Origin: Rhizorhabdus dicambivorans
Lineage (GTDB): Bacteria > Pseudomonadota > Alphaproteobacteria > Sphingomonadales > Sphingomonadaceae
Assembly: GCF_002355275.1 (NCBI RefSeq)
Contig: NZ_CP023449.1
Coordinates: 1,528,001 to 1,592,000, forward strand
Length of the DNA: 64,000 nt
Reading direction: 5' to 3'
In this document: positions 1-64,000 of the stretch, piece after piece
Numbering within the stretch: the first letter of the stretch is position 1
Layout of the letters: the number at the start of each line of letters is the position of its first letter
The notes under the pieces: generated by a model
Told to the model about the DNA's origin: nothing
Databases searched by the model: none
What the model saw: only the letters and a program-made list of their open reading frames with translations
Program-made: the position numbers and the translations under genes

Positions 1-688
1 CACGGGCCTGCGCGAAGCCATGGACGGCAGGGGCGGGCTGCGGTGCCTCAGCCGGTATCGCGGCCTCCTCGAGCATGATCCGGAGGCCCTTCGCGGCCGA
101 ACCGGGGCCGAGGTGACGCTCCACCAGCCAGCTGGCCAGATGAACCGAGCCTACGCCTCCCGGACAGGTGATACGGTTGCCGTCGACGAGGAACATCCGA
201 TCGGAGACCAGGGGAAGGTCGGGGAACTCGGCCGAGTAGTCGACATGATGGAACCAGCTCACACATGCGCGGCGCCCCTGCATCAGCCCTGCCCGGGCAA
301 GGGTGAAGACGCCGTTACACAGGCCGATCAGTGGAATTCCCGCAGCGGCGGCGGCCCGCAGATAGGCGAGCAGCGTTTCGGTCTCCTGCTCCGTTCCATG
401 GAGCGTGCCCCCTATGACGACGACATAGTCGAACGTTTGGGGATCGATCAGCCCATCGTTCGGCTGGACCACAATGCCGTTGCTCGCCTTCACCAGCTTC
501 CTGCCTTCGCTGAGGACCGACCATTGGCAGCGTATCTGTCTCGACCGGTCCCCCTCGTCCGCGGCCAGACGCAGGGTGTCGATGAAGCCGGCGAGCGCGA
601 GCATGGTGAAGTTCGGCAAGGGCAGAACCGCCACTCGCAGATGAGGCCTGACCGGAACAGGCGCCGCGCGGGTTTCAGCCTTCGGCAT
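1..688 (-). CDS. GlxA-type AraC-family transcriptional regulator, 3' part outside the window
   Basis: An uninterrupted minus-strand frame starts at ATG 688 and runs off the window start, giving about 229 visible residues. The translation has the DJ-1/PfpI-like N-terminal half of GlxA-type regulators: a beta-strand PHLRVAVLPLPNF, the segment DYVVVIGGTLHG, a nucleophile-elbow-like GLCNGVFTLARAG, and CPGGVGSVHLASWLVER. The C-terminal AraC helix-turn-helix should lie beyond the window. It is downstream of, and co-oriented with, sox-purU-sdaA. In Pseudomonas the regulators GbdR and SouR belong to this family and control glycine betaine and sarcosine catabolism, and gbdR lies next to a serine dehydratase gene. 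A sarcosine- or betaine-responsive activator is therefore likely here, by inference. The plus-strand frame over the same DNA is a shadow. Confidence 0.8.
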   Translation of the reverse strand, partial: MPKAETRAAPVPVRPHLRVAVLPLPNFTMLALAGFIDTLRLAADEGDRSRQIRCQWSVLSEGRKLVKASNGIVVQPNDGLIDPQTFDYVVVIGGTLHGTEQETETLLAYLRAAAAAGIPLIGLCNGVFTLARAGLMQGRRACVSWFHHVDYSAEFPDLPLVSDRMFLVDGNRITCPGGVGSVHLASWLVERHLGPGSAAKGLRIMLEEAAIPAEAPQPAPAVHGFAQAR

Positions 689-758
689 GTACGACGGTGG
701 TGATAGATCGAGATGGCTTCGCGGACAATGCAACGTCACCCCTGTCGCGCTGCCGCGG

Positions 759-2147
759 TCAGCAATCCGCGAAGCTCACCGCGAGCCCGCCGAGCGAGGT
801 CTCCTTGTAGACATCGCTCATATCGGCACCGGTGCGCTTCATGGTCTCGATGACCTTGTCGAGTGAAACATGATGCTCTCCGTTTCCCATCAACGCGAGG
901 CGCGCTGCATCTATGGCCTTGATCGCGCCCATCGCATTGCGCTCGATGCAGGGGATCTGGACGAGCCCGCCTATCGGGTCACACGTCAGGCCGAGATTGT
1001 GCTCCATCGCGATTTCCGCCGCATTTTCGACCTGGGCGTTGGTGCCTCCGAGCACCGCCGCCAGTGCGCCCGCGGCCATCGAGCAGGCGACACCCACTTC
1101 CCCCTGGCACCCGACCTCCGCTCCCGAGATCGACGCGTTGCGCTTGTAGAGTGCCCCGATCGCCGCCGCCGTGAGGATGAAGACGCGTCGACTGTCCGGC
1201 GTCGAGCCGTGATACCGGTCGAAGTAGCGCAGAACGGCGGGAAGGATGCCGGCGGCACCGTTTGTTGGTGCCGTGACGACGCGCCCGCCCGCGGCATTCT
1301 CCTCGTTGACCGCCATGGCCCACAGATTCACCCAGTCCATGGGCGCCAGGGGGTCAGGATCCCCGGCCGCTTCGCGCGCTTCGAGAGCGGCCAGCATCTC
1401 TTTGGCCCGCCGCTTCACCTTCAACCCGCCCGGAAGCTCACCGTGCTGACCGAGGCCTCGATCCATGCAGGCGTCCATGGCTGCGATGATGTCGTCCAGC
1501 CCGGATTCAAGCTCCTCCCCGGTGCGCAGGGCCAGTTCGTTCTCGCGCATCACCCCCGCGATCGTCAGTCCGGCTGCATCGGCCTGGCGCAGGAGTTCCG
1601 TGGCGGAGGCGAAGGGCAGGGGAACTTCGCCCCGATTGTCGCCGAGCGTCCGCAGCTCTGCCTCGTCTTCGGCGATAACAAACCCGCCGCCAATGGAGTA
1701 GTAGGTCTTGGCGAGGATCGCCTCGTTCGACGCGTCGATGGCCGTCAGGCGCAGGGCGTTGGGGTGTCCGGGCAGCCGCTCGCGATGCGCCCAGACTATG
1801 TCTTCCTGGGCATCGAACGCGATCGGGCTCCCGCCGCCGAGGGTGAGGCGGCGGCCGGTCTGGATAGCTTGGAGAGCGGCGTCCGCCGCATCGAGATCGA
1901 TCGTGTCCGGCCAGAAGCCCGAAAGCCCCAGCAGAACCGCACGGTCGGTCGCGTGCCCCTTGCCGGTCAGGGCGAGCGATGCGTAGAGCGTCACCTTGAG
2001 GCCTGCGGTCGAGTGCAGGCGGCCCGTCCGCTCAAGCTCCGCCACGAACCGTCCCGCGGCGATCATCGGGCCCATGGTGTGGCTGCTCGACGGACCGACC
2101 CCCAGCTTGAACAATTCGAACGTGCTGACGATCATTCCATTCTCCAA
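759..2147 (-). CDS. sdaA: L-serine ammonia-lyase (iron-sulfur, single chain)
   Basis: A 462-residue single-chain L-serine dehydratase, which deaminates L-serine to pyruvate and ammonia with a [4Fe-4S] cluster. The N-terminal beta domain begins with the family motif GVGPSSSHTMGPM. The alpha domain carries APTNGAAGILPAVL and the cysteine segments GCQGEVGVACSMAAGA and LTCDPIGGLVQIPC, which supply cluster cysteines in the family. A further cysteine is the last residue. The start is ATG 2147; a second ATG four codons later is possible. It lies 60 bp downstream of purU on the same strand. Glycine from sarcosine plus methylene-THF gives serine through a glyA product not present here, and this enzyme would drain that serine to pyruvate. 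Confidence 0.93.
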   Translation of the reverse strand: MENGMIVSTFELFKLGVGPSSSHTMGPMIAAGRFVAELERTGRLHSTAGLKVTLYASLALTGKGHATDRAVLLGLSGFWPDTIDLDAADAALQAIQTGRRLTLGGGSPIAFDAQEDIVWAHRERLPGHPNALRLTAIDASNEAILAKTYYSIGGGFVIAEDEAELRTLGDNRGEVPLPFASATELLRQADAAGLTIAGVMRENELALRTGEELESGLDDIIAAMDACMDRGLGQHGELPGGLKVKRRAKEMLAALEAREAAGDPDPLAPMDWVNLWAMAVNEENAAGGRVVTAPTNGAAGILPAVLRYFDRYHGSTPDSRRVFILTAAAIGALYKRNASISGAEVGCQGEVGVACSMAAGALAAVLGGTNAQVENAAEIAMEHNLGLTCDPIGGLVQIPCIERNAMGAIKAIDAARLALMGNGEHHVSLDKVIETMKRTGADMSDVYKETSLGGLAVSFADC

Positions 2148-2207
2148 CCTTCCCAGCTCGCCGACGTCAGCGAAATCCGGCGCGCCGCCGATTCTGAAGG
2201 TGCATCG

Positions 2208-3098
2208 CTAGTCCCTGAACACGACGGTCTTCGGTCCGTTGGCGAATGAACGGCCGCTCAGGTGGAGAGAAACGGCTCTCGCCAGCACACGGCGCTCGAT
2301 GTCCCGTCCCTTGCTGACCAGATCCTCGGGCGTGTCCTGGTGGCTGATCCGCTCGACGTCCTGCTCGATGATCGGCCCTTCGTCGAGGTCGGCCGTGACG
2401 TAGTGAGCCGTGGCGCCGATAAGCTTCACCCCGCGCGAATGCGCCTGGTGGTAAGGCTTTGCTCCCTTGAAGCCTGGCAGGAAGCTGTGATGGATGTTGA
2501 TGCACCGTCCGGCGAGGAAGGCCGCGAGCTCGTCGGACAGAATCTGCATGTAGCGGGCCAGAACCACCAGTTCCGCACCCGTTTCGACCACCAGCTGCCT
2601 GATCTTCGCTTCCTGTGCGGCCTTGTCGGCCCTGGAGACGGGCAGGTGGTGGAAGGGGATTTCTCCGAAGTCGGTTCCAGCGAATGTCTCAAGAGGATGA
2701 TTGGAAATGATGCCAACCGGCTGCATCTGCAGCTCTCCGATCCGCCAGCGGTAGAGAAGATCCACCAGGCAATGGTCGAATTTCGAAACGAGGATGAGGA
2801 CCCTCTTCTTCTCGTCCGCCGGCACCAGAGACCATTCCATCGCGAGCTTCGCCGCGATCGGGGCGAAATCGGCCCGGACGACGTCCGGCGCCACGGCGGA
2901 CGGCAGGCTGAACGTCAGCCGCACGAACAGCCGCGCCGTTTCGGTGTCGCAATAATGGTGGGCTTCGAGCACGTCGGCCCCATGCCGGAAGAGCTCGGTC
3001 GTGATCGCGGCCACGATCCCGGGCTTGTTGGGGCAGGAAACGGTGAGCCGGTAGACCGCGTCGGACAGTGGGGCTGGCGTCTTGGGGGCAGGCGTCAT
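2208..3098 (-). CDS. purU: Formyltetrahydrofolate deformylase
   Basis: A 296-residue PurU, which hydrolyses 10-formyl-THF to formate and THF. Residues about 14-85 form an ACT-like regulatory domain ([20 protein letters not shown]). Residues about 95-290 form the formyltransferase-like domain, with [20 protein letters not shown] holding the catalytic Asn and His, and [18 protein letters not shown] holding the catalytic Asp. The start is ATG 3098, which overlaps the soxG stop codon as ATGA; the same frame stays open upstream to 3572, but that stretch lies inside soxG in another frame and does not resemble PurU. In sox operons PurU frees THF from the methylene/formyl-THF made during sarcosine demethylation, and that is the likely job here. 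Confidence 0.95.
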
Positions 3099-3649
3099 TG
3101 ATGGGTTCTCTTGCTCTCGCACTGCCGGCCGGCATGGGCCAGGTGGCGTGTCAGGTAGGATGCGAAGGATCGAAGCGCACGAACCTGCCAGGCACGCTCG
3201 GCGCCCGGGCGCCACAGGACGATTTCCGCATGGCCATAGACAGTCCGCGTGGCCCGGCCCGGGGGGAAGCTGGCGTCCGCGAGGTCGAGCGGGCAGCCCG
3301 CCGCAAGCACTTGGGCGGCATTGTCCCCGGATAGCTCCCATGCGAGTTCGCGGTCGGAGATCTCGACGAGCGAAAGCGGTGTGGAGCGGGCCAGGGCGGC
3401 GAGGCCATCCGCGGCGTCGGCCGTCTGCGCGATCAGCAGCCACTCGTCGGGTCCGAGTTTTAGGGCGTGCCGCCCGTCGCGCGACGAACTGGCGAGCGGG
3501 GCGAGGTCCAGCGGCGCCTGCCAGGCTGCCGATGCCTCCTCGATCGCCTGCGCGCGGAGACGCAGCGCCCATTGGTGCCCCGGTGCCAGCGGACGGAACG
3601 GGAGACCCGTTCCGGCCAGATGTCCGATCGGCTTGTCGGTATCATGCAT
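3095..3649 (-). CDS. soxG: Sarcosine oxidase gamma subunit
   Basis: A 184-residue protein matching the small gamma subunit of heterotetrameric sarcosine oxidase in size and place. Visible features are the GcvT/SoxG-like strand [14 protein letters not shown], then [29 protein letters not shown] written here in part as [20 protein letters not shown], and the ending [20 protein letters not shown] 3649 is chosen over the longer open frame to 3823 because it overlaps the soxA stop by 8 bp and the upstream extension is arginine/serine-rich shadow sequence. The stop overlaps the purU start by 4 bp, so translation is probably coupled. The subunit has no known catalytic residues of its own; it stabilises the oxidase complex. 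Confidence 0.9.
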
Positions 3650-6608
3650 TGAGGCGCTCTCCCTTGGGATCCAGGAAGACCGGTTCGCAGACGCGCCACA
3701 GGGTCGGCGCACCGTCCAGGCTCGTGGCGCGGACGAGCTCGCCGTGACGGGCCCTGCCGTTTTTGAGCAGGCCGAGCGCGATCGGCCCGCCCAGCGCTTC
3801 GCTCCAATAGGCGGATGTGACATGGCCTTGCGCGCTGAAGGGCGTCAGGGCGCTGTCGCGCACCAGCTGGGCGCCTTCATCCGGCACGGTCGAGTGCCCC
3901 GAGGGCAGGAGGCCGACGAGTTGCTTCCGGTCGGGTGAAGCCGGGCCGGCGAGGGTGAGCGAACGCTTCCCTACGAAATCGCGCTTCGCCTTGCCGATCG
4001 CCCAGGTCAGTCCGACATCGTCCGGAGTCACCGTGCCATCGGTTTCCTGGCCGACGATGATGAAGCCCTTCTCGGCGCGCAGCACGTGGAGCGTTTCGGT
4101 GCCATATACCGTCGCCCCATATTTGTGGCCTTGCGCCCAGATGGCTTCCCAAACCTCCAGTCCACGGCTCGACGGGACATTCACCTCGAAGCCCAGTTCG
4201 CCGGTGAAACTCACCCGGAACAGGCGTGTCGGCACGCCTGCGATCCGCCCCTCCCGCACCGCCATGTGCGGGAAGGCTTCGACCGACAGGTCGATGCCTT
4301 CCACCAGTGGCGCAAGGATGTCGCGCGCACGCGGACCCTGGACTGCGACGACCGCCCATTGTTCGGTGGTTGAGGTGAGCCACACGTCGAGGTCGGGCCA
4401 TTCGGTCTGGAGATAGTCCTCCATGAGATTGAACACGCCGGCCGCCCCGCCGGTCGTCGTCGTGACATGGAAGCGGTCCTCGGCGAGCCGGCCGACCACG
4501 CCATCGTCGAAGATGAAGCCGTCGTCCCGCAGCAGAACGCCATAACGGCAGCCGCCGGGCTTCAGCTTCGTCCAGGCGTTGACGTACATGCGGTTCATGA
4601 ATTCGGCGGCGTCAGGGCCCACGACCTCGATTTTCCCGAGGGTGGACGCGTCGAGGATGCCTGCCGCCGCGCGCGTGATCCGGCATTCGCGCCGCACGGC
4701 GGCTTCCATGCTCTCCCCGTCCTGCGGAAAATAGCGGGCGCGTTTCCAGAGGCCCACGTCCTCGAACACCGCACTTCGGGCGACGGCCCATTCATGGGTC
4801 GGCGTCAGGCGGGCAGGCAGGAAGCCCTCGCCTCGGTTGTTGCCGGCCAGTGTCCCGAAGGTGACCGGGGTATAGGGCGGTCGGAACGTGGTGATGCCGA
4901 CCTGCCCCATCGGCACGCCCATCGCTTCGCCGACGACGGCCATCGCGTTGACGTTGGAGGTGCGGCCCTGATCGGTCGCCATGCCGGTCGTCGTGTAGCG
5001 CTTGAAATGCTCGACCGAGAGAAACCCCTCGCGGACGGCGAGCCTCAGGTCCTTCGAGGTCACGTCGTTCTGGAAGTCGATGAACGCCATCGCGCTGTCG
5101 GCCGCGACGCTCATCGGCGTCTGGCGCATGTCGATGGCGCCATCCGCGCGTGCGCAGAGGGGTGCCCGGCCCGGCTCCACGCCTACGGCGCTTGCGCCGG
5201 CCGCGAAGCCGTTCTGCAACGCTGCCGAGGTCGGGAAGTCGCCTTGGCATGCGCCGACGCAGGTCAGAGCCTCGCTGGACTCTCCGGGAATATAGGCTTC
5301 GAGCCGCTCGTCCCACCGCAATGCCCCCCGCGTTTGCGAGAAGAGATGGACGGTCGGTGTCCAGCCCCCCGCCATCAGCACGAGGTCGCACCGGAAGGTC
5401 CGCCGCCGGCCACCCGGCAGTGCGATCTCGACGGATGTGACCCGCAGCCGACCGGTGGTCTTCAACGGCTTGGCGCCCCGGATCACCTCGATACCGAGTT
5501 TCGCGGCCTCGCCGGCCAGCAGGGCGGGGAGGGCGGTGCGCAGGTCGGCGATCGTCGTTGCGATTCCGGCCCGCGCCAGATCGAACGCCGTCTGATAGCC
5601 GCTGTCGTCCCGGGTCAAGACCACTCCCGCGCGACCGAGGCGCACGCCGTAGCGGTTGAGGTAGGCACGTGCCGCCGAAGCCAGCATGACGCCGGGCCGA
5701 TCGTTCCCCTTGAAGACGATCGGCCGTTCATGGGCGCCGGTGGCAAGGATGACCCGGCCGGCGCGCACCTGGCGCCACCGCTCCCGCAGCGATCCCGGCG
5801 CCGCGTCCGCGACGTGATCGCTGACGCGTTCGGCCAGGCTGATCATGTTGTGCGAGCCATAGCGAAAAGCGGTGGTTCGCGTCAGGATCGTCACATTGGG
5901 CCTGGCCGACAGTTCGGCGGTCGTCCGCTCCAGCCAGGTCCAGGCGTCCATGCCGTCGATGACGGCATCGGGATCGGCGAGAAGCGAGCCGCCAAGTTCG
6001 GAGCGCTCATCGCACAGGATGACCCGCGCCCTGCCTGTGCTGGCTGCCAGCGCTGCGGCCAGGCCGGCCGGCCCCGCCCCGACCACAAGCACTTCGCAAT
6101 GGTCATATTGAAGGGCATAGCTGTCGGGATCGGCATCCGTCGGTGGCGGACCAAGTCCTGCCGAGCGTCGGATCGCGGGCTCGTACACCGTCTTCCAGGC
6201 CGATCGCGGCCACATGAAGGTCTTGTAGTAGAAGCCGGCGGGAATCAGGGCCGATGCGGCGTCGTTGATGGCCCCGATGTCCCACCTCAGCGAAGGCCAA
6301 CGGTTCTGGCTGCGCGCCACCAGGCCCTCATGGACCTCGACGGTGGTCGCCTGCACGTTCGGCTGTACCCGGCCGGGCCCGCGGTCGATGGTGACCAGGG
6401 CATTGGGCTCCTCGACACCGGCGCCCAGCACGCCGCGCGGCCGGTGATATTTGAAGGAGCGGCCAACGAGATGCACTCCATTGGCCAGGAGCGCGCTGGC
6501 GAGCGTATCTCCTGCGTATGCGGTCATCCGGCGTCCGTCGAAGCTGAAGCTGACGGGGCGCCCACGATCGATCCGACCTTTGTCCGACAGACGGAAGGAG
6601 TCCTTCAT
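3642..6608 (-). CDS. soxA: Sarcosine oxidase alpha subunit
   Basis: A 988-residue alpha subunit of heterotetrameric sarcosine oxidase, which oxidatively demethylates sarcosine to glycine, H2O2 and 5,10-methylene-THF. The N-terminus (SFSFDGRRMTAYAGDTLASA) is the ferredoxin-like SoxA domain. A dinucleotide-binding motif, EVLVVGAGPAGLAAALA, begins near residue 170, and VILATGAHERPIVF follows. The C-terminal 390 residues are a GcvT-like folate-binding domain (RMYVNAWTKLKPGGCRYGVL; GELGFEVNVPSS). ATG 6608 is preferred to one three codons upstream because it forms an ATGA overlap with the soxD stop. Length and domain order are normal for the family. The large opposite-strand open frame over this gene is a GC-rich shadow. 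Confidence 0.96.
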   Translation of the reverse strand: MKDSFRLSDKGRIDRGRPVSFSFDGRRMTAYAGDTLASALLANGVHLVGRSFKYHRPRGVLGAGVEEPNALVTIDRGPGRVQPNVQATTVEVHEGLVARSQNRWPSLRWDIGAINDAASALIPAGFYYKTFMWPRSAWKTVYEPAIRRSAGLGPPPTDADPDSYALQYDHCEVLVVGAGPAGLAAALAASTGRARVILCDERSELGGSLLADPDAVIDGMDAWTWLERTTAELSARPNVTILTRTTAFRYGSHNMISLAERVSDHVADAAPGSLRERWRQVRAGRVILATGAHERPIVFKGNDRPGVMLASAARAYLNRYGVRLGRAGVVLTRDDSGYQTAFDLARAGIATTIADLRTALPALLAGEAAKLGIEVIRGAKPLKTTGRLRVTSVEIALPGGRRRTFRCDLVLMAGGWTPTVHLFSQTRGALRWDERLEAYIPGESSEALTCVGACQGDFPTSAALQNGFAAGASAVGVEPGRAPLCARADGAIDMRQTPMSVAADSAMAFIDFQNDVTSKDLRLAVREGFLSVEHFKRYTTTGMATDQGRTSNVNAMAVVGEAMGVPMGQVGITTFRPPYTPVTFGTLAGNNRGEGFLPARLTPTHEWAVARSAVFEDVGLWKRARYFPQDGESMEAAVRRECRITRAAAGILDASTLGKIEVVGPDAAEFMNRMYVNAWTKLKPGGCRYGVLLRDDGFIFDDGVVGRLAEDRFHVTTTTGGAAGVFNLMEDYLQTEWPDLDVWLTSTTEQWAVVAVQGPRARDILAPLVEGIDLSVEAFPHMAVREGRIAGVPTRLFRVSFTGELGFEVNVPSSRGLEVWEAIWAQGHKYGATVYGTETLHVLRAEKGFIIVGQETDGTVTPDDVGLTWAIGKAKRDFVGKRSLTLAGPASPDRKQLVGLLPSGHSTVPDEGAQLVRDSALTPFSAQGHVTSAYWSEALGGPIALGLLKNGRARHGELVRATSLDGAPTLWRVCEPVFLDPKGERLNA

Positions 6609-6892
6609 TGTCCGCACTCCAGCGGCGGTCGCGGCGTGCCGGCGGGGTAGCTTCCCGAGAAGATGTTGGTCACGGTGTGGCGCAAGGCGTTGAAGTAACG
6701 GCGGCAGCCATGGACATGATGCCAGCGTTCGGCATGGTGGCCCGCGGGATTGCTGCGCTCATAAAGATAGGCCGCCCAGGCCGCGTCGTCGAGCGACGCC
6801 GGATCGAGCGGGCGGCTGATATGGGCCTCACCCGCATAGCGGAATTCGATCTCGGGGCGGGGCCCGCAAAACGGACATTCGATAACCAGCAT
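6605..6892 (-). CDS. soxD: Sarcosine oxidase delta subunit
   Basis: A 95-residue zinc-binding delta subunit. The N-terminal MLVIECPFCGPRPEIEFRYAGEA carries the CPxCG motif, and the later residues WHHVHGCRRYFNALRHT provide the conserved His and Cys that complete the zinc site in the family. Length is typical, at about 90-110 residues. The gene lies 10 bp downstream of soxB and overlaps soxA by 4 bp (ATGA), giving the canonical soxB-D-A-G order. A very short gene, but the cysteine motif and its position make the call firm. Confidence 0.95.
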   Translation of the reverse strand: MLVIECPFCGPRPEIEFRYAGEAHISRPLDPASLDDAAWAAYLYERSNPAGHHAERWHHVHGCRRYFNALRHTVTNIFSGSYPAGTPRPPLECGQ

Positions 6893-6902
6893 CGGGGCCT
6901 CC

Positions 6903-8153
6903 TCAGTGCGCGACCGCCGCCGCCGCCGCCTCGTTGATCAACCGTCCGCTGACGAAGCGATCCAGGGAGAAGGGCGCTGCGATCGGGTGTGGTTTCCCGG
7001 TGGCGAGGATGTGGGCGAAGACGTGCCCGGAGCCTGGCGTGGCCTTGAAGCCGCCGGTGCCCCAGCCGCAATTAGCGTAAAGACCGGGCACGGGTGTGGC
7101 ACCGATGATCGGCGACCGATCTGGCGTGAGGTCGACGATCCCGCCCCAGTTGCGCAGCATCCGCATCCGCGCGAACTGGGGGAACAGCTCGCAGACCGCC
7201 TCGACGGCCTGGGCGGTAACGTGCGCGCTTCCGGCCTGGCCATAGCCGGCATAGGCGTCCGATCCCGCGCCGATGACGAGCTCGCCCTTGTCGGACTGGC
7301 TGACATAGCCGTGCACGGTGTTGGACATGACCACGCAGTCGAGCACCGGTTTCGTGGGCTCGGAGACGAGGGCCTGCAGGGGATAGCTCTCGATGGGCAG
7401 CCGCACGTCGGCCATCGCCATCACCTGGGAGCTGCGGCCGGCGGTAACGACCCCGATCTTCCCGGCGCCTATGAACCCGCGGGAGGTTTCGACGCCGGTG
7501 ACCGCGCCATCGGCACCCCGCCGGATTCCGGTCACCATGCAATTCTCGATGATGTCGACGCCTCGCGCACTCGCCGCGCGGGCGTAGCCCCAGGCGACCG
7601 CGTCGTGCCTTGCCGTGCCTCCGGATCTCTGCAGGGCCGCGCCGACGATCGGATAGCGGGCATCGCGCGACATGTTGAGTCCGGGGCAGAATTCCGCGAC
7701 CTGCTGTCGCGACAGCCAATGATTGTCGATGCCGTTGAGTCGATTGGCGTGGACGTGCCGCTTGATGGATTGAATGTCGTGTACGGTGTGGGCCAACATC
7801 AGCACGCCGCGGGGGCTGAACATGACGTTGTAGTTGAGGTCCTGACTCAGGTTCCGCCACAGCTGAAGCGCATGATCGTAAAGCGCCGCGCTTTCATCGA
7901 ACAGATAGTTGGATCGAATGATCGTCGTGTTCCGGCCCGTATTGCCGCCGCCGATCCAGCCCTTTTCGACCACCGCAACGTTCGTGATGCCGTGTTCCTT
8001 GGCGAGATAGTAGGCGGTCGCCAGGCCATGACCGCCACCGCCTATGATGACGATGTCGTAGCACTGCCGCGGTTCCGCCTTCCGCCACTGTTGCGGATAT
8101 GCGGTTTGGCCGTTGAACGCGCTCCGCAAAAGGGTGAGGGCCGAGAATCTCAT
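6903..8153 (-). CDS. soxB: Sarcosine oxidase beta subunit
   Basis: A 416-residue flavoprotein subunit with the FAD-binding motif DIVIIGGGGHGLATAYYLAK starting near residue 33. The segment GGTARHDAVAWGYARAA contains the histidine that covalently binds FMN in heterotetrameric sarcosine oxidases. The C-terminus has NWGGIVDLTPDRSPIIG and GLYANCGWGTGGFKATPGSG, as expected for DAO-fold amine oxidases. It is the first gene of the minus-strand run soxB-D-A-G-purU-sdaA-regulator. The 187 bp upstream (8154-8340) should hold the operon promoter; a -10-like TATACT lies at 8194-8189 on the minus strand without a convincing -35. Confidence 0.96.
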   Translation of the reverse strand: MRFSALTLLRSAFNGQTAYPQQWRKAEPRQCYDIVIIGGGGHGLATAYYLAKEHGITNVAVVEKGWIGGGNTGRNTTIIRSNYLFDESAALYDHALQLWRNLSQDLNYNVMFSPRGVLMLAHTVHDIQSIKRHVHANRLNGIDNHWLSRQQVAEFCPGLNMSRDARYPIVGAALQRSGGTARHDAVAWGYARAASARGVDIIENCMVTGIRRGADGAVTGVETSRGFIGAGKIGVVTAGRSSQVMAMADVRLPIESYPLQALVSEPTKPVLDCVVMSNTVHGYVSQSDKGELVIGAGSDAYAGYGQAGSAHVTAQAVEAVCELFPQFARMRMLRNWGGIVDLTPDRSPIIGATPVPGLYANCGWGTGGFKATPGSGHVFAHILATGKPHPIAAPFSLDRFVSGRLINEAAAAAVAH

Positions 8154-8233
8154 GCGGCGACCTTTCCACCGGACCGCTATTCAAGCATAGTATAAACGAG
8201 GCATGTGATCGTATATTTCGGACAATGGTTATT

Positions 8234-8261
8234 CGGTCGGCCCGCGTCCGGGAGCCGACCG
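8234..8261. promoter_or_regulatory. Inverted repeat upstream of soxB (possible operator or terminator)
   Basis: Perfect 8-bp arms CGGTCGGC (8234-8241) and GCCGACCG (8254-8261) flank a 12-bp spacer. It lies 81 bp upstream of soxB and 80 bp downstream of the ligase gene that ends at 8341. No run of U residues follows the hairpin on the minus strand, so an intrinsic terminator is not well supported. An operator for a sox regulator is equally possible. Nothing else is evident in 8154-8340 except the weak -10-like box near 8190. Confidence 0.3.
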
Positions 8262-8340
8262 GAGGCTTCGATGGAAGGCATGTTCGTCACCTCGGACCAA
8301 ATCGCCGACGGGCATCGCCTGAGCATCGTCCGATCCCGGT

Positions 8341-9876
8341 TCAGCCCTCCTCGGTTTGCCGGTGCTCGAACAGTTCCCGCACGGCCTGTAGTCCCACCTT
8401 CATCGAGGCGGTGCGGGGCAGCTCGTCGACCCGGATGAATTCGGCCGGTATCTGGTAGGGGAGCAGCATTTCCCTGAGGAATTTCCGCAGATCGGCGACC
8501 GAAGGCGGCGTCGTCCCGGGTTTCAATGCATAGGCCGCAGCGGGCACCTGCCCCAATCGCCTGTCGGCGATGCCCACCACCGCGGCCTCGCGGATTGCCG
8601 GGTGGCGTTCGATCGCTTCGGCGACGGAGTGGGGTTGGATCTTGAAGCCGCCGCGTATGATGGTGGCATCCGCCCTGCCCTTGATCCAGAGGAAGCCGTC
8701 CTTATCGAGCACGGCCAGGTCCGTCGTCGCGGTCCAGCTATCCGGATCGCCGATCTGCGAGCCCTTGAGTTCGAGGATGCCCTCCTCACCGGTCGCGAGG
8801 ACCTCGCCGCCGACGGCCGTGATCCGCGCTTCCACGCCGGGATTGAGCCGGCCGACTGCCCCGCGCTTTTCGGGCCAATAAGCCTTGAAGTCGTCCAAGG
8901 TCCAGCCTGCCACGCCGCCGAGTTCCGTGGCGCCGTAGTTCTGGAGGACGGGAATGCCGTAGGTCTGCCAGAACTCGTCGGCGAGCGCGGGGTCCAGGGG
9001 TGCTGCGCCGGTGCGATAGGCGACGAGACTGGAGAGATCCTCCTTCGGTATCCTTGCGGCAAGCACCATGGCGAGTCCGGCCGGCGGCGTCTGCACCACC
9101 TTCGGCCGGTGCCTTTTGACGGCGTCCTGGAATTCGGAGACCTCGAACTTTTCGAGGACGCAGGTCTTCCGACCCGCGAGTAGTGCGTTCAGCAGGGCCA
9201 GGAGACCGCCGATATGCGCGAAGGGCGTCAGCAGGAGCTGGGTGCTCGGACGCAGCCGGGGGGAGTCGTCCTTGCTGCGACCGGCCTCGAACTTGGCGGC
9301 GCCGAGTATCGACTGCGCGAAACGCGAGCGTCTGAGGGGGATGCGCTTTGGCGCACCCGTGGTGCCGCTCGTCAGCATCTCGACCGCAATCCCCGGCGCG
9401 AGGCTGTTGAAGTCGTCGAGACGATCAGGGGACAGGCGCTGCAGCAGTTGGACGCATCCGCCAACCTCTTCGCTGAGCTCTATGCACAGCGCACCGCTTT
9501 CGAGCCCGGCCTCCCTTACCTCGCTGCGCGCCCAGTCCACCGAGGAAGCGACGATGACCGGCAGCTTCAGCTTCGAGATATCGGCGCGGAGGGCTGCGTC
9601 CGGCAGGGTCGGGTTGAGCGTGACCAAGCATCTCCCCGTCGCCACGGCGGCGAGGACGGCGGGGATGACCTCCGGCCGGTTCCGCAGGATCACTCCAACC
9701 CTTATGTCGGGGCCGAGGCCTGCCTGGCTGATCGCTTCCTCGATCGCTTGTTTCCGCGCCCTGAGAGTGCCCCACGTCCACCATTGGCGGCGGAACTCGA
9801 CTGCCTCCTGTTCGGGCGCGATATCGAGGATCGCGTCGAGGCTCGCCCTCATCTGCTCGGCTGCATTGGCCGTCAT
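8341..9876 (-). CDS. Acyl-CoA synthetase (AMP-forming, ANL superfamily)
   Basis: A 511-residue adenylate-forming acid:CoA ligase. Motifs in order: P-loop EMLTSGTTGAPKRIPL near residue 168, adenine-binding NYGATELGG near 315, the TTDLAVLDKDGFLWIKGRAD hinge region near 385, and a C-terminal lysine in ASMKVGLQ where the catalytic lysine belongs. The hinge reads GRADATIIRGGFKIQP. It would activate a carboxylic acid to its CoA thioester. It is 11 bp downstream of an acyl-CoA dehydrogenase gene and shares its strand, so a ligase-dehydrogenase operon is likely. The acid is unknown; fatty, terpenoid or steroid side-chain acids all fit the family. Confidence 0.88.
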   Translation of the reverse strand: MTANAAEQMRASLDAILDIAPEQEAVEFRRQWWTWGTLRARKQAIEEAISQAGLGPDIRVGVILRNRPEVIPAVLAAVATGRCLVTLNPTLPDAALRADISKLKLPVIVASSVDWARSEVREAGLESGALCIELSEEVGGCVQLLQRLSPDRLDDFNSLAPGIAVEMLTSGTTGAPKRIPLRRSRFAQSILGAAKFEAGRSKDDSPRLRPSTQLLLTPFAHIGGLLALLNALLAGRKTCVLEKFEVSEFQDAVKRHRPKVVQTPPAGLAMVLAARIPKEDLSSLVAYRTGAAPLDPALADEFWQTYGIPVLQNYGATELGGVAGWTLDDFKAYWPEKRGAVGRLNPGVEARITAVGGEVLATGEEGILELKGSQIGDPDSWTATTDLAVLDKDGFLWIKGRADATIIRGGFKIQPHSVAEAIERHPAIREAAVVGIADRRLGQVPAAAYALKPGTTPPSVADLRKFLREMLLPYQIPAEFIRVDELPRTASMKVGLQAVRELFEHRQTEEG

Positions 9877-9887
9877 GCTGATCGTCC

Positions 9888-10958
9888 TCAGGTCAATGGG
9901 CGGGGAAGGGCGGCGGCCCTTGCGCGCAGCCGTGTGGGCGATGAGAGCGTCATTCGATCATGCATCGCGCGCTTGAGCAGAAGGTGCAGGGGGTATTCCC
10001 AGGTGTAGCCGATGCCACCATGCGCCTCGACGGCGGCGCGCGCCGTCTTTACCGCGACGTCGGTCGCGTGAGCCTTGGCCAGCGCCGCGGACCAGGGCGC
10101 TTCCGGTGCGGGCGTGTCCCAGGCGTGGGCGGCGAACCAGCAGAAATAACGGACCGGATCGATATCCACGGCCATGTTGGCGAGGGCGTGCTTGATGGCC
10201 TGGAAGGCACCGATCGGGCGCCCGAACTGGACCCTGGTCTTGGCGTACTCGGTCGAAAGCTCCAGTGCGGCCGAGCCGGCACCGGCGGCGTCGATGGCCC
10301 CGAGGATCATCAACGCGTCATAAAGTCTCCAGGCGGCCTGGCGGTCCCCCGCCCGCTCGGCACCAGCCATTTGAAGCGTTACGCCGGCGTGAGGCCGCGA
10401 GGCGTCCAGTGGCGGGAAAGGGCTGACGTGGAGTTCGGCACGATCGCTCGGCACGACGAAAAGGCCGTCCTGAAGGCCGACTATGAAGAGGTCTGCATCG
10501 CCCGCGCCTTCGACGCAACGCTTGGTCACCTGGCCGTCTGTGGATGTCATTCTCCACTCGTCAGGGCTCCATATGTCGGAGGTCTCGCTGAAGGCGAATG
10601 CGACCCTGGCGTCGCCGGTCAGCAGCGCGTCGAGCCACCGCTGCCTGCTCCCGTCGGAACCGTAGGTGGCGATGGTCCAGGCCCCGACGGCGCTTCTGAT
10701 CTTCGACGTGGGGGCAGCATGGCGCCCGAGCGCTTCGGCCACCACCGACAGGGTCAAGAGGCCCATGCCCAGACCACCGTCTTTCTCAGCCGTGAGGATC
10801 GCCGGAACCCCGAGCGACGTCAGTTCGACGTCCAGCGCATTGGCTATCGCGGGGACTTCTTCGCTGCGCGTCAGGATGTTTCCGCTGAGCTTGTCGGCCA
10901 GCAGCCGCTCGATGGCGTCTGCGAACTGCTTCTGCTCGTCTGTGAGGTCGAAATGCAT
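9888..10958 (-). CDS. Acyl-CoA dehydrogenase, short member of an adjacent pair
   Basis: A 356-residue acyl-CoA dehydrogenase family protein. It starts MHFDLTDEQKQFADAIERLL at ATG 10958; the frame stays open upstream but enters the neighbouring gene. Recognisable parts are the N-terminal helical domain, RVAFAFSETSDIWSPDE (the FAD/substrate loop, less canonical than TEPGAGSD), and the C-terminal FGRPIGAFQAIKHALANMAV and AHGGIGYTWEYPLHLLLKRA. The divergent middle domain and the close partner upstream resemble the alpha2beta2 dehydrogenases of steroid side-chain degradation, where two different subunits share the active sites. The pairing is inferred from 5-bp spacing and subunit types. Confidence 0.88.
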   Translation of the reverse strand: MHFDLTDEQKQFADAIERLLADKLSGNILTRSEEVPAIANALDVELTSLGVPAILTAEKDGGLGMGLLTLSVVAEALGRHAAPTSKIRSAVGAWTIATYGSDGSRQRWLDALLTGDARVAFAFSETSDIWSPDEWRMTSTDGQVTKRCVEGAGDADLFIVGLQDGLFVVPSDRAELHVSPFPPLDASRPHAGVTLQMAGAERAGDRQAAWRLYDALMILGAIDAAGAGSAALELSTEYAKTRVQFGRPIGAFQAIKHALANMAVDIDPVRYFCWFAAHAWDTPAPEAPWSAALAKAHATDVAVKTARAAVEAHGGIGYTWEYPLHLLLKRAMHDRMTLSSPTRLRARAAALPRPLT

Positions 10959-10963
10959 GGGTC

Positions 10964-12148
10964 CTAGATTGCCTCGTCCTTCGGGAGGCCGAGCCCACGC
11001 TCGGCGATGATGTTGCGCTGGATGTTGGAAGCGCCGCCGGCGATCGAGAGCGCGAGCGATCCGAATATCTGGTTCACCCACTGGCCCGGATCGCGGCGGG
11101 TCGTCTCGCCGTGGTTGGCCAGCTCGAGCGCGCGGTCCCCGATGATGTCCTGGGCGACCTGGGCGATCTCGAGCGCGATCCGCGTTCCCGCGATCTTGTT
11201 GAGCAAGGGCAGTCTCCCGGCCGACCCGCCTGCCACGGCCTGTGCGAACTGGTAGTAGCCGCAGCAAAGCTGGGCCTGGACATAGCCTTCCAGGACCATC
11301 ATCCGATCGCGGATCTGCGGATCCTCGGCGGCGGGTCTTCCGTCTATTTCAACGTTCCTCGCCAGTCGCCACAGCGACTCCAGGAGGCCGAGCGTGCGCA
11401 CGCCGCCGATGTTGCTCCGCTCGTGCTTGAGCGTGGTCTTGGATATCTGCCAGCCGCTGCCGCGCCCCCCGACGATCCAGTCGGCCGGCGTGCGCGCGTC
11501 TTCGAAGAACACCTCGCAGAACTCCGACTGGCCGGTGATCTGATGGATCGTGCGGATGGAGATGCCCGGCTGGTCCAACTCCAGGAGGAGGTAGGAGATA
11601 CCGGCGTGCTTGCCCGCATCCGGCTCGGTCCGCACGAGGGCGAACATGTGGGTGGCGCTATAGGCCTGGCTGGTCCAGATCTTCTGACCGTTGATGATCC
11701 ACTGCCCGTCTTCCAGACGGCCGTTGGTCTTGAGAGAGGCGAGATCGCTGCCCGCGCCCGGTTCCGAATATCCCTGCGCCCAGCGATATTCGCCCAGGAT
11801 CGTCTTGGGGATGAACCACTGCCTCTGCTCCTCGGTACCATGCTCCAGCAGGGTCGGGATCAGCATCGACATGCCGGCGCCCGGCACTTCCATCGGCGCG
11901 CGCGCCTTCTCGAAGCATTCGCGGATGATCCGCCCGCGCATGGGATCCGCAGGCTGCTCCGAACCGCCATAGGCCTTGGGGATGGAGCGGTACAGATAGC
12001 CTAGCTCAGTGGCGAGGAGGCGGAATTCGCGGACGAGCCCCGCGTCCGGCCTGCCCTTGGCGGGAAGGCGGTTCTTCCAGGCTTCATCGAGGAAGGTCTG
12101 CACCTCCTCGACGAATGCCATATCGTTCTTGGAATATCCTAAGTCCAT
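10964..12148 (-). CDS. Acyl-CoA dehydrogenase, long member of an adjacent pair
   Basis: A 394-residue acyl-CoA dehydrogenase with the canonical flavin loop GYSEPGAGSDLASLKTNG, then INGQKIWTSQAYSATHMF, and the ending IAGGASNIQRNIIAERGLGL. The usual GGTSEIQ is GGASNIQ here, with Asn replacing Glu. The start is ATG 12148. Together with the next gene downstream, 5 bp away, it probably forms a heteromeric dehydrogenase that introduces a 2,3-double bond into a CoA ester made by the ligase at 8341-9876. Confidence 0.92.
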   Translation of the reverse strand: MDLGYSKNDMAFVEEVQTFLDEAWKNRLPAKGRPDAGLVREFRLLATELGYLYRSIPKAYGGSEQPADPMRGRIIRECFEKARAPMEVPGAGMSMLIPTLLEHGTEEQRQWFIPKTILGEYRWAQGYSEPGAGSDLASLKTNGRLEDGQWIINGQKIWTSQAYSATHMFALVRTEPDAGKHAGISYLLLELDQPGISIRTIHQITGQSEFCEVFFEDARTPADWIVGGRGSGWQISKTTLKHERSNIGGVRTLGLLESLWRLARNVEIDGRPAAEDPQIRDRMMVLEGYVQAQLCCGYYQFAQAVAGGSAGRLPLLNKIAGTRIALEIAQVAQDIIGDRALELANHGETTRRDPGQWVNQIFGSLALSIAGGASNIQRNIIAERGLGLPKDEAI

Positions 12149-12187
12149 GATTCACCAAAGATTTGTGCGCGATATATTGGTCGCGGC

Positions 12188-12628
12188 CTACCAGGATCCG
12201 ATGTTGGGCATCGACGCCCAGGGTTCCTGCGCTTGCAGCGGGGCGCCGGTCTGCAACAGCTCCACCGAGATGTCGTCGGGCGACCTGACGAACGCCATCT
12301 TGCCGTCTCGCGGCGGGCGATGGAGCACGACTCCATGATCGAGAAGTCGCCGGCAGGTGGCGTAGATGTCGTCGACGGCGAATGCGATATGCCCGAAATT
12401 GCGTCCACCCGAGTAGGTTTCGGCGTCCCAGTTGTGGGTAAGTTCGATCATCGGCGACCTCACCGCCCGCGCGGCCTCGCTGTCCTGTGGGGCCGCGAGG
12501 AAGACCAGGGTGAACCGGCCGGCAGGCGCCTCGTGCCTCTCCATCTCTTCCAGTCCGAGCGCGTCCCGATAGAAGGAGAGGGACTCCTCCAGGTCTCGCA
12601 CCCGCACCATGGTGTGGAGGAATTTCAC
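12188..12628 (-). CDS. gloA: Glyoxalase I-like VOC protein
   Basis: A VOC-fold protein of 146 residues if started at GTG 12628; the frame continues to ATG 12676. The GTG start is preferred because it puts the first metal histidine at residue 5 (VKFLHTMVRV), as in E. coli GloA, and because AAAGGG lies upstream. The four expected metal ligands are visible: His5, Glu62 in PMIELTHNW, His80 in NFGHIAFAVDD, and a Glu in DISVELLQTG. It could be lactoylglutathione lyase, detoxifying methylglyoxal, or a related lyase. It lies 39 bp upstream of the acyl-CoA dehydrogenase pair on the same strand, which hints at a role in that pathway instead. Confidence 0.75.
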   Translation of the reverse strand: MKFLHTMVRVRDLEESLSFYRDALGLEEMERHEAPAGRFTLVFLAAPQDSEAARAVRSPMIELTHNWDAETYSGGRNFGHIAFAVDDIYATCRRLLDHGVVLHRPPRDGKMAFVRSPDDISVELLQTGAPLQAQEPWASMPNIGSW

Positions 12629-12969
12629 CGCGACCCTTTCCCATCCTGTCCGCCCGGGGCTGAGCAGCCTCGACATCCGTTCGCGCAGTCCGCTGCCGAA
12701 CTTCCGGCCGGCGCGAGATGGCGATCACGGGGCGGGGCGCTCGGGGCGGCTGCACTTGGCAGCTTCTTCGCACGCACCATCCGCGGCAATTAGTGTGAAA
12801 AATCTTCCGGACGGACCAAGCACGCACTTCACGGCTCGCGGTCCAGCTGCACTTATCGTCTGCGCTGCACATGACGGCTCGCCGCCCCCGATGCTCAACC
12901 TGTCAGGCCTGGGCATCGGCAATTCGCCACGCGCCCGTCCGAAAATTGTTGCGAAACGGAGATCTGGGA

Positions 12970-14226
12970 ATGGCGACGGACGGAATGATCCTTGGACAGA
13001 TCACCGACGAGTCCGTCGCGCTGATGCGGCAACGGATCGGATTTCCCAATCCCACCCTGCGTCACGGGTGGCTCGACAAGCCGCACAACATCTATGCGTC
13101 TTATGACGCGTTCCGCCGTTTCGCGATCTATGGCGGCAGCGACAATCCGTTCTTCATCGACGAGGATTATCCCAAGGCCACACGTTGGGGGGAAAGTATC
13201 GCGCCGCTCGGCTTCGAGGGCACCATGGGCCTCAAACGTCCCAAGCAGATGGATCCCGACTTCGAGCGCGCCACACGTAGCGCCTTGCGCGGTGTTCAGC
13301 TTTTCCATTCCGGCGGTGAGAATTACTATTACGCTCCGATAACGGGCGGTCAGCGGCTGTACGTCTCGAAATATGTGGAGGACGTTCAGGTCAAGACGTC
13401 CAGCTTCGGGGGCAAGTCCGTCGTCGTCGATAACGGCAAATGCTATTGGAACGACGACGACGTCGTACTGGTGCAGGGCACCGAGACCTTCGTGCACATC
13501 GAGCGCCGACGGTCTTCAGACCCGAGTGATAAGCCCCGGAAAAAGCCGGAACCGATCATCACGCGCTATTCCGACGAAGACCTGGCCGCCATCGACGCGG
13601 CTTACGACGCGGAGTTCCGGCGCGGATCGGACACTTGGTATATCGAGGACATCTCGGTCGGAATGCGGCTTCCCACCATGGTCAAGGGCCCGCTCACGAT
13701 CACCGATCTGATCAATCTTTTCATGGGCGCGGGGTGGTACTCCTACGGGGCTCCCCCGTTCAGGCTGGCCTATGAGAGCCGCAAGCTCCTTCGGGGCTTC
13801 TACTCCAGGAACGAATTCAACGCATGGGATGCCATCCAGCGGGTGCATTGGGAACCCGGTCTGGTCAAGGAGGTGGGAGTCGCCGGGATATACGACGTCG
13901 CGGTCATGCGGCAGGCGATGCTCAATCATTACTGCAACAACATAGCCGGTGACGATGCCTGGGTTTACCGGGTCAAATACGACCTGCGCAAATTCAACTA
14001 TATCGGTGACACGACCTGGATCCACGGCGTCGTGACCGAGGTGAGGGTGGACCCCGTGCTCGGGCCTGCGATCGAAGTGGATCTGGTCGGCATCAACCAG
14101 CGCGGCGAGGAAAATATCGGCGGTTCGGCGACGATCCTCGTCGCCTCGCGCCAGACCGGGCTGGCGAAGCTGCCGCCGCCGGTAAAGCCGACAGCCCATC
14201 GCGCCGACGACTGGCGGACCGTTTAG
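12970..14226 (+). CDS. Double-hotdog MaoC-type acyl-CoA dehydratase
   Basis: A 418-residue protein with two hotdog-like halves. The N-terminal half contains YDAFRRFAIYGGSDNPFFID, as in FAS1-type dehydratase domains, where such a loop leads the substrate helix. The C-terminal half starts near FIEDISVGMRLPTMVKGP after the acidic linker and contains GDTTWIHGVVTEVRVDP. ATG 12970 is chosen because GGAGAT precedes it; the open frame extends to 12871 without a ribosome site. It is divergent from the glyoxalase gene across about 340 bp that should hold promoters for both. It would hydrate the enoyl-CoA made by the nearby dehydrogenases, by inference. Confidence 0.8.
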   Translation: MATDGMILGQITDESVALMRQRIGFPNPTLRHGWLDKPHNIYASYDAFRRFAIYGGSDNPFFIDEDYPKATRWGESIAPLGFEGTMGLKRPKQMDPDFERATRSALRGVQLFHSGGENYYYAPITGGQRLYVSKYVEDVQVKTSSFGGKSVVVDNGKCYWNDDDVVLVQGTETFVHIERRRSSDPSDKPRKKPEPIITRYSDEDLAAIDAAYDAEFRRGSDTWYIEDISVGMRLPTMVKGPLTITDLINLFMGAGWYSYGAPPFRLAYESRKLLRGFYSRNEFNAWDAIQRVHWEPGLVKEVGVAGIYDVAVMRQAMLNHYCNNIAGDDAWVYRVKYDLRKFNYIGDTTWIHGVVTEVRVDPVLGPAIEVDLVGINQRGEENIGGSATILVASRQTGLAKLPPPVKPTAHRADDWRTV

Positions 14227-14271
14227 GTCCGTCGATCCCCGGCATCGGAATCCGCAAGAGACGAGAGAGAC

Positions 14272-15024
14272 ATGAACAAAGAGGCTTCAACATCGCTGTT
14301 CGCGCCCGGCGCCGCGCTCGTGGTTGGTGGCAGTGGTGGTCTAGGCACGGCAATAGCGACCAAGCTCGCCGGGTATGGCGCTCAGGTCGTAGTTTCGTAC
14401 CGTCGAGCGCGCGATGAGGCGCAGGGACTGGTCGATGCGATCCGCGGGGCGTCTGGAGAAGCGGAAGCCGTCGAACTCGACGTGCTGGACCCGGCGTCCG
14501 TGGCGCGGGGCATTGAACGGGCTGCCGATCTCTTCGGGGGGATTGGTACTCTGGTCTATGCGCCGGGAGGAAAGCCCAAATATGATTTCGTGAGCCGGGT
14601 GCCTCCGGAAGAGTGGCGCCGGATCTTTGAAATCGACGTCTTCGGGCTCGCCAATCTGCTCCATGCCTCGCTTCCCGAACTGCGCAAGTCCGCGGGCGCC
14701 ATCGTCGGCGTGACGACCTATCAGGGCGCGCACCTGGAGCCGCAGGGCGGTCTCTCGGCCGTCCCAAAGGCGGCGGCCGAACGTTTGCTCGCGGTGACGG
14801 CCAAGGAGGAGGGGCGCTATCAGGTGCGCTCGAACGCGGTGCGCGCGGGCTGGTTCGACAACCGCGGGGTCAAGAGGACCGACATCGCGACGGAGCAGGA
14901 GAGCCTCCTGGGCCGTCGCGGCCGGCCCGAGGAACTTGCGGAGGCGATCGCGTTCCTCGCATCCCGTCGGGCCAGCTTCGTGACGGGGGCCGTACTCACG
15001 GTGGATGGCGGCCAGAGCCTGTGA
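14272..15024 (+). CDS. Short-chain dehydrogenase-like protein without the catalytic tyrosine
   Basis: A 250-residue SDR with the Rossmann glycine motif as ALVVGGSGGLGTAIA, LDVLDP, the strand VYAPGG in place of NNAG, and a C-terminal FVTGAVLTVDGGQSL. The usual YxxxK reads SAVPK: Ser162 occupies the tyrosine position and Lys166 is kept. The catalytic serine region is VGVTTYQGA rather than an SS motif. The fold and cofactor site look intact, so it may bind NAD(P) yet work by different residues, or be non-catalytic. It follows the dehydratase gene by 45 bp, with GAGAGA just before the ATG. Confidence 0.85.
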   Translation: MNKEASTSLFAPGAALVVGGSGGLGTAIATKLAGYGAQVVVSYRRARDEAQGLVDAIRGASGEAEAVELDVLDPASVARGIERAADLFGGIGTLVYAPGGKPKYDFVSRVPPEEWRRIFEIDVFGLANLLHASLPELRKSAGAIVGVTTYQGAHLEPQGGLSAVPKAAAERLLAVTAKEEGRYQVRSNAVRAGWFDNRGVKRTDIATEQESLLGRRGRPEELAEAIAFLASRRASFVTGAVLTVDGGQSL

Positions 15025-15147
15025 CCCCGCGAAAGCGCCCTCATTCGCCATTCGTGTGCCTCAAGGCATCACAGGCCAAAAACGCATTACTCGCCGCAAG
15101 GTGCTACGGGTAACTCTGGCTCAAAGTTCGAATGCAAGAGTAGCGCC

Positions 15148-16145
15148 ATGGGAAGCAGGATTCTGGAAGACGCAGTTCACGAGCCCGTGCCGGCGGAGGG
15201 CATCGACGTCAGCGACCCCACCCTGTTCAGTCAGAACCGGCAGGGCGCGATCTTCGAGCGGCTGAGGCGCGACGACCCCGTGCACTATTGCGCCAGCAGC
15301 CCCTATGGGCCCTACTGGTCGGTGACGCGGTACAAGGACATCGTCGAGGTCGACAGCAATCATGGCGCCTTCTCGTCGGCGGGAGCCACCTCGCTGGATG
15401 AAACGCGGGCCAAGGGAGTGAGCGCCGACGCCACGCCTATCGGGGGTTTCCTTGGCATGGACCCACCCGATCACGATGTGCAGCGAAAGATCGTCTCTCC
15501 GGCGCTCGCGCCGAGCAATCTGGTGAAGTTCAGGGATCTGATCCGCGAGAGAACCCAGAACATCCTCGGCAATCTGCCGATCGACGAGGAGTTCGACTGG
15601 GCCAAGACGGTGTCGGTCGAATTGACCATGATGATGCTCGCCACTCTGTTGGGCTTCCCGTCAGCAGAGCGGCAGAGACTCAAGCGCTGGTCCGACATCA
15701 TCGCTGGCGTCCCTGGTGACGGCGTGGTCGAATCCTGGGAACAGCGGGATCGCGAATTAAAGGAGATGGCGCAGACGTTCCTCGAGTTGCGCGAGGAGAG
15801 AAGGGCGCAGGAGCCGGCATCCGACCTGCTTTCGATATTGGCCCACTCGCCTGAGGCGCGCGCGCTGAGCGATATGGAATTCGCGTCCAATGTCTCGATC
15901 CTGATCGTCGGCGGTAACGACACGACCAGGAACAGCATGTCGGCCACGGTCCTGGCATTTCATGACCATCCCGGCGAGTGGGCCAAGCTGAAGCAGGACC
16001 CGGCCCTTATCGAAAGCGCGGTTTCCGAGATAATTCGCTGGCATACGCCGATCATGTCGCAAGGACGGCGCGCCACGCGCGACTATGAACTGGGCGGGAA
16101 AAAGATCCGCAAGGGCGACAAGGTCATGATGTGGTACATTTCGGG
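15148..16145 (+). pseudogene. CYP153-like cytochrome P450, truncated by IS21 element
   Basis: About 332 residues of a cytochrome P450 remain. GMDPPDHDVQRKIVSPALAP, the I-helix IVGGNDTTRNSMS, and the K-helix EIIRW (Glu294, Arg297) followed by LGGKKIRKGDKVMMWYISG resemble CYP153 alkane/fatty-acid terminal hydroxylases. The native sequence stops at 16145, where the IS begins, and the frame then reads 24 foreign residues to a stop at 16218. The heme-binding cysteine loop is missing and is not found beyond the IS, so the product cannot be an active P450. The start ATG 15148 lies 123 bp after the SDR gene; the preceding sequence holds no obvious Shine-Dalgarno. Confidence 0.88.
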
Positions 16146-16172
16146 TGAGAACACCGGGAATAAAAGGGGCCA
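16146..16172 (+). repeat. IS21 left terminal inverted repeat
   Basis: The 27-bp left end starts TGAGAACACCGGGA and ends GGGGCCA. It matches the right end in about 20 of 27 positions. The box TAAAAGGGGCCA recurs downstream as TTAAAAAGGGGCCAGT at 16194-16209, which fits the multiple transposase-binding boxes of IS21 elements. Confidence 0.8.
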
Positions 16173-16245
16173 CGGATCGGCCAGTCTCACCGGATTAAAA
16201 AGGGGCCAGTCCTGCTAGACCTCCGTTTTTGGGCGGAGGTGGAGG

Positions 16246-17766
16246 ATGAAGAGAGTGGAGCTTTATCAGAAGGTCCGCCGCGCCGTGCTGATTGACGGGA
16301 TGAGCCGTCGCGCTGCCGCCCGGTATTTTGGGATCAATCGCAAGACCGTCGACAAGATGCTGTGCTTTCCAGAGCCAGCAGCGCACGGCCGGAGCGGGCA
16401 AACCTACAGCCGCAAGCTGTCCGGATTTACCGACATCATTGACCAAATCCTGGTGGATGACCGCAAGGTTCACATCAAACAGCGACACACTGCCGCGCGT
16501 ATTTTCGAGCGTCTGCGCGATGAACATGGCTTCACCGGCGGCATCACCATTGTTCGCGACTATGTGGCGGGCGCCAAGTTGCGCAGCCGCGAGGTGTTCA
16601 TACCATTGAGCCACAAGCCGGGGCATGCGCAGGTGGATTTTGGTGAGGCGGACGGGATCATCGACGGCAAGTTGGTGCGGTTCCACTATTTCTGCATGGA
16701 CCTGCCGCACAGCGATGCGCCGTTCGTTAAAGCCTATCCTGCCGAGGTGGCTGAGGCATTTTGCGAAGGGCACGTGGCGGCCTTTGCCTTCTTCGGCGGC
16801 ATCCCGCAGTCGATCCTGTATGACAACACCAAGCTGGCAGTGGCGCAGATCCTGGGCGACGGGAAGCGCGAGCGCAGCCGGATGTTCTCGACCCTCCAGA
16901 GCCATTACCTGTTCGAAGACAAATTCGGGCGCCCCGGCAAGGGTAACGACAAGGGCAAGGTCGAGGGGCTGGTCGGTTATTCCCGGCGCCACTTCATGGT
17001 GCCGAGGCCAGAGGCGCCCAGCTTTGATGCGCTGAACGCGCGCTTTGTCGAACAATGCATGGAGCGACGACAGGCCATCTTGCGCGGGCATGAGCGCAGC
17101 ATCGGTGACAGGCTGGTGGCTGATCTGGCGGCCTTTATGCCGCTACCGGCGGTGCCGTTCGATCCCTGCCATATGGTGACGGGGCGGGCCTCGTCGATGT
17201 CGCTGGTGCGCTATCGTACCAATGATTATTCGGTGCCGACGGCCTATGCCCACCAGGAGGTCGTAATCAAAGGCTATGTCGATCGGGTTGCGATCATCTG
17301 TGGCGGGGAGCTGATCGCAGTGCATCCGCGCAGCTATGAGCGGGAGGACTTCATTGCCAACCCGCTGCACTATCTGGCGCTGTTAGAACAGAAACCCCGC
17401 GCGCTTGATCAGGCAGCGCCGCTCGATGGCTGGGTGCTGGCTGAACCGATGCATCGCATCCGACGACTGATGGAGGCGCGCAGCGGCAAAGAGGGACGGC
17501 GCGAGTTCATCCAGGTGCTGCGGCTATGCGAACGCTTCGAGCAGTCCCTGGTGGAATGGGCAGTGGCCCGCGCGCTGGAGATGGGGGCAATCAGCTTCGA
17601 TGCGATCAAGATGATCGCGCTGGCCCGCCTCGAACAGCGTGTGCCGCGCCTCGATCTGCAATTTTACCCGCATTTGCCGCGCGCGAATGTCGGGCGTACC
17701 GATCCGCGCACCTACATGGGCCTGCTCTCGCAGGCAGGCACTCCAGCGACGGGAGTGGCAGCATGA
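16246..17766 (+). CDS. istA: IS21 transposase IstA
   Basis: A 506-residue IstA. An N-terminal helix-turn-helix (LIDGMSRRAAARYFGINRKT) is followed by the DDE catalytic core: Asp in HAQVDFGEADG, Asp in SILYDNTKLAV and Glu in DKGKVEGLVGY. Length is usual for the family. It would cut and join the element's ends, helped by IstB. Its stop overlaps the istB start (ATGA), so the two are translationally coupled. Confidence 0.96.
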   Translation: MKRVELYQKVRRAVLIDGMSRRAAARYFGINRKTVDKMLCFPEPAAHGRSGQTYSRKLSGFTDIIDQILVDDRKVHIKQRHTAARIFERLRDEHGFTGGITIVRDYVAGAKLRSREVFIPLSHKPGHAQVDFGEADGIIDGKLVRFHYFCMDLPHSDAPFVKAYPAEVAEAFCEGHVAAFAFFGGIPQSILYDNTKLAVAQILGDGKRERSRMFSTLQSHYLFEDKFGRPGKGNDKGKVEGLVGYSRRHFMVPRPEAPSFDALNARFVEQCMERRQAILRGHERSIGDRLVADLAAFMPLPAVPFDPCHMVTGRASSMSLVRYRTNDYSVPTAYAHQEVVIKGYVDRVAIICGGELIAVHPRSYEREDFIANPLHYLALLEQKPRALDQAAPLDGWVLAEPMHRIRRLMEARSGKEGRREFIQVLRLCERFEQSLVEWAVARALEMGAISFDAIKMIALARLEQRVPRLDLQFYPHLPRANVGRTDPRTYMGLLSQAGTPATGVAA

Positions 17767-18578
17767 GTGATCCCATGATGCCGCTGCCAGCCATCGAGGC
17801 CGAACCCACCAGCGTGCCGCCCGCTGTACTACTGGCCAACCATCTCAAAGCGCTCAAGCTGCCCACCTTTGTGCGCGAGTATGAGAAGGTCGCCTTCGAG
17901 GCCGCGCAGGATCGGGCCGATTACCCCCGCTATCTGCTGCGCCTGTGCGAACTTGAACGGATTGATCGCGAGCGCCGGATGGTGGAGCGCCGTATCCGCA
18001 TGGCTCGCTTCCCGCACACCAAGAGCTTTGACACCTTCGACTTTGCAGCCCAGCCATCACTGAACAAGGCCTTGGTTCTGGAACTGGCGCGCGGTGAATG
18101 GATCGAGCGGCGGCGTAATGTCATTGCGCTGGGCCCCAGCGGCACCGGTAAGACCCACACCGCCCTCGCGCTAGGACTGGCTGCGTGCCAGAAAGGGCAC
18201 AGCGTGGCCTTCACAACGGCCGCGGCGTTGGTCCATGACCTGATGGAGGCTCGCGACGAGCGTCGCTTGCGCAGCCTGCAAAAGCATCTGGCATCTGTAA
18301 AGCTGCTGATCCTCGACGAGTTGGGATATGTACCATTCACCGCCGTGGGCGGCGAGTTGCTGTTCGAGGTACTCAGCCAGCGCTATGAACGCGGCAGCAC
18401 GCTGATCACCAGCAATCTGCCCTTCGATGAATGGACATCGGTGTTCGGCTCCGAACGCCTGACCGGCGCCCTGCTCGACCGGCTGACACACCACGTCCAC
18501 ATTCTCGAGATGAATGGTGACAGCTTCCGTCTCGCCAGCAGCCGCAAGCGCCAGAAGGACAAGGGGGAGGATAAATGA
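17763..18578 (+). CDS. istB: IS21 ATP-binding helper protein IstB
   Basis: A 271-residue AAA+ ATPase related to DnaC. Walker A is GPSGTGKTH, Walker B is LLILDELGY, and sensor-like ITSNLPFDEW and ERLTGALLDRLTHH follow, as in IstB proteins. The start ATG 17763 overlaps the istA stop by 4 bp; a longer open frame upstream lies within istA. IstB assembles with IstA and target DNA to direct insertion. No damage is visible. Confidence 0.96.
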   Translation: MSDPMMPLPAIEAEPTSVPPAVLLANHLKALKLPTFVREYEKVAFEAAQDRADYPRYLLRLCELERIDRERRMVERRIRMARFPHTKSFDTFDFAAQPSLNKALVLELARGEWIERRRNVIALGPSGTGKTHTALALGLAACQKGHSVAFTTAAALVHDLMEARDERRLRSLQKHLASVKLLILDELGYVPFTAVGGELLFEVLSQRYERGSTLITSNLPFDEWTSVFGSERLTGALLDRLTHHVHILEMNGDSFRLASSRKRQKDKGEDK

Positions 18579-18714
18579 CCTAAGAACGGGCGGCCATCGG
18601 CAGCGGGAAATCGGCTTCCGCTCCGCTCCAGCCGCTTCCCCGCTGCCGATGCTGCCCAGCCTCAACCTTGGGGCTTTTTGTTCAAACCAACTGGCCCCAT
18701 TTTAAACCGGTGCC

Positions 18715-18741
18715 TGGCCCGTTTTTATCCCGGCGTTGACA
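18715..18741 (-). repeat. IS21 right terminal inverted repeat
   Basis: Read on the minus strand it starts TGTCAACGCCGGGATAAAAA and ends CGGGCCA, pairing with the left end at 16146-16172. A second box, CTGGCCCCATTTTAAA, lies inside at 18691-18706. The boundary at 18741 is set by the terminal CA. Confidence 0.78.
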
Positions 18742-19151
18742 CCGCCGGGATCCGATATTATATCGTGCTGCTTGCCGCGAGCGTTCCTCTCGCCGGCCTG
18801 ACTTTCAGTGTCCACAGCCCCTTGGTTTTCCTCGGACTGCTCGGGATTTTGCAGATCGTCGCGCTGCCCTTCATGCTGGTGATGAGCGCGTCGGTGATAT
18901 CCATTCTTCCAAATGCGCTCCGGGGGCAACTGACGGCGACATTCGGCTTCGTCATGAGCGTGGTCGGAACGGCCGCCAGCCCGGTCCTCGTCGGCGCGCT
19001 GACCGATTATGTTTTCGGGGACGATCAGAAGATCGGCCTCTCCCTCGCGATCATCACGTCGATCGGATGCGCGGGCTCGCTTATCGCTTTCTGGTGCAGT
19101 TTGCGGCCGTTGGTCGAACTCACGATCCGCAAAGACGGCGGCGCCGCGTAG
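18742..19151 (+). pseudogene. MFS transporter, 3' fragment next to IS21
   Basis: About 136 residues of the C-terminal end of a major facilitator transporter. Hydrophobic segments such as YYIVLLAASVPLAGLTF, FLGLLGILQIVALPF and LAIITSIGCAGSLIAF read as the last four or five membrane helices, with NALRGQLTATFGFVMSVVGT between them. The 5' part is gone. The open frame enters from the IS, where an ATG at 18678 could start a hybrid peptide. The matching 5' part is not elsewhere in the window. It is probably non-functional. Confidence 0.8.
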
Positions 19152-19252
19152 CGTGGGAACGTCAGGCCGCCGCGCGGGGAGCGGTCGCCGGCGAGGCGAC
19201 TCGTTCCCCAGATTCCGGAAGAAACTTCGTCGGCTTCGGTGCACTCGGCCCC

Positions 19253-19921
19253 GTGGCTAGCAGGGGGCGCCCACTGTTCGGCATCGTCCGCGACGCCAGT
19301 GAGCCAGGCGCTGCCCTGCCGGATGCCGACCCCGGCGGAGCGAAAGCCCTCGTCGGGCCGCGCAAGGAGCGATCGGCAGACGCGCTGGAGAAGCTGTATC
19401 GGTCCTATCGGGCACCGCTTATCGCGTGGCTGAGACAGCGCTACGGATCCGGACCTCCCCATCCCGAGGATATCGCGCAGACCGCTTTCACCAAGCTGAT
19501 TGCATCCGGCGGGATAATGAAGGCGGACCATGTCAGGTCCTATCTGTACGCGATTGCGGTCAATACGGCGCGAGATGAGATGCAATGGATCAAGCGGACG
19601 GATCGGTTCATCGAGGGCCAGCTGCGTGAATCCGGACACGACCTGGAAGAAATCACGCCGGAAAGGGTCTGTAGCGGTAAGCTCGATGTGGACCGGCTGG
19701 CGGAATTGATGGAGCAGTTGACCGGGAAGCAGCGCGAGATCGTGCGACGGAGCCGCATCTTGGGACAGACCTACGCCCAGATATCAGAGGAAACGGGATG
19801 GAGCATGGCGGACATCTGCCGCCAGCTGGCTGCGGCGCTCGCTTTCCTCAAGGCCCGGCTGGATGCGACCCCGTCCGACCGCCTTTGGCCAGCGCCCGGC
19901 CCGGCCTCGCGACAGATATGA
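19253..19921 (+). CDS. ECF (FecI-like) RNA polymerase sigma factor
   Basis: An ECF sigma factor of about 222 residues if GTG 19253 is used. Region 2 is LEKLYRSYRAPLIAWLRQRY through HPEDIAQTAFTKLIAS and SYLYAIAVNTARDEM. Region 4 is LTGKQREIVRRSRILGQTY and ISEETGWSMADICRQLAAAL. The frame is open upstream to ATG 19067, but that would overlap the MFS fragment and is arginine-rich shadow. No convincing ribosome site marks the start, so the N-terminus is uncertain. Its stop overlaps the FecR start (ATGA). It likely transcribes the TonB receptor gene at 21100. Confidence 0.82.
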   Translation: MASRGRPLFGIVRDASEPGAALPDADPGGAKALVGPRKERSADALEKLYRSYRAPLIAWLRQRYGSGPPHPEDIAQTAFTKLIASGGIMKADHVRSYLYAIAVNTARDEMQWIKRTDRFIEGQLRESGHDLEEITPERVCSGKLDVDRLAELMEQLTGKQREIVRRSRILGQTYAQISEETGWSMADICRQLAAALAFLKARLDATPSDRLWPAPGPASRQI

Positions 19922-20990
19922 GCGGAAGGGACGAGATGCGGGCAGCATTGCCCGATGAGGTCGGCAACCCCGCCGACCAGGCTGCCAGCTGGCTGGCATA
20001 TCTTTACTCCGGCTCGGCGAGCGAGGAAGGGTTGCAGGCGTTTTCGACCTGGTTGCGGCGCTATCCGGCCAATGGCGAGGCGTTCAGGGACCTGCAGCAG
20101 ATTTGGAGCGACCTTCCGTCGGTGGAAGGCCTCCAGGCCTCCGAGGCGGGGGAGTTCGGTTCGAGCGACGATCGGATGGGCGGGGACAACGTCGAAGCCG
20201 GCGTCGACGCCTTCGATGACGTCCAGCCGAGTTTTGCGATGTGGAGGGCGCTTGCCGCAGTGTTGCTGGTCGGCCTGGTCGGGGAGGATTCTGGCACGCC
20301 TATCTGAGCAATTCAGTCGCCATTGCCGACTACCATACGGGTATCGCGGAAGTCAGGCGAGTGAAGTTGGCCGATGGATCGGTCGTCACCCTATCGGCGA
20401 GCTCATCCCTCCACGCCGAGATGTCCAGTGCGACGCGTAGCGTCGACCTCGATGCGGGACGGGCTTTCTTCGATGTCGCCCCCGATCGCACGCGCCCCTT
20501 CACGGTGGATGCAGGCGGCGTGCGAGTCCAGGTCGTCGGGACGGAGTTCGACGTCAACATATCGCCGGCCAAGGTACGGGTCTCGGTTGCCAGGGGCGTG
20601 GTCGAGGTACGGCCTGGCGTCGGGCACAGCTCCCGGGGCGTCCGGCTCGTTGCGGGCCAGCGCGTCACGACGTCGCAGAGCGGAGAACTGCAGGCGATCG
20701 AGAGCTTCGACGCAGGCCGGGTCATGCCCTGGTTGCGCGGCATGCTCGTGTATCGTGATGAACCTCTGGCCGATGTGGTCGCCGATATGAACCGCTATCG
20801 TACCCTGAAGATATCCATCGCCGATGAGGTGCTCGCACGGATGCCGATTACCATGGCGGTGCGGACGGACCAGACAGACGCCCTCATTGCCGGACTGGAG
20901 GCTATGCGGTTCACCACTGCCGAGCAGACCCCTCGGAGCGTGGTCCTCCGCCCGATCGGCAGCCAGCGAGCGCGCCGAACATCGATGTGA
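19918..20990 (+). pseudogene. FecR-like anti-sigma factor, frameshifted in the membrane helix
   Basis: Two frames together make one FecR protein of about 357 residues. The first, from ATG 19918, has the N-terminal sigma-binding domain (DQAASWLAYLYSGSASEEGL) and the start of the membrane helix (MWRALAAVLLVGLVG), then runs to a stop at 20307. The second frame resumes the helix as GGFWHAYLSN and carries the periplasmic FecR domain (VRRVKLADGSVVTLSASSSL; DLDAGRAFFDVAPD; VVGTEFDVNI) to 20990. The switch is at the run GGGG (20281-20284); one more G would restore a single frame. It is either a true inactivating deletion, a sequencing error or, less likely, recoding. If real, the anti-sigma could not span the membrane. 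Confidence 0.85.
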
Positions 20991-21099
20991 GATTCTTTGG
21001 AAAATCCATGGCCGTGCACAGTCTCTCTTCTGTCGCGACCCTCAGCCCAGCCGCATCGGAGCTCGGGAAGGGTCGCGGTGGGAACAGGGAGAGAGAGGC

Positions 21100-23664
21100 A
21101 TGATCATATCACCGCGTATGAGGCGTGAAACGAAGGGCTTGCGCCACGTGGTCAACATGGCCGGGGCAGGCTGCTCGGCGTGGGCGGTGGCGCTCTGCGG
21201 AGTGACGATGGCGACACCGGCCTATGCAGCGGACGCCTCCCACAGGATATCGGTACGCGCGGGCCCGCTTGACGCGGCGATCGTCGAGCTCGCGGAGGAA
21301 CTGAGGGTTTCGATACTTATCGAGCCCCGCCTGGCCGCGAACAGGAGATCGGCTGGCCTTCAAGGCGTCATGAGTACGGAGGAGGCACTGACCCGGCTGC
21401 TTCGCGATAGCGGCCTGACTTTCTACAGGAATTCCAACGGCGGCTACATAGTGGTGAAGGCCGACGCTTCGCAGGTGAGCGAGGTCAGGCCTGCTCCGTC
21501 ACCGGTTCAGCCGCAAGCGGCGATGGAAGAAAGCGATTCAGGGGGCGTAGAGGAAATCATCGTGACGGCGCTCCGGAGGGAGACGACGTTGCAGGACACC
21601 GCGATCGCGGTGGCCGCGGTGAGCGGTGAACGCCTGGATGCGCTTGGCGTGAACAGTACCAGTGCCCTGCAGCTCCAGATCCCCGGGCTGGTCATATCGA
21701 CGAACACCGCAGGGCAGAGCCAGATCTACATCCGCGGGGTCGGCAACACCATCACCGGAGTCGTCTCCTCCAACAGCGTCGCCACCTATCTTGACGGTGT
21801 CTACATAGCCAATGGCCAGGCCGCACTGCAGACCTTCAACGACATCGCGCGGGTAGAGGTCCTCAAGGGCCCCCAATCGACGCTGTACGGGCGGAACGCG
21901 ACGGGTGGTGCCGTCGTGCTGGTTTCCAAGGAGCCCAGTGATCGACCGGAATATTCCGTCAGCGGCCTGGTAGGCAATTACGAGGCCTATAGGGTACAGG
22001 CGAGCCTGAACGGGCCGCTGCGCGGTGACGAAATCATGGGCCGCCTCTCATTCTTCGCGCAGGGTCATAAGGGCTATGCGGAGAATGTCACACTCGGAAC
22101 CCACCCCGGCGGTGACCGGCAATGGGGCGTGAAGGGGGCGCTGAAGCTCGTGCCGTCGGATAGCCTCGACGTCACCGTCCGCGGCGACTTCCGCCGCATT
22201 CGGGGAGGGGACTATATCAAGCACCTCAACCCGAACAGCTATGTGTACCTCACATCGGCGATACCCAACCAATATATTGACGACCCCTGGAAATACCGTT
22301 CCGAAATCCGCGCCTCCTTCAAGGGTTACGACACCGGCGGGTCCGCGCAGCTGCGCTGGCGGTCCGACATCGGCAAAGTCACGTCGGTCACGAGCTATCG
22401 CCGCTTCTCTCTTGGGCCGCAGTTCTCGGATTTCGACTCCATCGTGGGCTTTTTTGCGGGCACGACGCGCGCGGAAATGTTCGGCGAAACCGTGGATGCG
22501 AAGCAGTTCTGGCATGAGACGATCTTCCAGAGCCCGGAAGACCGGAATTTCCAGATCATGGCTGGAGCGAGCTATTTCTCCGGTCGGTCCTGGCAGGAGG
22601 TCAGGCGCATCTCGACCGGCAACACCGTCGGCAGCGCGAGACGGTCGGCCGACAACAGAGCGGGCGCAGCGTTCATCGACGCGCGATACGACTTCAGTCC
22701 CCGATTCTCGGCGGTTGGCGGCGTCCGCTACACGCGCGAGCACCTCGAATATGCGCAGCTCGTCAGGATCACCACGGCCGGTGTCGGCCCGGGCCGTGCG
22801 GAGAATGCCAGGACATGGAGCGCGCTTTCGCCCCGCTTTGGTCTCGAGTGGCGCCCCTCGGAGGGCAGGCTGCTTTATTTCAACGTCACGAGCGGGTTCA
22901 AGAGCGGCGGCTTCAACGAAACGAACCCGCTGAACGCCTTCGAACCGGAGAAGGTGTGGGCGTTCGAAGGGGGCGTGAAAACGACCTGGCTCGACGGCAA
23001 GGTGCAGGCGAACGCGTCGGCTTTCACCTATGCCTACCGCGATCTGCAGGTTTCCCGGATCGCGCCGATCACGCAGGCCCGCGTCGTCGCGAACGCTGGC
23101 CGTTCGCGGATCAGCGGGGCCGACATCGACCTGGTGGTTCGGCCGGTCCGAGCGGTATCGCTTGGGGCTTCGCTTTCTCTGTTGAAGAGCGAGTTCGGCG
23201 ATCTCGTGCTTTGCGACAATGTGGCCGGGCCGTGCTCGCTTCCTCCGAACGATTCCGGGTTCGTCAACATCAAGGGCCGACAGCTCAATAACGCGCCCAA
23301 CCGCGCGTTGAGCCTCTTCACGGACTTGAGCTTCACTCCGCCGGGATTGCCCGGCCAAATGCTCTTGCACCTGGACGGCAATTACCGCTCGCGCGTTTAC
23401 TTCACGCCATTTGCGCGGAAGGAGTTCCAGTCCGATCCAGGCAACTGGCTGCTGAACGCCGAACTGAAATATGAATGGGCTGATCGACAGTTCGTCGCGC
23501 TTTTCGTCCGGAACGTCACCGATGAGGTCAGGGTCGACTACGCCTCGGCTTCAGGGGTGCTGAGGACGCCCAGCACCTCCGCTACCGCCATCGGGACGTC
23601 CCTGTTCGCCGCCCGGCTTCAGCCTCCGCGCACATTCGGGCTGCGCGCCGGATACACCTTCTGA
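21100..23664 (+). CDS. TonB-dependent transducer with STN domain (FecA-like)
   Basis: An 854-residue outer-membrane receptor. A signal peptide ends near ATPAYAADA. Residues about 48-105 form the STN signalling domain (RISVRAGPLDAAIVELAEEL; SGLTFYRNSNGGYIVV), which contacts FecR in this class. The plug follows the TonB box EEIIVTALRRE, with VEVLKGPQSTLYGRNATGG. The C-terminus ends in a beta-strand LRAGYTF. ATG 21100 is preferred since GGGAGAGAGAG precedes it; the upstream open frame crosses FecR. With the upstream sigma/FecR genes it makes a cell-surface signalling system. The ligand is not readable and need not be iron in a catabolic island. Confidence 0.94.
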   Translation: MIISPRMRRETKGLRHVVNMAGAGCSAWAVALCGVTMATPAYAADASHRISVRAGPLDAAIVELAEELRVSILIEPRLAANRRSAGLQGVMSTEEALTRLLRDSGLTFYRNSNGGYIVVKADASQVSEVRPAPSPVQPQAAMEESDSGGVEEIIVTALRRETTLQDTAIAVAAVSGERLDALGVNSTSALQLQIPGLVISTNTAGQSQIYIRGVGNTITGVVSSNSVATYLDGVYIANGQAALQTFNDIARVEVLKGPQSTLYGRNATGGAVVLVSKEPSDRPEYSVSGLVGNYEAYRVQASLNGPLRGDEIMGRLSFFAQGHKGYAENVTLGTHPGGDRQWGVKGALKLVPSDSLDVTVRGDFRRIRGGDYIKHLNPNSYVYLTSAIPNQYIDDPWKYRSEIRASFKGYDTGGSAQLRWRSDIGKVTSVTSYRRFSLGPQFSDFDSIVGFFAGTTRAEMFGETVDAKQFWHETIFQSPEDRNFQIMAGASYFSGRSWQEVRRISTGNTVGSARRSADNRAGAAFIDARYDFSPRFSAVGGVRYTREHLEYAQLVRITTAGVGPGRAENARTWSALSPRFGLEWRPSEGRLLYFNVTSGFKSGGFNETNPLNAFEPEKVWAFEGGVKTTWLDGKVQANASAFTYAYRDLQVSRIAPITQARVVANAGRSRISGADIDLVVRPVRAVSLGASLSLLKSEFGDLVLCDNVAGPCSLPPNDSGFVNIKGRQLNNAPNRALSLFTDLSFTPPGLPGQMLLHLDGNYRSRVYFTPFARKEFQSDPGNWLLNAELKYEWADRQFVALFVRNVTDEVRVDYASASGVLRTPSTSATAIGTSLFAARLQPPRTFGLRAGYTF

Positions 23665-24452
23665 TGACAGATGGCTCGCCTGCGCCCCACGACGCACCGT
23701 CGATGGCAGGACCTGACGATGCTTCGGAGGCGCGGGCGACGCTGCTGCGTCTTAGAGGGGTCATCCGCCCATGGCATGACGCTTTGCTCAACGTGCGCCC
23801 CGCTTCGGTGCTGCGGTACATCGACCTGATAGACAGTGTCGATCGCAGTTGGCCTTTCACCCCCAGTCTTTTGCAACTGATGTGCGTGGCGGGCGATGCC
23901 GTGCTCACCCATATTGCACCGGAGGGGATCGAACTGCACGCGCGGTTGGCGATCCAGGCGGGGGCCAGCCCGGCGCAGGTGCTGGAGGCGCTCGAGATCG
24001 CGACGATATGTGGCGCCCGGACCTTGGCCCAGCCCGCTTCGGCGCTTCCCGGGGGCGCTAACCACGCGGTCTCCGGGGAGCTGGCAGAAAAGGTCCGGAG
24101 TTCGCGCGAGCGCTTCACGCAGATCTTCGGGTCGCTTCCGGACTGGCTGGAACGCCAGTTTGCGATCGATCCTGGCTACGCGTCAGCGCTCGTCGACCTG
24201 TCCTACGCGCCTTCTCAACCCGCGCTCAGCAGCCGGGATCGCGTGTTGATCTGCTTCGGCGTCTGTGCCTGTCCCGCCGTCCTGGATCCGGAAGGAGCGT
24301 CGTTCTTTGCGAAGGCTGCTCTGCGCCACGGTGTGGAAGAGCGCGAGCTCGACGCCATCAGGAGGGTGATGACCCTACTGGGTCTGCATTCGATATCCTA
24401 CGGCATCCTGCCGGCTACGGCAGGGATGGAGACCAAGAGCGTTGCGTCGTGA
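23664..24452 (+). CDS. Carboxymuconolactone-decarboxylase/AhpD-like protein
   Basis: A 262-residue protein with two repeats of the all-helical CMD/AhpD fold. The first repeat is the clearer: HARLAIQAGASPAQVLEALE then IATICGA; the second is FFAKAALRHGVEERELDAIR. The CxxC redox pair of AhpD peroxidases is absent, so peroxidase activity is unlikely; decarboxylase or isomerase-like roles are possible. The ATG at 23664 shares one base with the stop of the TonB receptor gene, so the two are translationally coupled, tying this enzyme to the receptor's ligand. Confidence 0.7.
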   Translation: MTDGSPAPHDAPSMAGPDDASEARATLLRLRGVIRPWHDALLNVRPASVLRYIDLIDSVDRSWPFTPSLLQLMCVAGDAVLTHIAPEGIELHARLAIQAGASPAQVLEALEIATICGARTLAQPASALPGGANHAVSGELAEKVRSSRERFTQIFGSLPDWLERQFAIDPGYASALVDLSYAPSQPALSSRDRVLICFGVCACPAVLDPEGASFFAKAALRHGVEERELDAIRRVMTLLGLHSISYGILPATAGMETKSVAS

Positions 24453-24499
24453 ATTGGCGGACGCACGGCGCCGGGGATCGAAGAAAGAAAGCAGGTGGA

Positions 24500-24531
24500 T
24501 TGATCCGGGTGGAATATTCCACCCGGATCAA
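24500..24531. terminator. Perfect 32-bp palindrome between convergent genes
   Basis: TTGATCCGGGTGGAAT is followed directly by its exact reverse complement, ATTCCACCCGGATCAA. It lies 48 bp after the CMD-like gene and 12 bp after the stop of the minus-strand TonB receptor gene. On the minus strand it is followed by TCCACCTGCTTTCTTTCTT, a T-rich tract. A bidirectional terminator is the simplest reading. Confidence 0.75.
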
Positions 24532-24542
24532 CCATCATTTCG

Positions 24543-27155
24543 TCAGTAGTCGAACGACAAGCTCACACCGATCAGGCGCGGCTCGCCGAATTGCTGTGTA
24601 GAGAAACCGAGTGAATTGTGCAGCGGTGTGGCTGCAGTCTCGTAAATCTTGTTGAAGATGTTCCGGACAAAGACGCTGGCTACGATGTTCTTGATCCCCA
24701 GCGCGTCCTCCCAATCGACGCGGGCGTTGGCAATGCCGTAGCCGTTGATCGTTACCGAGTCCCGCGCGCCTTCACCGAAGATCTGGATGTAGCGGTTAGC
24801 GGCGGTGAGGCCATAAGACTTCGACTGATAGGTGTACTGGCCCGTGATCGAAACCGCTCCGTTGTCCCCCGAAAGGGGTATCTCATAGGTCGCGTTGAGG
24901 TTGACTTTGTGTTTCGGCGCGTTCTGGAACGGGTTGTCCGAAAGGTCTATGTTCGTGCCCACGGGCGCGGCCCCGTACGGGTCGGCTCCCACCCACTGGG
25001 TGTATTTGGCCTCGTTGTAGGAATAGTTCACGCCAAGCCTGAGGTCGGAGGTGGGAAGGACCGTCAGTTCGGCTTCGATGCCACGCAACTTGGCCTTCGC
25101 GACATTGGCGACGTAGGAGATCGCGGCACCGTTGACGATGGCCGTAAACGACCTCTGGATCCCCGAGTATCTCGCTTGGTAGCCGGCCAGGTTGAAGCGT
25201 CCGCTCGTGCCCCCAAGGTTGAAGTCCCATTTCACGCCGGCCTCAACATCCTTGATCGTCTCGGATCCGTACTGCAGCTGGAAGTTGGGTGCGCCGGCGG
25301 CGTTGGAGTTGTTCAGACCTCCGGGGACATAGCCCTTGCGCGTCGATACGTAGAGCAGGAGATCCGAAGTGGCTTTATAGTCGATCGAGAAGTTATAGTT
25401 CGTTCCGCTCGTTTTCAGGCTCTGGGTCGCGACTGGCGAAGGTGTCAGCGTGATGGTGCCGGTCGTCGTGTTGATTGTCACTATCGATGGCGAGATCACG
25501 CCGGTCAGGGGATGAATGCCCGCGGCCCGGGTGCGGAGGATGAAGTCATCCTTGGTGCGCCGGACGCCACCGGTCAGATGGAGCCCGTCGATCAACCCGT
25601 CGAGACCAAGCGTTGTCTGCCCGTAGAAAGCGCTCTGCTTGGAGCGCCCGCCTACCGTGAACGGCCTGCCTGCGGAGAAGCCGAGGTTGACAGCTGTCAC
25701 GCCGCCGAGCGTCTTTTGTACGCCGCCTACATCGGTCAGATCGGGGGTGCTCGGCGCGTGCTGGTAGTAATAGCCGCCCACGAATACCAGCCGGTCATCG
25801 AACAGGTTGCCCGACAATTGGGTTTCATTGGAATAGAACTTCTCCCCCTTGCCGGTGGAGATCACCGCCTTGGTGCCGGACTGGTTTCCGGCGAGGCCGG
25901 TACCAACGCCGACGTAGAGGTTCAGGAGTTCATCGATGCCGCCGACGTTGACGCCCGAATAGCCCTTCGTCGTCTGGTAGCCGAAGATATTCTTCAGCTG
26001 AAGCTGAAGCGGTCCCATATCGGGCAACGCGAGTTCAGTCCTGTTGACCAGCGTTTCGTGGGTATTCCGGTCCTGGAAGTAAGTGGTGTTGCCTGCATTG
26101 ACCCGGCGCAGTTCCTTGCCGCCCCGTGACACCCGTGTCACCTCGGCGTCCAAGGTGGCCTTCAGCGAAGCCAGGATGCCCAGCCGCTGCGCGGCACATG
26201 CGGGTACGCTGGACGCAAGCCCCACCGCGACGGCCTGGGCACAGATTCCGTTGAAGAACGGGGTGTTCGCCGGAAGGTTGAACAGGCCGAAGTTCCGGTT
26301 GTAGTCCAGGGCCAGATAAGCGCTGGATGCCTGGTCGGAGTGGAAACGATCGTAGATCGTCGTGTTCTTCAGCCAGCTGGTCGGCTCGAAAAGGACGCTG
26401 ATGCGCTGGGATTCATTGTTCAGTTCGTCCAGGCGCTTGTCGGAGCCGATGACCTTCGTATAGCCCCGCCGGTGGTTGTAATTGGCCGCGGCTCGCACGG
26501 CCAGGACGCCGTCGATGATGGGGACGCTGACTGCCAGGGTTCCCTGGAAGTAGCCCAGCGTTCCGACGCCAAGGCTGCCATTGGCTTTCACGTCATTGAG
26601 GTGCGGCGCGGCGGGCGTGACAAGCACGGCGCCCGCGGTGGTCGTGCGGCCGAACAGGGTGCCCTGCGGTCCCTTGAGGACCTGCACCGATTGCAGGTCG
26701 TACAGCGATTGCCCCGCGCTGCCGTCGTAACCGACGTTGTTGGTGGGGGTCGGGACTTCGGCGAAATAGGTGCCGACCGTGGGGGTTGTCGAGCTCTGGC
26801 CGGACAGGCCGCGCATGCCGTAGGTACCCCCGGTTCGTCCGAAGCGGCTGGCGACGCTCAGTGACGGAATCTTCTGCTGGAGATCGTTTTGATCACGCAC
26901 GTTCTCCGTCTTCAGCTGATCCTGCGTCATGACGCTGACGGCCTGTGGCACGTCCTGCAGCTTCTCCTCTCGCCGACGCGCGGTGACAACTATGTCGCCG
27001 ATGCCTGCCTCGACGGAGCGGGCTCCCTCCTCAGCGGATTGCGCCCTTGCCTCCGGTGCCATCAGCGCCAGCGCCAGGGTCGACGCCGTGGCAAGCTGGA
27101 GTGTGCGTCGATTGAAGTTGCCGCGCGGCGAATGTGGGTAGATCGAGCTTTTCAT
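24543..27155 (-). CDS. TonB-dependent outer-membrane receptor
   Basis: An 870-residue receptor without an STN domain. A signal peptide ends ALMAPEARAQ. The TonB box region is GDIVVTARRREEKLQDVPQA, and the plug contains VQVLKGPQGTLFGRTTTAGA. The barrel ends in LIGVSLSFDY with the terminal aromatic residue expected of BAM substrates. This architecture (IVVTARRREE and a GPQGTLFGR plug) is common in sphingomonads near catabolic genes. It is divergent from the flavoprotein gene at 27801 across a 645-bp gap, so the two may share regulation. The substrate is unknown. Confidence 0.94.
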   Translation of the reverse strand: MKSSIYPHSPRGNFNRRTLQLATASTLALALMAPEARAQSAEEGARSVEAGIGDIVVTARRREEKLQDVPQAVSVMTQDQLKTENVRDQNDLQQKIPSLSVASRFGRTGGTYGMRGLSGQSSTTPTVGTYFAEVPTPTNNVGYDGSAGQSLYDLQSVQVLKGPQGTLFGRTTTAGAVLVTPAAPHLNDVKANGSLGVGTLGYFQGTLAVSVPIIDGVLAVRAAANYNHRRGYTKVIGSDKRLDELNNESQRISVLFEPTSWLKNTTIYDRFHSDQASSAYLALDYNRNFGLFNLPANTPFFNGICAQAVAVGLASSVPACAAQRLGILASLKATLDAEVTRVSRGGKELRRVNAGNTTYFQDRNTHETLVNRTELALPDMGPLQLQLKNIFGYQTTKGYSGVNVGGIDELLNLYVGVGTGLAGNQSGTKAVISTGKGEKFYSNETQLSGNLFDDRLVFVGGYYYQHAPSTPDLTDVGGVQKTLGGVTAVNLGFSAGRPFTVGGRSKQSAFYGQTTLGLDGLIDGLHLTGGVRRTKDDFILRTRAAGIHPLTGVISPSIVTINTTTGTITLTPSPVATQSLKTSGTNYNFSIDYKATSDLLLYVSTRKGYVPGGLNNSNAAGAPNFQLQYGSETIKDVEAGVKWDFNLGGTSGRFNLAGYQARYSGIQRSFTAIVNGAAISYVANVAKAKLRGIEAELTVLPTSDLRLGVNYSYNEAKYTQWVGADPYGAAPVGTNIDLSDNPFQNAPKHKVNLNATYEIPLSGDNGAVSITGQYTYQSKSYGLTAANRYIQIFGEGARDSVTINGYGIANARVDWEDALGIKNIVASVFVRNIFNKIYETAATPLHNSLGFSTQQFGEPRLIGVSLSFDY

Positions 27156-27800
27156 TTTTCCCTCCCTATCTTTTTACTCTGACTATGTTCTTCGGCCAAT
27201 CGCCGCTACAGCGGTGGACCTGAATATGCGCAAGCCACCCGTGGCAACCTCGCCGAATGCGCAGGCAGGGGCGGATGTCCATCCATCTCGCCTCTTCCCT
27301 GGCAGCGCTTCGTTTCAGGGCGCGTACCGAGGCAGAAGGCAGGCGCGCCACTAAAGCTGAACAACTATGCTGGTGGCGATAAGTGTCTTTTTCCGGCCTC
27401 GGGTTCGCTTTTGTCCATTATGGCAGGGGGCGCTCCGTGGAGCGATCGAGTGTTGGTCGCCGAGCAGGAAGGAATGTGGCACCAATCGTTTCCACCTCGA
27501 CGCGCCATTCAGGGGAGTGGTCGCCCCTTCCCTCGGCGGCCGGCGGCTTGGGGACGAGTAGTGCTTACCGGCGAGGTATGAACCTCAATACGCATTAGTT
27601 TGCTCCCTCCGCCTATGCGACCAACGCCCGACAATGAGCGTCCGAGCTGTGTCCTCTGATTGAGGCGGATGTCCGCCAGAAGCGCGGGCTCGGGACGCTG
27701 CAAGCGGGGTGAGGTTGGTGGAAGTCGCGTACTATAAGAGCATCTCCGCACGATCGCGCGGGCAGGCGTGCCGCAACCCCTTCTGGAAAGGGGGCGTGGC
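27156..27800. other. Intergenic region between divergent genes, no gene seen
   Basis: This 645-bp gap separates the TonB receptor gene (minus) from the ketosteroid-dehydrogenase-like gene (plus). Short open frames here look like chance GC-rich frames. It holds a repeated 11-mer (GGCGGATGTCC at 27270-27280 and 27664-27674) and a TATAAG-like box at 27733-27738 without a matching -35. No coding remnant was recognised. Confidence 0.5.
27664..27677. promoter_or_regulatory. Palindrome GGCGGA-TG-TCCGCC, candidate operator
   Basis: Six-base arms with a two-base centre, 123 bp upstream of the flavoprotein start. The first 11 bases recur at 27270-27280 in the same gap, nearer the TonB receptor promoter. 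A regulator binding both promoters would explain the repetition, but no regulator gene lies beside the gap, and chance is not excluded in GC-rich DNA. Confidence 0.3.
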
Positions 27801-29471
27801 GTGATCCGTCCCGGGGATGTCCCTTCCCGGAAAATCTTCGACCTGGTGATCGTGGGTAGCGGTGCCGGGGCGCTGATCGCCGCTCTGCGTGCAAAAGCCC
27901 TGGGCCTGACGCCGATCATTGTTGAGAAACAGGGCAAGGTCGGCGGTTCGACGGGGCTGTCTGGCGGGGTCCTCTGGATTCCGATGAGCCCGGTGCTCGA
28001 ACGAGAGGGCGTGCGGGATCGCCACGAACTCGCCTGGACCTATCTGACGAACCTCGTGGGCGAGGATGGGGGGCGCGGTTCCACGCCCGAGCGCTGGCGT
28101 GCCTTTCTCTCGGAAGGCCCGGAGATGGTCCGGTTTCTCGAGGACCGCGGAATCCCGTTCAAGCACTGCGCGTACCGTTCCGACTATCATGACGAGCTTC
28201 CGGGCGGTCTGGTCGAGGGCCGTTCGATCGAGTCCAAGCTCGTGGACGGGCACATCCTTGGCCCGTGGTATGATCATCTTCAAGGGACCGCGAATCCCTA
28301 TCCCCTGATGACATCGGAGATGCGTTATATCCTCCTGGCGCAGGCCCGGGTGAAGGGCGCCGCCATGGTCGGGCGGATGCTCTACCGGATGGCGAAACAG
28401 CGCATCCTGGGAAAGCATTATCTGGGTCTTGGAGCGGCGCTGGTCACGCGTCTGCTCAAGCTGGCTCTCGATGCCGAAATACCGATCGTGATCAACATGC
28501 CTGTCGAAGAGCTGCTGTCGGTGGACGGCCGCGTAACGGGCGTTCGATGTTCGAGAAACGGCGAGAATTTCGAGTTTTCCGCCCGGCGTGGCGTGCTCCT
28601 CGCCGCAGGCGGGTTCTCGCATTCGTCCAGGATGCGACAGCAATATGGGCCCGCGCCAAGTTCGACCGCCTGGACGGCCAGCAACCCGGGCGACACCGGG
28701 GAGGTGATGGAACAGGCCATCGGCCTTGGCGCGGCGACTGACAAGATGGATTTCGCCTGGTGGATTCCGACGTCGCTTCTGCCGAGCGGACAGCGGGCGT
28801 TTTGCGCGGCCGAGCTCGCCAAGCCTGGCTGCATAGGGGTCGATCAGGCGGGTGAGCGGTTCGGAAACGAGGCGGGATCCTATGTTGCCGCCGGCATGGC
28901 GATGTACGCCCGCCAGAAGCTGAGACCGGCGGTGCCATGCTGGGCGATCATGGATCACCGGAACCGGAGCCGCTATGCGTGGGCCGGCAAGCTGCCGTTC
29001 CAGACGCCGAAGGAGTGGTTCGCAAGCGGATATATGAAGCGCGCCGACACGATCGAGGAGCTGGCGCGCCTTTGCGGGATCGATCCAGCCCGGCTTGCGG
29101 CGACGGTTTCGCGGTTCAACGGCTTCGTCGATCGTGGCCGCGACGCGGACTATGGGCGCGGGGATCGTCACTACGATTCCTATTATGCGGATCCCTTCCA
29201 TCGCCCCAGCGCGACGCTCGGCCGCATCGACAGGGGCCCGTTCTACGCGGTGAAGTTCTTTCCCGGTGACGTGGGCACGGCCGGCGGCCTGGTTTGTGAC
29301 GAACATGCGAGAGTGCTGCGCGATGACGGCACGGCCATCGAAGGTCTCTATGCCGCGGGTAACATAGCGGCGCCCACCTTTGGGGCCACTTACCCCGGCG
29401 CCGGCGCCAGCATCGCCCCGTCGGCTGTCTTCGGCTTCATCGCCGCCGAGGCGGCGGCATCGTCCGGATAG
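27801..29471 (+). CDS. 3-Ketosteroid dehydrogenase-like FAD flavoprotein
   Basis: A 556-residue FAD enzyme of the fumarate reductase/KstD family. FDLVIVGSGAGALIAALRAK is the dinucleotide-binding motif, followed by VEKQGKVGGSTGLSGGVLWI. The segment SDYHDELPGGLVEGRS matches the KstD substrate region, and the C-terminal TYPGAGASIAPSAVFG keeps the tyrosine and glycine that line the KstD catalytic site (YPGAG). Delta1- or Delta4-dehydrogenation of a 3-keto ring is the likely reaction; the exact substrate is unclear. GTG 27801 is preferred because GGAAAGGGGG lies just before it; GTG 27768 would add 11 residues. It heads a plus-strand set with a Rieske oxygenase. Confidence 0.82.
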   Translation: MIRPGDVPSRKIFDLVIVGSGAGALIAALRAKALGLTPIIVEKQGKVGGSTGLSGGVLWIPMSPVLEREGVRDRHELAWTYLTNLVGEDGGRGSTPERWRAFLSEGPEMVRFLEDRGIPFKHCAYRSDYHDELPGGLVEGRSIESKLVDGHILGPWYDHLQGTANPYPLMTSEMRYILLAQARVKGAAMVGRMLYRMAKQRILGKHYLGLGAALVTRLLKLALDAEIPIVINMPVEELLSVDGRVTGVRCSRNGENFEFSARRGVLLAAGGFSHSSRMRQQYGPAPSSTAWTASNPGDTGEVMEQAIGLGAATDKMDFAWWIPTSLLPSGQRAFCAAELAKPGCIGVDQAGERFGNEAGSYVAAGMAMYARQKLRPAVPCWAIMDHRNRSRYAWAGKLPFQTPKEWFASGYMKRADTIEELARLCGIDPARLAATVSRFNGFVDRGRDADYGRGDRHYDSYYADPFHRPSATLGRIDRGPFYAVKFFPGDVGTAGGLVCDEHARVLRDDGTAIEGLYAAGNIAAPTFGATYPGAGASIAPSAVFGFIAAEAAASSG

Positions 29472-29546
29472 TCGCAGGAGACCGCGCCGCCACCACGGCC
29501 GCATTCCTTCAGATCCCACACCGTCCTGAATGTCAGGAGACAATAC

Positions 29547-30944
29547 GTGAAGAACTTCGACCCCGCCGATCCGATAGCCAAGGCACCGGGGATCACCTAT
29601 CAGGAGGTGATCGACCAGGACGTCGATCCGCCGGCGCCCGCGGTCTCCCGTTATCACAATCCCGTCGATCTTGGCGTGCAGCCGATCAAGGCAAGCAATT
29701 ACACAAGCCGCGAATATTTCCTCAAGGAGATCGACAAGGTCTGGCTGAAGACCTGGCAGTATACCTGCCGCGAGGAGGAGATACCCAATCCGGGCGATAC
29801 CTACGTATTCGACCTCGTCGGCAGGTCGGTGCTGATCGTCCGGCAGCCCGACGGCACTATCAAGGCGCTGCAGAATGTATGCCTGCACCGCGGCCGCAAG
29901 CTGGCGACGCATGGTGGCTGCAAGAGGCAGCTGCGGTGTCCCTATCACGGCTTCGTCTGGGGCATCGACGGCTCGTTCCAGCACAATCCTTTCGAATGGG
30001 ACTTTCCGCAGATTGAGAAGGAGTCTTTTGGGCTTCCGGAACTACGGCTCGAGACGTGGGCCGGATTCATCTTCATCAACTTCGATCCGGACGCAAAGCC
30101 TTTCCTGAGTCTGCTCGGGGACTATCCGGAGCATATGGAGCACTTCAGGATAAACGACTGCTACAAGGCCTTGCATCTGGGCAAGGTGGTGGACGCGAAT
30201 TGGAAGGCAGTCGCCGAAGCCTTCCTGGAATCGTCGCACGTCGTCGCTACCCACGCCCAGGCGGTGCCCTATTCCGGCTACGATCAGGTCCAATATGATC
30301 TCATCTCGGATCATGTGACGCGGTTCGTGGTGCCCTTGGGCGTGATCAGCGAGGCCTGGAGCGGACCTGAGCATCTGTCGGACGAGCAGCGGGTTCGGCT
30401 TGCGCTGACCAACGGTAGCCGTGGAGGCCCTCCGGGGCGGGATTTGGCAAAATCGATCAAGCCCGGCCAGACGATGCGGAACTATCTGGCGCAAATGGCC
30501 CGAGAGAATCTCGAGCGGGAAACCGGTTACGACTTCTCCGACCTGTCCGATGGCGAGTTCGTTGACGGCTTCTCCTACGACCTGTTCCCCAACACGCATA
30601 TCTGGGGCGGGTTCACGGTGAAGATCTGCTATCGCATCCGCCCTCTCGGCCTGGATCACGAGCGTAGCCTGATGGAGATCTTCCTGATGAAGATCAAGCC
30701 GAAGGGCACGAACCCTCCGCCCGCCCAATATCGGCTCCTCGGGCCCGACGAAGCGCTTGGCGACGCCCCGGAATTCAACGGTTCCTACCTGGGCGGCCTG
30801 CTGGATCAGGACGTCGCCAACATGGGGCCGCAGCAAGAGGGTTTGCGGGCCCTCGGACCGGACGGTGAACTCACGTTCGGCCGCTACACCGACATGCGCT
30901 GCCGCAATCTGCATCGCATGGTGGAACAATATCTCGCGAGCTGA
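29547..30944 (+). CDS. Rieske non-heme iron oxygenase, alpha subunit
   Basis: A 465-residue aromatic/steroid ring-hydroxylating-type oxygenase. The Rieske [2Fe-2S] ligands are Cys112-x-His114 (CLHRG) and Cys131-x2-His134 (CPYHGF). The mononuclear iron site is ESSHVVATH, with the two histidines in HxxxxH spacing, and FSYDLFPN lies later. The start is GTG 29547 with CAGGAGA upstream. No beta subunit, ferredoxin or reductase gene is nearby, so electron partners must be encoded elsewhere. Its place 75 bp after a KstD-like gene suggests hydroxylation of a ring compound handled by that enzyme. Confidence 0.92.
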   Translation: MKNFDPADPIAKAPGITYQEVIDQDVDPPAPAVSRYHNPVDLGVQPIKASNYTSREYFLKEIDKVWLKTWQYTCREEEIPNPGDTYVFDLVGRSVLIVRQPDGTIKALQNVCLHRGRKLATHGGCKRQLRCPYHGFVWGIDGSFQHNPFEWDFPQIEKESFGLPELRLETWAGFIFINFDPDAKPFLSLLGDYPEHMEHFRINDCYKALHLGKVVDANWKAVAEAFLESSHVVATHAQAVPYSGYDQVQYDLISDHVTRFVVPLGVISEAWSGPEHLSDEQRVRLALTNGSRGGPPGRDLAKSIKPGQTMRNYLAQMARENLERETGYDFSDLSDGEFVDGFSYDLFPNTHIWGGFTVKICYRIRPLGLDHERSLMEIFLMKIKPKGTNPPPAQYRLLGPDEALGDAPEFNGSYLGGLLDQDVANMGPQQEGLRALGPDGELTFGRYTDMRCRNLHRMVEQYLAS

Positions 30945-30996
30945 GCGGTTCGCAGCGCAGGCCGCGCAATAGTCGGCGGCAACAGGAGGCAGGCGT

Positions 30997-32637
30997 TTGT
31001 CAGTGATAGAACAACGGATGATGAAAGGGCACGAGGCTGTGGCGCGCGCTCTGTTGGATCATGGCGTCGACCCGATCTTCGGTGTCCTGGGCAACGCCAA
31101 CATCTTCGTTCTGGACAGCTTCAGGCGACTTGGTGGCCGTTACGTTCCGGCAGGGAACGAAGGGGGCGCGGTCCTTATGGGACTCGCCCACGGCCGGTGC
31201 TCGGGCAAGGTGGGCGTCGCTACCGTTACTCATGGGCCAGGTCTGTGCAATTCGATCACGGCGCTGGTCGAAGGTGTGAAGTCTCGCGTTCCCTTCGTGC
31301 TATTATGCGGTGACACGGCCCACACCAATCGCGAAAGTACCCAGAACATCGCCCAGCGCGAACTCGTGCTGTCGATCGGTGCCGGGTTCGAGGAGGCGAT
31401 CTCGCCCGAGACACTGTTGGGGGACATTGCCAGGGCGTTCCGCCGTGCGGAGCTCGAGAAGCGACCCATCGCGCTAAACTTCCCCACGGATTTCCAGTGG
31501 GCCGATGTGGAATACCGCCCGACCAAATTGCTGAACTTCGAGCGCCGGGCGCTGGTGCCGGCGAGCGACGATCTCGACAACGCCATAGGGATGATCGCCG
31601 CCGCCTCGAAGCCCATCATCGTGGCCGGTCGCGGTGCGGCGACCGCGCGTGGCAAAGCCGCGCTCATCAAGCTCGCCGAGCGCACCGGCGGGTTGCTGGC
31701 GACCACTGTCCAGGCGCGCGAGCTCTTCGATGGCGAGCCCTATAACCTCGGGGTCTTCGGCACCCTGTCCACCCCGGCGGCGGTGGACGAGATCGTTGCC
31801 AGCGATTGCGTGATGTTCTTCGGCTGTTCGATGAACTCGTACACCACCAGCAAGGGCGCCTTCATCGAAGGCAAGCGGGTGATCCAGTGCGATAACGATC
31901 CCGCGGCGATCTGCAGGTTCGTCGAGCCCGACGCCGGATTGCTGGGTGAAGCCGACCTGGTCGCCGAAGCGCTCATCGGCCTGCTTGACATGGCCGAGAT
32001 CCCGCCGAGCGGTTATCGGGACCCGGCCCTGCCGGCACGTCTGGCCGCGTCCCATCTGGACCTACCGGACACCTCGACGGAGACCACCGTAGACTTCTAC
32101 AAGGCGCTGATCGCAATCGGCGACGCGATACCCAGGGATCGCGTGCTGGTGAACGACTGTGGCCGGTTCGTGGTGGAGGGCCTCAAGGTCTTTCGTGTCA
32201 AGAACCCACAGCTCTACTATTTCGGCATCATGTCGGGCTGCATCGGCCTTGGCCTTGCCTCTGCGGTGGGGGCCTCGTTCGCCGCGCCGGATCTGCCAAC
32301 CCTCCTCGTCACCGGCGACGGCGGCTTCATGAACAATGGCCTACTGGAGTTCAACACGGCGGTCCGGATGGGAGTCGATCTCATCTGCGTCGTCTGCAAC
32401 GACAGCGCCTATGGAATGGAAGTCGCGGAGTTCACCTGCCGTGATCTTCCGCCGGACATCGCATTGATGAACTGGCCGGATTTCGCCCCGCTGGCTGAAG
32501 CTCTGGGCGGGCAGGGGGTCACGGTGCGGAATGATGACGACCTTCAAAAGGCGATCGAGGCGATCCAGAACCGCAAGGGGCCTCTCTTGATCGACCTCAA
32601 GATCGATACGTTGGCGATGCCGAATCCGTTCCACTGA
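30997..32637 (+). CDS. ThDP-dependent enzyme (acetolactate synthase/2-hydroxyacyl lyase-like)
   Basis: A 546-residue thiamine diphosphate enzyme. The cofactor-activating glutamate is Glu55 in PAGNEGGAVLMG. The central domain contains KPIIVAGRGAATARGKAALI. The ThDP/Mg motif is VTGDGGFMNNGLLEFN followed by CVVCNDSAYGMEV. It starts at TTG 30997, chosen because AGGAGG lies seven bases upstream; GTG 31003 would be too distant. The family includes acetolactate synthase, benzoylformate decarboxylase and 2-hydroxyacyl-CoA lyase. Between a Rieske oxygenase and acyl-CoA dehydrogenases, C-C cleavage or decarboxylation of a hydroxylated or keto acid is more plausible than branched-chain synthesis, but this is inference. 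Confidence 0.85.
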   Translation: MSVIEQRMMKGHEAVARALLDHGVDPIFGVLGNANIFVLDSFRRLGGRYVPAGNEGGAVLMGLAHGRCSGKVGVATVTHGPGLCNSITALVEGVKSRVPFVLLCGDTAHTNRESTQNIAQRELVLSIGAGFEEAISPETLLGDIARAFRRAELEKRPIALNFPTDFQWADVEYRPTKLLNFERRALVPASDDLDNAIGMIAAASKPIIVAGRGAATARGKAALIKLAERTGGLLATTVQARELFDGEPYNLGVFGTLSTPAAVDEIVASDCVMFFGCSMNSYTTSKGAFIEGKRVIQCDNDPAAICRFVEPDAGLLGEADLVAEALIGLLDMAEIPPSGYRDPALPARLAASHLDLPDTSTETTVDFYKALIAIGDAIPRDRVLVNDCGRFVVEGLKVFRVKNPQLYYFGIMSGCIGLGLASAVGASFAAPDLPTLLVTGDGGFMNNGLLEFNTAVRMGVDLICVVCNDSAYGMEVAEFTCRDLPPDIALMNWPDFAPLAEALGGQGVTVRNDDDLQKAIEAIQNRKGPLLIDLKIDTLAMPNPFH

Positions 32638-32756
32638 GAGCGGACGAAAGAGGCCAACATCGAAGCCGAGTCTGCACGCGGCCAGCCCTGAAAGGCCTGG
32701 CCGTGGGAAAGATGGTCGCGGCGCATGCATTGATTTTTTGCGGAGCCTTGGACGCA

Positions 32757-33767
32757 ATGGACCTGTTATTGACCGATGAGCAGGAAGGGCTTCAAAGCAC
32801 CTTCGCCAAGGGGATAGCCAAGGAGCTGCCCCTGGAGCGGTTGCACGGCGCGCAAGGCCAGGCCGCCGACAATGCGTCGCTCCGTACCTTCGCCGATCTC
32901 GGATGGCTTCGCATGAGCATGCCGGAGGAATGGGGGGGACTGGGTCTGGGCTATGCGGAGGAGGTTCTGCTGTTCCGCGAGCTCGGTCGCAACCTGGGAC
33001 CGCTATCGGTGCTTGCAGGCGTGCTTGCCGCGCGGCTCGCCGCGAGTTCCGGCAAGCTGGAACTCGCGGAGTCGATTCTCGACGGCGAGGAAATCGGGAT
33101 CGTCGTCCCGGAGGGCGACGCCGGGGCAGCTTCCGGCGGCGCGGGCCGTGCCCGTCTGTTTTCGACGGGGGATTGCCGGAAGGGGGTTCTGGTCCTTCCC
33201 GATGGCGCATCTCTGCTCGACCTGACGGCTCTTGATGGGGCGGCTGCGCCATGCCTCGACGGCACGCTGAAAATGTGCAGTTTCGAGCTCGGTGATGCAC
33301 GGCCCGTAGGCCACACGGAAGGTGGGGATCTCTGGTGGCAGGGCTCGCTTCTGACCGCTTCGATGTTCGTCGGTCAGGCCGAGGGTGCGCGCAACATGAT
33401 CCTCGAATATGCGAAGGTTCGCCAGACCTTCGGGCGCCCGATCGGTGCTTATCAGGCGGTGCGTCATCCCATTGCCGAGATGACCGCGCGCGCCGAGCAT
33501 GCGCGCTGCCAGACCTATTACGCTGCGCTCGCCCTCGGCATGGGACGGGCGGATGCGGCCATGCAGGTGGCCGCCGCGCGTACCCTTGCCCAGGATGCGG
33601 CCCGGAAGAATGCCGACGCCAATATCCAGCTGCACGGGGCCGTGGGCATCACAAGCGAGTTGAGCGCGCATCTCTTCCTGAAGCGCGGCATCGTCCTTTC
33701 CAACCTCTTCGGAAGGAAGAAAGCCGCTCTTCGCCAAATCCTCAACGACGATCTGATGGAGGTTTGA
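32757..33767 (+). CDS. Acyl-CoA dehydrogenase, short partner
   Basis: A 336-residue acyl-CoA dehydrogenase-like protein starting MDLLLTDEQEGLQSTF at ATG 32757; the frame is open upstream to 32703, but the start chosen aligns with the family. It has the C-terminal helical motifs YAKVRQTFGRPIGAYQAVRH and IQLHGAVGITSELSAHLFLKR, while the middle flavin-loop domain is shortened and non-canonical. Its stop is one base before the start of the next, full-length dehydrogenase gene. The two probably form a heteromeric enzyme like those of steroid side-chain beta-oxidation. Confidence 0.87.
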   Translation: MDLLLTDEQEGLQSTFAKGIAKELPLERLHGAQGQAADNASLRTFADLGWLRMSMPEEWGGLGLGYAEEVLLFRELGRNLGPLSVLAGVLAARLAASSGKLELAESILDGEEIGIVVPEGDAGAASGGAGRARLFSTGDCRKGVLVLPDGASLLDLTALDGAAAPCLDGTLKMCSFELGDARPVGHTEGGDLWWQGSLLTASMFVGQAEGARNMILEYAKVRQTFGRPIGAYQAVRHPIAEMTARAEHARCQTYYAALALGMGRADAAMQVAAARTLAQDAARKNADANIQLHGAVGITSELSAHLFLKRGIVLSNLFGRKKAALRQILNDDLMEV

Positions 33768-33768
33768 T

Positions 33769-34941
33769 TTGGACCTGGTTTACACACCGGAGCAGATCGA
33801 GTTCCGTCGGAAGGCGCGGGACTGGCTCAAGGAGAATGTTCCGGGCACGCGGCCGTCCTCCCGCGAGGAGGCCGCTGCTTACGACAAGGCGTGGCAGCGC
33901 AGGCTTCATGACGGTGGATGGGCCGGGCTGAACTGGCCGAAGGAATATGGCGGCGCCGCGCTGACCGGAATCCAGTCGCTCATATGGTTCGAAGAGTGCG
34001 AGCGCGCCAATGCGCCCGCCTATGGGCTGATGTCGATCGCCCAGACACATGCGGGTCCGACGCTCATTGCCCGTGCGAGCGAAGACCTGAAGGCGTTCCA
34101 CCTCCCGAGGATACTCAGGGGTGAGTCTCTGTGGTGCCAGGGATTCTCGGAACCCGGCGCGGGCTCCGATCTTGCGAGCCTGAAGACGAAGGGCGTCATC
34201 GACGGCGACCACATCGTCGTCACCGGCCAGAAGATCTGGACGACCGGAGCGAGCACTGCGGATTATCAGGAGTTGCTCGTCCGGACCGACCCCGATTCCG
34301 AGCGGCACCGGGGCCTGACCTGGATCATCTGCGATATGCGCTCGCCGGGGATCACCATTCGTCCCATCGAGACGATGATGGGGGAGTCCGCCATCAACGA
34401 GGTTTTCTACGACGAGGTCCGCATTCCGATCTCGAACGTCGTAGGGGACATCAATGGCGGCTGGAGCGTGGCGATGTCCACGCTCGCCTTCGAGCGCGGC
34501 ACCACCTTCCTGCGGGACCAGATCAGCCTTAGCGCCAAGGTTGAGCGGGCCATAGACCTGGCGCGCCGCACGCCTCTCGCAGACGGCCGGTTCGCGATCG
34601 AGGATTCGGCTATTGCCGAGAAGCTGGCTGAGTTGAAGGCGGAAGGTCTCGGGCATCGCGCCATGGCGGTGGCTAACGTCTCCAATGTCGATCGCACCGG
34701 CTCGCCGGGTCCGGAAGGCTCGATGGTCAAGCTCCTGGTCGGTGGGACGTATAAGGCGCTGGGCGAAGTCGTGACGGAAATCCTTGGGCTGGGCATGCTC
34801 GACTATGATCACAGCCGCGCGAGCAATCCCTGGGCCTACGACTTCATGAACAGTTGGGTGGTCACCATAGCCGGCGGTACCTCCGAGATTCAGAAGGAAA
34901 TCATCGCCGACCGTGTCCTGGAGTTACCCCGCGCACGATAG
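33769..34941 (+). CDS. Acyl-CoA dehydrogenase, full-length partner
   Basis: A 390-residue acyl-CoA dehydrogenase. The flavin loop is GFSEPGAGSDLASLKTKG, with VVTGQKIWTTGAS after it, and the end is VVTIAGGTSEIQKEIIADRV, all canonical. It starts at TTG 33769 with TGGAGG upstream, one base after the stop of its short partner. With that partner it would oxidise a CoA ester in this block. A CoA ligase is not in the immediate block; those at 8341 and 53872 could supply substrate. Confidence 0.93.
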   Translation: MDLVYTPEQIEFRRKARDWLKENVPGTRPSSREEAAAYDKAWQRRLHDGGWAGLNWPKEYGGAALTGIQSLIWFEECERANAPAYGLMSIAQTHAGPTLIARASEDLKAFHLPRILRGESLWCQGFSEPGAGSDLASLKTKGVIDGDHIVVTGQKIWTTGASTADYQELLVRTDPDSERHRGLTWIICDMRSPGITIRPIETMMGESAINEVFYDEVRIPISNVVGDINGGWSVAMSTLAFERGTTFLRDQISLSAKVERAIDLARRTPLADGRFAIEDSAIAEKLAELKAEGLGHRAMAVANVSNVDRTGSPGPEGSMVKLLVGGTYKALGEVVTEILGLGMLDYDHSRASNPWAYDFMNSWVVTIAGGTSEIQKEIIADRVLELPRAR

Positions 34942-35048
34942 GATGCCGGCAGGCGCCGCGGTCCGACATGACAGGCGTCTGCATCAGGCAAAAATGCGAG
35001 AGCAGATTTTATGTTAAGGCGCTTCCGCTACGGTTCGGGGCTGAACAC

Positions 35049-35975
35049 CTAGCAGAGCCCCAGTTCGAGCGGGATTTCGGATAGGACGCCGCGGAACCAG
35101 GAATGAGCGGGGTCAAGTTCCCGCGAGCGGCTCCAGGATGCCATCACCCGCAACTTCGGAAGAGCTTCGGAAGGAGCGATCATCATCGTGTTTGTCATGA
35201 CCGGGAACAACCGCTCGGCGAGACGCCGTTGAACCAAGGCGACGTTGTCCGATCCGCCGATCATGAACGGTATCAGCATATAGCTGGATACTCGCGCCGC
35301 TTCCGTGATCACCGTGCGTCGCTGGCGCAAGACCGTCTCGGCAAAAGACATGAAGCCGGGCCGGCCGCGCGGGTCGCAGAATATGTGGGGGCGGTCGGAT
35401 AGATCCTCCCCCGGCGAATGACGCGGAACGCCGTCCTCCGCCGCCACCAGATAGACGAGTTCGTCCTCGAACAACTGCATGCGGCTGAATTGTTCGGACT
35501 CACCGACAATCTGTCCGGCCGGCGCGATGATCATGTCGATCTCACCCATCCGGAGATCGAAATTGCTGTCGAGATGCGTATCGACGAACTCGATACTCAT
35601 TGACGGCGCCTGCTCGTTGAATCGCAGCGCCAGCCGTGGCGCGAGCAGCAGCGCAATGTAATCGGATGTCGCGATCCGCATCTTGCCGACACCGCTGGCC
35701 GGATCGAACGCGGCTGGAGCAAGCAGGGTCTCCACTTCGGCAAGTGCGCTTTCCAGCTGAGGCTGGAGGCGTTGCGCCAGGGCCGACAGGATGAAGGTGC
35801 GCCCGGAGGGTATCAGCAGCTCATCGTGCAGGATCAGGCGCAGGCGGTTCAGCGCCTCGCTCACCGCCGGCTGACTCATGTTGAGCTCGCGTGCGGCGTG
35901 GGTGACGTTCGTCTTGCGCAGCAACTCGCGCAGGATCGGCAACAGGTTGAGGTTGACGCCGCGAAGGAATGTCAT
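35049..35975 (-). CDS. LysR-family transcriptional regulator
   Basis: A 308-residue LysR protein. The winged helix-turn-helix is NLNLLPILRELLRKTNVTHA followed by ARELNMSQPAVSEALNRLR. The ligand-binding domain begins near residue 90 (KMRIATSDYIALLLAPRL). The N-terminal pattern MTFLRGVNLNLLPIL is like NodD/LinR-type regulators of degradative genes. It is divergent from the SDR-like gene at 36076 across 100 bp that contains a TATATG-N5-CATATA site. It probably controls the cluster 36076-44047. It ends convergently with the dehydrogenase gene ending at 34941; the 107-bp gap shows no clear terminator. Confidence 0.93.
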   Translation of the reverse strand: MTFLRGVNLNLLPILRELLRKTNVTHAARELNMSQPAVSEALNRLRLILHDELLIPSGRTFILSALAQRLQPQLESALAEVETLLAPAAFDPASGVGKMRIATSDYIALLLAPRLALRFNEQAPSMSIEFVDTHLDSNFDLRMGEIDMIIAPAGQIVGESEQFSRMQLFEDELVYLVAAEDGVPRHSPGEDLSDRPHIFCDPRGRPGFMSFAETVLRQRRTVITEAARVSSYMLIPFMIGGSDNVALVQRRLAERLFPVMTNTMMIAPSEALPKLRVMASWSRSRELDPAHSWFRGVLSEIPLELGLC

Positions 35976-35993
35976 TCGCTACCATCGGCTATA

Positions 35994-36010
35994 TATATGA
36001 TGGGCATATA
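35994..36010. promoter_or_regulatory. Candidate LysR operator TATATG-N5-CATATA
   Basis: Six-base perfect arms TATATG and CATATA around ATGGG. The inner part, from T35996 to A36008, fits the LysR T-N11-A rule with dyad symmetry. It lies 18 bp upstream of the LysR start and 65 bp upstream of the SDR-like start, in an AT-rich stretch unlike the surrounding DNA. Position and symmetry fit an autoregulatory LysR site. Confidence 0.55.
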
Positions 36011-36075
36011 ATCATACTATTTTTCATATGGGTTCGGGTCAATGATTGTGTTGCCACATGGAAGAGGATGAACGG

Positions 36076-36816
36076 ATGCACACGGCGATAGTCGGCATCG
36101 GCCCCGGGCTTGGGATGGCGATCTCGCGGCGCTTTGCGCAAGGCGGGCATCGGGTGTCGCTGGTCGCCAGATCGATCGGCTCGGCGGAAAAGGCCGCGGG
36201 CGAGCTGCGATCGGCCGGGCTGAGCGCCGCCGGATATGAGGGCGACGCTGCCGATTCCGAAAGCATGCAACGGGTTTTCGATGCCATGCGGGCGCGTGAC
36301 GGCGACATCGACAATCTGGTCTTCAACGTTGCGCTCGTGACGCCCGACCGGTTGGTCACGTCATCGGTAAAATCCGAGCTGGGATATGGCGAACGCTGGA
36401 AGACCCGAGGTTCCGCGGTCACTCCAGACGAGTTCATCGATACGTTGCGGATCAATGTGGGCGGGGCGCTCATCTGCGCCAAGCAGGTCGCCGATGCCAT
36501 GTGCAGCCGTCGCTCGGGCGCGATCATCGTCACGGGCGGCACCCTGGCCTTGGCTCCGTGGGTCGAATGGGGGTCCTTATCGGCGGGCAAGGCTGCTCTG
36601 CGCAGCCTCACGCGCTCGCTATTCAAGGAACTTCGGCCGTTTGACGTGCATGCCGCGCTGGTGACCATCCACGACACGATCGTCCCCGGGACACCCTATG
36701 ATCCGGATATAATCGCCCGATATTATTGGGACATCGCGGCGGAAAACCCGGCGGACTGGGTGGCCGAATATGATTTCAATCCGACCGGCGCCGAGGCGGT
36801 GGATCGTGATCTCTAA
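36076..36816 (+). CDS. SDR-like Rossmann-fold protein without the catalytic tyrosine
   Basis: A 246-residue SDR-type protein. It opens directly with the nucleotide loop (MHTAIVGIGPGLGMAISRRF), keeps LVFNVALV in place of NNAG, and IIVTGGTLAL before the active-site helix. The YxxxK tyrosine is replaced: the helix reads LSAGK with Leu168 and Lys172. ATG 36076 is preferred because AGAGGA lies seven bases upstream; ATG 36058 or TTG 36046 would add residues before the core strand. It is the first gene after the LysR operator. Either it uses a different proton donor or it is not a classical dehydrogenase. Confidence 0.85.
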   Translation: MHTAIVGIGPGLGMAISRRFAQGGHRVSLVARSIGSAEKAAGELRSAGLSAAGYEGDAADSESMQRVFDAMRARDGDIDNLVFNVALVTPDRLVTSSVKSELGYGERWKTRGSAVTPDEFIDTLRINVGGALICAKQVADAMCSRRSGAIIVTGGTLALAPWVEWGSLSAGKAALRSLTRSLFKELRPFDVHAALVTIHDTIVPGTPYDPDIIARYYWDIAAENPADWVAEYDFNPTGAEAVDRDL

Positions 36817-36855
36817 TCCGTCTCCCCTGATCCACCCGAATTTCGAGGCGATCCG

Positions 36856-37635
36856 ATGATCAGATCAGCGGAGAATATGGTCAGGAAGCGCCTTCATTCC
36901 GGCGAGGTCGCGGTGGGGCTGGGGGTCCGCCTGTTTCGAAGCGTGGAAATAGTCGGACTGGCCGCCGAAGCAGGCTATGACTGGCTGTTCATCGATCTCG
37001 AGCATGGGTCGATCTCGCTGGAGAGCCTGTCGCAGATTTCGAATGTGGCCGTCCTGTCCCGGTGCGCGCCGATCGTCCGGGTGCCCCAACTGGATTTCAG
37101 CACCGCCAGCCGGGCGCTCGACGGTGGGGCGCTAGGGGTCATCTTTCCTCATGTCGAAACGGCTGAAGAGGCCATGGCGATCGTCGATCATGTGCGCTTC
37201 CCGCCTAGGGGAAGGCGTTCCTATGCCGCGCGGCAGCCCGCCATCGGCTTCGCAGCGAGGCCGGCGCGGGAGGTAATGCCGGCGCTCGATGCCGAAATCC
37301 TATGTTTCGTGATGATCGAATCGGCTGCCGGCGTGGCCAACGCAGCGGCCATCGCGGCGGTGCCGGGCATAGATGTTCTGTTCATCGGCGCGAACGATCT
37401 GGCGATCGATCTAGGAATTGCGGACCAATTCGACTCTGCCGATTTCCGGCATGCGGTGGATCGGATCATCGAGGCAGGCAGAGCTCACGGCAAGGCAATC
37501 GGAATTGGGGGCATCCGGGCCGGTGAGTACATGCAGCATCTGCTTCAGGCGGGCGTCTCGATCATACTTGGCGATATGGAAGCGAGCATCCTGGTCGAAG
37601 GTGGGCGAGCCCAGACCTCGATGCTGAAAAAATGA
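36856..37635 (+). CDS. HpcH/HpaI-family class II aldolase
   Basis: A 259-residue metal-dependent aldolase related to HpaI and GarL, which cleave 2-keto-3-deoxy-hydroxy acids to pyruvate plus an aldehyde. The general-base histidine is in FIDLEHGSISLES, the metal ligands are Glu in CFVMIESAAGV and Asp in FIGANDLAIDLG, and GVIFPHVETAEEA is the conserved strand. It follows the SDR-like gene by 39 bp. With the beta-hydroxyacid dehydrogenase at 43154 it recalls sugar-acid or aromatic-fragment catabolism, where the aldolase product is reduced or oxidised further. Confidence 0.9.
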   Translation: MIRSAENMVRKRLHSGEVAVGLGVRLFRSVEIVGLAAEAGYDWLFIDLEHGSISLESLSQISNVAVLSRCAPIVRVPQLDFSTASRALDGGALGVIFPHVETAEEAMAIVDHVRFPPRGRRSYAARQPAIGFAARPAREVMPALDAEILCFVMIESAAGVANAAAIAAVPGIDVLFIGANDLAIDLGIADQFDSADFRHAVDRIIEAGRAHGKAIGIGGIRAGEYMQHLLQAGVSIILGDMEASILVEGGRAQTSMLKK

Positions 37636-37781
37636 GGGCTGGAACGGCAGACCCCTGACGCGAATATCTTCGCGGACTGCCGATCTCCACTCCCTTCAAT
37701 TCAGAATATACCGGGTCCCCAACCACATGAGTTCGGGAGCCTGAGCGGATTATTGTGTAAATTTCTCAAGGAGTTTCACCT

Positions 37782-38198
37782 ATGTCTCAGGACCAACAGC
37801 CGGCTACGCCGCCCTCTCAGGAGCGGCCCCGACAGGTTATCACCACGCCCGAAACTTCGCCCTTCATCACCGGCCGCCGGGATTTCTTCAAATATCGCGA
37901 CCTCGGAATGATGGAAGCGACGAAAGGCGCGATGCACGCCACGGTCACGAAAGGAACGATCGGCATCGTTCCCACCGGCTGGCACTATCACGAGCTGCAG
38001 ATCCAATTCCTTTATTTCCTCAAGGGCTGGGTCAGGCTCGAATTCGAAGACGGGACCATGCATGTCTTCAAGGAGGGGGACTCCTGCTATATTCCGCATG
38101 GACTCCGCCACAATGAACTCGAGGGATCGGACGACTTCGAAGTTCTGGAGATATTGCTTCCCGGCGAAATCACCACGGTCCCCTGCGATGAGCCCTGA
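37782..38198 (+). CDS. Cupin-domain protein
   Basis: A 138-residue single-domain cupin. Motif 1 is GWHYHELQIQFLYFLKGWVR, with two histidines and a glutamate, and motif 2 is GDSCYIPHGLRHN, with the metal histidine. The first 35 residues are proline-rich and probably unstructured. AAGGAG lies eight bases before the ATG. It may be a small isomerase, dioxygenase or sensor; nothing in the sequence decides. It overlaps the next gene by 11 bp. Confidence 0.85.
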   Translation: MSQDQQPATPPSQERPRQVITTPETSPFITGRRDFFKYRDLGMMEATKGAMHATVTKGTIGIVPTGWHYHELQIQFLYFLKGWVRLEFEDGTMHVFKEGDSCYIPHGLRHNELEGSDDFEVLEILLPGEITTVPCDEP

Positions 38199-39399
38199 TC
38201 CGTCGCCTCCATCAGCCTTGTCGCAGCCGCTGGGCGCGATCATGCAGCTGGCGGCGACCGAGCGCGTAGCGCTCGGAAAGCCCGCGGCGGAGGTGATCGC
38301 GGCGGAGGCCCAACGGCTGGGCGCCGCCAGGGTCTTCATCCTGGCGGGGGGCCATCTGCTGCGCCAGACCGATGAAATCCGGCGGATAGAGGTCGCGCTA
38401 GGCAGCCGTCATGCGGCCTCGCATACTGGCATCGGGCAGCATGTGCCGCTGGGCGACGTGCTTGCCGCTGCCGATGCGGCGCGCGGCGTCAGCGCCGACC
38501 TGATCGTCGCGATCGGCGGAGGATCGGTGATCGACGCCGCGAAGATGATCGGCCTGTGCCTCAAGCATGATATTCGCGAACCGGCCGGTTTCGCTCCCTA
38601 TCGCACGCGGGTGGACGAAGCGGGAGAAGTCATCATCCCGGAGTTCGCAGGCGCCGATATCGCGCTCATCTGTGTTCCCACGACGCTGTCAGGGGGGGAG
38701 TTCAGCCCGTTGGCGGGGGCCACCGATGAGGAAGCCCGGTTGAAGTCGGTGTACGAACATCCCAGCATGGCACCGGTTTGCGTCGTGCTCGATCCCGCGA
38801 TCAGCCTTCACACGCCTGAATGGCTTTGGCTATCGACCGGAGTGCGGTCGATCGATCACGCCGTCGAAGCTTTGGCATCGCTGGACTCAAATTATTTCTG
38901 CGATGGAATGGCGGAGAGCGCCCTGCGGCTGCTGGCGCAGGGCCTGCCGCGCGTAAAGGCCGATCCGGGCGATCTGGACGCGCGGATGCAGTGCCAGGTC
39001 GGCGCTTGGCAATCGATGATTCCGATCATCGCCGGTGTGCCCATGGGCGGCAGCCATGCCATCGGCCATATCCTCGGCGGCACCTGCAATGTCGCGCATG
39101 GGCACACCTCCTGTGTGATGTCGCCACATGTGCTCGCCTGGAACTTCCCGGTGAATAGCGGCAGGCAGAAGCGGATCAGCGCGTGCCTCGGCAAGCCCGA
39201 AGAGTCCGCGTCCGAATTGCTCGACGGGCTGATCCGAAGCCTGGGGATGCCGCGCACGCTGCGCGAGGTGGGCGTGGAGGAAGAGATGCTGCCCGTGATC
39301 GCTGCCAATACGCTGAAGGATCCGTGGGCACCTACCAATCCGCGTCCGTTGAGACGATCCGAAGAGGTGATGGCCATCCTGCAAACGGCGCTCGGCTAG
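38188..39399 (+). CDS. Iron-containing alcohol dehydrogenase / maleylacetate reductase-like
   Basis: A 403-residue group III (iron-dependent) dehydrogenase. The NAD-binding loop is IVAIGGGSVIDAAKMIGL. Iron ligands are visible as DHAVEAL (Asp, His), GGSHAIGHILGG (His) and HGHTSCVMSPHVL (His), the expected set. The start ATG 38188 overlaps the cupin gene by 11 bp; the longer frame upstream reads cupin DNA out of frame. The absence of a long N-terminal domain fits maleylacetate reductase-like enzymes, which act in aromatic ring catabolism, but an alcohol dehydrogenase role is equally possible. Confidence 0.87.
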   Translation: MSPDPSPPSALSQPLGAIMQLAATERVALGKPAAEVIAAEAQRLGAARVFILAGGHLLRQTDEIRRIEVALGSRHAASHTGIGQHVPLGDVLAAADAARGVSADLIVAIGGGSVIDAAKMIGLCLKHDIREPAGFAPYRTRVDEAGEVIIPEFAGADIALICVPTTLSGGEFSPLAGATDEEARLKSVYEHPSMAPVCVVLDPAISLHTPEWLWLSTGVRSIDHAVEALASLDSNYFCDGMAESALRLLAQGLPRVKADPGDLDARMQCQVGAWQSMIPIIAGVPMGGSHAIGHILGGTCNVAHGHTSCVMSPHVLAWNFPVNSGRQKRISACLGKPEESASELLDGLIRSLGMPRTLREVGVEEEMLPVIAANTLKDPWAPTNPRPLRRSEEVMAILQTALG

Positions 39400-39521
39400 C
39401 CATGACGGCTGGCGGAAGACTTGAATTCAGCACGCAACCTCCCGGTACGGTTCTCCAGCCCGACGGGAATTAATCAGCAACGAGAGCACTTCAAAACTCA
39501 GGGAATGAAGGAGGGGATATT

Positions 39522-41780
39522 ATGAAAGCCAAGATCACCACATTGCGCGGCGCTTCGTCGGTCGCGATCATGCTCATGGGCCTGTCCCAGGCCGCCAATG
39601 CGCAGACTGCCAGCCCGGCCGACGCGGCCGTAGCCCAGCAGGAGAGCGATGCCGGCGGCATTCAGGACATTGTCGTAACCGCCACGCGCACCGGCGAGAC
39701 GCAGTTGCAGAGAACACCGGTCGCCATGGCCGTTCTGTCCGGCGATAGCCTGTCTTCGCGCAACGCGGTGAACGTCAAGGATCTCGTCAATCTCACGCCC
39801 AATATGAGCGTCGGCCAGACGACGGCGAACGCACAGATCTATGTTCGGGGCATCGGCAGCAACAATGTTTTCACCGGGTCCGATCCATCGGTCACGGTCC
39901 AGTCCGACGGCGTGTATATCGCCCGCGCCTACAGCCAGTTTTCGGACTTCGTGGATATCGACCGCATAGAGGTCCTGCGAGGCCCGCAGGGCACGTTGTA
40001 CGGCCGCAACTCGATCGGTGGAACGATCAACCTGATCTCGCGAAAGCCCAGCGACGAGCTGGTCGGCAAGGCCCAGCTGACTGTGGGGAATTATTCGGCC
40101 GTACAGGCCCAGGCCTATGTCAGCGGGCCCATCGTGCCTGGTGTTGTCCAGGCAAGCCTTGCGGGCAATTACATTCGCCATGACGCGTATGTTGACAACA
40201 TCGTTCCGGGAAAGCCCAACATCGGCGCGGCCAACCGAGGCGGCCTGCGAGGCCAATTGCGGATCACGCCCAGCGATTCCGTAGAGCTTATCACCCGTGC
40301 CGACTGGTCGAAGGGCGATGAGCGGATCGACGCCTATGCGCACATCCGGGCGCCCGTCGCCGCCGCGCCGCTGGCATCGAGCACGGTGGGCAATCTCCGC
40401 AAAGTCGCCCTGGACAACCCGCCCCGGAATCGAACCAACGGGCATGGCATTGCGCAGGAGATAAACGTCGACCTGAACCCGGCCCTGACGTTCAAATCGC
40501 TGACCGCCTATCGCTATAGCCATTATCACTTCACCGGCGACACGGATGCCACGGAAATTCCGTTCAACCAGGCCACTCAGTTCGACGATTCAAAGCAGTT
40601 CAGCCAGGAATTCAATCTGGTCCTGCGCACCGACAAGCTGCAGGCGATCGCCGGTGCCTATTATTTTCATGAAAAGGACAACGGCGTCTTCCTGGTCGAT
40701 ATCAAGCCCAGCATACTGACCCCTGCCGCCAGCTCGGCGTTCAGCACCATTTCGCCTCGGATCAAAAGTGAATCGAAGGCGGTGTTCGTTCAGGGCACCT
40801 ACCATATCACCGATGAACTCGGGATCACGGCCGGCCTGCGCTATACGCGCGACAAGAAGACGATCAATCAGAGCTATTTGCGGACATCACAAAACCCGGC
40901 AACCCTCGGCGCGACTGTGCCCCCGTTCCCCTTCTTCGGCTCGTCTACCAGGACATATGACGCGTTTACGCCGAAGTTCGGCATAGACTATCAGGTCAAT
41001 CGGCACTTCTTCCTCTATGCTTCCGCAACCCGCGGCTATAAAAGCGGCGGCGTCAACTTCGTCGCCTCCAATCCGCTGGCGTTGGCCTTTGGCCCGGAAA
41101 AGATCTGGGCTTATGAAGCGGGTCTCAAAAGCGATTGGTTCGAAAATCGCCTGCGGGTGAACATCACGGCCTTCCGCTATAACTACACCGACCTGCAGGT
41201 GCAGACCACCATTACCGCCGGCCTGATCTCGATCGCCAATGCCGCGACTGCCCGCACCAACGGGCTTGAGATCGAAACGACGGCAAAGCCCATTCCCAAT
41301 CTCACACTGTCTGCGAACCTGGCATTGCTGGACACGGAATATGGATCCTTCCCGAATGCGAGCGTTCCGAACACCTATATTCCCTATGTGACCGGAAACC
41401 CGCAGTTCAATCCCACCACCAGGCTGTTCAACGCCTCCGGCAATCGGCTGAACCTCGCGCCCCGGACGTCCTTCTCGCTCAGCGGTCGATATGATGTCGA
41501 CATGCCGTCGGGCACGGCCTTCATCCGCGGCGACTATCGTCACCAGAGCCGCTCGTTCAACGAGCCGACCAATGTGCTCATTTCGAGCCAGAAAGCCTAT
41601 GGCATTCTAAATCTGGGCCTCGGCTATGAGAGCGATCGGGGCGGATGGAGCGCGCAGCTGATCGGCAAGAATGTGCTCAACAAGCAATATCTGATCAGCA
41701 TAGTATCGAGTGGACTCGTACCTAACGGAGTAGCGGGCGATCCGCGAACGGTGGCCATACAGCTGACCAAGAACTTCTGA
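39522..41780 (+). CDS. TonB-dependent outer-membrane receptor
   Basis: A 752-residue receptor. The signal peptide ends LSQAANAQTA. The TonB box is DIVVTATRTGE, the plug contains IEVLRGPQGTLYGRNSIGGT, and the barrel ends VAIQLTKNF. GGAGGGG lies before the ATG. It is part of the LysR cluster and is followed 46 bp later by an MFS transporter, so outer- and inner-membrane uptake for one substrate are encoded together. Confidence 0.95.
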   Translation: MKAKITTLRGASSVAIMLMGLSQAANAQTASPADAAVAQQESDAGGIQDIVVTATRTGETQLQRTPVAMAVLSGDSLSSRNAVNVKDLVNLTPNMSVGQTTANAQIYVRGIGSNNVFTGSDPSVTVQSDGVYIARAYSQFSDFVDIDRIEVLRGPQGTLYGRNSIGGTINLISRKPSDELVGKAQLTVGNYSAVQAQAYVSGPIVPGVVQASLAGNYIRHDAYVDNIVPGKPNIGAANRGGLRGQLRITPSDSVELITRADWSKGDERIDAYAHIRAPVAAAPLASSTVGNLRKVALDNPPRNRTNGHGIAQEINVDLNPALTFKSLTAYRYSHYHFTGDTDATEIPFNQATQFDDSKQFSQEFNLVLRTDKLQAIAGAYYFHEKDNGVFLVDIKPSILTPAASSAFSTISPRIKSESKAVFVQGTYHITDELGITAGLRYTRDKKTINQSYLRTSQNPATLGATVPPFPFFGSSTRTYDAFTPKFGIDYQVNRHFFLYASATRGYKSGGVNFVASNPLALAFGPEKIWAYEAGLKSDWFENRLRVNITAFRYNYTDLQVQTTITAGLISIANAATARTNGLEIETTAKPIPNLTLSANLALLDTEYGSFPNASVPNTYIPYVTGNPQFNPTTRLFNASGNRLNLAPRTSFSLSGRYDVDMPSGTAFIRGDYRHQSRSFNEPTNVLISSQKAYGILNLGLGYESDRGGWSAQLIGKNVLNKQYLISIVSSGLVPNGVAGDPRTVAIQLTKNF

Positions 41781-41826
41781 TAGCATGCCCGACGAGCGGC
41801 ATTTACGGCGACGATCGGAGCATCCC

Positions 41827-43161
41827 ATGTCGGAATATGGCCGCACAGATCAGCATCGGCGGGAATCCCCCGCCGATGCTTATCCCAAATATACCCTTAT
41901 CCTGCTCACGCTGTGCTACGCCTTTTCGATCGTAGACAAGCAGCTGCTTGTCATCGTTCAGGAAAGCGTGAAGCGTGATTTCCAGCTCTCAGATACGCAG
42001 CTGGGCCTGTTAACCGGTTTCGCCTTCTCGGCGCTCTACGCCGCCGCCAGCATCCCGTTGGCCAGGATCGCCGACCGGTCAGGCCGGCGCAACGTTATCG
42101 CCGTGACGACGGTTGTGTGGTCGCTGCTTACCACGGCGGCCGGCGTCGTGACGAACGTGACCCAGCTATTCCTCGTCCGGATGGGTGTGGCCGTCGGCGA
42201 AGCCGGCTGCAGCCCCGCAGCCACGGCGTTGATCGCCGATCATTTTCCCGAAGAGCAGCGGACGACCGCCCTGTCCTTCTATTGGATGGTGGGCGCCGGC
42301 ATCGGGGTTCTCGTGGCCTTCATCGGCGGCGGGCTGATCAACGAGATGTACGGCTGGCGCTACGCCTTTCTGTTGCTGGGCGCTCCGGGTGTCGTGCTCG
42401 CGCTGGCGGTTGGACTTACGCTGCGCGAACCTGCGCGCGCCCGGAAATCCAGCGGCGAGACAGATTATCGTTTTGTCGATTGTATGCGGTTCCTGGCTGT
42501 GGAGCCGACGCTGCGTTTGTTGCTGATCGCCGGAACGCTCAGCTATTTCGCCGCATCCGGCGCCTTGAACTGGTCGGTGTCGCTGCTCAGCCGATCCTTC
42601 GCCGTCCCCACGAGCAGTTCGGGCCTGTTCCTGGCCTTGAGCTATGGGATCGGCGGAACCGTCGCCTCGCTGGCGATCGGGCGTTTGGCCGACAGGCTGG
42701 GCGCACGGGATCGCCGATGGCAGATATGGCTGCTGGCGATCGATATGCTGGTGATGGGGCTGCTGATGGCCGGGGCTTATCTGGCCACGACGCCGGCGAC
42801 GGCTCTGATCCTGCTCGCACCGGTATTGGCGCTCGCCTCGGTCTTCGTCGGTATCGTTTTCTCGCTGGTCAGCACGCTGACGCCGGTGAACATGCGTGCG
42901 ACAATATCCTCGATCTTCATCTCGACCTTCAACCTCGGCGGTCTCGGGCTCGGCGGTGCGATCGTCGGTATGTTGAGCGACCACCTCGCACCCGCTTGGG
43001 GCAATGATTCCTTGCGGATCGCCCTATTGATGGCGATGCCTGCGGTGTCACTGATGGCGGCGCTAATCTATTTCCTGACGTCCTTTACCGTTAGCGGCGA
43101 AATTCCGAAGGTCGCGAATGCCGATTCACCGACGACTTCCGAAGCTTCGGCGCATGCCTGA
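41827..43161 (+). CDS. MFS transporter (spinster-like)
   Basis: A 444-residue, 12-helix major facilitator protein. Helix 1 is YTLILLTLCYAFSIVDKQLL. The signature loop between helices 2 and 3 is PLARIADRSGRRNVIAVTT, and LFLVRMGVAVGEAGCSPAAT is the helix-4/5 motif found in spinster-type carriers, which are common in sphingomonads. ATG 41827 has CGGAGC upstream; ATG 41785 would add 14 arginine-rich residues. It should import the cluster's substrate across the inner membrane after the receptor at 39522. Confidence 0.92.
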   Translation: MSEYGRTDQHRRESPADAYPKYTLILLTLCYAFSIVDKQLLVIVQESVKRDFQLSDTQLGLLTGFAFSALYAAASIPLARIADRSGRRNVIAVTTVVWSLLTTAAGVVTNVTQLFLVRMGVAVGEAGCSPAATALIADHFPEEQRTTALSFYWMVGAGIGVLVAFIGGGLINEMYGWRYAFLLLGAPGVVLALAVGLTLREPARARKSSGETDYRFVDCMRFLAVEPTLRLLLIAGTLSYFAASGALNWSVSLLSRSFAVPTSSSGLFLALSYGIGGTVASLAIGRLADRLGARDRRWQIWLLAIDMLVMGLLMAGAYLATTPATALILLAPVLALASVFVGIVFSLVSTLTPVNMRATISSIFISTFNLGGLGLGGAIVGMLSDHLAPAWGNDSLRIALLMAMPAVSLMAALIYFLTSFTVSGEIPKVANADSPTTSEASAHA

Positions 43162-44047
43162 CGGCATAAGCAGGATCGGCTTCATCGGTGTCGGCGGAAT
43201 AGGCCGACCGATGGCGGAGCGCCTCGCGGAGACGGGCTATGAGCTGATCGTCTGCGACAAGCGGGCCGACGCGCTGAGGCCATTTCGGCATATGGCGCTA
43301 GAGACCACCGCTCGTGCATCGGACTGCGCCAGGGCCGACATGGTGATCGTGATGGTCGCCGACGACGCCCAGGCATGGTCGGTCGTCAGCGGAGATGCCG
43401 GCCTGCTGCACGGGATAGATCCGGATCGGCCGCCGCTCGTCGCGATAATGAGCACGATCCTGCCTGAGACGGTCCGCCGTATCGCCGCCTCACTGGCCAC
43501 GAAGAACGCGCAAACGGTGGATGCGCCCGTTAGCGGCGGCGCGGTACGGGCCTCCCGCGGCGAATTATCCATCATCGCCAGTGGAGAAGCGGTGCCTTTG
43601 GCGGCCATGGCGCCGGTCTTCGGTTCGCTCGGAAGCCGAGTTTTCCACTGCGGCGTTCTGGGCAACGGCGAGGCAATCAAGATTCTCAACAATTCAGTAG
43701 CAGTTACCATCCAGCTTCTGATGGGAGAGCTGGCCGTGATTGCGGAAGGTCTGGGGCTGGACCTGGAACTCCTGGTCGAGGTGATGGAAGCAAGTTCTGG
43801 CCGGAGCTTCGTCACGGGCGATTATGAAATGCAGAAAGCGGTGCTCCGCCGAATCATATCCGATCCGGCGTTATTGCGTGCCCATGTCGATGTCTGCCGC
43901 AAGGATCTTAGGTTGGCGCAGTCGCTGGGCATTCAGCAAAATGTCTCATCGCCTCTCCTGGATGGGGTTGTGGCTTCGCAACGCGAAGTGCCTTACGAAG
44001 ATTGCGGAACTCGCTGGAGGTCGCTGTCTCAGCAGACTCCGCAATGA
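43154..44047 (+). CDS. 3-Hydroxyisobutyrate dehydrogenase-like beta-hydroxyacid dehydrogenase
   Basis: A 297-residue enzyme of the 3-hydroxyisobutyrate/tartronate semialdehyde reductase family. The NAD(P) loop is RIGFIGVGGIGRPMAERL, the substrate-binding segment is DAPVSGGAVRASRGELSI, and the catalytic lysine is in GNGEAIKILNNSVA. ATG 43154 overlaps the MFS stop by 8 bp. Together with the HpaI-like aldolase it could reduce or oxidise a semialdehyde made in this cluster. The last 20 residues differ from usual family ends, which may mark the edge of an old rearrangement just downstream. Confidence 0.9.
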   Translation: MPDGISRIGFIGVGGIGRPMAERLAETGYELIVCDKRADALRPFRHMALETTARASDCARADMVIVMVADDAQAWSVVSGDAGLLHGIDPDRPPLVAIMSTILPETVRRIAASLATKNAQTVDAPVSGGAVRASRGELSIIASGEAVPLAAMAPVFGSLGSRVFHCGVLGNGEAIKILNNSVAVTIQLLMGELAVIAEGLGLDLELLVEVMEASSGRSFVTGDYEMQKAVLRRIISDPALLRAHVDVCRKDLRLAQSLGIQQNVSSPLLDGVVASQREVPYEDCGTRWRSLSQQTPQ

Positions 44048-44454
44048 TCGTGCTGATCCCGAAATCTGGCGCTGCGGGGCGGCCTGTGCGGCATCCCCGA
44101 AACGGTCGTCGACGCGCTCCCCGAAAACCGGTGCCCGCGATCTTACATTGATTATTCGCCTTCGATACCGCGAGCGCGTCTCATCTCCGTTGCTGTAACA
44201 TTTAGGAAGGGTGCTCCTGATCAGCAGGAATAGCAGGTGCTGACTCGCTAGCTCCGGACCGGGTGGCAGCCATTTTCCCCAATTTCACTGGGCTATCGGA
44301 TCGGAAGAGCCACGAGGCGCCGTCTTCGGCGCGGTTCGGGCCCCTTCTCGTTGCGCGCCGCATGGCGGCCGGCCGATGCGGGGGCAGCCCTCCTGGAACG
44401 TCATCGTCATAGGGTACCGAAAACCAGGTGCCGATCGCGTGATGAGGCAGACAG
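44048..44454. other. Gap with decayed sequence, no intact gene
   Basis: This 407-bp stretch has no convincing open gene. Its first part carries a short 3-oxoacid CoA-transferase-like remnant (separate entry). The rest, 44129-44454, has several frames open for 40-60 residues but no recognisable protein. The final bases hold GAGGCAG before the GTG of the lipoyl-domain gene. It appears to be a junction between two gene blocks. Confidence 0.5.
44066..44128 (+). pseudogene. Possible remnant of 3-oxoacid CoA-transferase subunit A
   Basis: One frame reads LALRGGLCGIPETVVDALPE, close to the conserved GGFGLCGIPE loop near the N-terminus of ScoA/PcaI-type CoA-transferase alpha subunits. The frame has stops 9 bp upstream and about 100 bp downstream and no other family motif, so only about 20 residues are explained. 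The match is short and could be chance. Confidence 0.35.
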
Positions 44455-44679
44455 GTGGACATATTGCTACCGAAAATCGGGTTTTCGATGAACGAGGGGG
44501 TCCTCGCCGAGTGGCTGGCGGCCGATGGCGACAAGGTTTCCGAAGGGCAGCCGCTCTATGCCCTGGAGAGCGACAAGTCGACGCAGGAGGTAGACGCGCC
44601 GGCGTCCGGCACGTTGCGCATCGTTGCCACGCCGGGCGAAACCTATGAGGTCGGCGCGCTGCTGGGCCGGATCGAATGA
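44455..44679 (+). CDS. Stand-alone lipoyl-domain protein
   Basis: A 74-residue protein that is a single lipoyl/biotinyl domain. It opens MDILLPKIGFSMNEGVLAEW and has the modified lysine, Lys41, in the lipoyl-type hairpin ALESDKSTQEVDAP rather than the biotin-type AMKM. The start is GTG 44455 with GAGGCAG nearby. Such domains normally form the N-terminus of an E2 acyltransferase; here no E2 catalytic domain follows. Its stop overlaps the next gene's start (ATGA). It may carry an acyl group for the LuxC/LuxE-like enzymes, or serve the orphan E1 pair at 51840-53824; both are inference. Confidence 0.88.
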   Translation: MDILLPKIGFSMNEGVLAEWLAADGDKVSEGQPLYALESDKSTQEVDAPASGTLRIVATPGETYEVGALLGRIE

Positions 44680-45812
44680 CGATGCAGCCTCCCGGCACGA
44701 TCTGGGCCGACAGGGGCCTGTCGTCGATCGAGGAGGTCATCGACGATGCCAGAAACGGCCGCCTGAGCATATTGGTCGACGGCCAGAACGAGCATAGCCA
44801 GGCGCATCTGATCGTGCCGGCGCAGATGGCCACCCCGGATATCGTCAACTTCATGGCGAAGCATGGCCGGGGACTGGTCTGCCTTGCGCTGGAAAAGGAG
44901 CGCGCAGACCGGCTGGGGCTGGAGTTGCAGCCGCGCCGGGACGACCGGCAGGAGGCCTTCGCCGTCTCGATCGAAGCCCGGATGGGCGTGACGACGGGGA
45001 TATCCGCGGCCGATCGGGCGCGGACCATCGCCGTGGCCGTGGACGGATCGAAGGGAGCCGAGGATATCGTCTCGCCCGGCCATGTCTTTCCGCTGGTGGG
45101 CCGGGCGGGCGGCGTCCTGATCCGCGCCGGCGCCGTCGAGGCCGCGATCGATATCGCACGCCTTGCGGGGCTGAACGCTTCCAGCGTGATATGCGCGATG
45201 ATCAGCGACAAGGGCGACATGGCCGGCCAGGGGGAGATACAGGCGCTGGCCCGAGAACATGGCCTCAGGATCGGCAGCATCCGCGACCTGATCGCCTATC
45301 GGCGCCGGCACGACAATCTGGTCGAGCTGGTCGGGGAAACCCGGTTCGACAGCCCGTTCGGCGGCCACTGGATCGCCAAGACCTATGCGACCAAGGTAGA
45401 CTATGGCGAGCATCTGGTGCTGATCAAGGGAAGCATCTCTCCCACCGCGCCGACATTGGTCCGCGTCCATGTGCTGTCCACCTTCGTGGACATGCTGGGG
45501 GAGAAGGAGACCGGCCGCGCCGGGCGGCTGCAGGCGGCGATGCAGCAGATCGGCGAGGCCGGCAACGGGGTGATCGTGCTGATCCGCGATGCGCGGATCG
45601 ATGCGTTCAGCCAGCAGATGAAGCGCTATGTCCGCGGCGAGGGACTGGAACTGCGCGATTACGGCATCGGCGCGCAGATCCTGGCCGATCTGGGCGTGCA
45701 CGACATGATCCTGGTCACCAATTCGCACCGGCCGATCATCGGCCTGGAAGGCTATGGGCTGAACGTGATCGAAACCCGGCCGATCGGCCCGCTGGTGCCG
45801 CCTTTCGCCTGA
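44676..45812 (+). CDS. RibBA-like protein lacking catalytic residues
   Basis: A 378-residue protein with the RibB (residues about 15-215) and RibA-like (about 216-370) folds of riboflavin synthesis. The scaffold is well kept: HGRGLVCLAL, GVTTGISAADRARTI, SPGHVFPL. The catalytic loop, DDEDRENEGD in E. coli RibB, reads DGQNEHSQAH. Ala153 and Ala174 stand where RibB has His153 and Glu174. In the GTP cyclohydrolase II half the three zinc cysteines are replaced by Ser, Thr and Arg in the segment STFVDMLGEKETGRAG. Riboflavin synthesis is therefore very unlikely. The frame is intact and overlaps the lipoyl gene by 4 bp, so it is probably a working protein with a new role, such as flavin/nucleotide binding or scaffolding. 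Confidence 0.9.
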   Translation: MTMQPPGTIWADRGLSSIEEVIDDARNGRLSILVDGQNEHSQAHLIVPAQMATPDIVNFMAKHGRGLVCLALEKERADRLGLELQPRRDDRQEAFAVSIEARMGVTTGISAADRARTIAVAVDGSKGAEDIVSPGHVFPLVGRAGGVLIRAGAVEAAIDIARLAGLNASSVICAMISDKGDMAGQGEIQALAREHGLRIGSIRDLIAYRRRHDNLVELVGETRFDSPFGGHWIAKTYATKVDYGEHLVLIKGSISPTAPTLVRVHVLSTFVDMLGEKETGRAGRLQAAMQQIGEAGNGVIVLIRDARIDAFSQQMKRYVRGEGLELRDYGIGAQILADLGVHDMILVTNSHRPIIGLEGYGLNVIETRPIGPLVPPFA

Positions 45813-45979
45813 CCCGCGGATCGGCGGGCATATTCGGAAAGCGCGAAATATCGAGCTTCTCCCATGCCCTATGCCATCATGCGGGTGAGGGGATGATTGC
45901 GGTATGGAGCGGTGTCGGGCGTCTAGGATAATGTGACCGGAAGGCGGCCATATCGCGCGCCCGGAGAGGAAAGCAGCCA

Positions 45980-47470
45980 ATGCGGGATCAAGCGTTACAG
46001 GATCGTGTCTCACCCATGGATCAGGAGGCCATCCGCGTTCCGCTGATCATCCGCGGCGAGATCATCGAGGAGGATATGATCCTGTTCCCCGGCCGGCATG
46101 GCGGGGTCTCCTTCTCCACGCCGGACGTGCGTCGCTATCTGAGCCGGATGCCGCTGCGCAATCCTTCGGACCTGAAGGATTATTATGCGATCTCGCTCGA
46201 CGAGATCATCGATTTCCTGGTCGCGCTGGGATCGCGGCTCGAGCTCGACACCAACCGGCATCTTCAGCAGGCCTATACCCTGTCGCTGAGCGCCTCGGGC
46301 CTCACCAAGCCGATCCTGCACAATATGTACAGGAACGGGCTGCAGCGCATGTTCGAGCGCAGCTGGCTGGAGGAGGTGGTCGATCGCAACATCGGACGCG
46401 ATTATCTGGAAGGCTGGGTGCCGGTGCCGCTGAACAGCGGGATCACGGGGGAGGTGCGCGCCTTCGGGGCACGCGGGCTGCATGTCGTGCCGGGCAATGC
46501 CGCGCTGGCGGCGGGCATCACCGTGGTCCGATGCGCGGTGACGCGCAGCGACGCGGTGATCAAGTCGCCGTCGAACGATCCGATGACCCATGCGGCGGTG
46601 ATCCGGACGATGATCGACATGGACCCCACCCATCCGGTAACCCGGCATTTCACCGTCGGCTACTGGAAGGGCGGCGACGAGGAGGTCGAGCGCGCGCTCT
46701 ATCACCCCGCGAACATCGAGAAGATCGTCGCCTGGGGCGGGATGGGATCGATCAAGCATATCGTCAAATATCTCCAGCCCGGCATCGACCTGATCACGCT
46801 GGAGCCCAAATTCAGCTCCAGCATCATCGGCCGCAACACCTTCGCCGACGAGGCGACGATGCGCGAGGCCGCGTCCCGGCTGGCGCTGGACGTCGGCGGG
46901 GTGAACCAGGAGGGCTGCGCCAATTCGCGGGTGATCTATGCCGACACGGGAACCGACCCGGACGGGATCGCGACGGCGGAGCGTTTCGCGCGTATGGTGC
47001 TGGACGCCATCGCCGCCTTGCCCGAGCGCATCTCCACGACGCCCAAGGATTATGATCCCGAGCTGGCGGCCGAGATGGAGGCGCTGGTGCTCGACGACAT
47101 GTTCTTCCGCGTCATCGGCCAGGCCGGCGACGCCGCGATCATCGTGTCGCAGGACAGCGAGCCGGTCGAATTCTCCCGCCTGCTGGGCGGGCGGACCGCC
47201 AATATCGTGCCGATCGACGGGGTCGAGCAGGCGATCCGTTCGGTCAACGCCTACACCCAGACGATCGGCGTCTATCCCGAGGCGCTGCGCCACGAGATAC
47301 GCGATCGGCTGGGCCTGCACGGCGCGCAGCGCGTGGTGGCGCTGGGCTGTGCCATCTCGACGATGATGGCGCTGCCGCAGGACGGCATGGAGCCGCTGCG
47401 CCGCATGTGCCGCTGGGTATCGGGCGAGGGGGGCGACAACGCCGCGATCCGCAACGCGGTGATCGACTGA
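45980..47470 (+). CDS. LuxC-like acyl-CoA/acyl-protein reductase
   Basis: A 496-residue member of the LuxC acyl reductase family, an aldehyde-dehydrogenase fold that reduces an enzyme-bound acyl thioester to an aldehyde with NADPH. The nucleophile is probably Cys313 in VNQEGCANSRVIYAD. The cofactor-domain strand KIVAWGGMGSIKHIVKYL and the N-terminal PLIIRGEIIEEDMILFP fit the family. The start is ATG 45980 with GAGAGGAAAG upstream. In luminous bacteria LuxC takes the acyl group from LuxE, and a LuxE-like gene follows here by 24 bp. There is no luxA, luxB or luxD, so the aldehyde serves another end. A CCCGC-GCGGG hairpin lies just after the RibBA-like gene upstream. Confidence 0.88.
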   Translation: MRDQALQDRVSPMDQEAIRVPLIIRGEIIEEDMILFPGRHGGVSFSTPDVRRYLSRMPLRNPSDLKDYYAISLDEIIDFLVALGSRLELDTNRHLQQAYTLSLSASGLTKPILHNMYRNGLQRMFERSWLEEVVDRNIGRDYLEGWVPVPLNSGITGEVRAFGARGLHVVPGNAALAAGITVVRCAVTRSDAVIKSPSNDPMTHAAVIRTMIDMDPTHPVTRHFTVGYWKGGDEEVERALYHPANIEKIVAWGGMGSIKHIVKYLQPGIDLITLEPKFSSSIIGRNTFADEATMREAASRLALDVGGVNQEGCANSRVIYADTGTDPDGIATAERFARMVLDAIAALPERISTTPKDYDPELAAEMEALVLDDMFFRVIGQAGDAAIIVSQDSEPVEFSRLLGGRTANIVPIDGVEQAIRSVNAYTQTIGVYPEALRHEIRDRLGLHGAQRVVALGCAISTMMALPQDGMEPLRRMCRWVSGEGGDNAAIRNAVID

Positions 47471-47494
47471 GACTATCGTAAAAGGAGTTGGAAC

Positions 47495-48943
47495 TTGAGC
47501 AACGGCGACGGAATCCTGGAGGATATCGCGCGGCGCGGCGCGGAACAGCGCGGCAAGGCGCCCCGCGACGCCGTCGATTTCATCTACATGTCGGTCGATG
47601 AGATGTTCGACACGCCCTATGCCGAGGTGGAGGCGATCCAGCTCGCCTCGCTGAAGGCGCGGTTCGAGACGATGATGGAGAAGATCGCGCCGCTGCGGCA
47701 GCTTTCACAGATGCAGGGTATCACGTCGATCGCGCGCATCGAGGATGCGGCACCGCTGCTGTTCAACCCCAAGGTCGCCAAATCCTATCCGTTGTCGCTG
47801 CTGGAGAACAACCAGTTCGGCAAGCTGACCCAATGGCTGGGCCGGCTGACGACGCATGACCTGTCGCAGGTCGATTGCACCGGCCTCGACACGATCGACG
47901 GCTGGCTGGACCGGCTGGAAGCGCAGACGCCGATGATGGTGATGCATTCGTCGGGCACCAGCGGGAAGCTGTCGATCCAGCCGCGCAGCCGGATCGAGAT
48001 GTGCCATTTCGTCGAGATCTGGTTCAAATATCTCAACCATTACCGGGGCGAGTTCGGCGCCGAGATCCGCGATCTGGGCGGCACCGTGCCGATCTTCCTG
48101 CCATCCTATCGTCATGGCCGCCATATCCAGCGCTTCCTGGAGATCGCGATGCCGGCGATCTGCGGCACCGAGGAGGATTTCATCTGCGCCTTCCCCGGCC
48201 GCCTCAGCGCCGATCTGCTGACCCTGGGCGGGCGCCTGGCGGCCGCCCAGGCGCAGGGCGAGGAGGGGCAGCTGCGCCTGAACCCGGCGTTGCTGGCGAT
48301 GCGCGACGAGATGATCGAGTTCCAGCGGCGCATCCCCGAATATATGGACCGCTATTTCGAACGGATGCTGGGCTATCAGGGCCGCCGCGTGCTGGTCGCC
48401 GGCACCTGGACGACGCATTGGAACGCGACCGAATATGGCGAGGCGCGGGGCGTGCAGGGGCTGTTCGCGCCCAATTCCTTCCCGATCGCCGGCGGCGGCA
48501 GCAAGGGGCAGGTCTTCCCCGACGACTGGTATGAGCGGATCTGCAAATTCTACGGCATGCCGGAGATGCGGGCCAATTACGGCATGGTCGAGCTGACCGG
48601 CCTGATGCAGCAGTGCCGCGAGGGCCATTATCATCCCTGGCCGCACCAGATACCCTATCTGCTCGATCCGAAGACGGGCGACCTGCTGCCGCGCGAGGGC
48701 GTCCAGCGGGGCCGGTTCGGCTATATGGACCTGTCCGCCGAAACCTATTGGGGCGGCGGCCTGTCCGGCGACGAGGTGACGATCCACTGGGGCGAGAAGG
48801 CCTGCGTCTGCGGCCGCCAGGGGCCCTATGTCGCGCCAAGCATCCAGCGGCTCAGCGAGCAGCAGGGCGGGGACGACAAGATCAGCTGCGCGGGCGCCCA
48901 GGCGGCCCATGACAGCGCGATCGAATTCCTCACGCGCATCTGA
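47495..48943 (+). CDS. LuxE/PaaK-like acyl-adenylating enzyme
   Basis: A 482-residue adenylate-forming protein. The P-loop is VMHSSGTSGKLSIQP, the adenine motif is NYGMVELTG, and the C-terminal zone CVCGRQGPYVAPSIQ resembles LuxE and phenylacetate-CoA ligases, where CxCGRxGP follows the acceptor motif. The start is TTG 47495 with AAAGGAG nine bases upstream. With LuxC before it, it probably activates a carboxylic acid to acyl-AMP and passes it on for reduction. The order luxC-luxE-like, 24 bp apart, supports one two-step fatty-acid-reductase-like unit. A CoA ligase role is the alternative. Confidence 0.82.
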   Translation: MSNGDGILEDIARRGAEQRGKAPRDAVDFIYMSVDEMFDTPYAEVEAIQLASLKARFETMMEKIAPLRQLSQMQGITSIARIEDAAPLLFNPKVAKSYPLSLLENNQFGKLTQWLGRLTTHDLSQVDCTGLDTIDGWLDRLEAQTPMMVMHSSGTSGKLSIQPRSRIEMCHFVEIWFKYLNHYRGEFGAEIRDLGGTVPIFLPSYRHGRHIQRFLEIAMPAICGTEEDFICAFPGRLSADLLTLGGRLAAAQAQGEEGQLRLNPALLAMRDEMIEFQRRIPEYMDRYFERMLGYQGRRVLVAGTWTTHWNATEYGEARGVQGLFAPNSFPIAGGGSKGQVFPDDWYERICKFYGMPEMRANYGMVELTGLMQQCREGHYHPWPHQIPYLLDPKTGDLLPREGVQRGRFGYMDLSAETYWGGGLSGDEVTIHWGEKACVCGRQGPYVAPSIQRLSEQQGGDDKISCAGAQAAHDSAIEFLTRI

Positions 48944-48953
48944 TCCGGTCGAT

Positions 48954-50009
48954 ATGACGATGCAGCGTTCGAGACTGGGCGGCAGCGACCTGGAGGTGTC
49001 GCGCTTTTCCCTGGGGACGATGACCTTCGGCAACCGCGGGCCCGCCGGCATCGCCTGCGTCGACCGCGCGGGGGCCGATCAGCTGGTCGGCACCGCGATC
49101 GATGCCGGGATCAACCTGTTCGATACGGCCGACGTCTACAATGCCGGTGAGTCCGAGACATTGCTGGGCGAGGTGCTGGGGGCGAGGCGCAAGGATGTGC
49201 TGATCGCAACCAAGGTGGGGCTGCGGGTCAGCCGCTCGCCGGAGGATCAGGGGCTGTCCGCGCGCCACATCGCGGCGTCGATCGATCGCAGCCTGGCGCG
49301 GCTCGGCACCGATCATGTCGATCTCTATCTGGCGCACCGCATCGATCCTTCGGTGCCGCTGGAGGAGACGCTCGCCGCGTTCGATGCGGTGGTGCGCAGC
49401 GGCAAGGCCCGGCATATCGGCTGTTCCAACTGGCCCGCCTGGCTCACCGCCAAGGCGATCATGATGCAGCGGGCCAATGGCTGGGCGCCGTTCGTAACGG
49501 GGCAGGTCTATTATTCACTGCTCGACCGCGACGTGGAGCAGGAGATCGTGCCCTGCGCGGTCGACCATGACGTCGGGCTGATGATCTGGAGCGCGCTGGC
49601 GATGGGCCGGCTCACCGGCAAATATGCGCCATCGGCGGCGCCGACTGAGGGGCGGCTCGCCGCGTTCAAGACCTTCCTCCGCCATCATGAGAATCGCGAA
49701 GGGGCCGTGCTGGCTGCGTTGCGCGCGATCGCCGAGGCGCGGGGCAAGACGCCGGCGGCGATCGCGCTCGCCTGGACCGCCGCGCGCCCTACCGTCTCGA
49801 CGGTGCTGCTGGGCGTCAGGACCATCGATCAACTGCGCGACAATCTGTCCGCTGCGGATCTCCTGCTCTCCGATGACGAAATGGCACGGCTCGATGCGGC
49901 GTCCGCACGGCCACCGCTCTATCCGACCTCGGCGATCGCAGAAGTGCTCGATGCGGACAGCTTCGCACGATTCACCACTGGCCGGCCGGCGTCCTTCGGC
50001 GGAGGCTGA
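48954..50009 (+). CDS. Aldo/keto reductase
   Basis: A 351-residue NADPH-dependent aldo/keto reductase. The catalytic tetrad is visible: Asp and Tyr in FDTADVYNAGESE, Lys in IATKVGLR, His in YLAHRID. ATG 48954 is ten bases after the LuxE-like stop; the open frame upstream lies within that gene in another frame. It could reduce the aldehyde made by the LuxC/LuxE-like pair to an alcohol, so the three genes may convert an acid to an alcohol. This is inferred from order alone. Confidence 0.93.
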   Translation: MTMQRSRLGGSDLEVSRFSLGTMTFGNRGPAGIACVDRAGADQLVGTAIDAGINLFDTADVYNAGESETLLGEVLGARRKDVLIATKVGLRVSRSPEDQGLSARHIAASIDRSLARLGTDHVDLYLAHRIDPSVPLEETLAAFDAVVRSGKARHIGCSNWPAWLTAKAIMMQRANGWAPFVTGQVYYSLLDRDVEQEIVPCAVDHDVGLMIWSALAMGRLTGKYAPSAAPTEGRLAAFKTFLRHHENREGAVLAALRAIAEARGKTPAAIALAWTAARPTVSTVLLGVRTIDQLRDNLSAADLLLSDDEMARLDAASARPPLYPTSAIAEVLDADSFARFTTGRPASFGGG

Positions 50010-50101
50010 TGGCGTGCTGCCGCCGGCTTGTCGGTAGCGATGCTTTCCATGTCCGACCGGAAGGGGCGGCATACCTAACTTATAGATGCTGGGAGGGATA
50101 T

Positions 50102-51751
50102 GTGCCTTGGGACATCGAGACGGACCTCGTTGTGGTCGGCAGCGGCGGTGGCGCCTGTTGTGCCGCGCTGGTTGGAAGATCCAGCGGAAAGGATGTCCTC
50201 GTCGTAGAAAAGCTGGCGATGTTCGGTGGATCGACGGCCTATTCCGGTGGGATCGTCTGGGTGCCGATGAACCGCTTTCTGAAATCGGCCGACACATTCG
50301 AGAAAGCTCGCGAGTATCTTGATAGCGTGATCGGAGATATCGGCCGCGCTTCGACCCCGGCGATCCGCGACGCCTATGTCCGTCAGAGCCGCAACATGAT
50401 ATGCTTTCTCGAGACTTTCGGCATCCAGTTCGAACATGCTCGGATGCCGGACTATTACAGTACAGCGCCCGGCGGACTCGATGAGGGGCGATCGATCCTG
50501 TGCCCGTTGTTCGATCTCAACCGGTTGGGTGAATGGAGCGATCGTGTGGCGCGCTTTCAAGGCTGGCCACCGCTGCCATTGAAGGCCAACGAAGCTTGCG
50601 ATCTCACGCTGGTGAGGCGCTCTTGGGCGGGCAAGCTAATGGCAACGAAGCTTGCATGGCGAATGTTCTGGCAAAAGCTCACCGGACAGCGCCTGCGCGG
50701 CATGGGCAATGCGCTACAGGGGCAAATGCTGAAAGCGGCGTTGGATAATGGCGTCGAAATCTGGCGCGAAGCTCCGATGACGAAGCTCGTCGAAGAGGGA
50801 GGAAACGTTGCCGGCATCGTTGTTCGGCGGAACGGTCGGGACGTCCGCATTCGAGCACGTCATGGGGTGTTGCTCAACAGCGGAGGATTTTCGCGGAGCG
50901 ACGCAATGCGCAGGCGCTACCAACCGTCGCTCGGCACTACGGCCTGGACGGCGGCGAATCCCGGGGACACCGGCGAGGCGATAGAAGCCGCGCAGCATGT
51001 GGGTGCTGCAATCGATCTGATGGACGCTGCGATATGGGTGCCCGCCAGCTTTCATCCCGATGGGGAGTTTGGCGGGTTTCACGTACCCAATGACGCTGGC
51101 AAGCCGCATTGTATCATCGTTGATGCCCAAGGCCGCCGTTTCGCCAACGAGGCGCAAAGCTACAATGATTTTGGATATGCAATGCGGAATTGCAACGCGG
51201 TCCCGGCCTGGGCGATCATCGAATCCCGCCATCGCGATTATTATAGCTGGGGTATCGCGATGCCCGGCAGGACGCCGGACAGCTGGTTCAGTTCTGGATA
51301 TATGAAGGTCGCCGACACGCTTGATCAGCTCGCCACGCAATGCGGCATAGATTCAGCCGGATTGGCGAAGACCGTCGCTCGGTTCAATCATTTTGTCGCC
51401 AATGGGAGCGACACCGATTTTCGTCGCGGCGAACGCGCGTTCGATCGCGCCAATGCTGCCGATCCGAACTATGCGCTGAACCCATGTCTAGGTGCGATAG
51501 AGCGCGGGCCTTTTTATGCTGTAAAGATCGTCACGGCTGATGTGGGCACCCAGGGCGGTGTGATAGTCGATGAATATGCTCGCGTGCTGCGGGACGATGG
51601 CTCGCCGATCGGGAAGTTATACGCTGCGGGCAATTGCACCGCGTCGATGACCGGCCGCAGCTATCCAGGTGCGGGCGTCAGCATAGGAAAGTCGTTCACT
51701 TTCGCCTATATCGCCGCGCGTCATGCCTTCGGCATAGCGGAAGAAGGGTGA
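50102..51751 (+). CDS. 3-Ketosteroid dehydrogenase-like FAD flavoprotein (second copy)
   Basis: A 549-residue relative of the protein at 27801-29471. TDLVVVGSGGGACCAALVGR starts the FAD domain, and VEKLAMFGGSTAYSGGIVWV, PDYYSTAPGGLDEGRS and SYPGAGVSIGKSFTFAY match the KstD pattern, including the catalytic tyrosine in YPGAG. GTG 50102 is chosen as GGGAGGGA lies four bases upstream; the longer frame to 50009 lacks a start site. It is 92 bp after the aldo/keto reductase gene and co-oriented. It is less GC-rich than the genes on either side, suggesting separate acquisition. Confidence 0.83.
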   Translation: MPWDIETDLVVVGSGGGACCAALVGRSSGKDVLVVEKLAMFGGSTAYSGGIVWVPMNRFLKSADTFEKAREYLDSVIGDIGRASTPAIRDAYVRQSRNMICFLETFGIQFEHARMPDYYSTAPGGLDEGRSILCPLFDLNRLGEWSDRVARFQGWPPLPLKANEACDLTLVRRSWAGKLMATKLAWRMFWQKLTGQRLRGMGNALQGQMLKAALDNGVEIWREAPMTKLVEEGGNVAGIVVRRNGRDVRIRARHGVLLNSGGFSRSDAMRRRYQPSLGTTAWTAANPGDTGEAIEAAQHVGAAIDLMDAAIWVPASFHPDGEFGGFHVPNDAGKPHCIIVDAQGRRFANEAQSYNDFGYAMRNCNAVPAWAIIESRHRDYYSWGIAMPGRTPDSWFSSGYMKVADTLDQLATQCGIDSAGLAKTVARFNHFVANGSDTDFRRGERAFDRANAADPNYALNPCLGAIERGPFYAVKIVTADVGTQGGVIVDEYARVLRDDGSPIGKLYAAGNCTASMTGRSYPGAGVSIGKSFTFAYIAARHAFGIAEEG

Positions 51752-51839
51752 TTGAGCAGCTTGGCGGTATCGGCCGCGTCCGGCAGCCGCAGAATGATGT
51801 CGTCATCCCGCGGTTGCCGTGACTGGCGCATGTTTTGAC

Positions 51840-52835
51840 TCAGCCAAGGCTGTTTCGGATCGCAGCTTCGATATCCGCCTGGCCCGGCGCGAACGCAGCT
51901 TCCAGCGGCTTGGAGAAGGGCACCGGCGCATTATGGGCCGCGACACGGCGCACCGGTGCCTTGAGCTGGCCGAAGAGCTCCTCCTGCACCGTCGCCGCGA
52001 TCTCCGCGCCCACGCCGAAGTTGCGCACCGCCTCGTGCACGATCACTAGTCGGCCGGTCTTGCGCGTCGAGGCGAGCACGGTCTCCCTGTCCCAGGGCGA
52101 GATAGTGCGAAGGTCCACGACCTCGACCGAAATGCCGTCTTTGGCCAGCTTGTTCGCGACGGCGAGCACATCGTTTACCGGCCGCGAATAGCTGACCACG
52201 GTGACGTCGGTGCCCTCGCGAGCGACATTCGCCTTGCCCAGCGGAAGGCGGTGATTGGCGGGCGGCGCCGCGCCTTGGACCCAATAGGTCGGCAGATTCT
52301 CAATAAAGATGCAGGGATCGTCATCGAAGATGCACGAGGCGAGCAGTCCCGCCGCATCCGCCGGATTCGAGGGGGCCACCACCTTGAGGCCGGCGGTGTG
52401 GGCGAACCATGCCTCCAGCATGTCGGCATGCTGGCCGCCGGTCGCGAAGCCGACCCCGGTCATCGTGCGGATCGTAAGCGGCACGTTGGTCTGCCCGCCC
52501 GACATGAAGCGGAGCTTGGCGGCGTGGTTGACGATCATGTCCATCGCCACCGTGGTGAAGTTCATCAGCATGATCTCCGCCACCGGGCGCTTGCCGGCGA
52601 TAGCGGCGCCGATCGCGGCGCCGATGATCGCCTGCTCGGCGATCGGGGTGGAGCGGACGCGCTCGTCGCCGAAGCGGGTGGACAGGCCCTGCGTCACCTT
52701 CACCACGCCGCCGCCCTGGCCATCGGCGACATCCTCGCCAAGGACGATGACCGACGGATCGGCGGCCATGGCTTCATGCAGGGCGCCGTTGAGCGCTTCG
52801 ACGCTGTTCATCTTGGTGGGACGGTCGTTGCTCAC
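51840..52835 (-). CDS. 2-Oxoacid dehydrogenase E1 beta subunit
   Basis: A 331-residue E1 beta subunit of pyruvate/acetoin/branched-chain-type dehydrogenases. IVLGEDVADGQGGGVVKVTQ, VRSTPIAEQAIIGAAIGAAI and GGQHADMLEAWFAHTAGLKV are characteristic. The GTG start at 52835 overlaps the alpha-subunit stop (GTGA). The acetoin-dehydrogenase-like look is weakly favoured. No E2 or E3 gene is in the window. The nearest lipoyl domain is the 74-residue protein at 44455 on the other strand. Confidence 0.93.
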   Translation of the reverse strand: MSNDRPTKMNSVEALNGALHEAMAADPSVIVLGEDVADGQGGGVVKVTQGLSTRFGDERVRSTPIAEQAIIGAAIGAAIAGKRPVAEIMLMNFTTVAMDMIVNHAAKLRFMSGGQTNVPLTIRTMTGVGFATGGQHADMLEAWFAHTAGLKVVAPSNPADAAGLLASCIFDDDPCIFIENLPTYWVQGAAPPANHRLPLGKANVAREGTDVTVVSYSRPVNDVLAVANKLAKDGISVEVVDLRTISPWDRETVLASTRKTGRLVIVHEAVRNFGVGAEIAATVQEELFGQLKAPVRRVAAHNAPVPFSKPLEAAFAPGQADIEAAIRNSLG

Positions 52836-53824
52836 GCCGCGGTCTCCATGCCGTAAATGTCGGTGTTGATTTCGTCGAGCGAGGGATATTCGCTCGACAG
52901 GGCGAACTCGACGGCTTCGTCGAGCTCCGCCTTGATGGCCGCCTCGATCGCCTCGACCTGACCGGCCGATGCATAGCCGCGTTCGATCAGGATCGCGCGC
53001 AGCCGCGCGACGGGATCGGCCTCCATCGCGCGGGCGAGCTCGCCTTCCTCCATATAGTGGCTGTCGTCGCCCAGGACGTGGCCGTAGAAACGGAAGGTCA
53101 TCGCCTCGATCAGGGTGGGGCCGCCGCCCGAGCGCGCCCGGTCGATCGCCACCTTCGCGGCGCGCCACATCGCTTCGGCATCGTTTCCGTCGACGGTTTC
53201 GGCGGGCATGCTGTAGGCCGCGCCGCGATCCGAGACACGCTCCACCGCCGTCGTCAGCGAGAAGGCGCTATGTTCGCCATAGCGGTTGTTCTGGCAGACG
53301 AAGATCACCGGCAGCTTCCACAGCGAGGCCATGTTGAGCGCTTCGTGGAAGGCGCCGATATTGTTGGCGCCATCGCCGAAATAGGCGACGGTGACGCGAC
53401 CGTCCCGATCGATCTGCGACGCCAGGGCGAGGCCGTTGGCAATCGGCAGGCCCGAGCCGACGATGCCGGTCGTCACCATCACGCCGCTGGCGGGATGGGT
53501 GATGTGCATGGCACCACCTTTGCCCTTACAGGTGCCGGTGACCTTGCCCGCGATCTCCGCCCAGAGCAGCTTGAGCGGCACGCCCTTGGCGATTTGATCG
53601 TGCATGCCGCGATAGATGGTGACGATATAGTCCTTCTGGTCGAGCAGGACGGAAATCGCGGAGGGGATCAGCTCCTGGCCGGCAGGCGAATAATAGGGTG
53701 TGGCGATCCGGCCAGACGCAATCACGTCCATGAAGCGCCTGTCGGTCTGCCGGATCAGCGACGCCTTCCTGTAGATGTCCACATAGTCGGCGCCCGACAT
53801 GGCGAGGTTATGGTCTTGCGGCAC
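52832..53824 (-). CDS. 2-Oxoacid dehydrogenase E1 alpha subunit
   Basis: A 330-residue ThDP-binding E1 alpha subunit. The ThDP motif is VAYFGDGANNIGAFHEALNM ending in FVCQNNRYGE, and GKGGAMHIT is the conserved phosphorylation-loop region. GTG 53824 is chosen since GGAG lies six bases upstream; ATG 53800 would start eight residues later and has no ribosome site. It is 47 bp downstream of a CoA ligase gene and coupled to E1 beta. It would decarboxylate a 2-oxoacid or cleave an acyloin and pass the acyl group to a lipoyl domain. Confidence 0.93.
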   Translation of the reverse strand: MPQDHNLAMSGADYVDIYRKASLIRQTDRRFMDVIASGRIATPYYSPAGQELIPSAISVLLDQKDYIVTIYRGMHDQIAKGVPLKLLWAEIAGKVTGTCKGKGGAMHITHPASGVMVTTGIVGSGLPIANGLALASQIDRDGRVTVAYFGDGANNIGAFHEALNMASLWKLPVIFVCQNNRYGEHSAFSLTTAVERVSDRGAAYSMPAETVDGNDAEAMWRAAKVAIDRARSGGGPTLIEAMTFRFYGHVLGDDSHYMEEGELARAMEADPVARLRAILIERGYASAGQVEAIEAAIKAELDEAVEFALSSEYPSLDEINTDIYGMETAA

Positions 53825-53871
53825 TGCTGTCTCCAAATGTCCAGCGGATGTGGTTGGCGGTGGGTGAAGGA

Positions 53872-55419
53872 TCAGGCGGCGGCGGCCGTCTTCGGATCGA
53901 AGCGCTTGCGAAGCTCGAACTTCTGCACCTTGCCGTTGGCGTTGGTGGGCAGGGCGTCGAGGAAATGCCAGGCGCGCGGAATCTTGTAGGGGGCGATCTG
54001 CGGGAACAGCCAGTCGCGCAGCGCAGGTCCTTCCGCCGCCGCCCCGTCGCGCAGACGGATCGCCACGGCGATCTCCTCGCCGAGTTCGTCGTCGTCGATG
54101 CCGAACACCGCCGCTTCGGCGACCGCCGGATGCTGGACCAGCAGATCCTCGACCTCGCGCGGATAGACATTGTGGCCGCCGCGCTTGATCATCTCCTTCA
54201 GGCGGCCGGTGATCGAGAGATAGCCGTCCGCATCGAGCCGGCCGAGATCGCCGGTGCGCAGCCAGCCGCGTTCGTCGATCGCCGCCGCCGTCGCCTCGGG
54301 CAGGCCGTAATAGCCGCTCATCGCGCCCGGCGAGCGGACGCATATCTCGCCGATCTCATCGGGGGGCAGCGGAGCGCCGGTCTCGATGTGCCGGATCTCG
54401 ACCGAGACGCCGGGGATGGTGCGGCCCGCGCTCATGCTCTTGCGCTCGAAACTGTCGTCGGGCGTGCTCATCACGACGGTCCCGCTGGTTTCGGTCATGC
54501 CGTAGGTGGTGAGACAGGCCGCGCCATATTGGCGCTCGATCCGCTCGATCAGCGAGGTCGGCACGGTGGCGCCGCCGCAGGTGATCGCGCGGACCGAGGC
54601 GAAGCTTTCGGGATTGGTGCCGGGATGTTCGAGCAATCGGAAATGGACGGTGGTGACGGCGTTGAAGAAGGTGACCTGCTCCTCCGCGATGATCCGGGCC
54701 ATCAGGGGGGCGTCGAACTCGCGCATCACGATCAGCGTCGACAGGGTGGTGAGCGCGCCCATCATCGCGAACACGCTGCCGCCGACCGAGGCGAGCGGGA
54801 GGACGAGCAGCCAGACCGAGCCCTCCGGCAGGCCCATCGGCACCGCGCCGTCATGGCCGATCGTGACGATGCCGCCATGCGTCATCAGCACACCCTTGGG
54901 CGTGCCGGTCGTACCCGACGTATATTGGACCAGGGCGTTGTCGCCGGGGGCGACGTCCGGCAGCGCGGCCGCGCCATCGAGCGTGGCCAGTTCGTCGATC
55001 AGGAAGACGTCGGCCAGCGCATCGATCTCGTCGCGCAGGCCGCGGGCGATGTCGGCCATCGCATTGTCGCGATACCGCTCGACGGTGAAGATCGCCCGGC
55101 TGTTCGAGTTGCGCAGGATGAAGGCCACTTCGGGCGCGCGCAGATTGGGGCTGAGCATCACCAGCGGCGTGCCCGCCAGCGCTGCCGCCATCTGCACCAC
55201 CACCCATTCCACCGAGTTCGGCGCCCAGATGGCGACATGGGTTCCCTTGGCGTAGCGCGCGGCAAGCCCGCGCGCGATCCGTTCGCTGCGGGCCAGCAGA
55301 TCGCCATAGCCGATGCGGGTGCGGCCCGAACGATCGGCGCTCCCTTCGATCAGCGCGATGCGGTCGGGATGGAGGCGTGCCGCGTGGCGCAGGGCATCTC
55401 CGACGGTCTGGACGGGCAT
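53872..55419 (-). CDS. Acyl-CoA synthetase (AMP-forming)
   Basis: A 515-residue ANL-family ligase. Motifs: P-loop QYTSGTTGTPKGVLMTH, TYGMTETSG, GWLRTGDLGRLDADGYLSIT, hinge GRLKEMIKRGGHNVYPREVE and catalytic lysine in ANGKVQKFELR. All key residues are present, unlike the ligase at 8341, whose C-terminal motif is altered. It is the first gene of the minus-strand run with E1 alpha and beta. It is divergent from the Rieske gene at 55631 across about 210 bp that must hold both promoters. Confidence 0.93.
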   Translation of the reverse strand: MPVQTVGDALRHAARLHPDRIALIEGSADRSGRTRIGYGDLLARSERIARGLAARYAKGTHVAIWAPNSVEWVVVQMAAALAGTPLVMLSPNLRAPEVAFILRNSNSRAIFTVERYRDNAMADIARGLRDEIDALADVFLIDELATLDGAAALPDVAPGDNALVQYTSGTTGTPKGVLMTHGGIVTIGHDGAVPMGLPEGSVWLLVLPLASVGGSVFAMMGALTTLSTLIVMREFDAPLMARIIAEEQVTFFNAVTTVHFRLLEHPGTNPESFASVRAITCGGATVPTSLIERIERQYGAACLTTYGMTETSGTVVMSTPDDSFERKSMSAGRTIPGVSVEIRHIETGAPLPPDEIGEICVRSPGAMSGYYGLPEATAAAIDERGWLRTGDLGRLDADGYLSITGRLKEMIKRGGHNVYPREVEDLLVQHPAVAEAAVFGIDDDELGEEIAVAIRLRDGAAAEGPALRDWLFPQIAPYKIPRAWHFLDALPTNANGKVQKFELRKRFDPKTAAAA

Positions 55420-55630
55420 GAACCTCTCTTTGACTTGCTTGGTCTGGCGGCAGCCCGAAGGATGCCCCTTTCATTCTGACGATCCTGGGGAGGTTGGGCC
55501 ACAGGCGCGATGTCCGTCACTGGGATTTTTTGGAGGATCGCATTGATGGCTTTGCGCGGGCTAAGCGTCATAACAGTCGAGGATCGGCACAATGCAGGCC
55601 GACCATAGGTCAGGAATGGCGAGGATCGAG

Positions 55631-57004
55631 ATGGACAATTTTCAGTTCATAGACGGAAGCTGGGTGGTGGATCCGGACGCACCGACCGTGGCGAAGGGCG
55701 CCAAGGTCCCCAACCCGCCTTATGAGCCGAAAATCTTTCCGCCCCGGACCTATTATGATCCCGAATTGAATCAGAGGGAAACAGAGCTGTTCTGGCCGAA
55801 AGTCTGGACGATGGCGGGTCGTGTCTCCGACGTGCAGGAGGTGGGCGACTATTTCACCTATGAGCTGGGGCCGGAGAGCTTCATCATCGTCCGCAGCGAC
55901 GCCGACACCATCAAGGCCTTCTACAATGTCTGCCCGCATCGGGGAAACCGGATCGCCTATAATGACATCGGCCATGCCAGCGACTTCACCTGCTCCTTCC
56001 ACAGCTGGCAATTCTCGCTCGACGGCGAACTCAAGCGGATCACCGACGAGGAACTGTTCCACCCCAAGGTGATCTGCGACCGGCCGGGGCTGAAGGAGGT
56101 GCGCTGCGAGAGCTGGGGCGGGTTCGTCTTCGTGAACATGGACCCGGACGCGGTGCCGCTGCTCGATTTCCTCGGCTGCATTCCCGAGCATTTCGCGCCC
56201 TATAACCTCGAGAATTTCCGTATCTTCAAGGACTATGAGATCGAGTTCAACACCAACTGGAAGACGGCGGTGGACGCCTTCATCGAGGTGTATCACGTCC
56301 ACAGCCTCCATCCCGAACTCGAGGTGCTGGCGGAGACGAAGCGCTGCCAGCACGACCTGCTTGAGAATGGGCATAGCCGCACGCTGGTGCCCGAAGGGCT
56401 GGTGAGCCATCGCGTCGAGCCGCGACCGAACGAACTGAATCCCGCGCTGGCGGTGATGCTGCGCCAATATGGTGTCGATCCGGCCGACTATGATGGACCG
56501 CCCGACAATGTCCGCGAGTATCTGATCCCCTACAAGCGGAAATGGGGCGAGGAAAATGGCGTCGACTTCTCGAAGCTGTCGGACCAGCAGCTCAAGGACC
56601 TGTGGAATTACCACGTCTTCCCGAACATGACGCTGAACATCACCGAGAGCGTCTGCATCGTCCAGCGCTGGATACCCCATGCGACCGACCCGCTGAAGTG
56701 TACCTACAGCGTCCAGACGCTGTTCCCGCTGCTCAACGACCCGTCGAAGACGCTGCTCGACATCACCAACCAGGCGACCGATTCCGAGTTCGTGACGATG
56801 GATCCCGACAACCGGCCGCCCAAGGTTCGTACCACGGACGGCATGGACCTGGGCTATGTGCTCAACCAGGATATCGAACAGCTCCAGTTCCAGCAGAAGG
56901 GCATCCGCTCCCGCTCGTTCGACGGGATGCGGTTCAGCTATCAGGAGGTCCGCATCCCGCATTACTGGGCCGAGATGGAACGCTATATCTCCGGCGAGAA
57001 ATAG
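55631..57004 (+). CDS. Rieske non-heme iron oxygenase, alpha subunit (second)
   Basis: A 457-residue Rieske oxygenase. The cluster ligands are Cys101-x-His103 (CPHRG) and Cys121-x2-His124 (CSFH). The mononuclear iron histidines are in EVYHVHSLHPE, in HxxxxH spacing, and FPNMTLN lies where family members have FPN. ATG 55631 follows GAGG by six bases; ATG 55592 and 55616 are upstream alternatives. It is only loosely similar to the Rieske protein at 29547, so it is not a recent copy. Its stop is 3 bp from the MaoC-like gene. Redox partners are not nearby. Confidence 0.92.
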   Translation: MDNFQFIDGSWVVDPDAPTVAKGAKVPNPPYEPKIFPPRTYYDPELNQRETELFWPKVWTMAGRVSDVQEVGDYFTYELGPESFIIVRSDADTIKAFYNVCPHRGNRIAYNDIGHASDFTCSFHSWQFSLDGELKRITDEELFHPKVICDRPGLKEVRCESWGGFVFVNMDPDAVPLLDFLGCIPEHFAPYNLENFRIFKDYEIEFNTNWKTAVDAFIEVYHVHSLHPELEVLAETKRCQHDLLENGHSRTLVPEGLVSHRVEPRPNELNPALAVMLRQYGVDPADYDGPPDNVREYLIPYKRKWGEENGVDFSKLSDQQLKDLWNYHVFPNMTLNITESVCIVQRWIPHATDPLKCTYSVQTLFPLLNDPSKTLLDITNQATDSEFVTMDPDNRPPKVRTTDGMDLGYVLNQDIEQLQFQQKGIRSRSFDGMRFSYQEVRIPHYWAEMERYISGEK

Positions 57005-57007
57005 CGC

Positions 57008-57847
57008 GTGATCGAGCTCGACAAGCTCGGCCGCTGGGTGACGCCTACGGCCGAGCAGAGCTATGACGGCCGCGATTGCGCGCTCTATGCGCTGGCGCAC
57101 GGCGTGGGCGGGGACCCGCTCGACCGGCGCCAGCTGGACTATGCGGCGCTCCCGGTGAAGCGGATGTTCCCGACGATGCCGCTGGCGATCGCCAATGCCG
57201 ATCGCGCGCTGGAGCATGGTAATACGGGCGTCGATTATAGCCGGACGGTGCTGGGCGAGCAGAGCGTCGTCATCCATCGCCCCTTGCCGATCGCCGCGAT
57301 GCTGCGCTGCGAGGGCGGCTTTCATGACGTCGTCGATCAGGGGGAGGGGCGCAACGCCACCATCCGCCTCGTCCGCCGCCTGTACCAGGGATCGGACCCG
57401 CAGCCGCTGGCGACGATGGTCGCGGGTTATGTGGCGCTGGGGCAGGGCGGTTTCGGCGGGCCGGGGCCTGATCCGGCGTCGTCCCCGGCCCTGCCCGATC
57501 GCGCGCCCGACACCGAAATATCGATCGCCACGCTGCCGCAGGCGGCGCTGCTCTATGATCTGACCGGCGATTATGTGCCGTTCCACGTCGATCCCGATCT
57601 GGCCCGCGCCATGGGGTTCGAGCGGCCGATCCTCCATGGCATCTGCACGGTGGGGCTGGCGGCGCGGGCGGCGATGATGGCGGGGTGCGAAGATCCGCGG
57701 TCGCTGTCGGTCCGGCTGGGCGCGGCGGTCTACCCGGGGGATGTGCTGCGCTTCTCGATCTGGCGCGACACCGGCGGCCTGATCCTGCGCGCCGACGTGC
57801 CGGCGCGCGGCGCTGTCGTCATTCGATCGGCTCTTGCGTCTGCATGA
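57008..57847 (+). CDS. MaoC-type enoyl-CoA hydratase
   Basis: A 279-residue two-hotdog R-hydratase like the C-terminal part of peroxisomal hydratase 2. The hydratase motif reads YDLTGDYVPFHVDPDLARAM; Asp and His of the catalytic pair are kept, but the usual Asn of DxNP is Val. The sequence after it, GFERPILHGICTVG, is canonical. It begins at GTG 57008 three bases after the Rieske gene, so they are cotranscribed. Its end overlaps the convergent AraC gene by 29 bp. Confidence 0.88.
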   Translation: MIELDKLGRWVTPTAEQSYDGRDCALYALAHGVGGDPLDRRQLDYAALPVKRMFPTMPLAIANADRALEHGNTGVDYSRTVLGEQSVVIHRPLPIAAMLRCEGGFHDVVDQGEGRNATIRLVRRLYQGSDPQPLATMVAGYVALGQGGFGGPGPDPASSPALPDRAPDTEISIATLPQAALLYDLTGDYVPFHVDPDLARAMGFERPILHGICTVGLAARAAMMAGCEDPRSLSVRLGAAVYPGDVLRFSIWRDTGGLILRADVPARGAVVIRSALASA

Positions 57848-58754
57848 AACCATGGCGCGCGCCGCTGGTGCGATACTGACCGGGTGAAACCCCCAGCGCG
57901 CGCTTGAAGGCGCGGTTGAACGCCGCATCCGAGTCATAGCCGACCAGATGGGCGATCTCGCCGAGCCGCTGGTCGCTGCCGCGCAACAGCCGGCACGCCT
58001 TGTGCATCCGCCAGGTCGTCAGATATTCCATCGGTGCCTCGCCCACCAGCGCGCGGAAGCGGTGCGCGAAGGCCGATCGCGACAGCCCGATCTCGTCGGC
58101 CAGCGATTTCACCGTCCAGGCCTGGGCGGGCCGCATGTGCATCAGCCGCAGCGCCGACCCGATGGCGCGATCCCCCAGCGCGCCGAGCCAGCCGGGGCGA
58201 TCGTTCATCTCGGTCGCCACATAGGCGCGGACCATCTGGATGAAGAGAACCTCGGCCAGGCGGCTGACCACGCTGCGCGCGCCGGGTGCTGAGCCCGATG
58301 TCTCCCGCGCCATCATCGTGAGTGTCTCGCCAAGCCCCAGCGCCGCGGCCTGCGCCGCCGAAATATGGATCATCGGCGGCAACAGCTTAGTGAGCGGGTG
58401 ACTGCTCAATTCATCGAAGTTGAACCAGCCGCCGATCAGCACGGTACGGGCGCCGCTGCCCCCATATGGTTTCAGGCGGTCCTTCAATATCTGGCGGAAG
58501 GGGATCAGCGGCGTGGCCGCGTTGTCGCGCAAGGCATGGGCATCGCCATGCACGATCAGGAAGCAGTCGCCCGCGCTCAGCGGGGTGAGGCCGCCCGAAT
58601 CCCCGATGGAAAGCAGGCAGTCTCCCTCCAGGATCATGCCCAGGCTGGCATCGTGCCTTTCATAGCTGACGCCCCAGGGCGCGCCAATCTCCAGCCGGCC
58701 ATATCCGAAGCTGCGAACGTGCATCCCCGCCAGAACGTCGCTCATCGGATCCAT
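57819..58754 (-). CDS. AraC-family transcriptional regulator
   Basis: A 311-residue AraC regulator with a cupin-type N-terminal domain (AraC_binding_2/cupin_6-like; GMILEGDCLLSIGDSGGLTP). The C-terminal DNA-binding domain has two helix-turn-helix units: WTVKSLADEIGLSRSAFAHR and RLGEIAHLVGYDSDAAFNRA, then FKRALGVSPGQYR. It is divergent from the sigma-like gene across 193 bp and convergent with the MaoC gene. It may govern the operon at 59557 or the Rieske-MaoC pair; the sequence does not say which. Confidence 0.93.
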   Translation of the reverse strand: MDPMSDVLAGMHVRSFGYGRLEIGAPWGVSYERHDASLGMILEGDCLLSIGDSGGLTPLSAGDCFLIVHGDAHALRDNAATPLIPFRQILKDRLKPYGGSGARTVLIGGWFNFDELSSHPLTKLLPPMIHISAAQAAALGLGETLTMMARETSGSAPGARSVVSRLAEVLFIQMVRAYVATEMNDRPGWLGALGDRAIGSALRLMHMRPAQAWTVKSLADEIGLSRSAFAHRFRALVGEAPMEYLTTWRMHKACRLLRGSDQRLGEIAHLVGYDSDAAFNRAFKRALGVSPGQYRTSGARHGFMQTQEPIE

Positions 58755-58947
58755 TGGGTTCTCCGTGGACGATTGATCAATAAATTAGCCGTCTTGAGTA
58801 TTTAGCGTCTGGTATTCCGTTCGTAAACTGCTCTCACAGGAAGCAGGAATGGCCGAATTGGGGGCCGGAACGAACGTCGACATTGCGTGTCGGCGAACGA
58901 TCCAGCTCGGCCATGAACCCGCTTCTCGACAGGAGCGGGAGGTGAGC

Positions 58948-59477
58948 ATGACCGGTTTGCGGAAGGCGACATTATCGAGCTGCCAGTCCAACGCATTGAA
59001 GCAGAGGATCACGTCCATCCTGCGCGATACGCAGGATGCCGAGGATGCGATCCAGGATGCCTATGTCCGGGTCCTCGAAATCGACGGCGCCTGCGACGCG
59101 ATCCAGAATCCGGGCGCCTATCTGAACCGCGCCGCGCGCAATGTCGCGCTGGACAAGCTGCGCCGCAAGCGCCGCACCGACCGGATATTCGTGGCGATGG
59201 AAAGCAGCGAGGACGTGCGCGAACAGATCATGGCGCGGCCGTGCCTGAACCAGCGCGCCGACGACCGGCTGCACCAGCAGCAGACGATCAGCGCGGTCAT
59301 GGATGCGGTGGCGATGCTGCCCCCAAATGCGGGCAGGCCTATCTGATGAGCTGCATCGACGAATATACCTATAGCGAGATCGCCAGCGAGATCGGCGTCT
59401 CGGTCAGCATGATCGAAAAATACGTCGCCCACGCCCGCCGCCACGTTCGCGCGTCGGTGCCCGCCGACTTCAACTGA
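58948..59477 (+). pseudogene. FecI-like ECF sigma factor, frameshifted in region 4
   Basis: Region 2 is intact from ATG 58948, which has GGGAGG before it: ILRDTQDAEDAIQDAYVRVL and YLNRAARNVALDKLRRKR. The frame then ends at 59346 within region 4. A second frame carries the missing part, KCGQAYLMSCIDEYTYSEIA then GVSVSMIEKYVAHARRHV, to 59477. The switch lies at the run CCCCC (59320-59324); one more C would join them as LPPKC, the family sequence. As written the product lacks the -35-binding helix. No FecR or TonB receptor gene is next to it. Confidence 0.85.
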
Positions 59478-59556
59478 TCGGGCCGATCGGAAGAAGGCCG
59501 GCTGTGGCGCGCCGTGCCGCCGAACGTCCTTCAGGAAGAGCGAAAAGGAGATCGGC

Positions 59557-60963
59557 GTGGGCCTCAAGACCCCTGAACAATATGTGGAGAGCCTCCGCGA
59601 CGGCCGCGTGACCTATTGGGACGGCGAACGGATCGACGACCTGACCACGCATCCGCGCTTTCGTCAGGCGCTGGCCATCGCAGCCGCCGATTATGACTAT
59701 GCGGACGCCGGCCGCCGCGATGCCCGGGTGTACCGGGCCGAAGACGGCAGCGAGGCCAACCGCATCTACCAGATACCGACCGAGGAGGATCATCTGCGGC
59801 GGCGGATGGACTTCTTCGAATCCAGTTCGATCGTCGCCCAGGTGACCGGCGTCTATATGGCCCTGCTGAGCGAGCGCGACGCGGTCGCCGCGATCAACCC
59901 ACAATATGCCGCCAATATCGAGGCGGTCTATCGCCATGCCCGCGACAATGACCTGCGCGCCGCCGAGGTGATTACCGATCCCAAGGGCGACCGCAAGCGC
60001 CGCGCCCATGAGCAGGACGATCCCGACCTGTATCTCCGGATCGTCGAGCGGAACGACAGGGGCATCGTCGTTCGCGGGGCCAAGCTGCACATCACCGGCG
60101 CGTCGCTGTGCCATGAGCTGGTGGTGCTGCCGGGCAAGGGGCTGAAGCCCGAGGAGGCCGATTATGCGGTCGCCTTCTCGATCCCGGTCAATACGCCGGG
60201 CGTGTCAATCATCAACAAGAGCTTCGCCAACGCCGAGCATGAGACCTTCGACGCGCCGATGACGGCGCGCAATGCGATCCCGGAAGGCTTCGTGATCTTC
60301 GACGACGTGCTGGTGCCGTGGGACCGGGTGTTCCTGGCCGGTGAGATCGACCTTTCGGCCAAGCTGACCCGATCGCTGGGGCTGTGGGAGCGGACTGGCG
60401 GGCTGACCGAGGCAGCGCATCGCGCCGAGATCTTCACCGGCCTCGCCCAGCTTGTCGCCGAGCAGCAGGGCAAGGAGCGCGATATCGCGATCCTGTCCTC
60501 GATCGCGGAGCTGATGCAGTTCGCGACCGTGCTGCGCATCATGCTGGAATATGCCTGCGCCAATTACCGGACGATGCCGTCGGGCATGATCTATCCCGAC
60601 GTACTGGCGGTGAATGCGGGCAAATTCCATTATGCGTCCAACTATCACCGCATCGTCCAGATATTGCAGGACATGGCGGGCGGGCTGGTCATCACGCTGC
60701 CGTCGGTGAAGGACCTCCAGCATCCCGAGGCCGGCGCCTATATGCGCAAATATCTGCACACCAAGCAGGGCATCGCGGTGGAAGACCGGATGCGGGTGTT
60801 CAACACGATCCGTGACATGACGGCCGACAGCTATGGCGGCTGGCTGCTGGTGACCGCGCTGCAGGCCGGCGGCGGCCTGAACGCGGGCCGGATCATGCTG
60901 AACCGCGCCTATGATATCGAGCATGCCCGCGCGGCCGCCAAGAAGGCGGCAGGCATTTCCTGA
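59557..60963 (+). CDS. HpaB / 4-hydroxybutyryl-CoA dehydratase-family flavoprotein
   Basis: A 468-residue member of the 4-hydroxyphenylacetate 3-hydroxylase / 4-hydroxybutyryl-CoA dehydratase superfamily. ITDPKGDRKRRAHEQDDPDL, GIVVRGAKLHITGAS and DDVLVPWDRVFL are family segments. The cysteines that bind [4Fe-4S] in 4-hydroxybutyryl-CoA dehydratase are absent at the aligned places (VAQVTGVYMA), so a flavin-dependent oxygenase is likelier than that dehydratase. The start is GTG 59557 with AAAAGGAG upstream. It is one base from the following dehydrogenase gene. In this context it may hydroxylate or desaturate a ring or CoA-ester substrate. Confidence 0.82.
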   Translation: MGLKTPEQYVESLRDGRVTYWDGERIDDLTTHPRFRQALAIAAADYDYADAGRRDARVYRAEDGSEANRIYQIPTEEDHLRRRMDFFESSSIVAQVTGVYMALLSERDAVAAINPQYAANIEAVYRHARDNDLRAAEVITDPKGDRKRRAHEQDDPDLYLRIVERNDRGIVVRGAKLHITGASLCHELVVLPGKGLKPEEADYAVAFSIPVNTPGVSIINKSFANAEHETFDAPMTARNAIPEGFVIFDDVLVPWDRVFLAGEIDLSAKLTRSLGLWERTGGLTEAAHRAEIFTGLAQLVAEQQGKERDIAILSSIAELMQFATVLRIMLEYACANYRTMPSGMIYPDVLAVNAGKFHYASNYHRIVQILQDMAGGLVITLPSVKDLQHPEAGAYMRKYLHTKQGIAVEDRMRVFNTIRDMTADSYGGWLLVTALQAGGGLNAGRIMLNRAYDIEHARAAAKKAAGIS

Positions 60964-60964
60964 C

Positions 60965-62095
60965 ATGGCGCTGCCCTACACCGAAGAGCATGACATGTTC
61001 CGGCGCAGCGTCCGCGCGTTCGTCGAGCGGGAGATCGCGCCGCATCACGAACGCTGGGAAGACGAGGGGATCGTCGACCGCGACCTGTGGCGCAAGGCCG
61101 GCGGGGCGGGCCTGCTGCTGACCGGCATCGCGTCCGAATATGGCGGCGGCGGCGGCGATTTCCTGATGACGCTGATCATGACCGAGGAACTGACGCGTGG
61201 CGTGTTCAGCGGCCCCGGCTTCCGCCTCCACTCGGATATCGTCGCGCCCTATATCGAGCATCTCGGCACCGAGGAGCAGAAGCGGCGCTGGCTGCCGGCC
61301 ATGGCGAGCGGCGAGATGGTCGCGGCGGTGGCGATGACCGAGCCGGGCGCGGGCAGCGACCTGCAGGCAATCCGCACCACGGCGATCCGCGACGGCGACG
61401 ACTATGTCGTCAATGGCCAGAAGACCTTCATCAGCAATGGATCTATGGCCGATCTCGTCGTCGTGGCCGTGAAGACCGATCCGGCCGAGGGCGCCAGGGG
61501 CACCAGCCTGCTGGTGATCGAGGCCGAGCGGGCGGGCTTCGCCAAGGGCAAGCGGCTCAAGAAGCTGGGCCTGAAGGCGCAGGACACCGCCGAGCTGTAC
61601 TTCGACGATGTGCGCGTGCCGGTCGCCAACCGGCTGGGCGAGGAGGGCAAGGGTTTCGCCTATCTGATGCGGGAGCTGCCGCGCGAACGGCTGATCGCCG
61701 CCGCGATCGGCGTGATCGCCGCCGAGGCCGCGCTGGACTGGACGATCGACCATGTGAAATCGCGCAAGGCGTTCGGCGGCACCCTGTTCGATCTGCAGAA
61801 CACCCGTTTCGTGCTGGGCGAGCTCAAGACCGAAGTGGAGATCGGCCGCACCTTCCTGGACGATTGCACGCTGCTGCTGATGCGCGGCGGGCTGGATGCG
61901 ACGCGCGCGGCGATGGCGAAGCTCTGGTGTACCGAGCTGGAAGGGCGGGTGATCGACCGCTGCCTGCAGCTGTTCGGCGGCTATGGCTATATGTGGGAAT
62001 ATCCCATCGCCCGCGCCTATGCCGATGCCCGCGTCCACAGGATCCTCGCGGGCTCCAACGAGATCATGAAGGAACTGGTCGCGCGTTCGCTGTGA
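60965..62095 (+). CDS. Acyl-CoA dehydrogenase
   Basis: A 376-residue acyl-CoA dehydrogenase with flavin loop AMTEPGAGSDLQAIRTTAIR, VVNGQKTFISNGS, ELPRERLIAAAIGVIAAEAA and SRKAFGGTLFDLQNTRF. The C-terminal catalytic glutamate of the MCAD type is replaced (RILAGSNEIMKE); the helix-G glutamate in IAAEAAL probably serves, as in isovaleryl- and long-chain-type enzymes. ATG 60965 is one base after the HpaB-like stop. The gene sits between an oxygenase and a CitE-like lyase, which fits stepwise oxidation of a CoA ester. Confidence 0.93.
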   Translation: MALPYTEEHDMFRRSVRAFVEREIAPHHERWEDEGIVDRDLWRKAGGAGLLLTGIASEYGGGGGDFLMTLIMTEELTRGVFSGPGFRLHSDIVAPYIEHLGTEEQKRRWLPAMASGEMVAAVAMTEPGAGSDLQAIRTTAIRDGDDYVVNGQKTFISNGSMADLVVVAVKTDPAEGARGTSLLVIEAERAGFAKGKRLKKLGLKAQDTAELYFDDVRVPVANRLGEEGKGFAYLMRELPRERLIAAAIGVIAAEAALDWTIDHVKSRKAFGGTLFDLQNTRFVLGELKTEVEIGRTFLDDCTLLLMRGGLDATRAAMAKLWCTELEGRVIDRCLQLFGGYGYMWEYPIARAYADARVHRILAGSNEIMKELVARSL

Positions 62096-62111
62096 ACGAC
62101 GCGCGGGGGAG

Positions 62112-63071
62112 ATGATGATGAGCGCGCAACGTGACGAAAGGCCTCTTCGGCTCCAGCGATCGGAACTGGCGGTGCCGGCAAGTTCGGAGAAATTCTTCGA
62201 GAAGGCGGCTCGCGGGCCGGCGGATTCGCTGTTCCTCGACCTTGAGGACGCGGTCGCGCCCGACCAGCGGGTCGCCGCGCGGGCGGCGGCGGTCAAGGCG
62301 CTGGGTGAGGTGGACTGGGGCCAGAAGATCGTCTCGGTCAGGGTCAATGGCCTGGGCACGATCTGGGGCCTCGACGACATATTGGCGGTCGCGCGCTGCC
62401 CCCGGCTGGATATGGTGCTGATCCCCAAGGTGGAGACGCCCGACGACGTGATCTTCGTCGACCGCCTGCTGAGCGAGATGGACCTGGCGACGCCGCGCGA
62501 GCGGCCGCTGGGGATCGAGATACTGATCGAGACGACCAAGGGCCTGGCCAATGTCGAGGCGATCGCGGCCTGCTCGAAGCGGCTTGAGGGGATCATCTTC
62601 GGGGTCGGCGACTATTCGATCGAGCTCCAGAATTTCGACACCGTCTTCGGGTCGCCCAGCCCCGACTATGCGATGCGCACGCCCGACGGCGCGATGCACT
62701 GGAACGACCAGTGGCATTTCGCGCTGGCGCGGATTGCCAATGCCTGCCGCGCCTATGGCCTGCGGCCGATCGACGGCCCCTATGCCAATTATGGCGATGT
62801 CGAGGGCTATCGCAACAGCTGCCGCCGCTCGCGCGCGCTGGGCTTCGAGGGGAAATGGGCGATCCACCCTTCACAGGCGCCGCTGGCCAACGAGGAGTTC
62901 GCGCCGCGTCCCGAGCATCTGCGCTGGGCCCGGGACATCGAGGCGAAGATGGCCAGGGCCGCCGCCGAGGGGCAGGGCGCGATCGGGCTGGACGGCGTAT
63001 TGATCGACCGGGCGCATGTGAAACTGGCGGAGCGCATATTGCGCCGCGCCGCGCTGGCCGAAGGGCGATGA
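62112..63071 (+). CDS. CitE/HpcH-family (3S)-malyl/citramalyl-CoA lyase-like protein
   Basis: A CitE-like TIM barrel of 319 residues from ATG 62112; 62115 and 62118 are in-frame alternatives, and 62118 best suits the GGGGGAG upstream. DSLFLDLEDAVAPDQRVAAR, IPKVETPDDV, IEILIETTKGLANVEAI and KWAIHPSQ are family motifs; the Glu and Asp metal ligands are present in LEDAV and IETT. It would split a beta-hydroxy dicarboxylic acyl-CoA to acetyl-CoA or a related fragment plus a keto acid. Its stop overlaps the CoA-transferase start by 4 bp. Confidence 0.9.
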   Translation: MMMSAQRDERPLRLQRSELAVPASSEKFFEKAARGPADSLFLDLEDAVAPDQRVAARAAAVKALGEVDWGQKIVSVRVNGLGTIWGLDDILAVARCPRLDMVLIPKVETPDDVIFVDRLLSEMDLATPRERPLGIEILIETTKGLANVEAIAACSKRLEGIIFGVGDYSIELQNFDTVFGSPSPDYAMRTPDGAMHWNDQWHFALARIANACRAYGLRPIDGPYANYGDVEGYRNSCRRSRALGFEGKWAIHPSQAPLANEEFAPRPEHLRWARDIEAKMARAAAEGQGAIGLDGVLIDRAHVKLAERILRRAALAEGR

Positions 63072-64000
63072 ACGCCCCGCTCGCCGGCATCCGGGTGCTC
63101 GATATCGCGACCTTCCTGGCCGCGCCGTTCTGCGGCACGGTGCTGGCGGATTTCGGCGCCGAGGTGTTCAAGATCGAGCAGCCCGAGGGCGGGGACTCGC
63201 TGCGCCGTTTCGGTTCGCGCAGCGACGCCGGCGATACGTTCATGTGGATGAGCGAGGCGCGCAACAAGAAGTCCGCGACCCTGGACCTGCGCACCCCCGA
63301 GGGCGCGGAGCTGTTCCGCAAGCTGGTTGCCCAATCCGATGTCGTGCTGGAGAATTTCCGCCCCGGCACGCTGGAGAAATGGGGGCTGGGCTATGCCGCG
63401 CTGGCGGAGATCAATCCCAGGCTGGTGATGCTGCGGGTCAGCGCCTACGGCCAGACCGGGCCCTATAAGGCCCGCCCGGGCTTCGCGCGGATCGCGCATG
63501 CGTTCAGCGGCCTTTCCTATCTCGCCGGCGAGCCGGGACGAGTTCCGGTGGTGCCGGGATCAACATCGCTGGCCGATTACATGTCGGGGCTGTTCGGCGC
63601 GATCGGCGTGCTGATCGCGCTGCGCCATGCCGAGAAGACCGGGCAGGGGCAGGAGGTGGACGTCGGCCTGTACGAGTCGATGTTCCGCGTGCTCGATGAA
63701 CTGGCCCCCGCCTTCGCCGGCCGGGGCGTCCAGCGCGAACGCATGGGCGCCGATGTCATCAACATCGTGCCGCACAGCCATTACCCGACCGCGGATGGCC
63801 ATCATGTCGCGCTCGCATGCTCGAACGATCGGATGTGGGAACGGCTGACGGCGGCGATGGGGAAGCCCGAGCTGGCGAAGGACCCGCGCTATGCGACGAT
63901 CCCGGCCCGCGCGGCGCATCGTGACGAGATCAACGCGCTGGTCGGCGGCTGGACGGCGAGCCTGCCCGTACAGGAACTGATCGCCCGCTGCGACGCCGAC
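63068..64000 (+). CDS. CaiB/BaiF class III CoA-transferase, 3' end outside the window
   Basis: The first 311 residues of a class III (family III) CoA-transferase. It opens MNAPLAGIRVLDIATFLAAP, has ADFGAEVFKIEQPEGGD, ENFRPGTLEKWGLGY and RVSAYGQTGPY, and the catalytic aspartate in SLADYMSGLFGAIGV. The family is usually about 400 residues, so roughly 90 are missing. It overlaps the CitE-like gene by 4 bp. CoA-transferase plus CitE-type lyase plus hydratase is the plan of itaconate/citramalyl-CoA and related dicarboxylate pathways; this is an analogy only. Confidence 0.94.
   Translation, partial: MNAPLAGIRVLDIATFLAAPFCGTVLADFGAEVFKIEQPEGGDSLRRFGSRSDAGDTFMWMSEARNKKSATLDLRTPEGAELFRKLVAQSDVVLENFRPGTLEKWGLGYAALAEINPRLVMLRVSAYGQTGPYKARPGFARIAHAFSGLSYLAGEPGRVPVVPGSTSLADYMSGLFGAIGVLIALRHAEKTGQGQEVDVGLYESMFRVLDELAPAFAGRGVQRERMGADVINIVPHSHYPTADGHHVALACSNDRMWERLTAAMGKPELAKDPRYATIPARAAHRDEINALVGGWTASLPVQELIARCDAD

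Follow-up and report, generated by a model that had tools for sequence, protein, structure and literature searches.

In Rhizorhabdus dicambivorans, an IS21-family element joins the front of a CYP153-type cytochrome P450 gene to the tail of an unrelated MFS transporter gene, and this junction is very probably the scar of a local deletion mediated by the element, an event of a known kind. A local deletion is favoured because both gene fragments abut the ends of the element exactly, no target duplication surrounds it and the blocks on its two sides are both colinear with one contig of Sphingomonas tagetis MG17, and also because the missing P450 end is found neither beside the other copies of the element compared nor, among the candidate matches scored, orphaned elsewhere in the genome. 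Two copies in the same direction, one in the P450 gene and one in the MFS gene, would have recombined with loss of the DNA between them, or a single copy would have removed adjoining DNA during transposition. All positions without a contig name are those of the window, which is the whole 64,000-nucleotide stretch of DNA analysed.

The element and the two gene fragments at its ends

Insertion sequences of the IS21 family have related inverted ends carrying several repeats, and they duplicate 4-8 bp of their target. The element of the window (Table 1) belongs to this family by its IstA type of transposase, its overlapping IstB downstream (the IstB ATG lies at 17763 and the IstA stop codon at 17764-17766) and its inverted, repeat-bearing ends; the final A of the right end is present after all 19 identical copies. 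The assembly consists of five contigs, C1 of 5.03 Mb and four of 41-256 kb, which judging by size are probably plasmids, and in addition to the 19 identical full copies C5 contains a copy of 99% identity and C4 a partial match. From the identity of the 19 copies, the IS21 burst in this genome is apparently recent.

Table 1. Features at the junction and blocks shared with Sphingomonas tagetis MG17 (contig C16)
Feature	Window positions	Strand	Details
Left colinear block	2207-16145		S. tagetis C16:1572-15431; three pieces; 74-76% DNA identity
CYP153-type cytochrome P450 fragment	15148-16145	+	Residues 1-332 and two bases of codon 333; Pfam p450 47 bits
IS21-family element	16146-18741	+	2596 bp, TG...CA ends; identical to 18 other full copies in the genome
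Two 21-nt repeats, left IS end	16152-16208	+	81% alike
IstA transposase	16246-17766	+	NF033546 249 bits (cutoff 160); solved relatives 8q4d and 8b4h, 94-95 bits
IstB helper ATPase	17763-18578	+	NF038214 280 bits (cutoff 200); PF01695 250 bits
Two 20-nt repeats, right IS end	18691-18733	+	80% alike; inverted relative to the left repeats
MFS transporter, last ~30%, cut at the IS boundary	18742-19151	+	Alignments with several relatives (30-41% identity) start at residue 1 or 2
Right colinear block	24547-34941		S. tagetis C16:33892-44018; same orientation, three pieces; 70-76% DNA identity

The homology of the P450 with its S. tagetis relative reaches the very last base ahead of the element (16145, corresponding to position 10998 of the S. 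tagetis locus). The first base of the element completes codon 333, and the frame then reads 23 more codons inside the element, to 16218. Over residues 1-333 the fragment is 75% identical to the S. tagetis protein, whose best match among solved structures is CYP153A7 (3rwl, 501 bits), and through this relative the CYP153-like label seems a fair one for the window P450; the fragment itself gave nothing above cutoff in NCBIfam (best SolI, 312 of 850 bits). The heme-binding cysteine motif is absent from the window frame, and it is found at residues 359-368 of the S. tagetis P450 and in a paralogue in the same genome. The loss of the heme-cysteine end at 16145, as claimed in the original prediction, is thereby confirmed, and the fragment should be dead because its heme ligand is missing.

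On the right of the element, the prediction of an MFS gene surviving only as its last third also holds, its homology beginning with the first codons past the element. The fragment has no Pfam or NCBIfam match by itself and takes its name from a relative with a 457-aa frame (Pfam MFS_1, 154 bits), to residues 319-443 of which it aligns from its second residue onward. A search of 397 genomes sampled from the family turned up no intact MFS gene closer than 40% identity (at E <= 1e-22), and the loss of the transporter front is therefore deduced from distant relatives.

Colinearity with Sphingomonas tagetis

Scanning genome contigs with the P450 gave 28 loci, the best of them in S. tagetis MG17, where the P450 gene is whole (417 aa) and is followed by genes for TauD, an amidohydrolase, an alcohol dehydrogenase, an aldehyde dehydrogenase, an enoyl-CoA hydratase, a nitronate monooxygenase and an AMP-ligase. 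The check in relatives that the original prediction proposed thus returned an uninterrupted P450 gene and no comparably close intact MFS gene. On a single S. tagetis contig, colinearity extends to the left and the right of the scar without a change of orientation, which indicates a local event, the gap between the colinear blocks being 18.5 kb in S. tagetis against 8.4 kb in the window, 2.6 kb of which is the element.

The argument for a local deletion is weakened by the state of the S. tagetis locus, whose identity to this genome is only about 70-80% and whose order is shuffled: the block of hydratase, monooxygenase and ligase genes is inverted and lies ~30 kb upstream here, and other blocks are permuted. 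The genes to the right of the element (MFS, ECF sigma, FecR and TonB) have no DNA match on the S. tagetis contig; in the translated comparison, the 25 top-ranking matches listed include for them at most a weak one of 48 bits. Since these genes lack a DNA match there, the DNA on this side was in part also gained or replaced. The two loci are thus not a clean before-and-after pair from which the size of the loss could be read.

Target duplications and routes to the probable deletion

As had been predicted, the element joins its two gene fragments without a target duplication: the flanks, TCGGG on the left and CCGCC on the right, contain no exact direct repeat of 3-12 bp. The element does nevertheless make target duplications, because five of the 19 identical copies show an exact 5-bp repeat (TCTCT, AGTGG, CCATC, ATGGC and ATAGC) and such a match is expected by chance in only about 0.16% of flank pairs (0.00155). 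Exact repeats alone were counted as duplications, so that, for example, the copy at C1:3965229, with CATGG and CATCG one base apart, falls among the 14 copies without one, as does the copy of the window. The 14 copies share some of their junctions, of which 13 different ones occur on the left and 13 on the right, since an IS-bounded unit with a period of 8,550 bp is present on both C1 and C2. A second IS21-type element (2505 bp) has no exact repeat in any of its seven aligned copies, which occupy six distinct sites; it occurs in eight places, and the one on C4 (2497 bp, ends unaligned, no repeat seen by eye) was left out of the count. Two plasmid copies from outside this genome (one 100% and one 90% identical), also excluded from the counts, showed no repeat by eye. 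Base preferences next to the element were weak and noted post hoc, and they were not used.

The same counts, 14 of the 19 identical copies and all seven of the second element lacking an exact duplication, suggest a genome-wide reading in which IS21-type elements of this host mostly insert with a deletion, in the manner of ISPve1, so that most copies would never have carried a duplication and the scar in the window would be one case among many; we consider this reading rather doubtful. ISPve1 is an IS21-family element of Paracoccus versutus for which insertion with deletion was reported in 16% of clones compared with simple insertion in 7%, the deletions being one-sided, 0.5-4.5 kb long and adjoining the 5' end (PMC3281130). 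In that study other IS21 members, and even an ISPve1 isoform of 99% identity, produced no such deletions, and target duplications of 7 and 8 bp are given for three elements (PMC3281130). The element of the window resembles ISPve1 as an IS21-family element of an alphaproteobacterium with neighbouring DNA probably deleted; it differs in its duplication of 5 bp, compared with 8 bp for ISPve1, and the ISPve1 deletions were caught as they occurred, whereas here the scar alone is visible and does not tell which side lost DNA (PMC3281130).

Tandem dimers of IS21 have also been reviewed as a source of deletions of neighbouring DNA (PMC9330008). The likeness lies in the deletion, here a probable one, of DNA next to an IS21-type element, whereas the copies examined in this genome include no tandem dimer. 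In the Escherichia coli evolution experiment, 14 IS movements linked to deletions all lacked a duplication, and every one of them was ascribed to an adjacent deletion; unlike the present case, this concerned IS150 rather than IS21, and earlier time points were available (PMC11708052). One limited collection of papers contained no work on IS21 deletions in sphingomonads.

Within a local deletion, recombination between two copies in the same direction has close to an even chance and an adjacent deletion made by the element is a comparably substantial possibility, other routes being unlikely. The first two fit the data alike and are not separated by them, which leaves the original prediction, where both had been named, standing with the added support of the S. 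tagetis colinearity for a local event. An adjacent deletion would begin exactly at one end of the element and keep the original insertion site as one flank; of these signs, the exact ends are seen here, for both gene fragments. With so many of its copies lacking a duplication, this genome is well suited to asking whether IS21 deletes DNA while inserting or through later recombination, and why most identical copies here have none is a point that merits follow-up.

Exchange between copies and the fate of the missing P450 end

The front of the P450 could also have come to lie beside a foreign MFS tail by an inversion or translocation between two copies of the element, the reciprocal halves being, now or formerly, at another copy. 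A comparable exchange can be deduced on contig C2. A transposon that is whole on C5, where its inverted ends measure 45 bp (93% alike) and its 5-bp repeat is AGTAT, carries a copy of the element with the repeat TCTCT; the same transposon on C2 is split between two oppositely oriented copies (128309 and 146001). There one half is bordered by TTGTT, the repeat of the transposon at this site, and the other by the complement of TTGTT, and the two TCTCT sides are both retained, so that both 5-bp repeats are recoverable. Inverting C2:130905-146000 would restore the transposon, from which we infer an inversion there, and partner exchange between copies of the element is well supported in this genome. 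For the junction in the window, an exchange is nonetheless distinctly improbable, as a single S. tagetis contig is colinear with the DNA to the left and right of the scar and the P450 end is absent within about 4 kb of the other 19 copies compared.

This absence emerged from several searches. The S. tagetis locus was compared with the flanks (3.7-4 kb) of 20 copies, a set that leaves out the one of 99% identity on C5, and the left flank of the window copy alone gave a good match; the sole other flank match above 80 bits (C2:128309, 87 bits, 38% over 101 aa) falls within the aldehyde dehydrogenase region, outside the P450 end. A scan of the junction frames covered 30 frames from 15 of the 19 IS stretches, and thus some but not all sides of the copies. 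A DNA search of the genome with the S. tagetis sequence past the cut matched the P450 end in four places, in each directly behind another stretch of P450 similarity within an open frame (425-482 aa long), and no orphan P450 end was found among the 40 of 384 first-look candidates that were scored, a scope from which a decayed remnant could escape. The case that would have spoken against the original prediction, a P450 3' end next to the element, was thus not encountered among the copies compared, and of the predicted losses that of the P450 remainder is supported by these searches, whereas that of the MFS front depends on the distant relatives mentioned above.

The nearest candidate for a reciprocal copy, at C1:1708298, has CCGGG on its right, against TCGGG on the left of the window copy, and ACGCC on its left, against CCGCC on the right, one mismatch on each side; some copy would come so near on both sides by chance in about 1.7% of cases (simulation, post hoc). 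Its left side holds an MFS front, ending at model position 54, and together with the near-reciprocal flanks this slightly weakens the case for a local deletion. The gene content nevertheless speaks against a pairing: on shared relatives, the start of the MFS tail of the window lies about 230 residues further along, so that the halves do not abut, and their best relatives differ (front L067 with 74.7 bits and L139 with 60.5, tail L139 with 95.1 bits and L067 with 57.0), and the longest frame on the right encodes an enoyl-CoA hydratase instead of a P450 end. We treat the near match as chance, though it could hint at an exchange. The reciprocal flanks that the original prediction proposed to look for at other copies were accordingly not recovered, no copy compared carrying the P450 end and this near match failing on its genes.

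Pairing left with right flanks across the 20 copies returned the TCTCT set, two 4-bp matches and GCTGG (left of C1:2809189 and right of C1:3059987), with about 0.3 matches expected by chance (0.00155 per pair, about 182 ordered pairs). The GCTGG copies were rejected as split partners, as an ATPase-like fragment stops 8 residues past the join of their flanks. A 238-aa open frame does cross this join in a different register and was regarded as presumably non-coding.

A misjoin of the assembly at the repeated element, which 19 identical copies allow in principle, is very improbable given an assembly of only five contigs, colinear flanking blocks in S. tagetis and no P450 end seen beside another copy compared, where a misjoin should have left it. 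It is just as hard to credit that the element was inserted between two already decayed genes or inserted without a duplication, as has been proposed for insertions along with large rearrangements in the E. coli study (PMC11708052), since the homology of both fragments extends to the exact ends of the element, which independent decay would not give.

A local deletion at this site would illustrate the damage that an IS21 burst, here apparently a recent one, can do to a cluster of catabolic appearance, with one P450 killed and adjacent DNA lost. At E <= 1e-30, the P450 has only two DNA matches among 14 genomes of the genus, both in this genome. A paralogue at C1:4815621, 84% identical to the broken P450, keeps the heme motif and may cover its role; the DNA behind this paralogue shows 77% identity with the alcohol dehydrogenase gene of S. 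tagetis.

Transposon halves and a repeated unit

The IS21-family element of the window is also carried by a transposon with 45-bp inverted ends, which is intact on contig C5, and the counterpart of this IS-bearing transposon on C2 is present as two separate halves (see table). The halves still yield 5-bp repeats, TTGTT for the transposon and TCTCT for the IS, which suggests that the segment between two IS copies on C2 has been inverted. A unit with an 8,550-bp period, identical on C1 and C2, has two same-direction IS copies as its borders.

Positions of the features compared in the R. dicambivorans genome
Feature	Position	Stretch
IS copy in MFS gene	C1:1708298	L025
8,550-bp-period unit	C1:4790017-4801162	L015
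8,550-bp-period unit	C2:119759-130904	L014
Transposon, intact	C5:29861-36567	L011
Transposon, two halves	C2:128309-131053 + 146001-152557	L014/L013
P450 with heme motif	C1:4815621	L031, L113
Hydratase, nitronate monooxygenase, AMP-ligase block	C1:1510651-1514218	L127
2505-bp IS21-type element	C2:123221; C1:4795685, 3988486, 3437229, 3417243, 2654487, 1329314	L128-L134

IS21-type elements elsewhere

A 100% identical IS copy is borne by plasmid pNIN1 of Sphingobium sp. JS3065 (L136), which is typed as conjugative, with no target repeat evident beside the IS by eye. Another IS21-type element, of 2505 bp, also occurs in the R. dicambivorans genome, and none of its seven aligned copies (six distinct sites) has an exact target repeat.

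Candidates related to the window locus

One IS copy without a duplication interrupts an MFS gene close to the gene start on C1. Compared crosswise, its flanks differ from those of the window IS by at most one mismatch on each side, but the genes do not fit, and this copy was rejected as the reciprocal partner of the window junction between the cut P450 and the MFS tail. A P450 with its heme motif, 84% identical to the broken one, lies elsewhere on C1, and downstream of it is DNA similar to the alcohol dehydrogenase of Sphingomonas tagetis MG17. The block of hydratase, nitronate monooxygenase and AMP-ligase genes, which in S. tagetis comes after the P450 cluster, is found here in reversed orientation, some 30 kb upstream of the window junction.
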